From Muricea muricata (Eukaryota; Cnidaria; Anthozoa; Malacalcyonacea; Plexauridae): 64,000 bases of DNA. The stretch spans positions 2,914,001 to 2,978,000 of the forward strand of contig OY979719.1 of the NCBI GenBank assembly GCA_963855995.1, given 5' to 3'. Each line of letters opens with the position of its first letter. Positions within the stretch are counted from its first letter, which is position 1. This document shows positions 1-64,000 of this stretch, piece after piece. The notes beneath the pieces are model-generated. The model made no database searches. It was given only the letters and a program-made list of their open reading frames with translations, and was not told where the DNA came from. The position numbers were made by a program, and so were the translations under genes.

Positions 1-3000
1 ACCAATTGCTAAATCAGGCCACAGCCTGTACCACTACATCACTCAATCATGTTTGCAAAAAGGTGTTAATTATTGACTTTAATAATTGTTTCCTTTATTT
101 TTACTCCAAAATGATTGCAAAGGGCTTTAGCAGGATTTGAACCAGACCAATTGCTAATTCAGGCCAGAACCAGACTTTAATGATTATTTTCTTTATTATT
201 ACCCCAAAATGATTGCCAAGGACTTTAGCAGGACTTGAACCAGACCAATTGCCAATTCAGGCCAAAGCCTGTACCACTACATCACTCAATCATGTTTGAA
301 GAAAGGGGTTAATTATTGAGCTTAATAATTATTTCCTTTATTTTTACCCCAAAATGTTTGCAAAGCGCGTTAGCAGGATTTGAACCAGACGAATTCTTAA
401 CTCTGGCCAAAGCCTGTAACACCACATCACTCCATCATGTTTTGTAATAGGTGTTAATTATTGACTTTAATCATTAGTTCCTTTATTTTTACCTCAAAAT
501 GTTTGCAAAGGACTTGAGGAGGATTTGAACCAGACCAATTGCTAATTCAAGCCGAAGTCTGTACTACTGCATTACTCAATCGTGTTTGAAACAGGATGCT
601 AATTATTGACTTTAACCATTATGTCCTTTATTTTTACCCCAAAATGATTGCAAAGGACTTTAGAAGGATTTGAACCATACCAATTGCAAAATCAGGCCAA
701 AGCCTGTACCACCACATCACTCAATCTAGTTTGAAATAGGATGTTAATTATTGACTTTAATAACTATTTCCTTTATTTTTACCCCAAAATGTTTGCAAAG
801 GACTTTAGCAGCATTTGAACCGGATTAATTGCTAATTGCATGAAGCCAAAGCCTGTAACACTAAATCACTCAGTCATGTTTAAAAAAAGGATGTTGATTA
901 TTGACTTAATAATTGTTTCCTTTATTTTTACCCCAAAATGTTTGCAAAGGATCTTAGCAGCATTTGAACCAGACCAATTGCTAATTCAGGCCAAAGCCTG
1001 TAACACTGCACCACTCAATCATTTTTTAAAAAAGGATGTTAATTATTGACTTTAATGATTATTTCCTTTATTTTTACCCAAAAATGATTGCAAAGGACTT
1101 TAGAAGGATTTGAACCAGACCAATTGCTAAATCAGGCCAAAGTCTGTACCACTGCATTACTCAATCTTGTTTGCAAGAAGGTGTTAATTATTGACTTTAA
1201 TAATTATTTCCTTTATTTTTACCCAAAAATGTTTGCAAAGGATCTTAGCAGCATTTGAACCAGACCAATTGCTAATTCAGGCCAAAGCCTGCAACACTGC
1301 ACCACTCAATCATTTTTTAAAAAAGGATGTTAATTATTGACTTTAATGATTATTTTCTTCATTTTTACCCCAAAATGATTAAAAAGGACTTTAGCAGGAT
1401 ATGAACCAGACCAATTGCCAACTCTGGCCAAAGCCTGTACCACCACATCACTCCATCATGTTTGGAAATAGGTGTTAATTGTTGACTTTAATCATTAGTT
1501 CCTTTATTTTTACCTCAAAATGTTTGCAAAGGACTTGAGGAGGATTTGAACCAATTACTAATATAAGCCAAAGTCTGTACCACTGCATCACTCAAACATG
1601 TTTAAAATAGGATCCTAATTATTGACTTCAATCATTTTTCCCTTTATTTTTACCCCAAAATGATTGCAAAGGACTTTAGCAGGATTTGAACCAGACCAAT
1701 TGCTAAATAAGGCCAAAGCCTGTACCACTGCATTACTCGATCTTATTTGCAAAAAGGTGTTAATTATTGACTTTAATAATTATTTCCTTTATTTTTACCC
1801 CAAAATGATTGCAAAGGACTTTAGAAAGATTTGAACCAGACCAATTGCTAAATCAAACTAAAGCCAGTACCACTGCATCACTCAATCTTGTTTGAAATAG
1901 GATGTTAATTATTGACTTTAATAATTATTTCCTTCATCATTACCCAAAAATGTTAACAAAGGACTTTAGCAGCATTTAAACCAGACCAATCGCTAATTGC
2001 ATCAAGCCAAAGCCTGTAACACTGCACCACTCAATCATTTTTTAAAAAAGGGCGTTAATTATTGACTTTAGTGATTATTTTCTTCATTTTTACCCCAAAA
2101 TGATTGCAAAGGACTTTAGCAGGATTTGAACCAGACCAATTGCTAATTCAGGCCAAAGCCTGTACCACTACATCACTCAATCATGTTTGCAAAAAGGTGT
2201 TAATTATTGACTTTAATAATTGTTTCCTGTATTTTTACCCCAAAATGACTGCAAAGGGCTTTAGCAGGATTTGAACCACACCATTTGCTAATGATGGCCA
2301 AAGCCTGTACCATTACATCACTCAATCATGTTTGCAAACAGGTGTTAATTATTGACTTTAATAATTGTTTCCTTTATTTTTGCTCCAAAATGATTGCAAA
2401 GCGCGTTAGCAGGATTTGAACCAGACGAATTCTTAACTCTGGCCAAAGCCTGTAACTCCACATCACTCCATCATGTTTCGTAATAGGTGTTAATTATTGA
2501 CTTTAATCATTAGTTCCTTTATTTTTACCTCAAAATGTTTGCAAAGGACTTGAGGAGGATTTGAACCAGACCAATTGCTACTTCAAGCCGAAGTCTGTAC
2601 CACTGCATTACTCAATCGTGTTTGAAACAGGATGCTAATTATTGACTTAAACCATTATTTCCTTTATTTTTACCCCAAAATGATTGCAAAGGACTTTAGA
2701 AGGATTTGAACCATACCAATTGCAAAATCAGGCCAAAGCCTGTACCACCACATCACTCAATCTAGTTTGAAATAGGTTGTTAATTATTGACTTTAATAAC
2801 TATTTCCTTTATTTTTACCCCAAAATGTTTGCAAAGGACTTTAGCAGCATTTGAACCGGATTAATTGCTAATTGCATGAAGCCAAAGCCTGTAACACTAC
2901 ATCACTCAGTCATGTTTAAAAAAAGGATGTTGATTATTGACTTAATAATTGTTTCCTTTATTTTTACCCCAAAATGATTGCAAAGGGCTTTAGCAGGATT

Positions 3001-6000
3001 TGAACCACACCAATTGCTAACTCTGCCCAAAGCATGTACCACCACATCACTCCATCATGTTTGGTAAAAGGTGTTAATTATTGACTTTAATCATTAGTTT
3101 CTTCATTTTTACCTCAAAATGTGCGCAAAAGACTTTGGGAGGATTTGAACCAGACCAATTGCTAAATCAAGCCAAAGCCTGTACCACTGCATTACTCAAT
3201 CTTGTTCGCAAAAAGGTGTTAATTATTGACTTTAATGATTATTTCCTTTATTTTTACCCAAAAATGATTGCAAAGGACTTTAGAAGGATTTGAACCAGAC
3301 CAATTGCTAAATCAGGCCAAAGTCTGTACCACTGCATTACTCAATCTTGTTTGCAAAAAGGTGTTAATTATTGACTTTAATAATTATTTCCGTTATTTTT
3401 ACCCAAAAATGTTTGCAAAGGATCTTAGCAGCATTTGAACCAGACCAATTGCTAATTCAGGCCAAAGCCTGCAACACTGCACCACTCAATCATTTTTTAA
3501 AAAAGGATGTTAATTATTGACTTTAATGATTATTTTCTTCATTTTTACCCCAAAATGATTAAAAAGGACTTTAGCAGGATATGAACCAGACCAATTGCCA
3601 ACTCTGGCCAAAGCCTGTACCACCACATCACTCCATCATGTTTGGAAATAGGTGTTAATTGTTGACTTTAATCATTAGTTCCTTTATTTTTACCTCAAAA
3701 TGTTTGCAAAGGACTTGAGGAGGATTTGAACCGATTACTAATATAAGCCAAAGTCTGTACCACTGCATCACTCAAACATGTTTAAAATAGGATCCTAATT
3801 ATTGACTTCAATCATTTTTCCCTTTATTTTTACCCCAAAATGATTGCAAAGGACTTTAGCAGGATTTGAACCAGACCAATTGCTAAATCAGGCCAAAGCC
3901 TGTACCACTCCATTACTCGATCTTATTTGCAAAAAGGTGTTAATTATTGACTTTAATAATTATTTCCTTTATTTTTACCCCAAAATGATTGCAAAGGACT
4001 TTAGAAAGATTTGAACCAGACCAATTGCTAAATCAAACTAAAGCCAGTACCACTGCATCACTCAATCTTGTTTGAAATAGGATGTTAATTATTGACTTTA
4101 ATAATTATTTCCTTCATCATTACCCAAAAATGTTAACAAAGGACTTTAGCAGCATTTAAACCAGACCAATCGCTAATTGCATCAAGCCAAAGCCTGTAAC
4201 ACTGCACCACTCAATCATTTTTTAAAAAAGGGCGTTAATTATTGACTTTAGTGATTATTTTCTTCATTTTTACCCCAAAATGATTGCAAAGGACTTTAGC
4301 AGGATTTGAACCAGACCAATTGCCAATTCAGGCCAAAGCCTGTACCACTACATCACTCAATCATGTTTGAAAAAAGGTGTTAATTATTGACTTTAATAAT
4401 TGTTTCCTGTATTTTTACCCCAAAATGACTGCAAAGGGCTTTAGCAGGATTTGAACCACACCAATTGCTAACGATGGCCAAAGCCTGTACCATTACATCA
4501 CTCAATCATGTTTGCAGAAAGGTGTTAATTATTGACTTTAATAATTGTTTCCTTTATTTTTACTCCAAAATGATTGCAAAAGGCTTTAGCAGGATTTGAA
4601 CCAGACCAATTCCTAACTCTGGCCAAAGCCTGTACCACCACATCACTCCATCATGTTTGGAAATAGGTGTTAATTGTTGACTTTAATCATTAGTTCCTTT
4701 ATTTTTACCTCAAAGTTTTTGCAAAGGACATGAGGAGGATTTGAACCAGACCAATTGCTAATTTAAGCCAAAGTCTGTACCACTGCATCACTCAAACATG
4801 TTTAAAATAGGATCCTAATTATTGACTTTAATCATTTTCCACTTTATTTTTACTCCAACATGATTGCAAAGGATTTTAGCAGGATTTGAACCAGACCAAT
4901 TGCTAATTCAGGCCAAAGCCTGTACCACTACATCACTCAATCATGTTTGAAGAAAGGGGTTAATTATTGAGCTTAATAATTATTTCCTTTATTTTTACCC
5001 CAAAATGTTTGCAAAGCGCGTTAGCAGGATTTGAACCAGACGAATTCTTAACTCTGGCCAAAGCCTGTAACACCACATCACTCCATCATGTTTTGTAATA
5101 GGTGTTAATTATTGACTTTAATCATTAGTTCCTTTATTTTTACCTCAAAATGTTTGCAAAGGACTTGAGGAGGATTTGAACCAGACCAATTGCTAATTCA
5201 AGCCGAAGTCTGTACTACTGCATTACTCAATCGTGTTTGAAACAGGATGCTAATTATTGACTTTAACCATTATGTCCTTTATTTTTACCCCAAAATGATT
5301 GCAAAGGACTTTAGAAGGATTTGAACCATACCAATTGCAAAATCAGGCCAAAGCCTGTACCACCACATCACTCAATCTAGTTTGAAATAGGATGTTAATT
5401 ATGGACTTTAATAACTATTTCCTTTATTTTTACCCCAAAATGTTTGCAAAGGACTTTAGCAGCATTTGAACCGGATTAATTGCTAATTGCATGAAGCCAA
5501 AGCCTGTAACACTAAATCACTCAGTCATGTTTAAAAAAAGGATGTTGATTATTGACTTAATAATTGTTTCCTTTATTTTTACCCCAAAATGTTTGCAAAG
5601 GATCTTAGCAGCATTTGAACCAGACCAATTGCTAATTCAGGCCAAAGCCTGTAACACTGCACCACTCAATCATTTTTTAAAAAAGGATGTTAATTATTGA
5701 CTTTAATGATTATTTCCTTTATTTTTACCCAAAAATGATTGCAAAGGACTTTAGAAGGATTTGAACCAGACCAATTGCTAAATCAGGCCAAAGTCTGTAC
5801 CACTGCATTACTCAATCTTGTTTGCAAAAAGGTGTTAATTATTGACTTTAATAATTATTTCCTTTATTTTTACCCAAAAATGATTGCAAAGGACTTTAGA
5901 AGGATTTGAACCAGACCAATTGCTAAACCAGGCCAAAGTCTGTACCACTGCATTACTCAATCTTGTTTGCAAAAAGGTGTTAATTATTGACTTTAATAAT

Positions 6001-7980
6001 TATTTCCTTTATTTTTACCCCAAAATGTTTGCAAAGGATCTTAGCAGCATTTGAACCAGACCAATTGCTAATTCCGGCCAAAGCCTGTACCACTACATCA
6101 CTCAATCATGTTTGTAGAAAGGTGTTAATTATTGAGCTTAATGATTATTTCCTTTATTTTTACCCCAAAATGATTGCAAAGGACTTTAGCAGGATTTGAA
6201 CCAGACCAATTCCCAACTCTGGCCAAAGCCTGTACCACCACATCACTCCATCATGTTTGGAAATAGGTGTTAATTGTTGACTTTAATCATTAGTTCCTTT
6301 ATTTTTACCTCAAAATGTTTGCAAAGGACTTGAGGAGGATTTGAACCAATTACTAATATAAGCCAAAGTCTGTACCACTGCATCACTCAAACATGTTTAA
6401 AGAGGATCCTAATTATTGACTTCAATCATTTTTCCCTTTATTTTTACCCCAAAATGATTGCAAAGGACTTTAGCAGGATTTGAACCAGACCAATTGCTAA
6501 ATCAGGCCAAAGCCTGTACCACTGCATTACTCAATCTTATTTGTAAAAAGGTGTTAATTATTGACTTTAATAATTATTTCCTTTATTTTTACCCCAAAAT
6601 GATTGCAAAGGACTTTAGAAAGATTTGAACCAGACCAATTGCTAAATCAAACTAATGCCAGTACCACTGCATCACTCAATCTTGTTTGAAATAGGATGTT
6701 AATTATTGACTTTAATAATTATTTCCTTCATCTTTACCCAAAAATGTTAACAAAGGACTTTAGCAGCATTTAAACCAGACCAATCGCTAATTGCATCAAG
6801 CCAAAGCCTGTAACACTGCATTACTCAATCATTTTTTAAAAAAGGGCGTTAATTATTGACTTTAGTGATTATTTTCTTCATTTTTACCCCAAAATGATTG
6901 CAAAGGACTTTAGCAGGATTTGAACCAGACCAATTGCTAATTCACGCCAAAGCCTGTACCACTACATCACTCAATCATGTTTGAAAAAAGGTGTTAATTA
7001 TTGACTTTAATAATTGTTTCCTGTATTTTTACCCCAAAATGACTGCAAAGGGCTTTAGCAGGATTTGAACCACACCAATTGCTAATGATGGCCAAAGCCT
7101 GTACCATTACATCACTCAATCATGTTTGCAGAAAGGTGTTAATTATTGACTTTAATAATTGTTTCCTTTATTTTTACTCCAAAATGATTGCAAAAGGCTT
7201 TAGCAGGATTTGAACCACACCAATTGCCAACTCTGGCCAAAGCCTGTACCACCACATCACTCCATCATGTTTGGAAAAAGGTGTTAATTATTGACTTTAA
7301 TCATTAGTTTCTTCACTTTTACCTCAAAATGTGTGCAAAAGACTTTAGGAAGATTTGAACCAGACCAATTGCTAAATCAGGCCAAAGCTTGTACCACTGC
7401 ATTACTCAATCTTGTTTGCAAAAAGGTGTTAATTATTGACTTTAATAATTATTTCCCTTATTTTTACCCAAAAATGATTGCAAAGGACTTTAGAAGGATT
7501 TGAACCAGACCAGTTGCTAAATCAGGCCAAAGCCTGTATCACTGCATTACTCAATCTTGTTTGCAAAAGGGTGTTAATTATTGACTTTAATAATTATTTC
7601 CTTTATTTTTACCCCAAAATGATTGCAAAGGGCTTTTGCAGCATTTGGACCAGACCAATTGCTAATTTAGGCCAAAGCCTGTAACCCTGCACCACTCAAT
7701 CATTTTTTAAAAAAGGATGTTAATTATTGACTTTAATGATTATTTTCTTTGTTTTTCCCCCAAAATGATTGCAAAGGACTTTAGCAGGATTTGAACCAGA
7801 CCAATTGCAAGTTACGGCCAAAGCCTGTACCACTACATCACTCAATCATGTTTGAAAACACGTTAATTGTTGATCTTAATAATTATTTCCTTTATTTTTA
7901 CCCCAAAATAATTGCAAAGGGAGGATTTGAATTTGAATTTGAACCACACCAGTTAAAGTCTATGATTGACATATCATTTC
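1..7980 (-). repeat. 145-bp satellite array, tRNA-like unit (minus orientation)
   Basis: About 55 head-to-tail copies of a 145-bp unit. Successive ACCAATT-type landmarks fall at 244, 389 and 534, exactly 145 apart; one early unit carries an internal deletion. Read on the minus strand, each unit holds a Pol III B-box match (GGTTCAAATCC), preceded 43 nt upstream by an A-box-like TGATGTAGTGG, the spacing of a real tRNA. The rest of the unit is AT-rich. Because 145 is not a multiple of three, the short ORFs here are chance products of the repeat. Different blocks recur almost unchanged at offsets of about 2.04, 2.18, 2.62 and 4.65 kb, so higher-order units of roughly 14, 15, 18 and 32 monomers overlap in a mosaic. 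What it does is unknown; a satellite grown from a SINE or tRNA-like seed is my reading. Confidence 0.93.
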
Positions 7981-7989
7981 AAACATGAG

Positions 7990-9060
7990 TGAGTGATGCA
8001 GTGCTGCATGGTCTGTTTTGAATTAGCAATTGGCCTGGTTCAAACCCTGCAAAAGTCCTTTGCAAACATTTTGGCGTAAAAATAAAGGAAATAATTATCA
8101 AAGTCAATAATTAACACATTTTTTGAAATATGATGGAGTGATGTAGTGTTACAGGCTTTGGCCTGAATTAGCAATTGGTCTGGTTCAAATCCAGCTAAAG
8201 TCCTTTGCAATCATTTTGGGGTAAAAATAAAGGAAATAATTATTAAAGTCAATAATTAACATCCTATTTCAAACAAGATTGAGTGATGCAATGGTACATG
8301 CTTTGGCCTGAGTTAGCAATTGGTCAGGCTCAAATCCTGCTCAAGCCCTTAGCAATCATTTTGGGGTAAAAATAAAGGAAATAATTATTAAAGTCAATAA
8401 CTAACACCTTTTTTCAAACATGATTGAGTGATGTAGTGGTACAGGCTTTGGCCTGAATTTGCAATTGGTCTGGTTCAAATCCTGCTGAAGTCCTTTGCAA
8501 TCATTTTGGGGTAAAAATAAAGAAAATAATCATTAAAGTCAATAATTAACATCATATTTCAAACATGATTGAGTGATGCAGTGGTACAGAGTTTGGCTTG
8601 AATCAGCAATTGGTCTGGTTCAAATCCTCCTAAAGTCCTTTGCAAACATTTTGAGGTAAAAATTAAGGAACTATAATGGTTAAAGTCAATAATTAACACC
8701 TTTTTCCAAACATGATGGAGTGATATGGTGGTACAGGCTTTGGCCAGAGTTAGCAATTGGCGTGGTTCAAATCCTGCTAAAACCCTTTGCAATTGTTTTG
8801 GGGTAAAAATAAAGGAAATATATAATTATTAAAGTCAATAATTAACACCTGTTTTCAAACATGATTGAGTGATGTAGTGGTACAGGCTTTAACCTGAATA
8901 GCAATTGGTCTGGTTCAAATCCTGCTAAAGTCCTTTGCAATCATATTGGGGTAAAAATAAAGAAAATAAGCATCACAGTCAATAATTAACATCATATTTC
9001 AAACATGATTGAGTGATGCAGTGGTGTACAGACTGCAGCTTGAATCAGCAATTGGTCGGG
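7990..9060 (+). repeat. Inverted continuation of the 145-bp satellite
   Basis: Roughly seven further copies of the same unit in the opposite orientation, so the tRNA-like reading (A box, then GGTTCAAATCC, then an A-rich tail) is now on the plus strand. The switch lies near 7930-7990, where the unit is broken and a GAATTT motif is repeated. Copies here differ from each other more than those to the left. The opposed arms make a large potential hairpin around 7980. Confidence 0.9.
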
Positions 9061-9660
9061 ATTAGAGTTATTCGATGAAAATTATTCACTTAAACGAATT
9101 TTTTTAAAAATGAACCTGTGTTGCAATAGCTTGGTGTTTGGTGTCAATTTAATATGATGATATCAGTTAGTCTGGTTCAAATCTCGTTGATGTCATTTGC
9201 CAAAATTTTGAGTTAAAATAAACGGGAAAAGTGGCTAAATTCAAAAATTTTACATTCTTAACCAAAGATGAAAGAGTGGTGCAGTAGTACAAACTTTAGT
9301 GTGTTTAGTGTGAATAATGAATTGGCAGTTGGTCTGGTTCAAATCCTGTTCATGTCATTTTCAAAAATTTTGGACTAAAATAAAAGGGTAAATTGGTCAA
9401 GGTCAATAATTTACTTCGGTGCCTAACTGTGAACATTGTGAACATGTGGTGCAATGGTACAAGCTTTGGTCTGAAAGACCTTGTTGTCTTGTTGGTCTGC
9501 TTCAATCCATGCTGAAGTCTTAAAATAAAGGGGAAAAAATATGAAAGCCAGTAGTTTACATCCCATGCTTAAACATGATCAAGTGATGCAGTGGTATAAG
9601 CTTTGGTGTGAATTAATAGTTGTTCTTGTTCAAATCCCAAAGAAATTTTCAATTTTTTGG
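9061..9660 (+). repeat. Decayed outer copies of the satellite unit
   Basis: About four diverged copies with insertions and deletions. They still show the order A box, GGTTCAAATCC-like B box, then an AAAATAAA tail. Two A boxes here (9277-9287 TGGTGCAGTAG and 9447-9457 TGGTGCAATGG) fit the tRNA consensus better than those inside the homogenised array. That suggests the ancestor was tRNA-related and the array amplified from a drifted copy. Confidence 0.72.
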
Positions 9661-9804
9661 GTCAAAATATTTGTATTGCATGATATGCAAATATGAAATT
9701 TTGTCTAACTATTGATTGATTGCATTGCATAGATCAATAAAAATAACATTGTGAGTCCCTTAGTAAGATTTCTACCTTATCTCCACCTCTACCTTCTCCA
9801 GATA

Positions 9805-10056
9805 CAGCTAATTCAATTAAGGTTGACATCGACAATAGTCAAATGTGCAATATGATCGATCGAGTGCCAAAAGAATGATTCTTTACATGCACGCAGATGC
9901 TAAAAAATATCATACTAGATACTATATTTGTAATCCAGCAAGGCTGCTGTGTTGATCTTATCTAAAACTATATTATTACCATCATTTTTTTACGCTCATG
10001 CATACTGCACATTTGCCATTTGACTATTGTTGATGTCAGCCTTAATTGATTAGCTG
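9805..10056. mobile_element. MITE with TA duplication (CAGCTAATT family)
   Basis: A 252-bp sequence with imperfect terminal inverted repeats of about 50 bp starting CAGCTAATTC and ending AATTAGCTG, flanked by TA at 9803-9804 and 10057-10058. No ORF. The TA target and short length fit a Tc1/mariner-type non-autonomous element. A relative with the same ends lies in an AQR intron at 56396-56665. Confidence 0.75.
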
Positions 10057-10058
10057 TA

Positions 10059-10207
10059 TTCTACTTTATTCGATATGCTAATTACACAACTTATGACATC
10101 ACAGTGCATAATAACTTTACAAAAATCTGTAGCGCAATATTCTCAAAGATACTTATTATCCACAGTGATGTCGTAAGTTGTGTAATTTACATATCGAAAA
10201 AGTAGAA
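10059..10207. mobile_element. Short MITE sharing its TA with the neighbour
   Basis: A 149-bp element with inverted ends (TTCTACTTTATTCGATATG left, CATATCGAAAAAGTAGAA right) and a TA at each side (10057-10058, 10208-10209). The left TA is also the right TA of the preceding MITE, so one element inserted at the edge of the other. No coding capacity. Confidence 0.7.
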
Positions 10208-10209
10208 TA

Positions 10210-10655
10210 TCTCATAAAGTGGTTAATCAAACTCCTGCGGTTGTCATCTTATAGCTAGTTCTACAATTCGTCTTTTGATAGTGCGTGCAAAGCGTGCACA
10301 CTGCACAACTCTTTTGAAAGGCGAACATTTTCACTCCTCTTCTAATAAGCAAAAACTTCAAAATTACCTTAATATCTTTTCGACTTGGCACCACAAAACC
10401 TGAGTTTTCACTATTTTGCTTCGTTACTTTCTGTTTTAACTGTACGTTTTACCTTTTTCAAAGAGAATTTAAACGAATTCTTGATATTTTTATGCTTCGA
10501 AATAAAACAGTAAAAACATTTTTCGCAAAAATCCTGTCCGAATCAGTCGAATACGGAAATTTACGGACCACGGTCCGAATACGTGTTTTTACGGACCGCA
10601 CGTCGACCAATCAGAATTCAATTCGAAATATTAGCCAAGTGGAGGAGAGTGACAT
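10210..10655. other. Gene-free spacer
   Basis: AT-rich sequence with a local GC patch near 10550-10610 containing a short palindrome around GGACCACGGTCC. I see no coding exon, RNA gene or clear element. Confidence 0.5.
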
Positions 10656-10659
10656 TTAA

Positions 10660-11266
10660 AGTGCCCATGTCAGAAAATGAGACTTTGCATATTTGAATTC
10701 TACTCAGGACGTAGATAATGAAAATCCAAAGCAGATTTCAATTTGAGTTAGTTTTCGCGGAGAAATATTGCTTTGAAATTCAAAAATTTCAAATTTTAAC
10801 GGCAAAAGATTTTGACAACCGCGGAGTTGGGAAACTGGTGACTGAACGTCACTATAGGAACTCGCCGCTCGCGTGTTGTAGTAATTAATATATAAATACA
10901 ACGTGAGAACAACATTGTACTTTTGTAAGATCTTTGAAAATGGCCTCGTCGAGCTCAGATACCGAAAGCCGTAGCTACCAAAGTGACGACTCAGAATGGA
11001 ACTATATTCCTGGGCCGTATAATATAGAAAAAACGAGCGCAAGCGGTGAAAATGGAAGTGAAATGCGCGACTCAAATAGTCATCACGAAGGCAACGTCGG
11101 ACCGTATGCAAATGAACCAGTTGCTGACGAAGACTGGCTGACAAATTATCGCGAAAAAAAGCAAAGATACGACGAACGGCTCATGAAACTACAACTGAGG
11201 CGTAAATGGTAAATATTTCTTTTCAAATACTGTTGCGTGACCGATCAGACTTCGATTCGTGACATC
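10660..11266 (+). mobile_element. 5' end of a TTAA-target DNA transposon
   Basis: Starts AGTGCCCATGTCAG directly after TTAA (10656-10659). The same terminus occurs on the minus strand at 38427, also next to TTAA. The two copies share the first ~40 bp and a GTCACTATAGGAAC block 189-190 bp inside, with the spacing conserved. TTAA duplications are typical of Kolobok and piggyBac elements; assignment to Kolobok is an inference. Only the 5' part is here: similarity to the Harbinger element begins at 11267, and no matching 3' end is visible. A short ORF starts 280 bp inside the terminus. Confidence 0.6.
10940..11208 (+). CDS. Acidic N-terminal exon, P2X7-intracellular-like family (partial)
   Basis: An ATG at 10940 opens a frame of about 90 residues rich in Ser, Asp and Glu (MASSSSDTES at the start). 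It then has a PYANEPVADEDW motif and a charged helix (REKKQRYDERLMKLQLRR). It ends at a good splice donor (AAATG|GTAAAT at 11208/11209), two bases into a Trp codon. From memory of the family, acidic N-termini with a P-Y-x-x-E-P-x-A-D-E-x-W segment precede a Cys-rich P2X7-intracellular-type domain in many cnidarian transposon-associated genes. That Cys-rich part is not found downstream, where the Harbinger element begins 58 bp later. It is probably an orphaned first exon of the TTAA element. No function is claimed. Confidence 0.45.
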
Positions 11267-11432
11267 TCTTAACTGCTTTTTAACCACCCAAAAAGTAGTT
11301 AAATAGTGGTTAACTTTAATCACGTAGTTAGGCCGGTTGTACAAAAAGGCAGTTAGCGTTAACTGCAGTTAAAAAGTAGTTAAAGTTAACTATCCTCAAT
11401 GGCATAGTTAACTTCTCAAAACCTAGTTAAAT

Positions 11433-11651
11433 ATGGCGGCTGTATTAAGAGTGAACAACTTTTATGAGCGAGATAATACTGAAAGGCAACTCTTACTTAG
11501 AGTTTTTAATCGTCAACTTCCCTGGAAAGATTTCTCAGATAAAGAACTCCTAAAACGCTATAGATTTGGCGGAGAATCTTTGCTTTTTATAGCGCGACTC
11601 ATCGACGGCGAAGTGAGACCACTAACAAAGCGAAACCAGGCTCATCACTAA
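11433..11651 (+). pseudogene. Truncated Harbinger transposase, N-terminus only
   Basis: 72 codons reading MAAVLRVNNF..., with the motif ELLKRYRFGGESLLFIARLI followed by a DGEVRPLTKRNQA-type segment. This is the N-terminal helical part of PIF/Harbinger (HARBI1-like) transposases, which are usually about 350-400 residues long. The frame stops at AHH just where the family normally continues into the DDE domain, and no DDE catalytic region follows. The retained fragment is open here but frameshifted in copy 2, so it is probably a relic, though use as a short DNA-binding peptide cannot be excluded. Confidence 0.8.
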
Positions 11652-12211
11652 AGACTTATAATTTTAGCAGTGGTAGTGGTTGGTGGTCTTGCTGCAGGAC
11701 GTCCACCAGTTTTCCATTGAGACTGCATTACCCCAGCATTTGGGCCATGTTTTGCAATTTTCCCGTATTTCTATTGGTGTACGTTTTTCATAGCTGTTAA
11801 TCTGGGAAGTAAATAGTTTCACACAACTTTTGCTTTTAGGCATTTGTTATTGTGCTCGAAAATTGGCCCCGTAGTGTGTCTAAATTTTGTTCAACTATAT
11901 TAACCAGTAGGTTGCATTCTACTGAATTAAAATTTTGTTTTGGTTTTCTTCCCTTGTTTTGGATTAGTTGCTTTATGGGCAGACATTTTGAATTTGTGTA
12001 CATGTAATTAGTAATTCAACTTGAAAAATACCTGTAAGCTTGGCAACTGCATGTGGTTACATGGGAAAATATGACCTCAGACATGATACAAATACATACA
12101 GTATATATGACATGAGTTGTATATTGATTTTTGTTACATCTGACAACCCATCAAACAAATATTGATTATTGTGTATAACACAATATTGAAACATATAGTG
12201 TACCTTCTAAT

Positions 12212-12454
12212 TAACAATTAGATTACGAGCTCGAGATTTCTATGCGGTGATAGTTGATGAGGGCAATTAGTAGAATCAGAGGTCAAACATGGAATATTCA
12301 ACAAAAAATTTGATTTTCAGGCAATTTTTTAAAAGAAATCTCTACAGGAAGATGATTGTTTTGCTACTCGCTATCTATCGAGGAATAGATAGCGAGTAGA
12401 GTAACCAATCAAATTGCAGCATTTGCAATAGTATACTAGTATGATTCTACTAAT
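12212..12454. mobile_element. Insertion in Harbinger copy 1 absent from copy 2
   Basis: About 243 bp lie between two CTAAT pentamers (12207-12211 and 12450-12454). Copy 2 has a single CTAAT there and continues straight on. The insert has a strong internal hairpin around 12375-12400 (CTACTCGCTATCTATC and its complement). No terminal repeat class is evident. Confidence 0.55.
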
Positions 12455-12790
12455 AGTGAATAAACTCATACAGATTGAAATATTTAAACTTTAACAACAT
12501 TAGCCAAGTTGGTTTTAATCTAGGCTAACCCAGATTAGGTTTTATGATGAAAATGACTTGAGTTTATTTATAAATTTATCCATACTGCAGAATTGAAGGC
12601 AACAAATTTGCAATTATATAGTGCAAATTTGATCATTTGAAATTCATATATTCTTCATATATTTATATAAACTCATATATTCTTACAGATATTGCTTCGA
12701 CAATTTGCCACACATTTGAATGATTTGTGCACATTTGATGCATTTGCATTTTGGCACCCAGGTGCAAATTTAATGTGAATCTGGTTTTTA

Positions 12791-14035
12791 GTGCAAAGTT
12801 TCAAAGAAACTTTGCAGTATTGTGATGAGTGGCGAAAATTCAAATCAGTCAGGCAGTCAGTCAGTCAGTCAGTCAGTCAGTCAGTCAGTCAGTCAGTCAG
12901 TCATAGTGTAAACTCCGGGGGGTGGTGCAAATTTTGAATATGCCACCTGATTACTTGAATGTTACTATTGCAATGTTTTAGTTAAAATTATAAGTATTAT
13001 TTATAAACCATTTTGTGCTGTTATTCATACAAATAAAAAAGATAGGTAAATGAGTCATATGGCAACTAATGAGCGCAGTAATTTTATTGCAGACATGTAT
13101 ATACAGTGCTCTCAAACTCCCCCGGAATTTAAAATATTCAACTAAGCACGTGTATATTGCGTAGCGCCCGCTTCCGTTGCTATGCAGAGGTCTAGGAGTG
13201 GGATAATAAACATGAGTTAAACATGTATTTCCACGGCTTAAAAGCACCATTTTAACTGGCAGGACAAGATTTTTTAATCTTCAGACTATTATGCTTTCGT
13301 TTATTATGCATAAAGAGCGATTTTTCGCCTTAAAACGAGCTCAAATGGACAGCATAAGTTGACCTATATGGTATGAATATAAATGGCTAACAAGAGATAT
13401 GAGCTATAGTTTGAATACATAGCAATAAATACACCGCAATATTTTCGCTATTCTACGTCTTATATTCCTAAATATACACCACATGAATTGCAGGAGTTTT
13501 GTTCTACATTTCGGCCAGGCTTCATCAAAAAATGATGAAAAACAAGCGAGATAAAGCGAAATCGGCATATTTGATAATGTTGCGTGCGTGCGAGATCAGT
13601 TTCTGCAAGGTTGTGATGCGATGACTGATGATTGTGTACATAAAATTTCCAATAATACTAGTAGACCTAAAGTAAACCGTACATAAGTATACTAAGTAAA
13701 GATATTGGCCTAATATTGTGACAGTTTTTTATTAACACACAGAAGAGCGCACAGTTTGTATGTTTGCAATCTTAGTTCACGTTCAATATTAATTGCGCGT
13801 TCATTCCGTTTTGTTTATATGAGTCTAAGGTCAGAGGTCAGAGATTCAGCAAACGTGAAACCGAATATGCTCGCTAAACATGAAAATTATAAAATTATCA
13901 GAGTGTCTAAAAACGTCCCACGTAAACAAAACGCTTTTAGACCACATCATTTTAACATTTTATTTCCAAAGCTATCATTAAATTTTTCTTAGTTTTTCGA
14001 GTTTAAGTGTGTAAGTCTTTTCAGAAACTTTGCAC
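12791..14035. mobile_element. Nested 1.2-kb TA-flanked insertion
   Basis: Absent from the paralogous Harbinger copy. Ends are inverted (GTGCAAAGTTTC left, GAAACTTTGCAC right) with TA at 12789-12790 and 14036-14037. The left end contains a second inverted copy of the terminus a few bases inside. The interior has a (GTCA)n microsatellite and two short open stretches (12978-13250 minus, 13756-13992 plus) that I do not recognise as proteins. Probably a non-autonomous TA-target element. Confidence 0.6.
12845..12904. repeat. (GTCA)n microsatellite
   Basis: About 14 near-perfect tetranucleotide copies, inside the nested insertion. Confidence 0.95.
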
Positions 14036-14879
14036 TATCCTTGGATCCCTAGTTCATTTTATTTATGGGTTTCAAATAATCAAATTTGCACTGTAGCAAA
14101 GAGAAATGTCTCTTGCTAAAACCTTGCTGATTAAACCATTAAAATATTGAAGTAGTTTCTGTAACAAACTGCCACCTATAGCCAAAAACTTTACAAAAGG
14201 ATACCATTAAGTTGTCACATGTGTATTTCACCACTTCTATGACTGAGTATGACATGAGTTTGATTACTGCTTGTTTTAATTATTAAATAGGTGACAGTGT
14301 AACCCCCACCATAAACAATGACCAGTATGACCAGTCCCAAAATATCCAGTAATCCATTTCCAATACATGTCTTGACTTCGCTTTTCTTCATTAGCATATG
14401 TTTGCAAAATAAACATTTTAACATCTTTACACAAATCTGCTTGGCACTCCTGATACAGTCAGCGAGTCAGACAAACAAATTACACAATTTAGCACATGTG
14501 ACGTCCAGTGATCCAGACAAATCATTTCAAATTTACAAACCAACGAATTAGTACTTTCTTCAATAATGGTGAATGTTTGTATTTGTACGAAAAAAAGTAT
14601 GATTGCTTTTATCACAGATCAGGCGCATTCTTCTGCAATTATTTGAATCGAATTTGTTAGCCACTGTTAAATAAACAAGACTTAATTCATTTTAATTTAT
14701 GTTAACTGCACCACGCGAGCCCCACGCAAGTTAACTACGTGATTAGTTAACTATCCGACTAACTGCGTTTTGTGCAACGCAGTTAAGTCGTGCAGTTAAC
14801 TAACTACGGTTAAGGATTTAACTAGGGTAGTTAACGCTAACTGCAGTTAACTTTAACTACTTTTTTATACAACCGGCCC

Positions 14880-15580
14880 CAGCTGATGCATAAATATTTG
14901 AATTTTATAGTTTCCATATTTATGTACCTGTATGATTTGAGAACTGGACTGAATTTATTGCATCTACTTCAAAACCATGGACCTTGTTTGTAAAATTAAT
15001 TATAAAAATGAAAATTGTATACCAATGTCATATACCACCCAAGATCAATTTTGGCCACTAATCATTTGCTAAAATAATGTTCATTTTATTCTAGCACCTT
15101 GAGCATGCATTAATGTTGAAAATTTGAAGATTAGAATTATGCTGAAGATATTAGTGAGACAGCATCGACCACAGAGATAGCCAAAGGTTTTAACTCTGCC
15201 TAACACGACAGCCTGTCTAACTACACTTATAGCAGATCCAGCCTACTACACCCTGTTGTTGAATAGGGATCAATTGATTTATTTAGTATATGCTAATCAT
15301 TGAAGATACAGATTTTAAACCTTGGAGATACATATATGTAGTGTGGATATTTCATGTATGACATTTCAAATACTACATTACTAATATCTACGACCCACTA
15401 ATGCTTTATACTCTTGTAGTTTTATGTTTTATAGTTTTATTTCTTGTCTTGTAGTTTTATAGATTGTAGTTTTACAAAAACTCTGTAATTGTACTTATAT
15501 ACATATAATTGATTTCGTCTCTCTTTTTCATGTAAATCACATAACAATTTAGCTGTCTAAGCTACTTAATGTGTGTATTT

Positions 15581-15613
<33 letters not shown>

Positions 15614-16630
15614 TATAAAAATAAATTCTGTAGCATTTAATGTTTTTTACCGGTATATATAATATATTTTACCTGCAGAGGAAATGTTGCAGATTTATTT
15701 CCAACATATCCATGTACAACATGGCTTTGAATAGATAATACACGGAAATCACACATTCTATGATATCGCCTTACAAAATACAATGCAATCTTGTAAAATC
15801 ACAAATAAAAAAAATACTGTATCACTGCATGCACTGTGCAACTGTGACTGTGCTATAAATTTCACCCTCAAATCAAAGTCCAGCCCGCAAACGCCCGCAT
15901 CTTCTTTCACCAATATATATGATTTCCGCCAAAGCTAAATTTGACTTCAAAAAACCCACGGGTAAATGTCAATAAGGATTATCTGCATAAAGACAAATGA
16001 CTTATTAGATAGAAAATACTTAAACAAAATAGTTTCATATATTTCTTTTATAAGAACCATGCAAAATTATGCTACATAAATTGAAGCTGACGTTTTCAGA
16101 TTTTGACTGAAGTTTCTTTATCATTCATAGAATGGCTAAACCCGTCAAATCATCATCGAACAAACGTTGCTCAACTATTTATAAAAAAAGTTATTAAATT
16201 AAACTTAGGAAATGTTAGCAGCACTATATGTATTGATATTTTCTTGTTATATAACATCATAGGTGATAATTACACATTTTATGCTCCATCACCTCCACGT
16301 CAATATAATATTCTTGTCTTCGGGTGGACCAGGAATCTAACCAGGTAACCATTAAAACCTATTTGGTCACACGCTCATGGCTGCACAACTGCACAAGCAT
16401 AAGAACTTTTACAGAAATGATAATCATTATGGCTTGATACGCAGGCTAAACAATAAATTAAGCCTGATGTGTAGATGTGGATGGTGAAATTGGAACCATT
16501 GATCACCATTCATCACTGATGCAAAGTTTTTATACTTAGGCCGGTCCAATGAGAATTCGTGTAATTTGTGAACTAAAATGCATGGTCCCAAACATGGCCA
16601 CCCTTTTTTTTTAACGCGGGAAACCTAAAC
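14880..16630. other. Gene-free region
   Basis: AT-rich sequence with no frame that looks coding. The only distinct feature is a (TAA)n run at 15583-15612. Confidence 0.5.
15583..15612. repeat. (TAA)n microsatellite
   Basis: Ten trinucleotide copies in AT-rich spacer. Confidence 0.9.
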
Positions 16631-16632
16631 TA

Positions 16633-16747
16633 AGGCCTGATTTATATATACCGTACGTACATTTCAGTCATGCGGAATGCAATTCAAACAATATACTAGC
16701 TAGACGACTTGCCTCATTGTGTATTGTTTAAATTGTCAGGCCTTAAT
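16633..16747. mobile_element. Small inverted-repeat element
   Basis: TAAGGCCTGATTTA at the left is mirrored by AAATTGTCAGGCCTTA at the right, and a second inner pair (TTCAAACAATA and TATTGTTTAA) continues the stem. About 115 bp, no ORF. The flanking duplication is unclear. Confidence 0.45.
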
Positions 16748-17695
16748 TACGGTAAAAACCCTCGATACATGCAATTATTTATCTATTTATTTATTTATAT
16801 AAATTTGCCAATGAAAAAACAACACATTACATACAGAAATAGTACATACGTATAGACCATTTACAGGGTACCTGGTATGAGGAGGTCTTGCATCGGTTTG
16901 TTAGATGATCAGGGTTGGGTCATATGGCTTCTCTTCTGTTGCTATTTGTTGTTGATGTCAGTAAATTTGTGTCATTTTTTTTTCCGTCCATTTTTTTTTC
17001 AAAGACAGTATGCCTGTATGGTGTAGCTTATACGCCGGATAAATAATAATTTTGTTTTTCTCAACAGCCTAAGAATGACGCAAGAAGTGCTCCTTACTTG
17101 GATTGAGTCGAAGATTAATGTTTGCCGAATTCTGAAAGTATATGTGAAGAATCACGGATTTCTCTTTTTCTATTTCTTTTTTATATTTTTTACATATAAC
17201 TTTCAATAATACTATGTTGAGCTAACATTTAACTCAACATAGAAACATTCAGGCTCAGAAAACTGGTCTTAAACGAACACGCACATTCTATTTTATTGTT
17301 CTTTTTCCGGATTCGCCATTTTGTTTTTACTCTATATTTGTTTAATCCCAGAATTCCATATAGCCTGATGGTCTGTATATCTGATCCGCGTTCTATAATA
17401 CTATGGTCAGCACTTGTAGAGATACACACTACATATTACATTTATTATTATAATATTCCCCGAAGGGTGTTCCGGCAATATCTAATTTGTCTAATTACGT
17501 ATTAATAAGCAAAAATTATCGATAATTATCTAATTATACTAAAATAGTCTACATATTAAAATTATTTACGCTATCTATCTACCAAATAGACGACACGGTC
17601 AGTTTGGACTTTGGTAGATGGAAACAAGTGCTGACCATATATACTTGTTAGCATAAGCTCCATATATACCATGAATAAGAACTCAAGCCAGTGCA

Positions 17696-17840
17696 AAAGC
17701 CGAAGATGGTAGAAAGGAGCTATAAGACGTCAATCTTAATCCTCTGCGCGATCAAAATAGAGATATGTTGCTATGTTAACCGCGCAGAGGACTGAGATTG
17801 GCGCCCTATAGCTCCTTTAATTTCCGCCATCTTTGACTTT
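17696..17840. mobile_element. Inverted-repeat element (~145 bp)
   Basis: Arms of about 55 bp: AAGCCGAAGATGG, then AAAGGAGCTATA, then CCTCTGCGCG on the left, each mirrored on the right. The loop is about 30 bp. It looks like a foldback MITE. I could not define the target duplication. Confidence 0.6.
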
Positions 17841-20409
17841 ACCTTTCTTAAGGCCGACTGACTAGAATTCCTACTCCAGATATATATGGAGCTCACTAAT
17901 CTTGGTGGTGTGTGCAATGTAGCCTGGTTTCGATTTAGTTCTAACGGTCGCCGTAAACACGAAAGTTTCGACTAAATAGAAACCGACCATACATAGTTTT
18001 TTAAGTCATGTATTTTATAGTTATAAAAATCCTAACTGATCTCTTAGTATTTTTCGATTCTGATCACCTGACGATGAACTGTCGTTGTCGAAACCTGAAA
18101 GGCAATGTTAGTACCCGACCGAATTGGGACTTAAGGGTTGGGGCCCCCACCCGGGCCCATATACGTTACCAAAAAAGACGTCCACCAATCCTTCTGTGTC
18201 CAACACTCGCGTACCTGAAACTTAACCTAGGTACCATTTGTACCGCTTACATTATAACATGCACTCCTAATTCATGCACTGCTAACATGCATTTTTGTTC
18301 AAAAATCAAAATAAGCTTAAGATTAAAGCTGAGTAACGTAATTTGTTCTTTCAAAATTGTTCATCAACGAAATGGTATGCTCTTTGTAATTCTAATGAAA
18401 ATTTGGTGGTAAAAATTGAACTGCTTAAGTCGTGTTGACATTACTCAGCTTTAACCCTCACCACCAAGATTCTTCTGAAAGGTGTAATTAGCCGCAATAA
18501 AAAAAAGCTATACTTGATTGAGAAACATACAACTACCTGTAACTTCCCGACAAAGGACCTTTTCTCAAAAGCTTTTACATTCATTTTCAGGTAGTTCCAT
18601 TTTTCTCAATCAGAAGCTCCTCCATTCATTATTAAACTATTGATGTACACCTTTTTTCATGCACCTTGTTTTATGCCCATTCTACCCTTTCAGACCCTTG
18701 TTGTTCATCTTAATTTCAATTCCCTTTTTCCCTGTTGACCCCATACGTTCATTGAACGTACGCTTGCGTTTAATTTTTTTACCCTTTCAGCAATCCTGAA
18801 AGTCATTAGATATACAGACCGAACGCAAGTAATGATTTAAATTGTTCATCAGTCATTAACGTATGGACATGTAAGTCAGTCAGTAACGTAGTCATGTTCA
18901 AGGAATTTTTCGGTTTGAGGAGATTTGTCTAATGAGGTCATATCATATGAGACATTGCTTGCCAAAGTAAAATGATATCATGCATTTCTGACTCTTTTTG
19001 TAACAAAATAAGGTTAGGTATCTTTCTTGTTGGGTTTTGTTGTTTCTGAATTTGTCAAGTTTGATTCGAATTTTCTCAAAAAGAATACAAAATGAATCAA
19101 CTGGATTGAAATATAAGAGGTATTTCGTTAACGTTTTCTAAAATTATATACCAACAGCCAGTCTATGACCTTATCTCCAATAAACCTTATAAACCCTTCA
19201 TAAGTTTAATCCTACTATTTTTTTGCCAGTGATGGCGTTGATTTTTTAATCAGATTATAATGTCATGTTCATTTTAGTAATGCAATTTTTTCAGTTATAA
19301 TCAAATTCATACAAGCAAGGAGAGCACAAAATCAAAATGATAGCTTAAACTTGTTTGAAGGGTTTATAATGCCAAATATAAAAACCTACGACAGAATATC
19401 AGCATATATCAAATTCAATATAAGCGACCTCTGTCGTTATTGAAATGTTAATATATAGAAGTTCATGGATGCCGCGCAGTCATTGCTGTTTTACTTTTTT
19501 ATTCATCAAAATCCGCCATGTTTGCCATTCACTCCTCTATATCATTTCAATAGTCCTTTCTTTTCTACCAGGCTTGGTTTCTGCGCGTGCATTTTCATTT
19601 TGTTATTTCATTTTACATCATCACTATATGTTCTTGATACGTGCATTTTAAGAGTAGCAATGCATATTTATGTGACTGTTTTTAACATGATTTATGCAAG
19701 AATGTACGTATGTCGTGCATTTGAGGAGTAGCTATGTGTATGAAGGTTATTAATTAACATTACGTCCTAGTGTGTAATGACCTAATTTGATGAGGAGTAT
19801 AACTATGCATGTATTTCTCACATTTCTTATTTAATTTTTACCAAGCCTGAATTACTTCCATCTTATATCACTCGAGACATTCCTGAGTAATGTTACTGAA
19901 TGACTTCAACACATGTACATACTGTGGTAAATCATGCACTATAATTATAATAACCTATGTTAAAGCAGGCAAATCCTGGTGGTTGAGCACGGTTGCCTGG
20001 AAGAGAACCTTAGGAAATAGAGAAAAACTCTCTTTCCTCCAGTTGCTTCAAGCACAACCCCTAAATTTTGCCAATTGTCTGAACTAATATCTAATGAGCA
20101 GCATATATTAGTTTTGTAATCGAATATTATGCAACCTCCATAACATAAAACCTTTATACAACTCCGTTTCGAGCGCTTTAAGCGAAAGCCCTTCAAGGCC
20201 CTTTGTCGGAAAGTTAATAAATATCATAGACTTACATCCGATTCTTTAACCGGTTGCTCTCGACGAAAGACATTAATGACTAACTTAATCTAACCGTTTT
20301 CCAGACAAAACCCACTTAAATTCAGCTTAGTTATTCAACTTTAATTCTGACCACCAGGATTCTATACTAATTACCTTTTACCATTTGTGTCACCTTGTTG
20401 TCATTCGTC
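17841..20409. other. Gene-free region with minor inverted repeats
   Basis: No convincing coding exon. A 134-codon open stretch at 18008-18412 resembles no family I know and has no supporting splice sites. Two weak inverted repeats are visible: 18513-18613 (TGATTGAGAAA and ACTACCTG mirrored) and 19184-19371 (CTTATAAACCCTTC mirrored by GAAGGGTTTATAAT). Confidence 0.45.
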
Positions 20410-21170
20410 AGGCATCTGGTCATCTGGCACTGCTTATCTGGCATTTGGTCATCTGGTACTGTACGTCTGGCATCTAGTCGTCTGGTACTGGTCGTCTGAC
20501 ATCTGGTTATCTTCCCTGGTCGTCTGACATCTGGTACTTGCTGTCTGGAATCTGGTCATCTGGCACTGGTCGTCTTACATCTGGTCATCTGGCACTGGTC
20601 GTCTGGCATCTGGTCATCTGGCACTGGTCGTCTGACAGCTGGCACTGGTCGTCTGGCATCGGTCTGGCACTGGTCGTCTGACATCTGGTCATCTGGCATC
20701 TGGCACTGGTCGTCTGGTCATCTGGCACTGGTCGTCTGACATCTGGTCATCTGCCCTGGTCGTCTGGCATCTGGTCATCTGGCACTGGTCGTCTGACATC
20801 TGGTCATCTGCCCTAGTTGTCTGGTATCTGGTCATCTGGCACTGGTCGTCTGGTCATCTGGCACTGGTCGTCTGGTCATCTGGCACTGGTCGTCTGACAT
20901 CTGGTCATCTGCCCTGGTCGTCTGGTATCTGGTCATCTGGCACTGGTCGTCTGACATCTGGTCATCTGGCACTGGTCGTCTGACAGCTGACACTGGTCGT
21001 CTGGAATCTGGAACTGGTCATCTGACATCTGGTCATCTGGAACTGGTCATCTGACATCTGGTCATCTGGTCATCTGGAACTGGTCATCTGACATCTGGCA
21101 CTGGTCGCCTGACATCTGGCACTAGTCGCCTGACATCTGGTCATCTGGCACTGGTGACCGGGCATCTGGC
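20410..21170. repeat. CTGG/GTCATCTGG minisatellite
   Basis: About 760 bp built from shuffled 10-19-bp words: CTGGTCATCTGGCACTGGT, CGTCTGACAT and CTGGCATCTGG. The words repeat in variable order rather than one fixed period. GC content is higher than the surroundings. No frame is open throughout. Confidence 0.95.
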
Positions 21171-21479
21171 TCTCGTTTTGACGATTTTCCTCCCCGTACA
21201 CGTTTTAGATCATGCATGAAATCGAAATTATATATGCTAACTGAAAGCATTAAGCAACGGAAAGGCAAGAGCGATGGGATGGATGGCCTTAAAAACTGGT
21301 TTAATATATTTAATTTAATAATAAACTATAGAAAATTTATCAGCTGTCCGATTGCTGTTGTCTGTTCCACGGTTGCCATGTTATATAGAGTCATTTTGAA
21401 ATGTCTCATTTTGATTGTCATTTTTTCGTTAATAATGTTCATCGAATATTATCTTCTCATGATATTAATTTTCTTCAAA

Positions 21480-23560
21480 TGTTGTCCTCTCGCTATCAAT
21501 CTTCCGTATTTGTAATTGTATTGCTCCATAGTAAGGGATACTCAACTCGAAATTCAAATAAACTCTAAAGCGGGTATTTAGAAGAAGAATTGTGCAAAGG
21601 AATATCGTGTTACACAGCTACCAACGAGATAAGAAAACGTAAATATTATGAGGAAAATAAAGAAAAGAAAATTTAAATATTCATTTATAGTGGAGACTGG
21701 AGTACCAGTTTTAATTGACATTGCTTCATTAATGTTTCCAATGTTTAAACTGATTCTTCCCATGATATTAATTTTCTTCAAATGTTTTCCTCTCACAAAC
21801 AGTCTTCCATAATTGTAATCGTTTTCCTCCATAGCTAAGTTTGACAACCATTTCGAAGTACAAAGAAACTATACAGAAGGTGCTTAGTACAGGAAAAATG
21901 GAATACCATGTCACGTAGTTACCAACGAGATAAGAAAGCGTAAATAACCAAAGGAAAATGAAAAAAAAAAAGAAAATTTAGATATTCATTTATACTGGAA
22001 GGCGCAGTACCCATTTTAATTGCAATCCTTCATTAATGTCTCCAATGTTCATCAGGCATTATCTTCAAATGGTCCAAATTTTCTTTTAATTTTCCCTCTC
22101 ACAATCAATCTTCCATTATTAACGTTTGCTCCATAGTAATGTTTGATGCGTGGACTTCAAAACTTATTTACTATTTATTAAAATATTTACACATGTTTAA
22201 TCATTATTATACTATCTAAACTTTATCAGCTGTCCGCCGCTATTGTCTCTTCCACAATTTTAAAGTTCCGTAAAGAGTTAATATGAAATGGTCCACTTTT
22301 ATTGTCATTCCTTCATTAGTATTTCCAATGTTTAATACACGCTCTTCTCATGATCCTAATTTTCTTCAAATGTTTTCCTCTCACAAACAGTCTTCCAAAT
22401 TTTTAATCATTTTGCTCTATAGTTAAGTTTGAAAACCATTTCGAAGTACAAAGAAACTATACAGAAGGTACTTAGTAGATGAAAAATGGAATAACATTTC
22501 ACGTAGTTACCAACGAGATAAGAAAGCGTAAATAATCAAAGAGAAATGAAGAAAGGAAGATTTAGATACTCATCTATGCTGGAATGCGCAGTACCCATTT
22601 CAATTGCCATTCCGTCATTAATGTTTCCAATGTGCATCAGGCATTATCTTCTCATGATCCTTTTCCCTCTCAAAATCAATTTTCCATTATTATCGTTGGT
22701 TCCATAGTAACGTTTGATGCGTGGACGTAACTGTTGACTATTATTATTACTTAACTATTTACTATTTATTAAAATATTTACATATCTAAAATTATCAGCT
22801 GTCCGATCGCTATTGTCTGTTACATGAAATGTTCCATCTTTATTGTCAATCCTTCATTAGTATTTCCAATGTTCATGTAGCACCCTTTTCGTCATATTAA
22901 TTTTCTTCAAATATTTTCCTCTCACAATCAATCTTCCACAATTGTTATCGTTTTGCTCCGTAGTTGGGTTTGATAATCAGAATTTAAGAATGAAGTAAAG
23001 GAATATCATGTCACGTACTTACTAACGAGATCAGAAAACGTAAATAATCAAAGGCAAATGAAGAAAAGAAAATTTAGATATTCATTTATAATGGAAGCTG
23101 GAGTACCCATTTTAATTGCCATTCCTCCATTAATGTTTCCATGTTCAACAGATTCGTCTCATGATTCTAATTTTCTTCAAATGTTTTCCCTCTTTAAATC
23201 AATCTCCCATCTTGTTATCGTCTTGCTTAATTATCATTGATTATCAATTTGCTCATTATCACATTCCTTCACTAACGTTTCAAATGTTCATCAGACAGTA
23301 TCTTCTTATGATTCTAATTTTCTTCAAATGTTTCCCTCTTACAATCAATCTTCCATCTTGTTATCTTCTTGCTTAATTATCACATTTGCTCATTATCACA
23401 TTCCTTCACTAATGTTTCCAATGTTTATCAGACATCTTCTCATAATCATATTTTTTCCAATGTTTTCCCTCTCATAATCAACCTTCTATCAACCAAGTTT
23501 GCTCCATAGCCAAGTTTGATAATTTTAAAGCAGACACGTACTAGAAGAGTTAAGTGAACA
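21480..23560. repeat. Decayed ~300-600 bp tandem repeats
   Basis: The block CCAACGAGATAAGAAAACGT recurs at about 21621, 21922, 22510 and 23022 in slightly changed form. It is followed each time by a GAAAATTTAGATATTCAT block and a TTCATTAATGTTTCCAATG block, with TTTTCCTCTCACAATCAATC blocks in between. Spacing is about 300, 590 and 510 bp. Old tandem duplication; no coding sense. Confidence 0.8.
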
Positions 23561-24439
23561 AAGATCATATAGATTGGGATACAACTGAAGGCAGGGCCCG
23601 AATTTGAAAGAACAAGGTATCAGTGACAGAATATCATCAAGGCTACCAGTAAGACATGAAAACGTTCAAAAGAAAATGAAGGGAAGAACGGGAGGTCTGT
23701 GTTCTCTTAAGTTAATAAAGCAAGCCAGAGTACTCGAAGCAAACCTTTAAATTCCAAAAATAATTTTGTGCATATGATTGTATATGACAAAGTGCTGTAA
23801 AGGACAGTTACAATACGAAGACATGACAACACAATACGATCGCAAGCGCGCGCAGGGTAAGTGTGAATCCGTGACGTCACCCCATCCACAACCTCATCCC
23901 TCATGTCTCGCTGTTTTATTATTAAAAACCTGCCTGCCTACCTGCCTGTCTAAGCTAGCTAAAGGCCATTTTCCATTACGATCGCTTTGCCGCATGTGCG
24001 GAGCGAGCTATGAATATCTGCTACGCCTAGTGCGGGCATCAAAACAACGCGGGCTTCGCCCGTACATGCAAATAGATCAAAATGGAAAATGGCCTGAATT
24101 CACGACCGTATCATTAAAACAGCGAGACATGAAACCATAACCACACCAACCACCACACAAGCCAATGGAACGGTAGCGCAGACGCAGCGTAGCGCAATAT
24201 ACAATATACAACAACGATAAACAACAAAATATACTGCACATCACTTTTTCATATAACCATATGTAAAAATATTTTTGGTCCTATAAAAGATCTCGAAAAT
24301 CGAAAATCTTAGAAGTAGAAGTGAGAATATATTGAAACATAAATTCATCAAGTTCTTTATTCTTAAAGAGAAAAAGCCAGGATGCATTCAAACAATCAAT
24401 ACAACGATAATGACGGATGTAATCACAGGTAGATCATAG
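23561..24439. other. Spacer with a short inverted-repeat element
   Basis: No supported gene. An inverted repeat at 23963-24095 (AGGCCATTTTCCATT mirrored by AATGGAAAATGGCC) encloses a GC-richer core around 23990-24060. A 120-codon frame over it (23778-24140) is unconvincing. Confidence 0.45.
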
Positions 24440-25440
24440 TACAACTGAGGAAGTACGAGTTTAGAGTTGAAAGAAACAAGGTGTCGGTGAAAGGATAATA
24501 TGGGACGTTGTTGACAAATAGGACGCAGTAATAAAGAAGATAGTGAAACTGTGAAAGGATGATGAACCACTACTGAATTTAACGAATTATTGGCAAAAAA
24601 TGGGAAAATAAGTCATTATTGTCTGAGTATGGAAAACGCTGACTGACTGGTTTAAAATCGGGAAGAAAATGATAAATAAATAAGATTGTATTTTAATTCA
24701 AGAACCATTGATCAGAATGAGAGACGAATTGCGGTAACAGATATGGTAACATGAAGTAATCCTTTGGTAACCTTTGGTAATCCTTTGGTAACCTTTGGTG
24801 TAGCGAAAATAATTTGACATCTTTCAATCATACCACAATAGAATTTGGAGAGTTATTGGTAAAGCAAATGGTAAAATAGGAGATGATTGTCAAAGTATGG
24901 AAACTCTGACTGACCGCGGTTACAAAGGAAGGAATTCAGGAACCATCGATTGGGAAAATTAATTTTGGAATTTAGAGACAAATTGCGGTAATAAATGTGA
25001 CAAGGTAAAGTAATCACTTGGTAACCAGATTACGTGTTGGTACATGGTAATTTCATGTGTTTAAGAGAAGAAAGCAGCCGTTCAGAAAGGAACAAGAAAT
25101 TAACGAAAGGGTCAGGACGCGGCTAATACGGAAGAAAGGGAAAATGTTGTAAACCAGTTTAGCGAATTATTGATACAGCAAAATAGCAGATGATTGTTTG
25201 CGTATGAAAATTCTGACTGACTTGTCCAAAATCAGGAAGAAAACGATGAATCCATAAGGAACTATTGATCATGCGGGAAAAGTGTACTTTAAATTATGAC
25301 TTTAGAAACGACTTTCAGCAACAATAATGGTAACGTTAAGCAATCATTTGGTAATCAGATATACGTCTTGATGGATGGTAATTTCCAACGAGTAGCGAAG
25401 AAATTAATTGACATCTTCAAACCATTGATAAGAATCTTCT
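24440..25440. repeat. Decayed ~290-bp tandem repeats
   Basis: Three diverged copies. Each runs through GCGAATTATTG, a TTCTGACTGAC segment, an AACCATTGATC segment, an ACAAATTGCGGTAA segment and GGTAATCAGAT, at roughly 24580, 24850 and 25150. A short internal triplication of CCTTTGGTAA sits at 24762-24798. Confidence 0.72.
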
Positions 25441-25833
25441 AAAGAATCGTATGTCTTTCTTTATTGTTCGCTGTCCGTTCATGATTAGCTATTATTTTAT
25501 TATTATATCATGCATTTATGTTTTTTATTATTACCTCTAACCCTAAATATCTGACGAGCCCGGGACCCAGGGTTCCAGTACTTAATGCCTTCAAAACATG
25601 CACTTATCTAAAATATTTTAGGACGAAAAATCAATGCGTACAGAGAAAGTAAACCTCCAAAACAATTGCTCAGCTAAATATTTGCACCTGAAAGAAAAGT
25701 AACATAAGTTGGAGCGAAAGATGATGGAAAATGACACCCGTTTTCACTTGTTTTGTACTCGTTTTTAATGCTTTGAAAAATAACAGTTTTATTAGTTTTG
25801 TGGTAACAGCACGAAAACTTATTATTGCAAAGC

Positions 25834-25863
25834 TTTCGATCCCTAAGCTCAGATCTTCATCAG
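25834..25863 (-). other. Hammerhead-like core motif (uncertain)
   Basis: On the minus strand CTGATGA (25863-25857) is followed by a short stem closed by GATC/GATC and then GAAA (25837-25834). This is the layout of the conserved hammerhead core (CUGANGA, stem II, GAAA). I could not pair convincing stems I and III around it. Penelope-like retroelements carry such ribozymes, but no reverse transcriptase is visible nearby. Possibly a decayed retroelement end, possibly chance. Confidence 0.25.
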
Positions 25864-26013
25864 TACTAATACATTATTGCGACTAATAGATTTACGCAGT
25901 GTTTCCACAAAATTATGCTGTGACTTTTAATCAACATGCAAACAATTATTCACTTTATAGCTTTTATGAATATCATCTCCGCTAACTTTGGCACCGTCTT
26001 TTTACACATCAAA

Positions 26014-26254
26014 CAATAGACCTTACCCATAATGACGTCATTTAGTAGTTAAGCGAGTAAAACTACTTAAATATGGCAATATTGTTAATTTTTTAGGTCC
26101 TTATTTGTCCAGGACATTAAATGAAACAAATAATTTAACATATTTGTTTCACAAATAATCTTTTTGTTACTTAAACCATTCAATTATATTGGCACATTTA
26201 AATAGTTTTACATGCTTAACTACTAAATGACGTCATTATGGGTATGGTCTATTG
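26014..26254. mobile_element. 241-bp MITE with ~40-bp inverted ends
   Basis: The left end CAATAGACCTTACCCATAAT, followed by GACGTCATTTAGTAGTTAAG, is mirrored almost perfectly at the right end. If the element lies between the two TA dinucleotides inside these ends it fits a TA-target class. No ORF. Confidence 0.75.
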
Positions 26255-27280
26255 AAGTACTTTTTTCTTGGTATATTTTATCAATGCATAGCGCGACTTT
26301 CCGCATGAGGAGCTTGGTAAACGGTACAGTCACATTTTTAATAGGCAAATCACTAAGACGACCAGATTTTAAAAAACCCACTTCACACCACCCCCTCTAT
26401 GTACACTAGAAAATATCGCCAATTTTGACCTCGTTTTACCACAAGAATATTTAATTTCAACATGTCTCAGTTTCTTTTCATCTGTTATAGTTTTGATATT
26501 TATAATAATAATAATGTCGATATACCTATAGTACTCAAGAGCCAAATCTGTCTTTTTATCAAAGGTTAGTAACATTTTACATAATTCCAAACACGTAAAA
26601 GACCTTTCTATTAATTACGTCATCCCCAGGTAACAACAAGGCTGGCAGACCCACCAATAGTCAGCAGTACCACTGCCTCGCTTTCCACATAGTTGTGACG
26701 TAATTACAAGAAGGACCTATTAAGACACACTATATTCAGACTTCATACCTTTCTCGCTAGCAAGTTCCATTTTGTCAAGGTTTCTAATTTTAATTTCCTG
26801 AATTACGTACTTCGACATCATATCGTGAGGTGCAAATGCTCTCATATCACTACAAAATATAACGATGAAAACAATTATTGCTTGTTTAATAACAAATACA
26901 TTTCAATTTTTCATTCAGATTTCAGTTCATAGCGTGCCAAGATAAAAAAGGGTATTCTTTTACGTTTTGATCACCACAAATGTTCCGTTCTCTGATCCCA
27001 GACCTAAATTCGTGATGAGATCAAATGTGGAAAATTCGTGACTCGTAAAATGAAAGAATAACTATAAGAAAGTACGCGCAAAAGAAGATATGGTGACTTT
27101 TTGCCCTTCGCAGACCATGACGTCTTCTGTAATCCATTACAGTACATAAACACAAAAAAAATGAAATCGATTTGATTGATATAATAAATAATTTGGATAA
27201 ACGAGGATCGAGGGACCCCGATATTTGTAACAATTTTCATTCACTATACTCTTTTCACATGAGGACTGGGTTCGAGTCCA

Positions 27281-27355
27281 ACTAACTGGGGATCAAACTC
27301 GGAACCTTAGAGGTGAAAGCCGAGTGGTCGGACCACTTCACCACCGAAGCCCCTA
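27281..27355 (-). repeat. tRNA-derived SINE head
   Basis: On the minus strand TGGTGAAGTGG (A-box-like) is followed 43 nt later by GAGTTTGATCCC (B-box-like), the spacing of a tRNA. The cloverleaf is degenerate and no tRNA can be named. Probably the 5' head of a SINE. Confidence 0.5.
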
Positions 27356-27419
27356 TGTGATTATATCATGTGATATGACTAATAAATTATTGAAAGACAG
27401 ATGCAGACCAGAAGTATTA

Positions 27420-28030
27420 TTAAACTATGGTAGGTAAAAACCTAACCACCCCTACCTGCCCATGCATACAACCCAACACTCTCCATCCCACCCTATATTT
27501 CTCTGAATATGGGCCACAATTATCACAAACGTAGTAGGCAACATACTGAATGATTTCCCTTAAACAACCACTTGCCCTCCTTCCACCACTACCCCTTCTT
27601 ACCTAAACCCACAGCCCTGGCTAGTCCCACTGCATCCTGCAGGATGGTTACTTGCCAGAATATGAATGGCTATTTTTGCCCACTTGATAGTATAATGTCA
27701 CATGACTGATTGAATATTATGAGCTTAATAATGGCTTAATAAAAAAAAATACAGCTTAATAATACAGCTTAATAAAAAACAATTTCCAGGGGGGGATTCC
27801 CTAAATGACCAAAGCTTGAGAAGTTGAGTCAAACAACATTGAAAATAATATAGAAAAGAATATCCGCTCATACCATGAATATATACCCACATCTATGCCA
27901 GCACAATCATGGTCTCCGTCCATGTAACCTCACTGCCTCTCTGTCACTCCCTTTGCCCAACCTTATCTCTCCCATCCCAATCTCTAACCTCTTGAATATG
28001 GGTCATCCTGACAATATATATACAACCCAT
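27420..28030. repeat. C-rich degenerate repeats related to the 28-34 kb unit
   Basis: Several diverged copies of a ~110-120 bp unit with C-rich pyrimidine tracts (CCCCTACC, CTCCATCCC) followed by TGAATATGGG. The same unit recurs inside the 2.4-kb duplication, for example near 28430, 30060 and 30200. Confidence 0.55.
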
Positions 28031-28051
28031 CCTGATGTTATATATATATAT

Positions 28052-28248
28052 ATATAAATATATCACAAACTAAACTTTGTAAATTCAAAATATTTTTTAT
28101 TATATTCACATCCCAACATTTCGGGGCATGCCCCTTCTTCAAGGATGATATTCATCCTTGAAGAAGGGGCATGCCCCGAAATGTTGGGATGTGAATATAA
28201 TAAAAAATATTTTGAATTTACAAAGTTTAGTTTGTGATATATTTATAT
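28052..28248. repeat. ~197-bp near-perfect palindrome
   Basis: The arms are mirror images about 28150 (GGATGA TAT TCATCC at the centre), each about 97 bp, with almost no mismatches. It begins in an AT tract and is followed shortly by a long (AT)n run. Each arm contains GGGGCATGCCCC next to GAAATGTTGGGATG. It is probably a foldback element or a recent inverted duplication. A cruciform or hairpin here is very likely. Confidence 0.9.
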
Positions 28249-28283
28249 TGATAATGCTATTAAACTTATTTGGAGAGGGGTTT

Positions 28284-28414
<131 letters not shown>

Positions 28415-30576
28415 CTGTATCTCCCATCCAAACTTCTAATTCCTTGAATATGGGTCAAAATTATTACAAAACTATGTAGGCTACAAACTAAATTATTATC
28501 TCAACACCTATCTCCCCCCTCCTACACAACCATCTCATTCCTACCACCTCCTTCTCACCCCCCCCCAAAAAGAAACACAAAAAAATTACAACACAGTACA
28601 AGGAATTTGGCACGAATATATTTTGTACACTGAAATGCAACAACTTCAAATGCAGAACTTCAAAGACAAAGGCTCTAGTTTCAATTCTTCCCTAAAAATA
28701 CCTTAATTGTACAAATTTGGTTGAATTTGACTAAACAACCCCTTCCTAACCTTTGTAGTTAAAGTACAAAAATATTTGTTAAAGTAATTCTTAAAGTATG
28801 CATTAAAGTCAGTCGGCCAAGTTATAAATACATTTGGCCGTCTGTTTGCATTCGGCCAGTTCTGCCGCTTCGGTTGCAGTCAGAAGCAAGAATATTCATT
28901 ATTGGCCAATATATTGTAAAAAAGCATCAAGAAATTTTCGTCAAATTACATTAAATAACCATTTTCTAAACTTTGTAGTTCTTTAAAAAAGATAATAATT
29001 TAAAAAGTACAAAATATCTGTTAAAATATGCTTACATGTAAACCAACTAAAATAACTGAATTACTGGATGAATTGTATAAATTTTCGTTAATGTACGCTA
29101 AATAACCATTTTCTAAGCTTTGTAGTCCTTGAAAATAAAGTAAAAGGCCAAAATATTTGTTATAAAGCATGCTTAAATCTCAGTTGTCAAAGTTATAAAT
29201 AATATACATCTGCGACCTTCGTATTCGATTTCGGGCTGTCAAACACCAAAAATAACTCGCTAAAAATACCTCAATTGTACAAATTTTTGATGAAATACGC
29301 TAAATAACCATTTCCTAAGCTTTTTAGCCGTTGAAAATAAAGTAAAAGGCCAATGTTGTTCAGGAATGCTGTAATATGTTAGTTGTCAAAATTATAAAAT
29401 TAATACATTTGGCCTCCTTCGTGCATTCAACCAGTACTGGGTTGTGAAAAACCAGAAAATATTCGCTAAAAATACCCAAGTTATACAAAATTTCGCTAGT
29501 TTACGCTAAATAAGCATTCCCAACATCTTGTAGTCGATAAAAAGAAAGGAAAAAGTCGAAACCTTGTTAATAAACCTTGTTTAAAAAGTCTTCAAAGCGA
29601 ACACATGTGGCCGCCTTTGTGAATTCGGTACCGCCGCTTGGCGTGTCAAAAATCGCAAAATTTGACAAAAAAAGAACAACTTTCATAAATTATTACCTGT
29701 AATGGGGGAACACCTGTTATACCACTTCTTTCTTGTTTTTTTCCGCATTCTGTAAGATTGTTTTACCGTTTTTTTTTATGATTGAAGGCAGAGATAGTTG
29801 AATTAGACGTGTGGCCATCAAAAATCTTATTTCTTCTTCCCGCTTCAGCGCTCAAATCGACCGTTGATTGGTTACTCACATTAATAACTTAATTAGCTAT
29901 ATTTTTCTATATTCGCTCATGTGAAATACGGTCAATTACGTGTAAATGATGAAATATTAATTATAATTGATTTATATTTTAAATTAATCAGTCAAATGTT
30001 ACTTTGAACATTGCAAAATGAAGTTTGATAAACCTAGAAGTATTGAACTATGCTATGATTTTACCCAGCACCTACCCCCTACCCCTACCCTCATTCCAAC
30101 CTCCTTTTCCCTGAATAGGTCTCATTTCATGAAAAAAAATACCAACCAATAAAATTAAAATTTTACCAATGTTCCCCTGTCTTCTCCAGACCAGATTTTA
30201 CTACTATCTAGCACCCCCCCCCTACCTCCACCCCTACCCATCTAGACTTCAATCCCTCTGGAAAGGTCTCCTTTCCTTTCATAAAAAATAACTCTGAACA
30301 CTTCATCATAACTCTCCAAAATTTCATCTATTACAAGGCTATGATAAGCAACAAACTGACCATGAATAATTTACACCCTCACTGCTCCTCCCCTATACCA
30401 GTAAGTCTATGCACCCCTCATGTTGAATCACAAAACCTCTAAAATTTTACACTTTGCTTTAAATGCAATATTTTCTGTCAAATATTTATCCGATATATCT
30501 ATGAAAACATCAAAACAGAGTGCTAAACACAATTATATGGCTGTCCCATCTCACCCTATATCTCTCTATATCAAAA

Positions 30577-30688
<112 letters not shown>

Positions 30689-31018
30689 TTCTTCCAAATT
30701 CCAATTACACTGCACGCCTCCCTTCAACCTCCTTCCTAACTACAACTACCACTACAAACCCACCACCTTTGCCCAACTTATTTAATACTGTATCTCCCAT
30801 CTAAACCTCTAATTCCTTGAATACGGGTCAAAATTATTACAAAACTATGTAGGCTACAAACTAAATTACTATCTCAACACCTATCTCCCCCTCCTACATA
30901 ACCATCTCATTCCTGCCACCTCCCTCTCCTCCCCCCCAAACCCCCCCCCCCCCCCCACAAAAAATCAAAACAACACAGTGCAAGGAATTTGGCACGAATA
31001 TATTTTGTACACTGAAAT

Positions 31019-31803
31019 CATAGGCGGCCCAATTCAGTGTGTAGTTTCATATAGAGATCAGTGCGCACATAAACACACTTCATACATTATTATATAAATA
31101 TCCTAAGGCTGGCAACTCTTTTACAGTAATAAACTGACACATGTTAGACTTTCGCTTCAAACAAAAAATTAACACAATTTACCGCAAAAAAACTAGATAC
31201 AAATGATCTTGGATATCTCTTCTACATTTCTAGATAGTTTTTAGACAAAAACAAGATTCCAAAATACGTAAATTTGTTCAATAAAAAGTGTTTTTGATCA
31301 AAATTTTCCGTGTAGATAGGCGGGATGCAAAGTGCCCTACAAACGTCATCTTCGGAAATGACTTCGGCTAAGCTGCTATTGGCTGATGAGCACTCGGAAA
31401 CGCCGAAGAAAAGACGAATTCAATAGCAGCCAATAGGAACTTAGATTTGCTTAGCCGAAGTCATTTCCGAAGATGACGTTTGTAGGGCACTTTGCATCCC
31501 GCCTATCTACACGGAAAATTTCGATCAAAAACACTTTTTATTGAACAAATTTACGTATTTTGGAATCTTGTTCTTGTCTAAAAACTATCTAGAAATGTAG
31601 AAGAGATATCCAAGATCATTTGTATCTAGTTTTTTTGCGGTAAATTGTGTTAATTTTTTGTTTGAAGCGAAAGTCTAACATGTGTCAGTTTATTACTGTA
31701 AAAGAGTTGCCAGCCTTAGGATATTTATATAATGATGTATGAAGTGTGTTTATGTGCGCACTGATCTCTATATGAAACTACACACTGAATTGGGCCGCCT
31801 ATG
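31019..31803. mobile_element. 785-bp foldback element with 7-bp duplication
   Basis: Two arms of about 355 bp are near-perfect inverted copies; the loop is about 60 bp (31380-31440). Ends are CATAGGCGGCCC and GGGCCGCCTATG. The 7-bp target duplication CTGAAAT (31012-31018 and 31804-31810) is confirmed by unit A and unit C, which carry the empty site with a single CTGAAAT. No ORF. The 252-bp element at 50712-50963 has matching terminal bases and duplication length. Confidence 0.93.
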
Positions 31804-34160
31804 CTGAAATGCAACAACTTCAAATGCAGAACTTCAAAGACAAAGGCTCTAGTTTCAATTCTTCCCTAAAAATACCTTAATTGTACAAATTTGGTTGAAT
31901 TTGACTAAACAACCCCTTCCTAAGTCCTAACGTTTGTAGTTTTTTTCAAATAGAAGTAAAAGTACAAAAATATTTGTTAAAGTCATTCTTAAAGTATGCA
32001 TTAAAGTCAGTCGGCGAAGTTATAATACATTTGGCCGTCTGTTTGCATTCGGCCAGTTCTGCCGCTTCGGTTGCAGTCAGAAGCAAGAATATTCATTATT
32101 GGCCAATATATTGTAAAAAAGCATCAAGAAATTTTCGTCAAATTACATTAAATAACCATTTTCTAAACTTTGTAGTTCTTTAAAAAAGATAATTTAAAAA
32201 GTACAAAATATCTGTTAAAATATGCTTACATGTAAACCAACTAAAATAACTGAATTACTGGATGAATTGTATAAATTTTCGTTAATGTACGCTAAATAAC
32301 CATTTTCTAAGCTTTGTAGTCCTTGAAAATAAAGTAAAAGGCCAAAATATTTGTTATAAAGCATGCTTAAATCTCAGTTGTCAAAGTTATAAATAATATA
32401 CATCTGCGACCTTCGTATTCGATTTCGGGCTGTCAAACACCAAAAATAACTCGCTAAAAATACCTCAATTGTACAAATTTTTGATAAAATACGCTAAATA
32501 ACCATTTCCTAAGCTTTTTAGCCGTTGAAAATAAAGTAAAAGGCCAATGTTGTTCAGGAATGCTGTAATATGTTAGTTGTCAAAATTATAAAATTAATAC
32601 ATTTGGCCTCCTTCGTGCATTCAACCAGTACTGGGTTGTGAAAAACCAGAAAATATTCGCTAAAAATACCCAAGTTATACAAAATTTCGCTAGTTTACGC
32701 TAAATAAGCATTCCCAACATCTTGTAGTCGATAAAAAGAAAGGAAAAAGTCGAAACCTTGTTAATAAACCTTGTTTAAAAAGTCTTCAAAGCGAACACAT
32801 GTGGCCGCCTTCGTGAATTCGGTACCGCCGCTTGGCGTGTCAAAAATCGCAAAATTTGACAAAAAAAGAACAACTTTCATAAATTATTACCTGTAATGGG
32901 GGAACACCTGTTATACCACTTCTTTCTTGTTTTTTTCCGCCTTTTGTAAGATTGTTTTACCGTTTTTTTATGATTGAAGGCACAAATGGTTGAATTAGAC
33001 GTGTGGCCATCAAAAATCTTATTTCTTGTTCCCGCTTCAGCGCTCAAATCGACCGTTGATTGGTTACTCACATTAATAACTTAATTAGCTATATTTTTCT
33101 ATATTCGCTCATGTGAAATACGATCAATTACGTGTAAATGATGAAATATTAATTATAATTGATTTATATTTTAAATTAATCAGTCAAATGTTACTTTGAA
33201 CATTGAAAAATGAAGTTTGATAAACCTAGAAGTATTGAACTATGCTATGATTTTACCCAGCACCTACCCCCTACCCTCATTCCAACCTCCTTCCCCCTGA
33301 ATAGGTCTCATTTCATGAAAAAAAATATCAACCAATAAAATTAAAATTTTACCGATGTTCCCCTGTCTTCTCCAGACCAGATTTTACTACTATCTAGCAC
33401 CCCACCCCCTACCTCCACCCCTACCCATCCAGACTTCAATCCCTCTGGAAAGGTCTCCTTTCCTTTCATAAAAAATAACTCTTGAACACTTCACCATAAC
33501 TCTCCAAAATTTCATCTATTACAAGGCTATGATAAGCAACAAACTGACCATGAATAATTTACACCCTCACTGCGCCTCCCCTATACCAGTAAGTCTATGT
33601 ACCCCTCATGTTGAATCACAAAACCTCTAAAATTTTACACTTCGCTTTAAATACAATATTTTCTGTCAAATATTTATCCGATATATCTATGAAAACATCA
33701 AAACAGAGTGCTAAACACAATTATATGGCTGTCCCATCTCACCCTATATCTCTCTATATCAAAATCTGATATATATATATATATATATACTCCGATATAT
33801 ATATATATATATACTCCGACCAAATTCCAATTACACTGCACGCCTCCCTCCAACCTCCTTCCTAACTACAACTACCACTACAAACCCACCACCTTTGCCC
33901 AACTTATTTAATACTGTATCTCCCATCTAAACCTCTAATTCCTTGAATATGGGTCAAAATTATTACAAAACTATGTAGGCTACAAACTAAATTACTATCT
34001 CAACACCTATCTCCCCCTCCTACATAACCATCTCATTCCTGCCACCTCCCTCTCCCCCCCCCCCAAAAAAAAAAACCCCACAAAAAATCAAAACAACACA
34101 GTGCAAGGAATTTGGCACGAATATATTTTGTACACTGAAATGCAACAACTTCAAATGCAG

Positions 34161-36718
34161 GGGCCGGTTGTATAAAGCTCTTAACTGCTTTTTAACTACC
34201 CAAAAAGTAGTTAAATAGTGGTTAACGTTAACCACGTAGTTAGGTCGGTTGTACAAAAAAGCAGTTAGTGTTAACTGCAGTTAAAAAGTAGTCAAAGTTA
34301 ACTATCCTCAATGGCATAGTTAACTTCCCAAAACCTAGTTAAATATGGCGGCTGTATTAAGAGTGATCAACTTTCATGAGGAGATAATACTGAAAGGCAA
34401 CGCTTACCTAGAGTTTTTAATTGTCATCTTCCCTAGGAAGATTTCTGAGTTGAAGAACTCCTAAAACGCTATAGATTTGGCGGAAAATCCTTGCTTTTTA
34501 TAGCGTGACTCATCGACCGGGAAGTGAGACCACTAACAAAGCAAAACCAGGCCCATTGCCTAAGACTTATAATTTTAGCAGTGGTAGTGGTTGGTGGTCT
34601 TGCTGCAGGTCGTCCACCTGTTTTCCTTTGAGACTGCGTTATCCCAGAATTTTTTGGGTTTTTTTTGTCAATTTGGGCCATGCTTTGCTATTTTCCCGAA
34701 TTTCTATTGGTGTACGTTTTTCATAGCTGTTAATCTGGGAAGTAAATAGTTTCCCACAACTTTTGCTTTTTGGCATTTGTTATTGTGCTCGAAAATTGGC
34801 CCCGTAATGTGTCTAAATTTTGTTCAACTATATTAACCAGTAGGTTGCATTCTTCTGAATTAAAATTTTGTTTTCTTTTCTTTTCTTCCCTTATTTTAGA
34901 GTAGTTGCTTTTTGGGCAGACATTTTGAATTTGTGTGTATATGTAATTGAGTAATTCAACTCAATGTAACTGAGTAACTCAAAATACCTGTAAGCTTGGC
35001 AACTGTGGTTACATGGGAAAATATGACCTCAGACATGATACAAATACATACAGTGTGACATGAGTTGTATATTAACTTTTGTTACATCTTTACAACACAT
35101 CAAATAAATATTGATTCTTGTGTATAACACAATATTGAAAAATATAGTGTACCATCTAATAGTGAATAAACTCATACAGATTGAAATATTTAAACTTTAA
35201 CAACATTAGCCAAGTTGGTTTTAATCTAGGCCAACCCAGATTAGGTTTCATGATGAAAATGACTTGAGTTTATTTATAAATTTATCCACACTGCAGAATT
35301 TTCTACAAGATCTTGGGGGTGTAAAATCTAGGGGCAGGGGTGCAAAACAGTACAAAAGTAACCATCCAAATAGGTACCAAACACAGTAAAATTTAGAGAT
35401 TTGGGGCAGATTTAAGTTTTAATTGCTTAAATAATGAAGCACTTCCCAGGGGTACTAAAAACTTTTCCCCAAAAAATCTTGGGGGAAACTCTGACCAACT
35501 CTGCAGTCTGGTAACCAAGGATAGTACAATTCACAGGATGAAAAATCAGATTTACAATACATTTTCAACCCAGTGCCAAAATGCAAATGCCATGCAGGCA
35601 ACAAATTTGTTATTATATAGTGCAAATTTGATCATTTGAAAACTGATATATTCTTCTTTTAGACAGATATTGCTTCAACAATTTGCCACACATTTGAATG
35701 ATTTGTGCACATTTGATGCATTTGCATTTTGGCACCCAGGTGCAAATTTTGTGTGAATCTGGTTTTTCATTTTATGTATGTGTTTCAAATGATCAAATTT
35801 GCACTATATAGCAAATGTTTTGCCTTCACAGAATTTGCATTTTGGCACTGGGTTGAACATGTATTGCAAATCTGATTTTTCATCCTGTGACTCTGTAAGG
35901 GCCAGTCATTATTCATGGTGGAAGTTTGCACCAAACAGAAATGTCTTCTCTTGCTAAAAACTTGCTGATTAAACCATTAAAATATTGAAGTAGTTTCTGT
36001 AACAAACTGCCACCTATAGCCAAAAGCTTTACAAAAGGATACCATTAAGTTGTCACACATGTATTTCACCACTTCTATGACATGAGTTTGATAACTGCTT
36101 GTTTAATTAATTAATAGGTGACAGTGTAACCCACACTATAAACAATGACCAGTCCCCCAATATCTAGTAATCCATTTCCAGTACATGTCTTGACTTCGCT
36201 TTTCTTCATTAGCATATGTTTGCAAACTAAACATTTTAATATCTTTACACAAATCTGCTTGGCACTCTCGATACAGTCAGTGAGTCACACAAACAAATTA
36301 CACAATTTAGCACTGTGACGTCCAGTGATCCAGACAAGTTTTGGCCAGTTTTAAGGTCGAAATTTACAAACCAACGAAATAGTACTTTCCTCAATAATGG
36401 TGAATGTTTGTATTTGTACGAAAAAATGTATAACGGTTGCTTTTATCACAGATGAGGCGCATTCTTCTGCAATTATTTGAATCGAATTTGTTAGCCATTT
36501 TTAAACAAACAATACTTAATTTATTTTAATTTAATTTATGTCAACTGCCCCACGCGAGCCACACGCAAGTTAACTACGTGATTAGTTAACTATCCGACTA
36601 ACTGCGTTTTGTGCAACGCAGTTAAGTCGTGCAGTTAACTAACTACGGTTAGGGATTTAACTAGGGTAGTTAACGCTAACTGCAATTAACTTTAACTACT
36701 TTTTTATACAACCGGCCC
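34161..36718 (+). mobile_element. PIF/Harbinger element, copy 2 (both ends present)
   Basis: 2558 bp from GGGCCGGTTGTATAAA to TTTATACAACCGGCCC, with a CAG triplet at 34158-34160 and 36719-36721 that fits the 3-bp duplications of this superfamily (usually TWA). Subterminal regions of about 150 bp are packed with AGTTAA/GTTAAC motifs in both orientations. The interior is non-coding apart from a frameshifted transposase fragment. It sits exactly where the third copy of the 2.4-kb repeat ends. Confidence 0.88.
34345..34560 (+). pseudogene. Frameshifted Harbinger transposase fragment
   Basis: Homologous to the 72-codon fragment in copy 1: same ATG context and the same region encoding the RYRFGG-type motif. 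A one-base loss near 34380, a TAA in the old frame near 34460 and further changes destroy the reading frame. Confidence 0.8.
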
Positions 36719-37509
36719 CAGGTGTAAATGCGAAAATTGCCGCATCGAACTGCTTCACAATAGTAAAGAGAGCCAGTGCTGTATGGAAGTTGCAACCTCG
36801 CATTCGTTTTCCTTTGGCTCGTCATCTTTTTCTATCAATATGTTACACTGAATACCTGAATATGAAAATAAATTATCATATTGCTTAAAAGGAAAGAATT
36901 AATAAATTTTATTATAAAAGGATCTCGCACAACCTACTCTGTAGCTTAAGCGGTACTTTCCATACTTCTGTTTCTGAGGTTTTCGGCGTGCGTGCATTTT
37001 ACAGGTATAATAAGTTACTTGGAGTAAATATGCATGTTAATATACGCATGTTCGCATTAGTTTTAATTGAATGTCCATATTTATTGTATATAGATTAGGT
37101 GCAAATATTAATGACTTACTATAATCAATTGCACAACATGAATCTATGTAAAAAAATAAAAATTATATATAGTGCATACAGTCCATACTAATCTAAAACC
37201 ACATCAGACAGTTCCCTGTGGTGCGTACATGTCAGGTTAAATATGATACGTTTCTTTAGAGCGTTTCACGATCATGATGATTTCATCGTATTTTGCTTTA
37301 AGCGAGATATATTTATTTGATGATCTCCTTCTTTCTTTGATAAGGTACGCGCAACCAACACAACCACTGGTTTCAGTCGAATTATCTTTCTTCTAAACGA
37401 CAATAATAAAGTGCGCTTTAATAATCTAAGTATAATCTAATATACTATCAAATTACTTGTACTATGTTATTGGCAAAAGAAATATTTTGTAAGCTGTGTT
37501 GTATCTTAC
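36719..37509. other. Spacer downstream of the THAP exon
   Basis: AT-rich. Because the THAP exon ends in a donor at 37509, its next exon would be expected here on the minus strand or beyond the Harbinger insertion. I found no convincing acceptor plus open frame. Confidence 0.4.
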
Positions 37510-37896
37510 GGTGTCTAGTAATGACTGTAAATTGCTTTCAGTATTCAAAAAATTTCTTACCTTTCGCTTGTCTCTCGTGGACAAAGCTTTGTTGTCAGGA
37601 TTCGTATATTTAGGAACAGCAACAACACCAATTTTATCAAAAATTAACCGTGGTTTTTTAGTCGAGAGAGTGGCGAACATATCATAGAAGTCCTCCTTGG
37701 CAAAATGTGCGGAACAAACGCTGGAGTTCGGAGTTGGTTCCCATTTTGCCCGCTTACGCACGAAGTCAACCCACTGTTTTGGCCTCCTTTTTGCTTCGGG
37801 CCTCTCATCCCCAGCAAATGGAATGAAATGAAGAGAAATCCCCTCTGCAGGATTGGCAACATTAGAGCAACCTCCTACCACTCATCTATTAGGCAT
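37510..37896 (-). pseudogene. THAP zinc-finger exon with in-frame TGA at first Cys
   Basis: An ATG at 37896 reads M-P-N-R, then TGA (37884-37882), then VVGGCSN and on through a THAP domain: Cys10, W42, P54, Cys61-S-A-His64-F, and AVP at 93-95. THAP C2CH fingers normally start M-P-x-x-C-x4-C, so the TGA stands exactly at the first zinc ligand. Apart from that codon the 129-codon exon is open and ends at a good donor (ACC|GTAAGA). Upstream, past a 240-bp MITE, lies the terminus of a TTAA-target transposon, so this is probably the first exon of its THAP-type transposase. Reading through as selenocysteine is unlikely; a nonsense change (TGC or TGT to TGA) is simpler. Confidence 0.8.
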
Positions 37897-37937
37897 GGCC
37901 CGAATTTAGAGTGTTTAATTTGTGCTAACACCTTCTA

Positions 37938-38177
37938 CACAGCAAAAAATGAACAACCTGTTCTGGCCTGATGAAAACAGCCATGAACAATGTTTTGCTG
38001 CCCACATTGTTCAAGGTTGTCAACAATATTGTTCAACATTGTTACACCTGATTGCTGGCTAATTCAGGCTCAACAATACTGAACAATATTGTTAACAACG
38101 TTGAACAATGTGGGCAGCAAAACATTGTTCATTGCTGTTTTCATCAGGCCAGAACAGGTTGTTCATTTTTTGCTGTG
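37938..38177. mobile_element. 240-bp MITE with TA duplication
   Basis: Inverted arms of about 85 bp beginning CACAGCAAAAAATGAACAAC and ending in the mirror image, with TA at 37936-37937 and 38178-38179. The inner part repeats AACAATATTGTT-type palindromes. It lies between the THAP start codon and the transposon terminus, so it landed in the 5' leader. Confidence 0.85.
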
Positions 38178-38179
38178 TA

Positions 38180-38427
38180 TATTATGTCTCACGCAATAGG
38201 ATTTACTATATTCTGAGTTAGACCGGTTCCTATAGTGACGTCACACGCACGAATTTCGCCCCAGTCTTTTTTCGCGGTTTTTCGATTATTTACAACGCAA
38301 ATTTCATTGTTTAGACGTTAATAACTTTTGAACAAACAGCCCGATTTCTATTCTGTTCTATAACTTCTATACTTATTTTTATCATTGAATTCAAAAATGC
38401 AAAGTCTCATTTTCTGACATGGGCACT
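38180..38427 (-). mobile_element. Terminus and leader of a TTAA-target transposon (second copy)
   Basis: On the minus strand this begins AGTGCCCATGTCAG next to TTAA (38428-38431) and matches the plus-strand copy at 10660. The shared GTTCCTATAGTGAC block (38225-38238, plus reading) lies 189 bp inside. Removing the intervening MITE puts the THAP ATG about 290 bp from the terminus, almost the same place as the ATG of the other copy (280 bp). Confidence 0.62.
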
Positions 38428-38635
38428 TTAAGCCAAATGAGAGTCTGCTGTTCAGATTAACTGATAATATCCACTACAGTAACAGACCTTTGAAGTACTT
38501 GCGTCTGCCTTGCGTATACCAGTGCAAAATTAATCCCATTGTATTTTGGATAGAAAACTGTGTGACAGAGACACCTCTGAAGTCTATGTTGCTGGTTATA
38601 AGTTGAAAAAAGCCATAAATAAATGTTTATGAACG

Positions 38636-38641
38636 TTTATT
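38636..38641 (-). terminator. Candidate poly(A) signal of the light-chain gene
   Basis: AATAAA on the minus strand about 205 nt after the stop codon. Confidence 0.5.
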
Positions 38642-38844
38642 TCATGGCGAAACATTCTTTTATAAGTACATTCAAAACACATAAATTCGACACGCTACTT
38701 AGAGAACTGAACTGGTACATTATTCATAACTAGTGATATTAAAAACAGGGTTATATTTTATACAAGACCGTGTCTACCGAAGTTAAGTGTACATACAACA
38801 CTGTCTAAATGTCGATTTAAAAAGTCATTTTTTAAAAAACTAGT

Positions 38845-40422
38845 CTAATCTTCTTCTTTCGCGGAACCTTTGATGGTTTTACAGAAGTCGGCATAAAGCA
38901 GGTTTCCTTGACGATCCATCGGAGCGCTGTTGAACATTTCTTCAACCTCTTCTTCCGTAAATCTGCAGGGAAGTATAGTGAATGTGTTAAACTGACAGCT
39001 GAATAAGCGACTTGTTCCCTTTTTTTCACTCATGATCAAACTAATCCTGACAATAAGTTTAAATCACAAATAATACAATTTTCAACACTCAGCTCGGACA
39101 CTTACTTACTCTATCAGAATAGTTGTGGTTAAGGTGATAATAGATAGCATGAAATATCGAGATATATGTACAGGTTCTTTTTCTAAACCTTTGTCGTCGG
39201 AATGTTGGTAGATAGAAAATCATGCGGTACTCGTTAGAAATGCTCGTGAATGCTCTAAAATGTATGTAAATTAAACATGGTCCAATCAAACCCATATCGA
39301 TACAACATGACTTCATTTTAAAACGCCACGGGAGTTCGTATCAACATTGCGTTGTTATCAATAGCTGTTCGCCTGCCAGTTGCTTTAAATTAGAAACGAT
39401 TCAATCCGACAATATTACTGTTTTGGTTTGCAAAGTGGAAATTATACTTGCCGTGAATTCTTATGTACAATATAAGTAGCGAGTTTCGATTGCTACATTT
39501 GCTCAACAGATTTACAGTGCGCATATCTTTCGAGCAGATAAAAAGTACGATGAATACAATATTAGCACATTGGAACTTTCCCGCTGTGCGTTTCACACAA
39601 GCTAACAAACGACTTGATGCATCCATACAATCACGACTTAAATCTGCTCGTTTGTTTCTCGAAAAAAACCGCCTGCTTCTTCAAAACCACCGTGCAACCA
39701 AGTAATATGCATTTTGCAAACATGTAAACGTTATTCAAACAAACTTTTGCCCTTTTCTAGCTTTCCGGCGAATCCACAGACAAGCAATATAGTGATTGCT
39801 GCTGCTGGTCACTAAGTTCATGTGAAATGTCAATGTTTTTGGCTCATATTGCAAGATAAAGTCTGTTTTTCAAAAGTCTGTTCATAATTCTAAACTGCCG
39901 GTCACCACTACTACATATTCTAATTGCATTGCAAGGGGCTACGTGTAGACGTGTAATTATGTTACATTTCAAGAAATTGTAACAGTTTACATGAAAATAG
40001 TGTGAAAATAGGAATAATCATACTAACCTGTCTCCTGTTTGCATAAGCATATCTCTGAGTTTAGATTCTTGAATTTTCCCTGAACCTTGTTCGTCGAAGC
40101 AGCCGAATGCGTTGCGAATGACGTCCTCTGGGTCGGTACCGTTAAGCCTGTCGCCAAAAAGCGTAAGGAAAACTGTGAAGTTCATGGGACCTGGAGCTTC
40201 CTTGATCATTCCCTCTAGATAGTCATCCGTAGCCATTTTCCCCAAGTTTATGAAGGTTTCGTTGAGGTCGCTTTTATCGATAAAACCGTCCCGACCAACA
40301 TCGATCATGTTGAATGCTTCTTTAAATTCTTGGATCGTTTGTTGGTCGAACATAGCGAAGACATTCGAGGCTGCTCTTTGAGCCTTCTTTTTGGTCTTCC
40401 CCTTCCCTTTTTTCGAAGACAT
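38845..40422 (-). CDS. Myosin regulatory light chain
   Basis: Two coding exons, 40422-40028 and 38962-38845, joined across AG|A with a GTTAGT donor and CTGCAG acceptor, give 170 aa, the normal length. Regulatory light chains bind the IQ motif of the myosin II heavy chain neck and control its ATPase. The basic N-terminus ([13 protein letters not shown]) leads to [12 protein letters not shown]: Ser19, the myosin light chain kinase target, is kept, but the usual Thr18 is Ala. EF-hand 1 has loop [12 protein letters not shown] and could bind a divalent ion; the later loops have lost ligands, as usual in the family. The C-terminus ends KGSAKEED. The gene is divergent from AQR. It could be a muscle or non-muscle paralogue; the lack of Thr18 and the unusual C-terminal lobe ([15 protein letters not shown]) lean towards a specialised form. 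Confidence 0.95.
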
Positions 40423-40555
40423 TTTGGATTCCGAGAGAATTTCCTAAGTTTTTGTGAACACAAACAACTCGGAAACAACGCTCCTTGCTCGGACTGTGAC
40501 TTAAAGTGAGTGAGTTGTCTTTGCAACAGGCTTACTCCCTATACCAGTTGACCAG

Positions 40556-40565
40556 CCCAATATGG
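40556..40565 (-). promoter_or_regulatory. CArG-like box upstream of the light-chain gene
   Basis: CCATATTGGG on the minus strand, one base from the CC(A/T)6GG consensus bound by SRF, about 135 nt upstream of the start codon. Muscle and cytoskeletal genes often use CArG boxes. One near-match alone is weak evidence. Confidence 0.3.
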
Positions 40566-41859
40566 CCTGTCAAAAATACCTCCGCCTGTTCTCACATTTG
40601 ATTGGTCAACATATCACTCTTGGGGGTGTGTGCAGTCCTTCTTATTGGTCAATTTCCGAAGCATCGGGAATAAAAATCCTGCCGTTGTGATACGATCAAA
40701 TGCATTGTTTTGCATTTAATTTCGATAGCAAACGTAGACAACTGATTTAGCCGACACTGGTACATTTCTGCTCGGCAGACACTGCTCGCGAAGAAGTGCA
40801 GTTTCATATAAGCTTGCTTATCAAACAATTTGGCAAAGCGATGTTGAGTTTCGAAAACAATTTCGACACAAGTGTGAAATGTTTCACTGTTTGTGTCGAC
40901 AGATTACAAGGAACTTGCTGCCGGCTGCGCGAAATTCAATCATGTCAGTTGTCCGTTATACAAATATCTAGTCTTGTAACTAAGGATTGCAATGCCTTAT
41001 CCAGCTGTTCGGGCTAGGGGACATCGAATAATATATATACACTGCAAGTATTAATTTAGACTATATTATACAATGACGACTTAACTGGTTGACTCAAATT
41101 TTACACGCACTTTTTGGGCTGCCTATGATTAGACTGGTTGAAACTTGGTTGATCAAAAAACTATCAAGCTAACTGGGGACCATTTATCAAAAAGTGAAAT
41201 ATATTTTAACTATTTGAGAAATTGTTTTAATGTAAGAATACCTGCGTACAATTCAACTTCAAATATATATGATTAAAGCATGATTTACGAATTTTTTGAT
41301 GGTGACGATGCGATGCCTTCATTCATTACATATACGTAAATATAAAAAACATCATAAAATGATGATAATTTATATAAAGTCAAGGAATAAAAAGCATTCA
41401 AACTTACTGAAAAAATTCTTTCTGTGTAAAAGGTGTCAATTCCTATAAAATAACAGTTCCTAATGCAAGCAAGTATTAAATATTCATATTCAAATTTCAT
41501 CGTTTCGCTCAGTGTGAATTTTTTACTCCAGTTGTGAGAGAAAAACAGCTCAGTGTCAATATATCGAGAATCCCGAGGAGGAGACTGCTTCCTAAATATG
41601 TCGGAAGTCCGAAACGTTTCATGGACGATGTTATTTTGAAAAAAAATCCAGAATTAAACCCGTGTTTACAAGGCAATTTATTTGGTTTCCAAGAATATAC
41701 AAGAGGTACATCTAAGGCATTAAAATTGACCCTAAAATCGATGTGAATATTCTAAGGACGCTTGGAAGACGAGCTTGATTTTGTTGGAAGAGTGCAGTTT
41801 TGTAACAACTGGTTCATGCTTGTGCACGTGTTGTGGTTTTAAAAACATTTAAAGTCAGT
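40566..41859. other. Divergent intergenic region between light chain and AQR
   Basis: Contains the presumed promoters and 5' leaders of both genes. No clear TATA box and no coding exon. A 70-codon frame at 41534-41746 looks fortuitous. Confidence 0.45.
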
Positions 41860-44800
41860 ATGGTGAAGGAGAAGGGCAAAGGACGTCGAGGTGGTTTTGC
41901 GCCAACAGTTCAGCAGATAAACGCTGATATCTTGACTCAAGTATGACATTTTTACATTCATAAAGTTTACGAGGTTTATTATCATAGGTCACTTTATTAC
42001 TGCACCAGTCAATGGTTTGCCCCTGGTGCAGGTATGGGGCAAACCCCTGGCTTTTTGCAATTCAAGGGCATAGCCAGCATAGTTTGATGTGGGGAGCATA
42101 TTCATATGTTTGCGTTCTGCACAATTAATTTCTTTTAAATTGTTTGTTTTTATGGTCTGTGAACATGAGTATATGAATATGGAACCCACTACCTAAATTA
42201 TTGACCTGGCTATGCCTTTGGTACAATTTCCTTAATTTTGTTCACAAGTCCTGTTCAAATGCTTGATGTCGGTCCACCTGAGGCAACCTATTTGACTGGT
42301 GCATGACATAACAAGTTTATGTAAATAACAAAGAAAATATTTATCATTTGTAACTGCTTGATTAAGTTCTGATCAATGCTGTTTCATGCTGACAAACTCT
42401 TTATTTTTCATATTAACTCAACATTCTAGGTAGCAAATACATATTGGGCACCTCATCATAAACACTTGCCATATGATCCAAAGGTAACAAACATTGATTA
42501 AAATTTTTGCTGCTTAATATTAAAAGTTGATTAAATGTTGAATTTTAGCTAGCTTATTGTAATGCAACAACAATATAATATAATTTGAAAATGTTTTTGT
42601 CTTGCCAGGTTATAAACAAAATATATGAGAAGGATCTCCTAGGATGCAGGTATTCATAAGATAATTGGGCTAGTTACAAAGCTGAATGCTATACATTTGG
42701 GGGTCTAGGGCAAAACCTGACTTTTTAAATGTGATTGGTGTGTTATATATTAGGGGAGGGGACAGTACAGATAAAATTCCCAGGAAGATTTGAAAATCAG
42801 ATGCTATGTATGTGTATATATATGGGCACTCATTAACTGGAGACCTGGTCAAATTTCCCTAGTTAACCCCCTTTTCTGTCTGGGTGCCCCTGTATTTCAG
42901 TTTCTAAAGTGCTTGCATTTTTACATTGCATCATTGTGTAGTTTCTCAATTCAAAGAATAATGCTTTTGGAGTTCAGGTATGTCATATATAATTAGTGCA
43001 TTTAATGTGATACTATGTATTAGACAATTGCTGCATTTCACCTTTGACTGTACTTATATTTGTTTTAGCCAATACTTGGAAAACTACTTGTGGCCAAACT
43101 TTAGTTCTGAGCAGGTGCATACTGATAATTAATTCTTTTGAAAATGACATATATATTCATTAGTGAATAATTCATTCTACTAGTGTTCAAATAATTTGTT
43201 TATATTGCTAAGGCTTCCTCGGCCCATGTGATGTCTATAGTTGTCATGGTGAACGAAAAGTTTAGAGAAAGTGTACCACCTTGGGAGGTAAATGTCATAG
43301 CTTCTAGGAATGTAAATTTCAAAACATCTTCTATTTTCATTGGTAGTAGGGAGGGAGGGAGTGAGGGGGGGGGGGGGGGAGGGCAGGAGAGATGATACAT
43401 GCTTGCATCTGGTGCCAGTAAATGGTTTGCCACCTGGCACCAATATATGAGAATTTGGCCACCCTTATATGACCCTATATAAATATGACCTTATATAAAT
43501 ATGACTATATAATCTTCCACCCTTCCCTCCCCATGCCCTTCCAGAATCCTGGTCCTTGCACATTTCTGTACCTTGTCATGGTCTAATTGGTCTTGAAGAT
43601 TGTGTTAAATTCGTTTATCCTGCTTTGTGGTGGAATGACATTAGAGACGTACACATTCCTGAATTCTTCATATTGCCATTTCTGCTTCAGATCTTCAAGT
43701 CAAAGCCAGAGGAATTTCCAGGATTTTTTCGACATGTCCTAGATATCAGTTTGCTTGAAGAGGTAAAATGTCAGAGAACTTGGAAACCATATATTTTGAC
43801 AACACTGAAAAAAGTTTGGTTGTCAAACAGTAATATATTCCCTATTTCTTTTTGCAGTCTGTTTCCATTAAAGAAAAGGTTTTGATATTACGTTTTCTTA
43901 TCCACTGCTTCAGCAGTTTGGTAAGTGTGAAATAAATGCTTTTCATATGCATTATTGAGAGTGACTCAGTAACATAACCTGAATATTTAGGAAACAGATG
44001 TCATTCGTAAACAAGTTCAACAATTGGTTTCTCTGCCAATGTGGTCATGTTTATTACCAGTGAGTATCATGTAAAGTGCATTGCAATTAATATATTGCAC
44101 ATACTGCCTTGTACTGTACTGTATTCATTGTACTTTGATGTGTTGTACTGTTGTGTACTGTATTATCCTGTATTGTACCACATTGCACTGTGTTGTATTC
44201 ATTGTACTCTCATGTGTTGTACTGTGGTGTACTCTGTCTGTATTTTCCTTCACTGTACCACATTTGACTGGGCTGTATACTTGTACTTTAATGTGCTGTA
44301 CTATATTGTACTGTACATTTTACTATGCTGTACTGCATTGTACTACATTGTACTGAACTGCACTAGCCCAGATTTATCAATTCTGTAGGGGAGACTTCAA
44401 CAAGAACTCAAGTCCATACCAAAGTACAGAAAATTTTGGGGCCACTTGAAAAAGAAAGATGCAAAATGTGATGAAAATACTTTGAAAAGGTAATATTTGC
44501 CACTGGGATAGTAAATAGTTCTTTAGTTGTGTAACAATTTTCCACATTGTTACCAGGTTGGAGAAGGAAAGACAATATCTGGCGGAGCTGATCAAGACTT
44601 TCTTCAAAGTGTTGGATTCAATAAAGGACCCTGGTGAGTAAAATGAGTATTGTAGTTCAAACCTGGCAGTTTCTTAATTATCTAAAATCTTCATGTACTT
44701 TTTGCCGGCAGATTCTGTAGACAAAGACAAAGTACACTTCTGTGAACGTTTTCTTGAACTATTGGTGGACTTAGAGGTAAACTTCGACAATATCTCTACC

Positions 44801-47800
44801 AAGCCCACTCTCAAGTCTTCCCTATCAACTTGTCAGAAGTAACATTCTGCTCTAATGACCTGCTTGTCCATATAGCATACTCCCCACCAGGGTTGGAAAA
44901 AATATTTTCCTTTCTGGGACCATAGATCCGATATAAAAATATTTCTGCAAACTGAAATTGCTTGTGCAAAAAAGAACAACAATCAGTTTTAGCCGCTATT
45001 TAGCCAAATAGAATTAATTTTTGATAATCATTCGAAAATGTTTTATGCAGTTATATTACCTCTCGATCTCTCATGATCAACCTGTCTAATTATATGAGAG
45101 ATGTTCAGATGATTTTGTTTGATGTTTCCAATACAGAATTTCATCATGTAAATTTTCTCCTTACATTGCACTAGCAGAAACTTTCTGCTTTCATCTGATG
45201 CAGAAACTAGTACAGTACAATGTAAACTATTGTCAGGAAACTTGTGTACAAATCCATTTTTTTATCAAAATTTGTTTCACCTAAAATATTTTATAAATGT
45301 GAACTTGAAATATTTTCTGGGAACCCCAAAATTTTCTGGGACCAATGGTCCCGTGGTTCGATACATTTTCCACCCCTGCTCCCCACTCTAATTTAGATGG
45401 AGCACGTGTTTTTGACAAGATTTTGTTAGTTTCTTTTCACAATTCTCTTGAGCCCCACCTCTCCCTAAAAAGCTCTGTCCACCTGACCCCAATAACCCCA
45501 ACCATCTCCCATTTCTCCTGAAAATCATGCCCCTACTAAAAAGCCCCACTTACTCCAATAAGCCCCACCTCCTCACATTTATCTGTTCTAAATCAGGCAT
45601 TGCTTCCGACAAGAAGATTTTTCAATACTGTTCTTGATGACGCCCATGTTGTAGTAAGTAAACAATCCGAGCGTATTATGGAAAGTGGCTAAAAATGACC
45701 AAGTGTAATCCAGCCAAGTGGTTTTTGTACCACCTTAAGGGCCTATCCAGGTACCCTTCAAGTGTGGTGTTGTCATTGCCACTCTTCTCTTTTAAGCTGG
45801 GAGGTCCAGGTTCAAACCTTGGACAAGCCTCTACTGTAGTGAAGTCTTGGAGTAATTTAGGTTAAAGGACTGGCTTTATGGCATTTCTTCTCTGACAAGC
45901 TTGTTAAAGCCATAGGTGTCTCATATAGAATATGCTGACCTCAAAGTGAAGAATTGAAATGAATATTAGATAGATTTTTAATTTTGACTGAAAATTTCTT
46001 TTCAGGAGCATTGCAGTCTTGCATATCTTGCCAAAGAACCAATTAAAGGAAAATTATTCACGCAGGTTAGCGCATTCATTGCATTGATTAATATATAAAT
46101 CTTTACAAACGTCAGTCTATGGTTGTTGCAACTTCCTATTGAGATAAAAAGGATACTGTTAGACTATTTAGAAATTGTTTTATTGCATCAACGAAGACAA
46201 TGATACATTTTTGTGTCTGTTCTTTATGTAGTTGCTGGACATGTTGCGTTTTTACGCTGGATTTGAAATTAATGATGTAACAGGTTCGTAATTGCCTAAC
46301 GGAATGCAGCTAAAAGTTGTGAATATTAGACCATGCTGCATTTTGTTGAAGTAGTGTGCGATAAGAGAAAGATTGAGACCTTATACTTGTGTTATGAGAA
46401 TTTTCTGTGGATAATTCAAACTTGAATGAATAACAAAACGTACACGAGTGTCTGGAGTTCAGATCAGCAAAAGGCCAACTAAATTTTTACGCTTTTTGTA
46501 ACAGGTTCAGCTCTTACAGACCACGAAATGGTCGATATTCACTACAATAAAATAATATCGCTTCAGGTACGAGTAAAGATTTTGGCTTTGCATTAAAAAG
46601 CGAAGAAGACCAGGTGTTTGGTAAATTTTGTCCGTGTTTTTTAGAGAGCGGCATTTAAAAACTTTCCGGAACTTCACAATTTCGCTCTAAGCAATGTGGC
46701 AAGCGTGGACACCAGAGAAGCTTTGCTGAAACAACTGGAACCATTGAAGTAAGTGTAAATTTACCATTTGGAAAACGGAAAAGTTGGAAGAACCTTACAG
46801 GAATGTTTTTTCCAATACGAGTCTTTACGGTTACTCCTAGCTTAAGTTTGCATAGTGAATATCAATATCAGTTTAGTTTTGTGGAAACACCTGGTAAATT
46901 TACCATTGAGTTAGTATTTACAGACATCCCAACTGACAGATCGAAAACTTTGCAATAATATATAATATAAATTTTGTGGTGTTTCCACAAAATTGACCTC
47001 TAGTTATATATCATTTATTTTGAGAATGTCCGCTGCAGAAAGGCATAAAAAGCAAGGACACGAGGAATATTGAATTGCGAAAAGATCTTTAACTCGAAAG
47101 TGCTGACCTTTAACTCACCAATTTGAAGGCAATATTTTTCATTTTAGAGATAGCAAGTTGCAGGAAATATGTGCGTACCTAAATCTCCTGCCAACGCCCG
47201 AGGAAGAAAAATCAAGTTATGACAAAGACCTTTTGCTTGAGATTTTGGTAGTATTGAAATATACGTTGTGTGTTCTAAAAATATACAGTCCCAATTAAAA
47301 ACCAACATTCTCTCATGTGTATTTGTCAGATATCACGGCACGAAAGAAGACTTTCTCAAATCGAGGCTCTCAATGACATGCCTCTGTATCCTACAGAGCA
47401 GATATTATGGGATGAAAATATCGTACCGTCCCAGTATTATTCTGGCCAGGGTATGTATATCTTAAAACACCGAAGAGAACTGGCACTAGTAATACAAATG
47501 CAATTCCAAAAGTTGAGCGGATAGTAAATTCTCTATTTAATCTAAATTTTCAGATTCATAATTGCCTTTACAAAACGTTATTACAAAGTATCAGCAAGTT
47601 TATATATAAATTATTAAACACAGCAAAATGGTTTTCTACCCTGTTGCGAGTTCTGGGCTCATAGTCAGATTACCTCGTAGATAAAGCACATCATTACTGT
47701 ACATTATTTTTCTAGAATGCCTGGCTTTGCCTAAGTTGAACCTTCAGTTTTTGACTCTACACGATTATTTGCTGAGAAACCTCAATTTATTCAGATTGGA

Positions 47801-50800
47801 ATCAACTTGTAAGTATGGCATGTAGCATTAAGCATGCATGTACACCATATACATGTAGTACTCTTCTCGCCAATGCAACAATGTAGTTGCCTATAAATCG
47901 TTTCTCTTTGACGTCCGTGTTTAGTCAGTTGTAGTTCTTGCTTGCTCGTGAAAGTTTAGACTTTGAGACGATAGCTTACAGGCAATAGCGAATTTTCAGA
48001 GTGTATGACTCCTTTCTTGAACATTCCTAACGGATTTAAGCGTTTACATCCATCGAAAAGAGAAAACCGCAGGAAAAGTGTAAGCAAATCTTCTTATAAC
48101 CACATATTGTGTCATCACGCTTGTACGTGCATTGCCGGAGAATTGTTTCAAATTTTACATTAAAATTCAGTCTTCATGAATATCAAACTTGTGTAAGATT
48201 CTGAATAATATTTCTTCGTGTATTCCTAGATGAAATAAGACAAGATGTGGAAGATGTGGTTAAGCACATGCGACCTTGGTAAGGAATGGTGTAGAGGGGA
48301 GGTTTAGGAAAGGGGGTATCTCTGTCATTAGATATAATTGTACGAAATGCAACATAAGAGAAAAACTTCATTTTCATGGTTTTTTCGCTTCTCATGTCAG
48401 TGGAATGACGTCATTTAAGTCATTTTTGAAGCACAAAATAATGGAAAACTTTTGTGTTCACTTAAATGACGTCAGTGCTGGTAACTTAAAGAGCCAAAAA
48501 AGGCCACGAAGATTGCTTTTTTTCTCTTGAAATAAAACTTATATTTCCTAAAATGTCTTTCCTAAAATATCACAACTGTGTCAATATTTGAAATGTGCCA
48601 TTCATCATCAATATTACCTGGTTGCTCGTGGCGTATACCTACCTCCTGCTTCTTCTGTATTTTTTCCCGTTCGTATTTTTATTTTCAACGTCTTGATATC
48701 ATGTCCTTGTCGTGCGTCACTTTACAAATATGTTTCATACTCCTCGTAGGTCGAATGAATTAGGCAGGACGGAGTTCCGTGGTTGGGCGCGAATGGGTTT
48801 GGTATGTTTTCTGCTTTGAAATTCTCTGACCAACAACTTTGATGAAATCTTTGAACATTGAAATTTCCAGTTTGAATGTACTGTACTGTATTTCTGATGT
48901 GGACATGTTTCGTGTTCTTGTTTTCTAGCCAATATCCAGTTTCACAGTTGTGGAGGTAGGAAATCTTTTGTGAGGCTAATAGGGTATTTTATATGACTCA
49001 TGTGGTCCCGCTTACAGGAACGAGATCAGAGTGGGATGATTTTGATCTACTGAAATACGTTTCACGCTTCGTGATCTAGACAGACTGCGTTCTCTTTGTA
49101 AGGGTAGATTAAGTGTAGATAAAGCATCAATAGTAAGTAATCTTAGAGAAGTGTGGTATCTTCTATAGCCCACATCTCAGTTATTTAACTAGTGGACTTG
49201 TATGTTTATATATAACCTTGGTGACAATACATCAAAATCATTCCGCCGCTAATCTCGTCCGGACAAGTAGGATCACATAAACGGCCCGGAAATCTTCGCC
49301 ACTCCTCTCTTCCGCCTTGGACATTGGTTTAACCACGTTATCATCTCTCAGGTAGCGAAGCCAAACATCGGAGAGAACCGTCCATCCCGAGTGCGTGCCG
49401 ACGTCAGCATTGATCTGAATGTTCGAAATGAAATCAAAACTGAATGGGAATCAATCAGAAAACACGATGTTGTCTTTCTTGTTTGTTGTCGACCTGCTAA
49501 GGCTACGGCGTCGATTGATCCCAATCAGCCTTTTAAGGAGAGGGTAATCACAAATTCATTTTGAAAAAAAAAACCAGTTTAATGCAACTGATAAAACTAG
49601 TGCAGCTTTAGTTTAGTTTTCTTCTGGTAATGAGTGATTCTCCTGTCACGCACGTGACATTTAACAATTATTCGCCGAAGGCGAGGTGATTACCGGGGAA
49701 TAATAAGGCGAGGTGATTACCGGGGAATAATAAGGCGAGGTGATTACCGGGGAATAATAAGGCGAGGTGACTATTTCCCGAAAATCACCGCGCCTGAGGC
49801 GAATAATTGTTTTAGTATTTTTACACAAGTTATTTTAGTTTTGTGTATTTCTTTGTCCGTAATTTGTACAAAACGGCGGCTAGTCGCCATTTTGTAAACT
49901 TGTTTTTACTGTTATATTCACCTGTAGGTGAATATAAAGGAATGTCACGTCATATTGGACCAATCACAACGTCGGATTTCTTATGTTCACTTGTGTAAAA
50001 ATACTAATACTATTTATTTTGGTGACACAAAAACCATAAAGACCAATGGAAGTGCCATGTCATGTGTGTGATGGGAACCCAATTTTGGTTTTACTCAACC
50101 TCGGAGAAACAGTTCAGAAGTGTATAATGGAGCTTCCTGGTATATACTGTGCTGTGGTTTATGTCTCTTCTTTAGCGGCACAGGATGCATATGAGATTAA
50201 CTTTTCTGAATTAGTGTTCCCCTGGGTAGAACAGTGCAGAATTGATAATACTTTACAAGCATAGTGCTGTAAATGAGTTACAGTTCAGGTTTCTTTCTGT
50301 AGTGACACTGGATCAACAAAAGATATCTCTGTTTCTTTAGAAGAACAGTTTAGAACCGATGAAGCTATCCGGTATAAATGAAATATAGTTTTTGAACAAG
50401 CTCTATATATGTTATCGCATTTTACTTTAGTATGGTATTGATTACGTGCGCGGTGCTGAGGTTGAAGGCATGTTAGACGAACAAGGCAAAGTCATTGAAG
50501 AAGGTTTGTGTGTTCTTCTTTTAAATGCTTGAAAACATCGGGAGAAAATTCGCTCATTTTCTATGCCGTATATTTCAAGGCCCGGAGCCCAAACCTGAAT
50601 TCAAAGGAGAAGCGAGAACTTTCAGATTGTGGCTTGATACAAACCAGTATCAACAGGATATGGCCGCCACTGTTCAAGGAACCGAGGTATGGATCCTGTC
50701 CCTCCTTTGACCATAGATATTAGAAAGGGGAATGGATTGGCAACGCTATTCAATACTACACACGATCTTCGGCTCAGTTATTTTGAATAAACCGGAAACA

Positions 50801-53800
50801 AACACAACTCACTATGGTAATTATGCGCATAAACGAAATTGAGTTCATGAGCATAATTACCATACAAGTAACTTGGGCAATGTTTGCTTCCGGTGTGCTC
50901 AACTGAAGATAAAATATAGATAACAAAAGAGTTGCCAATCCATCCCTTTTTCTAATATCTATGCTTTGACGTGTTTCAATCAACGTACTCTTAACAATGA
51001 TTCAAATTTTTATTCTTTGTAGGATGTTTACGAAACATTCAACATTCTCATGAGACGAAAACCCAAGGAAAATAACTTCAAGGTTATAAATATTTACAAT
51101 TTGCATGGTGTTTTAGAATCTTAAGCACACAAAAACTGAACTTTCGCTACCTGAAACGGTATATAGGGCATTTTTCATGTAGAGCGAAGGCCCAAATTCT
51201 TCATCAAATGTGTTTAAAATATAAATTTGTTCAAAGCCCCTAATTTACCTGGTCAAAAAGCCTTTGACACATGAAATTTGACAAAGAAAATTTGGACTTG
51301 TAAAAGGGGCTTTATCGTAGCGATGTGTGTTCATATTAGTCCTAACTAAGTGTTCACAAAACAATGAAATGGAAAACGGGGTTTAGGCAGAGGGGTTACC
51401 AAGCGGATGTGATATATTTACCTGTAGGGATTGAATGATCATATATGTTTTTGTGTGCTGTTGATTGTATTACATTTGGCACTGGCAACTTTTGTTTTAG
51501 AATCTTAAATTATGTTATTGCTCTTAAACGCTTAGACTCATTGACATAATAACAATAATGATATTTAAAATAGTCCAGGTTGATGCCCTCAGAAATTGTT
51601 ATTCTGTTATGAACGAAGGACAGTATTGCAATACCATATATCGTTGTTTTCTTCAATATAGGCTGTGTTGGAAACAATTAGAGATTTAATGAACACAGAA
51701 TGCATTGTTCCTGATTGGCTTCATGACATTTTCCTCGGTTACGATGATCCTGGCGCTGCTCATTACAGCAGGTAAAATATTATTCAACGAGTTAAAAGTG
51801 TTGAACAGCCAAACCTAAATCAGTCGATTAGGATTATATTGTTCTTGGTATTTTGCTACGTGTTTTGTTTATTTTTCAGAATGCCAAATCAGATCCGAGA
51901 TTTGAATTTCAATGACACCTTTCTCAACTTCGAGCATTTGAAAGCAAGTTTTCCTCAATATTCTGTGAAGGTAAGTTAAGTGGAATACGACTTTCCCCCC
52001 TGCTTAAATCTTCCACCACAATTGTGATATAAGATTTTCGCAAATCGGCTAGCTTCCACTTAAAAGAAAGATGAATAACACAGGACTATAGTTACGTACA
52101 GTACATCTTCAATCACTGAGCGTTAGATCTTCCCGATCTAGTAATTCTCACAATAACATGTACATTCGCAGGCTGCGGTTGAGGGACAAGACAGCCTCAC
52201 GCCTCCGTTTAAAATAACTTTTCCTGAAGAACCTGACGAAGAAGACAAAGAAAATGCTAAAGATAATTTACAGGAAATCTTGGTGGAACCTTTTGTGACT
52301 TCAAACCGAGGACCGTACCCTTACAACCAACCGAAACGGTGAGATTATGATATGCTCTGTTGTCTAAACCATTGCAACCTCCTGCCTAGGGCTTACGGTT
52401 GCTTGAAGGTGCATTCAATGCAAATGTAGATAGTTACACACAAAAGACCAATAACTTCCTTGTATGTTTGCATGGTGAATATCAAATCAAAATATAATTT
52501 TGTGGAAACACCACGTAAGTTTATTATCGCATGCGATAATAAACTTACGTGGTGTTTCCACAGAATTTCATTTTAATTTTATAATAACTTGTTTCTGTAG
52601 GAATGCTGTGCCATTCACACCGACTCAAGTTGAAGCAATTCGATCCGGAATGCAGCCAGGACTCACAATGGTATATGTGTTTATATGGCAGATTGAAATC
52701 TTTGCATGGACTGTAACTGTTTTGTGTTAAGCGTCTTTACTTATCCAGCAAAATCCTCATACCATGTAATTGCGTCTAGGTTGTGGGGCCTCCTGGCACT
52801 GGGAAAACGGATGTCGCTGTTCAAATCATTTCAAATATTTATCATAATTTTCCGGAGCAAAGAACTCTCATTGTAACGCATTCTAACCAGGTAATAACTC
52901 TTTATACTTATTATGAATTTCTTTTGGAATAACCGAGAGTCCGTTGGTAGAGCTAGTTTATTTTGGTCACTTTATACCACTTACTACAGAAAAGCTCGAC
53001 AGGCACAGTATAAAAGCCCAAAGGTTTCCGAGGTCTCCGTGATATTTATTTTTATCACCCCAAACTGAAGGAGCCAGATAAATTCCAACACCTTTGTAAG
53101 AGTTTCTTTTCACAAAGAAGTTATGCTCAAGTCGCTTACATTTTACCTTCAACAATTTAAGGCACTCAACCAACTTTTTGAGAAGATTATGGCACTCGAT
53201 ATTGACGAACGACATCTTCTTCGTCTTGGTCACGGTGAAGAAGCGCTGGAGACTGAAAAAGATTTTAGCAGGTCCGCCGTATATTTCCTATATTACACAC
53301 AACAAGTAGTACATCTACCTTAAGGCTAATTTTCATTCAGTGCAATTTGGTGAGCGCGCGGCATTTTGCAATCGCTATCTTTTGAAATGTGTTCAGTCCG
53401 CCATATGTAATGAAACTCGTTCTACTTGACAGCACACATTTTAAAAGAAAGCAATCGCATAAGTCGTGCTCACGCTAAATTGCTCTGAATGGAAATCCAG
53501 CTTAACATGCACCCTTTGACGAAAGTACACACACAAAAACCCAAGCTCACTATTGAAGTCACATAGTTTATGACTCGCTATAGTATTGAAGCCTTTGAAA
53601 TGAATATGTTAGATGTTAGATAGAATTCACAATTAGCGTATACGTAGTTTTGTACAAACTCTTGAATTTGAATGGAACACATTTTTGGTAAATTCGTATA
53701 GGTATGGTCGGGTGAATTTTGTCTTGGCAAAGCGACTGGAACTACTTTCTGAAGTTCAACGACTACAGGTGATTTGTAACGCTGTACCTTTTATGTATTT

Positions 53801-56800
53801 CTTGGGTGGAGAAAAATTATATAAATTATTTTGCCTGCAGGAAAGTCTAGATGTTCACGGTGATGTATCGTACACGTGCGAGACTGCGGGGTATTTCTTC
53901 CTCTATCAGGTACTACAACTGATTTCTACTTAACTAAGATTGAACGTTTTATGAAGGGTTTTTTTATGGCAAATAGTAGTACCAATCACATTTCAATCGC
54001 TACTCTGGTTATGTTTAATGTACACAAAACCCAATCAAATTAAATTTACGACCAAAAGTTTCGACACTCCAATCATATCATATCACATCATATCATATCA
54101 CATCATATCATATCATATCATATCATATCATATCATATCATATCATATCATATCATATCATATCATATCATATCATATCATATCATATCATATCATATCA
54201 TATCATATCATATCATATCATATCATATCATATCATATCATATCATATCATATCATATCATATCATATCATATCATATCATATCATATCATATCATATGC
54301 AGTTCATGAATGCAGTTCGATCGAGCTTTGGAATTCTAAACATAACCAGTGTAGCGAACGAAACAAGACTGTATGCAATATCCTTATTTTAAGATTTAAC
54401 GATTTTGTTCTAGGTTGTTGCGAGGTGGGAGGAGTACTCCAGCAAATTACGGAAAAGAGTGAGTGTTTACTGAAGCATTCGTCACCTTTTAAGCTGTTTT
54501 TCTCGTGCTAACTGTATGTACTTTTTGTGTTTAGAAAAACGAAGTGGCTGCTATTTCAGAACTGTTTCCATTCACGTCCTTCTTTTCAAATGCTCCACAG
54601 GTGCGTAGCAAAAACCCTCGTCAAAATCGCCTCGTCAAGCCATGCTTGAGAGTCCATGGAAATTGGCTGTCAGTGTACAAATTGACAAATAAAAACGCAA
54701 TGCATATTTTATCATATAGCCGATATTCAAAGGGAAAACGTGGGCAGAAGATATGGATATTGCTGAGGTAAGATAATAAATCATGAAACAACCAAAGTAG
54801 GGTTGAATATTTTCTAAGGGCCTGTTCATATGGGAAGAAGTTTTCCCGGTTAGCGAAAGAACATTTCGACAAGTTTACAAGCGAGATCTCGCCTTCTTAC
54901 GAAAATAGTATGGAAAGTTACCTTGCGTTCATATGAGACGAAAAGTTTTCCCGTTAACCGAGATCTCGCTTGATGACAGGCGAGGTCTCGGTGACCGAGA
55001 TAATTTTTATCCCATATGAACACAACTTTCCCGCTTAGCGGTAAAACTTTCTGTTTACACTTCACAAAATCTATATCACCGCGGGAAACTTTACCCGGTA
55101 AGCGGGAAAACATTTCTCCATATGAACAGAACAACATTATTTGACCTGTCAAAATGTTTTCTCGGGAACCGAGATAACTTCTGCCCATATGAACAGGCCC
55201 TAAGTGGTCCAACAATCGGACGAAATTAATGACATGCTTTCTTTTGCAGGGTTGCTATCGATATATCAAGAGGATCTTTGAGCAGCTCGAGGTTTGAGTT
55301 ACTTTGTAAATATTTTGAACAATAATAAACAACTATTGGATGAGGTTTTTGTGATATGCGGAATTATCAATGTCGAGGTAAGAGTTATCAGCCGAGCCGA
55401 AGGCGAGGCAGAGTAACTCTTACCGGGACATTGATAATTTTGCATATCAGAAAAACCGAATCCGATCATTGTTTTATTATACATTGTAAGCGGAGAAAAT
55501 AAACATGGTAACGAAAGAATAGATTTATTTGGAAAATGAAACTGAAAATATATAAAAAAATGTTGTTGCCATGCCAACCATTGATGCCAACGAATACCGC
55601 ATACTGTAATAATCTGCATCGTAGGCTCAACATGCAGATAACTCAGTTATCTGCTAGCAGATAACTGAGTAATCTGCAGATTGGGTAATAGTCGCATTTA
55701 TCTGCATGCAACTGACCAATCACAACGCATAAAACAACTGCAATGTATAGTAATATATTTTCATGCATAACCATCATCTGCAATATGTATTTATTTATTT
55801 TATGTCTGCGACTTCGTTGTAGGAATTCCGAGCTTTTGAACTTCTGCGTAGCGGTGAGTAGGATTCTAATATAATAAAATGTCTGCTTGGTAACTTATTG
55901 TAATAGCCATAAAACATATCTGTTTATCAGCCTTATATAGATGAACTTAGATGCTTGTTGAAGAAATATTTAGCTCCCCTTTCTTTAATTCTGCCCTTCT
56001 AATCCATTCATTGATAATCATACACCATTAATCTATGTCACGAACACAGGCGCTGACAGGTCCAATTATTTATTGGTGAAAGAAGCGAAAATCATCGCCA
56101 TGACCTGTACGCATGCTGCTCTAAAGAGACGCGATCTTGTTCAACTTGGTTTTAAGGTCAGCTGAAGCTAGCCATTAAAAAAGGGTACAAACTAAAGTGC
56201 GAAACATTGAAATACAATAGACTCTTTTACATGTAACATTTAAGAAAAAATATAATGTATACAGCTAGTCATGGGAAGCTCGTAAGGTCGATGTTCAACA
56301 ACCCTTAGAGGTGCATTTGATTCGACAGACCTCGAACTAACATTGTCTGCAGTGTAGGTTGAGCAGTCAAAACCATACGAAGATACAGCTACTTCAATGA
56401 AGGTTGTCTTTCGAAAAGCGTAAACTGTGAACTATGAGCACGTAAGGGATGATAGATTATTGTTTATTTAGGTTCTGATACTCAGGGAATTACCTTTGTT
56501 TGTAGTAAGTCAATTTCCCGCCATAAGTTTCCTATGTGCCCTCGATGCTGTTTCAAAGAAATATTCCATGTTTAGAGGTGAAAATAAACAATAGTCCATC
56601 ATCCCTTGCGCGCCCGCAGTTCACAGTTCACGCTTTAGAAAGGACAACCTTTATCGAATTAGCTGTATAGATTTTTTCACTACCTGAAACAAAATTTAAG
56701 ACCTTTCGTCTGGAAGTTATTTAAATTTATTTTTCATTATAAGCATCTTATCGCTAAGGACGTTTTTCTTCGTGTGTATTGACAAAAATGTTAGATATTA

Positions 56801-59800
56801 AAATTTAAAACAGCTCAACTTCTGTCGTTGTAGCATCATTTTCGCTGTTTGTGTAGACTAAATGTTTCAGCCATTTCTCTATGATCACAAACTACTCAAC
56901 TGCGTTTCCCCCGAAGACTTGCCCTTTAACGGTGTAATGTTTACTTTACATTAGTACGACAACGTTTTGATGGAGGAAGCGGCTCAAATTCTGGAAATCG
57001 AAACCTTTATCCCATTGTTACTGCAGGTAATGCGTTTTTCGAGACATGTCTGTACTTTTGTTGTCGTTTTTCCTGCGAAGTTGCTCAACCTTGTGAGGTT
57101 TTGACTAGTGTAGTCAGTGGCGGATCTAGCATAGGTCAAAATAAATTACTACAGCTCATTCTTGGATATATTTACATTTTAAAATACCTTCAAAGCAGTT
57201 TCATTGGTTACATTTTATTCTTTTGAAATTCATAACCTATGACATTGTTAAAAAAATTATTTTGAATTTAAAATTGGGCTGCTATAATTTATTCTGACCT
57301 ACGCTGGATCCGCCACTGAGTGTAGTCACGCAATTTTTTAGCTTGTCATATGTGAAAAGAGCTGAAAAGTTATTTCGAATTATTTCTAATTAACAACGTT
57401 ATGTCTAGACTCCTGAAGATGGCTTCAATCGATTGAAGAGAGTGATTCTAATTGGTGATCATCACCAGGTATTGTACTTAATTGACTATACTTCCATAAC
57501 GAAAGTTTCATTCTAATTAGTGATCATCACCAAGTATTGTACTTAATTGGCTATATTTCGATTATGTAGCTCTTTTACACGAGATACATACGTTTAATAC
57601 CCACAGAGTATCTAGAATCTCTCCCTTAACCTATTGCTCGGTTCTACAACATCTCGAAATATTTTTCCAAGTAATATAATCTTATTATGTTTAACTGGAT
57701 TGTAAGATACAAATGCATTGTTCTGATTATGTCTGCGATATCGGATAAAAATATACCCTGTACCCATTTCTTCCTCTTGTAGTTGCCTCCTGTCATTAAA
57801 AATATGGCTTTCCAGAAGTTCTCAAACATGGAGCAGTCGTTGTTCACAAGATTTGTCCGTCTTGGAGTACCAACTGTCGACCTTGATGCACAAGGAAGGG
57901 CCAGACCCAGGTATGAATGCTTTACCTTTCTTTGATTAGTTTCGTTTAAATGTTGGTCCCCGAAGGCTCTCAGTTGGCAAATTAGAAAGTGGAAGTTTTT
58001 CACATTACTGTAAAGCCTGATGCCAGATGTTGATTTAGAAAATTCTTGAGAAAAACTTTCACCAGATCAATTTACTATTCTGAGTTGGACACAAAGCCTT
58101 AACCAATATTCCCATACTATAATATATAATTGGAGATGTTACACGAAATTTGATTGGCTTGGGAAAATATCCAGCCAATCAAATTTCAAATTACATTAAT
58201 TCTTTCGGATTTGACGTCATCATGAGGTCATCATGTATTGATCTGTCAATCTAACCTCGCACCTATGGTCTTTCTTTGCTGTCATTGGTGCTCTTTGATG
58301 GTTCTTGTGTTTCCTAATGATTACGTTTTATTCCAGCCTCTGCAATCTATATAACTGGCGTTACAAGAAGTTAGGCAACTTACAACATGTGCACAACTGG
58401 CCCGAGTATTGTACAGCCAACCCAGGATTTTTCTTCGACTTTCAACTCATCAATGTCGAAGATTTCAATGGCGTCGGAGAATCTGAACCCAATCCTTATT
58501 TCTACCAGGTATGATGCTGTTGAATTTAAACGTGTAATATGTACTTATTTGTTTCTTTTCCACTCGCTAGCGCTCATCTGTATTTTACCATAACACATTC
58601 TGTACATCCCTCCATCATGTAAGATGCGTGTTCGTCAATAGTAAAGGGGGGGGGGTGTGCCTACAACACTACAGATACAGCTACAAGTCTACTTTGCTTC
58701 TCACTATCAGTGAACCAAGAAGCGGTGGCTTTTGTGTCTCTAGGGGGGGGGACCAGTGTAGAACCAGTAGCAAGACTTTCACGTGAAAATACTGGGGGAG
58801 GGGGGGGGGGAATGAAGTAAGGAAAGTGTACGGGAAGGGGTAATAGTAGTTTGTGTTCAAAACCTCTCTTTCTCTCTCTCTGGTGTAAGGCTCATGATAT
58901 GCGTATAAACATATTATATTGATTAACTAAAGTGTATAAGGAAAACAAAATTTGTATTAGAAGACTGATTGATACAGGCTTAAAAGTATGAGTTACCTAG
59001 AAAATTTGTAGGTGGCTAGTGATACCGACTGCCCCTTAGGTAATAGATATGTATTCTCTATAAAGAATTTTGGAACAGTCATAATGGTCCATTCAATTCC
59101 TATAGCACTGCTGAGACACAGAAAACCTATGTTTTAATTCATCTTTGTATGTTTATTTCAGAATCTAGGTGAAGCTGAATATACCGCAGCAATATTCATG
59201 TACATGAGATTGCTCGGTTATCCCGCAGAAAGGATCGCCATTTTAACCACGTACAACGGTCAGAAACATCTTATACGTGACGTAATACGAAAACGTTGTG
59301 GCGAGAATCCGATGATAGGATGGCCGTCTAAGGTATGCCAACATTCCTGGGCGGGGCTGTACCTTAAATTCAAAGTATATTTCTAAGTAGTTTGTTTGTA
59401 TTGGAAACGTATCTTCAGAAATCATGATCAATAGGGATTTCTGACATTTCGAAATAAACTGACTTGTAGAATGCAAGCTAAAACTTTAAAAAAAATGGCT
59501 TAAACTTTAACACCAAAGATACCCCTGAACAACCTCGTCCTGGTACATATAGTGTTGTGGTCGATTTAGCTTTCGATATATAATTTTTGGTCCTTTCTGT
59601 AGATAACCACTGTGGATCGTTACCAAGGGCAACAAAATGATTACATCATTCTCTCGTTGGTTCGTACGAAGACTATCGGCCATCTCCGAGATGTACGCCG
59701 GTTGGTCGTCGCAATGTCTCGAGCTCGTCTCGGATTGTATATCCTAGCTCGCGCTAATCTCTTCAGAAATTGTTTTGAACTAACACCAGCATTTGATCAG

Positions 59801-62396
59801 GTACAGTGCCCGTATGTACTGTGTTATTCTGGAATATTATTGATCCCACGAGTATTGTCGGTTCAAAAAATACGTAATCTTTAAAAATAGCAGACTAGTG
59901 TACAATGAAACTCTGCGGCAGTCAAGAAATCACGTTGACATTGTAATCCAATAGTTACTTTCATCTCTCTTAGCTTACATCACGACCTTTGAAGCTGCTA
60001 TTAGCGATGCAAGAACGATATCCACCTACCAGAGCAGTGAGTTATTTAATGCACTATGACCAAGCCTTGACTTTCACTGTCTTAAACCTGTCTTTCACTG
60101 CTGCTTGTTATTACAGTAGGAATTTTGCGTGGCTAAATTCTAAGCTTTGAAGAATTTGTAACTGTGATAACATTTCTTCTTCATTTAAGTGTCTTCAAAT
60201 AACTACCTACCTTCACGATTCCTTCTGTAGAATTATGATTTCTATACTTTTATTGTCTTCATTAACCAATCACAGTTCCTGTTGTTACGTGCTGCTTCAG
60301 ATTTTACCAACGAAACATTCCTGCAGGAACCACACAAACTTTGAAAAGCCAGGCATTTGTGTTGTCAGACAAGCACTATTTCGCTCTGCACCCCATAGTT
60401 TACTTTAGAGAGGTTCAGATTTGACTTCCCCTACCGCTACCACTACTTAATCTTTCAGCCAATCAAACGAGCTTGGCTACCCAACTGACCAATCAAATTG
60501 CTTAAAAATCGGGATACGGTAGCAGTAGTGGAAGTCAAATCTTAACCTCTCTTTTCACCCAAGGAAAACCGGTAGCATATGAATATCCGTCAACTGTGGC
60601 GTTCACCTCCGTGCTCCAACATTTATATTCTTCTTTTGATTATTTCAGTACAACCAAGGTCCGGCATTCGAACCTTTTCCAGTCGAAGATATGCCGCACA
60701 TGCATCGTATTGTCTATGACATGTATCAAGAGATTGTGGCTGAGATGAATGCAAGACAACAGGTATAGAGTATGATGTAAGTGTTGCTACTCTGAGTGTA
60801 TATCCACACCGGGCAAGCTTGAAAAATATATGCCTGGCCACGGTGGGATTCGAACCTACGACCTTTGGAATGCCAGCCCAAAGCTCTACCAACTGAGCTA
60901 CGCGGTCAAGTCGGTTCGAGTATATGATATTTCAGAACTGAGTCTAGTTCCTTCGATATCAATGTATTCTAATAGTATGATCTTTTTTTCTATATAATGA
61001 TGTTATGTACTCAGGTTAATATGATGTAAGTGTTGCTACTCTGAGTGTATATCCACACCGGGCAAGCTTGAAAAATATGCCTGGCCACGGTGGGATTCGA
61101 ACCCACGACCTTTGGAATGCCAGCCCAATCCCGGTGGGATTCGAACCTACGACCTTTGGAATGCCGACCTTTGGAATGCCGTGGCCAGGCATATTTTTCA
61201 AGCTTGCCCGGTGTGGATATACACTCAGAGTAGCAACACTTACATCATATTAACCTGAGTACATAACATCATTATATAGAAAAAAAGGTATAGAGTATAC
61301 CCTGATTTTGTGACCCAGGGGGGTGCGATGCGAGCGATTTGGGGCGGAGCCCGCTCCCCCCCCCCCCTTAGAGGCGTAGTGTATGCTTAAACTACGGGGG
61401 GGGGGGGGGGGGGCGGGGGGAATGGTTGCTATATGGTTAATAGCGGATTGGTACATTAAGCGCGTAAGGCTAGCGCACTGCCTCTAGCTAAGCTCAGTCA
61501 GCTAACGCTGGCAATTCTTGGGTTTCACTGGAATCTTTTTCAGTAATTCTGAGTGGGGGTCAACCCAAAATGTATTGATGATTGTACTGCACGGGAGCAA
61601 GCAAATCTCACGAAATTGCACACATTTGCTGCCAAACACAAGGTCAACACATACAGTGAAAATTTTTTCAGTCTGATGACAGTGTATCGATTTGGAGTTG
61701 ACCCCCAGTGAAATTTATGACGTCACGTGAAACCCAAGAATTGGCGTATCCCACTAAGCTTTTCCAATCATGACGTGACAAGTCCAAAATTAGTCTATTC
61801 ATAAGAGAACAGTGAGGTTTTGAGAGGATTAACTTCACCGAGTTTAACTATGAGCAGAGTTCTTTGCAATAATAGCAAGGTTTAGATTTGACTTCCACTA
61901 ACACTACCTATAGACGTTAGAGGTCCATACGTCACGCCAGAGTTAAACAATGAATTGCAATGCAATGTGGGAAACATGTGGGAAAAATTTACCTTGTATT
62001 TATATGCATTGAAACGGCGTGACGTAAGCACTTCCAAGGTCTATTCCTGGTTGCAAGAAACCTGATTGGTTAATGGGAGGGTGCGACATATCTGATTGGC
62101 TAAACGATATATTGCAGTAGTGGAAGTCAAATCTGAACCTCGCTAATAACAGATGCTTCACGTATTGTCAGTATCAAGGACTGACCCTGCATGGTTAATT
62201 ATTTCAGTACCAGCAACAACAGTCGATTCCGCAGCCGCCTCAAGGTGAGGTTGGTTCAAGTGAAAGCGCTGAAGAAATGGACCAATCAGCAACACCAGCT
62301 GCCGAACAAGATACCTCAGAACAACCTGCAGATACCGAAATGAGCGAAGAACATCCAGGATCGCCCATTGTTAACGAGGTCGAAGACGAAGCATGA
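41860..62396 (+). CDS. AQR: Aquarius intron-binding spliceosomal helicase (complete, 50 exons)
   Basis: SF1 (Upf1-like) RNA helicase of the intron-binding complex. It joins the spliceosome on the intron near the branch site and links splicing to snoRNP assembly. 1429 aa; the human protein is 1485. Motifs: GPPGTGKT 812-819, MEEAAQ 1047-1052, GDHHQLPP 1081-1088, DRYQGQQ 1247-1253, VAMSRAR 1278-1284; acidic tail. All introns GT-AG; the donor after exon 33 (GTCCGC) is weak. Exons: 41860-41940, 42430-42483, 42609-42649, 42942-42977, 43069-43114, 43213-43287, 43691-43762, 43858-43920, 43991-44059, 44389-44489, 44557-44633, 44712-44776, 45597-45653, 46006-46065, 46232-46283, 46505-46566, 46645-46748, 47148-47247, 47330-47450, 47716-47808, 48230-48278, 48750-48801, 48929-48955, 49352-49543, 50431-50503, 50580-50686, 51023-51082, 51662-51771, 51880-51970, 52172-52338, 52601-52670, 52780-52890, 53162-53271, 53702-53768, 53841-53909, 54414-54458, 54535-54600, 54720-54767, 55250-55291, 55823-55853, 56050-56156, 56955-57026, 57409-57468, 57783-57910, 58337-58508, 59162-59332, 59603-59800, 59974-60036, 60649-60762, 62208-62396. 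Every junction keeps phase and no frameshift is seen. Confidence 0.98.
44080..44360. repeat. Degenerate TGTACTG repeats in AQR intron 9
   Basis: Low-complexity sequence of irregular TGTACTGTATT-type words. It leaves two overlapping Cys/Tyr/Leu-rich open frames that are artefacts. Confidence 0.8.
44888..45378. mobile_element. hAT-type MITE in AQR intron 12
   Basis: 491 bp with inverted ends (CAGGGTTGGAAAA left, TTTTCCACCCCTG right) and a perfect 8-bp duplication CTCCCCAC (44880-44887 and 45379-45386). The inner mirrored GGGACCAT/ATGGTCCC continues the terminal repeat. Ends and duplication length fit the hAT superfamily. No ORF. Confidence 0.88.
45736..45830 (+). repeat. tRNA-like SINE head in AQR intron 13
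   Basis: A TGGTGTTGTCATTG segment is followed about 44 nt later by GGTTCAAACC, a good B box. The A box is weak. The ~130 bp that follow may be the SINE body. Confidence 0.4.
46876..46993. mobile_element. Inverted repeat of the GTGGAAACACC family
   Basis: GTTTTGTGGAAACACC is mirrored by GGTGTTTCCACAAAAT about 100 bp later. The same word forms the palindrome at 52501-52562 and a single end near 25900. Confidence 0.55.
49663..49811. repeat. Inverted repeat enclosing a 27-bp minisatellite (AQR intron 24)
   Basis: AACAATTATTCGCC is mirrored by GGCGAATAATTGTT. Inside, a 27-bp unit (GGCGAGGTGATTACCGGGG plus AATAATAA) is repeated three and a half times at about 49680-49770. Confidence 0.8.
49815..50004. 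mobile_element. 190-bp MITE with TA duplication (AQR intron 24)
   Basis: Ends GTATTTTTACACAAG and CTTGTGTAAAAATAC with TA on each side. It abuts the preceding inverted repeat. An inner short palindrome (TTCACCTGTAGGTGAA) is also present. Confidence 0.75.
50712..50963. mobile_element. 252-bp foldback MITE with 7-bp duplication (AQR intron 26)
   Basis: Inverted ends CATAGATATTAGAAA and TTTCTAATATCTATG, arms of about 35 bp, with duplication CTTTGAC at 50705-50711 and 50964-50970. It begins only 25 bp after the exon 26 donor. Terminal CATAG/CTATG and the 7-bp duplication match the foldback at 31019-31803. Confidence 0.85.
52501..52562. repeat. Perfect 62-bp palindrome (AQR intron 30)
   Basis: Mirror centre at 52531/52532 (CGCATGCG). 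The arms read TGTGGAAACACCACGTAAG outward. It ends 38 bp before exon 31, so a hairpin could form close to the acceptor. Confidence 0.9.
53324..53501. mobile_element. TTAA-target MITE (AQR intron 33)
   Basis: 178 bp with inverted ends (GGCTAATTTTCATTCAG left, CTGAATGGAAATCCAGC right) flanked by TTAA at 53320-53323 and 53502-53505. Fits a Kolobok- or piggyBac-type non-autonomous element; its ends differ from the AGTGCCCATG terminus at 10660 and 38427. Confidence 0.8.
54074..54298. repeat. (ATATC)n pentanucleotide microsatellite (AQR intron 35)
   Basis: About 44 copies, nearly perfect, with two early ATCAC variants. It opens a repetitive Ser-Tyr-His-Ile frame that is not a gene. Confidence 0.97.
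54818..55200. mobile_element. Harbinger-type MITE with TAA duplication (AQR intron 38)
   Basis: 383 bp, ends GGGCCTGTTCATATGGG and CCCATATGAACAGGCCC, flanked by TAA at 54815-54817 and 55201-55203. The 3-bp TWA duplication and GGGCC tip fit PIF/Harbinger. The interior repeats GAGATCTCG and CCATATGAAC blocks in both directions, so it is built of nested inverted copies. Confidence 0.85.
55321..55482. mobile_element. Inverted-repeat element (AQR intron 39)
   Basis: Arms of about 70 bp: the TATTGGATGAGG, GATATGC, ATTATCAATGTC and GTAAGAGTTA words are mirrored around GCCGAAGGCGAGGC. A compact foldback with no ORF. Confidence 0.7.
56396..56665. mobile_element. MITE, CAGCTAATT family (AQR intron 41)
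   Basis: 270 bp, TA at 56394-56395 and 56666-56667, arms of about 85 bp including CTTTCGAAAAGCG and AACTGTGAAC blocks. The terminal ~25 bp match the element at 9805-10056; the interiors differ. Confidence 0.8.
57115..57318. mobile_element. hAT-type MITE (AQR intron 42)
   Basis: 204 bp, ends CAGTGGCGGATCTAGC and GCTGGATCCGCCACTG, with perfect 8-bp duplication AGTGTAGT at 57107-57114 and 57319-57326. Confidence 0.9.
57445..57557 (+). repeat. 65-bp tandem duplication of the exon 43 donor region
   Basis: The last 24 bp of exon 43 and the start of intron 43 (57445-57492) are repeated at 57510-57557 with few changes. In the second copy the CAG|GT donor reads CAAGT. Using the second site would add 65 nt and shift the frame. 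Confidence 0.85.
60407..60552. mobile_element. MITE, GAGGTT(C/T)AGATTTGACTTCC family (AQR intron 48)
   Basis: Inverted ends AGAGAGGTTCAGATTTGAC and GTCAAATCTTAACCTCTCT, 146 bp. The same family occurs in intron 49 at 61875-62143. The target duplication here is unclear. Confidence 0.72.
60835..60907 (-). tRNA. tRNA-Ala-like sequence (anticodon GGC), probably a tRNA-derived repeat
   Basis: On the minus strand 73 nt fold as a near-canonical cloverleaf: acceptor GACCGCG/CGTGGCC with one mismatch (A2-C71); perfect D stem (GCTC/GAGC) with loop AGTTGGTA; anticodon stem closed by one G-U pair; loop CTGGCAT giving GGC; T arm with GGTTCGAATCC and one mismatch. Two stem mismatches and an alanine GGC anticodon, which eukaryotes rarely use, argue against a working gene. 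It sits in an AQR intron on the opposite strand, and partial copies lie at 61083-61170. Most likely a SINE head or tRNA pseudogene. Confidence 0.55.
60982..61287. repeat. ~306-bp palindrome built from the tRNA-like repeat (AQR intron 49)
   Basis: Arms of about 110-120 bp are near-perfect mirror images, running from a T-run plus TATATAATGATG to its complement. Each contains the same sequence that precedes the tRNA-like unit at 60770-60835. The centre holds two truncated copies of the tRNA T-arm segment (GGTGGGATTCGAAC). It looks like a head-to-head rearrangement of the repeat. Confidence 0.85.
61360..61425. repeat. Poly-C and poly-G tracts
   Basis: A C run near 61363-61376 and a G run of about 19 near 61397-61415, with short separators. 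Similar G runs lie at 43367-43379 and 58797-58810. Long G runs could fold as quadruplexes. Confidence 0.9.
61875..62143. mobile_element. MITE with a second element nested inside (AQR intron 49)
   Basis: Outer ends GCAAGGTTTAGATTTGACTT and its mirror, TA on both sides (61873-61874, 62144-62145). Inside, 61913-62041 is another inverted-repeat element (GACGTTAGAGGTCC, CGTCACGCC mirrored) between two TA dinucleotides. It ends 64 bp before the last exon. Confidence 0.78.
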
Positions 62397-62500
62397 GCTG
62401 CTTAAAGTGGAAACCGTTTCAAACCAGGTTGGCCAAGGTTAGTTGTTTTAAGGATAAAACACTCACAGGTCTAAAAAAATAATGGCGATTGACCACTGGA

Positions 62501-62506
62501 AATAAA
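62501..62506 (+). terminator. Candidate poly(A) signal of AQR
   Basis: AATAAA about 105 nt after the AQR stop. A second AATAAA lies at 62559-62564. Confidence 0.5.
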
Positions 62507-62639
62507 CTGCTTGTGCTATACCAAGGAGGCGCCTTGTGAGCCAAAGACTCCTTCCACAATAAAATAAGCATTGCAGAAATATGAAGACAACGGTGAACGA
62601 ACCAAGTAACACTTACCCAAAACATTTGTCTGCAGAGCT

Positions 62640-63434
62640 TAGGGCTTTATGGGTGATTTCATTTCATTTTATTAAAACATACATATTTCAATGTCGAGGT
62701 TTTGACTAATGTTACTACCATTAACATTAACATTATATATATATAGGCGTATTTCTTTTAAATCTGTTTTAAAAAAGATTGAACGATTAAAACTAATACA
62801 CCACTTTCATAATGGCCGCCGCTAATTACCATAATCATGAAAATATTATGATCTTGAAAAAAAGATTCAACACAAATTATAGATAACTGTGTCCTAAACA
62901 ACATGTAAAAGTTTCAAAAAGAATAAACCAATTCTTTTGAAGTTATGAGGGTTTTCAAGTGCGAAAAAAGCACCAAAACGAGGCTAAGAAGGCCTCTCTC
63001 GAAAATCTGGTACAAATCCTTGTAAATTTGACCTCAAATAACTTGGTGAGTATTTGGTATTTTGAAGTCTTCAGAAGATATATAGTTTGAAGGACTGCTG
63101 CACATACCAGTGTCAAAATTATATAAATACCCTCCAATCTTTCTAGACTGGAAACATGCAATTATGAAAGTGGTCTATAAGTTTGATCTTCGACACTGTT
63201 CCTTCACAAGCATGTTTCTATCAATAATTTGCAAGCATATCAAGCGCTGAAAATAGCATCTCAGCAGTTGTTTTAAAGTCAGTGCACACAGGCAATTTTT
63301 GCTTCAATATTTGTCTATGTTTATCTTTTGTGATGTGAGCAAGTCGATTTGTTACTGATATGCACCATTAATTCATTCTTTAGCACCGTCGAAAGTAGAA
63401 AATTGCACCGAAACTCGTAGCAAATATACCCGTG
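62640..63434. other. Spacer or 3' UTR of the right-edge gene
   Basis: AT-rich, no coding exon seen. Part of it is likely the 3' untranslated region of the minus-strand gene ending at 63435. Confidence 0.4.
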
Positions 63435-63804
63435 TCAATAACTGTACGGTGTTTGCGAAAGCATATCATTTGAACCATTTTCTCTAAATTTGTTGTACGT
63501 TTTTCTATATTGCAACCGTTGCTTTAATTTTAAACTTCTGTTTTTGAACGTTCTGCCAAGTAGTAGGAAGAGTGGCACGACAATTAGCGGAATAGTTGCT
63601 GCCACGATTAAAATTAATTCAAGAGTCACTGGAAAGCAAAATGAAAGCAAATAAATACTTAGCTATGGCACATTATTTTACCAGTCTTGCATGCCAGTCA
63701 AATAAATGAAGATATATTTATGCAAATCCTTACTTTTTGCACAGCTTTTTGCTCCAGCATCAGACATGAAAAAATCATTGGTACACTTTTTACAACTTTG
63801 ACTC
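63435..63804 (-). CDS. Last two exons of a single-pass membrane protein (partial)
   Basis: Exons 63804-63734 and 63628-63435 join in phase across A|TG with a GTAAGG donor and TTCCAG acceptor. The first carries a short Cys motif, SCKKCTNDFFMSDAGAKSC, like the small disulphide repeats of TNF-receptor or GCC2/GCC3 (ephrin-receptor-like) ectodomains. The second gives one hydrophobic helix (LELILIVAATIPLIVVPLFLLL), then a basic stop-transfer stretch (GRTFKNRSLKLKQR) and a short tail ending QTPYSY. Type I topology is inferred. Upstream exons lie towards or beyond the window edge, so the family is not settled. Confidence 0.6.
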
Positions 63805-63873
63805 CTAAAAGAAGAGACGACTTTTGATCATTCTACATCATCATAATAGGTAATTTGCATGTTAGACTAACTT

Positions 63874-63972
63874 TCAATCTAGGCAAGGGGAACAAAATCT
63901 TTTACTACAGTTAAAAAGAGCACCCAAAATTAGAAGAATTGCCACGTTTGGTGGCGAAATGTTGTAAAACAT
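63874..63972 (-). other. Possible signal-peptide ORF
   Basis: 32 codons from an ATG at 63972 with a hydrophobic stretch (NVAILLILGALFNC) that resembles a signal peptide and lies just upstream of the membrane-protein exons. It runs into a stop at 63874 with no in-phase donor that joins the next exon, so membership of that gene is doubtful. Confidence 0.2.
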
Positions 63973-64000
63973 GGAAAATATAGCCTTGCAAAGTTTGCAA

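Follow-up and report, generated by a model that had tools for sequence, protein, structure and literature searches.

How does the same TTAA-adjacent leader come to stand before two different first exons? This question arises in the window analysed in our study, a stretch of 64,000 nucleotides from Muricea muricata (GCA_963855995.1, contig OY979719.1, positions 2,914,001 to 2,978,000), for which a sequence-only reading had proposed that one mobile family either encodes two proteins from related leaders or swaps N-terminal modules behind a common promoter. We consider it highly probable that positions 10660-38427 are one degenerate DNA transposon of the Kol0 kind of Kolobok, flanked by TTAA, whose two inverted ends each start one of two convergent genes. 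That these are the ends of one element, and not of two nearby copies, we infer from their geometry and from the splice phase of the predicted exons. The features are collected in Table 1. Three papers (PMC9587614, PMC6004289, and PMC7016195) serve for comparison, and what is said of them refers to the parts of their text that were consulted.

Table 1. Features of the putative Kolobok element and of the repeats nested in it, in window coordinates.
Feature	Position	Strand	Evidence and remarks
Left TTAA target-site copy	10656..10659	+	sequence; part of 44/45 match
Left terminal inverted repeat, 41 bp, begins AG	10660..10700	+	44/45 against right end, TTAA included
Subterminal block ACGTCACTATAGGAAC, CRE-like half site	10846..10861	+	186 bases inside left terminus
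TATA-like TATATAAATA, putative KolX core promoter	10889..10898	+	sequence
Probable KolX exon 1, acidic, ...GPYANEPVADEDW...RRK plus TG	10940..11208	+	open frame; donor GTAAAT at 11209
Nested PIF/Harbinger-like copy A in KolX intron 1	11249..14879	+	homologous to copy B from 11266 on; no recognisable left terminal repeat; Myb/SANT E=0.023
Nested PIF/Harbinger-like copy B	34161..36718	+	termini GGGCCGG...CCGGCCC, CAG on both sides; adjoins KolX exon 2
Probable KolX exon 2: last part of the W codon, CKCENC...SQCC, TGA at 36849-36851	36722..36851	+	motif scan, splice phase
Probable second exon of THAP/transposase gene	37237..37392	-	AG acceptor 37394-37393, phase 0, ends TAA
First exon of transposase gene, THAP zinc finger	37561..37896	-	ATG 37896, TGA at codon 5, donor GTAAGA at 37560
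MITE-like inverted repeat in right leader, 244 bp	37936..38179		116-bp arms, 93% complementary, TA on both sides
TATA-like ATATAGTAAA, putative	38202..38211	-	sequence
Subterminal block, identical 16-mer, overlaps CRE palindrome TGACGTCA	38226..38241	-	186 bases inside right terminus
Right terminal inverted repeat	38387..38427	-	44/45 match with left end
Right TTAA target-site copy	38428..38431	-	sequence; part of 44/45 match

Two matching ends and their leaders

The sequence AGTGCCCATGTCAG has exactly two perfect matches in the window, at 10660-10673 on the plus strand and at 38414-38427 on the minus strand, and the two further matches obtained with three mismatches are at chance level. Similarly, GTCACTATAGGAAC matches at two places in the window when up to two mismatches are allowed, with 0.31 expected, and both matches are exact (10848-10861 on the plus strand and 38226-38239 on the minus strand). 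When the ends are compared by BLASTN from 10656 (+) and 38431 (-), they are identical in 44 of 45 positions over TTAA and 41 bp (E=4e-17), and a separate block agrees in 16 of 16; the first base of this 16-mer lies exactly 186 bases from the first base of the terminus at both ends. The repeated terminus and inner block that had been reported at 10656 (+) and 38427 (-) are thus borne out. Between the terminal repeat and the block (offsets 46-185), 56 of 140 bases agree between the ends, and 130 circular shifts gave a mean of 39.7 (sd 5.3, maximum 60); this is a slight excess and no clear match, which may stem from composition or be what is left of a longer inverted repeat.

The two end copies, one on each strand, point towards each other, and TTAA lies outside both. 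This arrangement is that of a terminal-inverted-repeat transposon equipped with subterminal signals, and the copies match each other only in inverted form; the simplest reading is therefore that a single Kolobok has its left end in one of them and its right end in the other. In a search of the window for inverted exact 24-mers starting with TTAA, the 19 others among the matches listed (20) come from a 145-bp satellite array or from two pairs at short range, 61016/61230 and 31169/31630. The 5' termini of piggyBac are of the CC-type, unlike the RR of Kolobok. No piggyBac-type terminus is present at these ends, where the terminus is AG, and THAP is the only transposase-type domain found. The contrast between the two kinds of termini is also stated in PMC9587614, where Kolobok is described as making TTAA duplications and having RR/YY termini, and PMC6004289 describes Kolobok transposases with a THAP domain and AG termini. 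The corresponding features are all found in our study: TTAA outside both ends as the target-site duplication, AG...CT as the 5'-RR...YY-3' termini, and a terminal inverted repeat of 41 bp with one mismatch. The AG terminus next to TTAA agrees with both papers, and the THAP exon that starts from the right end agrees with PMC6004289.

The shared subterminal block is probably a promoter element or a transposase-binding element, and a role as a transposase site may hold instead of or besides a promoter role. In the CRE consensus, ACGTCA constitutes a half site and TGACGTCA the full site. The CRE-like ACGTCA at both ends, the full TGACGTCA at the right one, the TATA-like boxes, which on the left start 43 and on the right 30 bases from the start of the block, and the position of the ATG suggest that both ends act as promoters. 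The start codon is 280 bp from the terminus on the left and 531 bp on the right, and subtracting the 244-bp MITE-like repeat with its TA duplication leaves about 285 bp, so that the distances given before for leaders freed of the MITE, about 280 and 290 bp, were about right. The leaders would be alike because the same transposase must recognise both ends and because both act as promoters.

A more tentative possibility is that both ends carry, besides the terminal inverted repeat, a matched promoter cassette (the CRE-like block at its fixed offset of 186, a TATA-like box, and an ATG at about 280). A single inverted-repeat signal might then define the ends of the transposon and co-regulate transposase and KolX, and internally deleted copies might still yield a THAP-only repressor-like protein, for which the KP product of the P element is the comparison. 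The copy in the window could not make such a protein because of the early stop in its THAP frame. In a literature search not aimed at promoter sharing, no statement on promoter sharing between the two ends was found in the consulted parts of PMC9587614, PMC6004289, and PMC7016195.

The genes behind the two leaders

The right leader had been said to run into a THAP exon, and this is confirmed: after the stop, its frame matches the Pfam family THAP (PF05485) with E=7.4e-9, above the cut-off of the family, and the exon matches the structure of human THAP1 (2ko0) with E=0.0027. Residue 2 after the in-frame TGA aligns with position 3 of the profile, which places the stop at the first position of the THAP profile, presumably that of the first zinc cysteine. 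The probable second exon (37392-37237) holds a CxxC followed by a charged, helix-like stretch before the TAA, and neither a Pfam match nor a DDE core was found in it. The structures proposed for this gene and for the left gene make use of two predicted splice junctions, one in each.

The left gene, on the plus strand, is probably the accessory gene KolX. Its first exon (10940-11208), which by itself has no Pfam match, ends in a phase-2 donor (TG/GTAAAT). The sequence RCKCENC...SQCC at 36723 (+) turned up in a looser motif scan, which also returned two other cysteine matches, at 46212 and 52147. If the intron, predicted to be about 25.5 kb long, is spliced at the CAG just before exon 2, the junction codon becomes W and the joined frame reads ...RRKWCKCENCRIELLHNSKESQCC. 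Only one of the 1212 AG acceptors on the plus strand between 11209 and 38431, the one directly before 36722, opens WCxCxxC in the phase of exon 1, and such an opening occurred in 2 of 300 Markov-1 simulations, a strict test that was devised after the sequence had already been seen. With the looser condition of CxCxxC within the first few residues, 155 of 300 simulations gave a match, as did one place on the minus strand of the real region, which shows that this is common by chance.

The frame of exon 2 holds the probable first cysteine cluster of the P2X7 ballast, or ZCD, a cluster given as PxWCxCx2C in PMC7016195. The sole Pfam match of the joined frame up to E=10 is P2RX7_C (PF20478), with E=0.006 and 16.9 bits, which is under the Pfam cut-off of 23.5. 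The feature expected of the second Kol0 protein, a KolX with the P2X7 ballast, would be represented by this match and by an in-phase WCKCENC...QCC, that is, by the first cysteine cluster only; the later P2X7 clusters (CITT and PSC...IR) were not found in this copy by motif scan. Eight altered joined frames served as controls: in six of them the residues from 51 on were shuffled, and in the other two a whole exon was reversed, exon 2 in one case and exon 1 in the other. Seven of them lost the match, but the frame in which exon 1 was reversed and exon 2 left intact reached 18.4 bits, more than the true join. The P2RX7_C signal is therefore due to exon 2 in its context, with none added by exon 1, so that the name KolX for exon 1 rests on splice phase and position. 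A shuffled control matched an unrelated family at E=0.037, which indicates that such scores are weak; the true join shortened to 67 aa gave 15.7 bits for P2RX7_C, with DUF1441 also matched at 0.095. Exon 2 with its W alone had no Pfam match, and no P2X7 chain in the PDB was matched up to E=10 by exon 1 alone or by the joined KolX frame. It is important to consider that, together with TTAA, the AG termini, and THAP, this weak match fits the earlier guesses of a Kolobok-type element and a P2X7-type Cys-rich domain.

State of the copy and nested repeats

Between the end of KolX exon 2 at 36851 and the end of the second exon of the THAP gene at 37237 lie 385 bp. Within this gap (36852-37236), AATAAA is present on the plus strand at 36867, 36901, and 37155 and on the minus strand (as TTTATT) at 36908 and 37080; the shortened convergent genes may still end properly at these signals. 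The transposase proposed to lie downstream did not appear in this copy: no DDD/E core with a C/DxxH motif was found by a motif scan of the window or by Pfam on selected ORFs. Strict motif scans gave neither a KolX nor a transposase, only one meaningless match across a stop, and the looser scan gave eight isolated transposase-motif matches with one mismatch, none of them clustered. Pfam analysis of ten interior ORFs, chosen from 221 listed, returned one match above its cut-off, Myb_DNA-bind_5 on the minus strand of the Harbinger-like copy B (1.1e-8), and, below the cut-offs, the same Myb family in copy A and six other families; the frames at 11427 and 34475 in these copies had no Pfam match. 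In an element whose two genes converge, the 385-bp gap is where the DDE core and the remaining KolX clusters would be expected; they are absent from it, and the copy in the window is therefore a probable dead, internally deleted, nonautonomous relic of a Kolobok and no complete member.

The searches beyond the window found neither the pattern nor the protein in viral contigs, nor the 25-base pattern in genome contigs. A match of 23 residues in Paenibacillus abyssi (L001) was dropped as a chance match of a charged stretch.

Copies A and B lie in direct orientation, with homology between 11266-14882 and 34178-36721, the main pieces being 88.6-97.9% alike. They are named PIF/Harbinger-like from their terminal sequence, which we take to be of PIF/Harbinger type, and from the Myb/SANT domain of copy B. 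The target site of Harbinger is TWA. In copy A, 17 bases of low similarity, preceded by CAG, stand in place of the left terminal repeat; immediately upstream of KolX exon 2, a pyrimidine-rich tract and the CAG acceptor are contributed by the right end of copy B. The two copies enclose about 19 kb, as would be seen in a composite transposon or after recombination, and this interval is rich in satellites and duplicated repeats, with no recognised part of a Kolobok.

Other repeats and frames were observed in and around the element. The 145-bp satellite array extends over 173-9057 with about 60 units, and its orientation flips near 7950. A duplication at 28827-34066, with a spacing of about 3.2 kb and an identity of 96-100% in the pieces listed, contains long AT runs and a 355-bp foldback (31019-31803) that is 99% complementary. 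On the minus strand, a frame at 40018-40443 has an EF-hand according to Pfam and is presumably similar to myosin regulatory light chains. Another frame, at 59603-59884 (+), looks to us like an Aquarius-type helicase, and the window has the look of animal DNA.

Known Koloboks and alternative readings

It is important to note that the gene pair has been described, which removes the earlier remark that no description was known: PMC9587614 reports that Kol0 Koloboks encode a transposase and KolX, the latter having the P2X7 cytoplasmic ballast fold. Elements of the Kol0 lineage (e.g. Kolobok-1_XT, PMC9587614) are alike in the TTAA target, the RR (AG) terminus, and the two proteins, one of them with a P2X7 ballast (KolX, here probable), whereas in the present copy neither the DDE core nor the later KolX exons were found and nested transposons have enlarged it. 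The Xenopus Kolobok transposases (XKol, PMC6004289) share the THAP domain in the transposase and the AG termini adjoining TTAA; in contrast, the terminal sequences found here are unlike the ten listed there, an intron probably follows the THAP frame, and the copy looks dead. Most KolobokP families carry an accessory gene on the complementary strand (PMC9587614), and their arrangement of two genes, in which the direct strand carries the transposase and the complementary strand, further downstream, the accessory protein, is similar to ours, but the accessory protein of KolobokP is a His-Me nuclease and its terminal repeats are long and direct, whereas the ends described here match only as inverted copies. 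For Kol0 elements, no statement on the orientation of KolX was found in the consulted part of PMC9587614. Finally, the C-terminal ballast/ZCD of P2X7 (PF20478, PMC7016195) has, like the probable KolX exon 2, a first cluster WCxCx2C followed by a CC pair, although its CITT and PSC...IR clusters were not found here and the match remains below the Pfam cut-off.

The region is 27.8 kb long, against 6.8-13.9 kb for the ten full-length Xenopus elements in Table 5 of PMC6004289, and its middle 19 kb shows repeats and nothing recognised as part of a Kolobok. Both facts would agree with an origin from two distinct, oppositely oriented copies of one two-gene Kolobok family, each of them truncated, the left one keeping only the KolX end and the right one only the transposase end together with KolX exon 2. 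We nevertheless regard this explanation as improbable, since it requires two coincident truncations and since exons 1 and 2, on either side of the nested insertions, are phase-compatible, like one split gene. A leader family that took up two different first exons would likewise account for a terminus and a block at offset 186 that are common to leaders whose exons differ; this module swapping is very unlikely, because a transposase and KolX in one element are the published content of Kol0 (PMC9587614), and because the exons lie at two ends, are convergent, and are accompanied by the probable KolX exon 2 within the same pair of terminal inverted repeats. We give hardly any credence to an unrelated dispersed repeat, a MITE, standing by chance upstream of two host genes: although this copy yielded no transposase core, THAP and the P2X7 ballast are the known gene pair of Kol0 Koloboks with TTAA and AG termini (PMC9587614, PMC6004289), and both frames open at about equal distance from the terminus. 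The part of the earlier proposal that called for two proteins from related leaders fits, while swapping behind a common promoter is unsupported, the leaders being best read as two ends of one element.

In the preferred reading of a single Kolobok, which is also supported by the probable KolX exon 2 on the plus strand inside the same pair of terminal inverted repeats and beyond the nested insertions, each inverted end would combine a terminal repeat with a TATA-like box and with the block common to both ends, a promoter or binding element. The left end would start KolX, a zinc-binding protein of the P2X7-ballast kind, and the right end the THAP-bearing transposase, so that the genes converge. 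This copy would have lost the DDE core and the remainder of KolX and acquired an early stop in its THAP frame, and later transposons would have swelled KolX intron 1 to its present length.

The observation is real but largely explained, and it falls within a described kind of element. What appeared to be exon swapping turns into ordinary transposon anatomy: leaders that resemble each other yet precede different genes can simply belong to opposite ends of one element. That the block lies equally far inside both ends offers a small testable lead on co-regulation, and the copy is a probable further relic of the lineage from which, as PMC9587614 proposes in the part consulted, the ballast domain of vertebrate P2X7 is derived.
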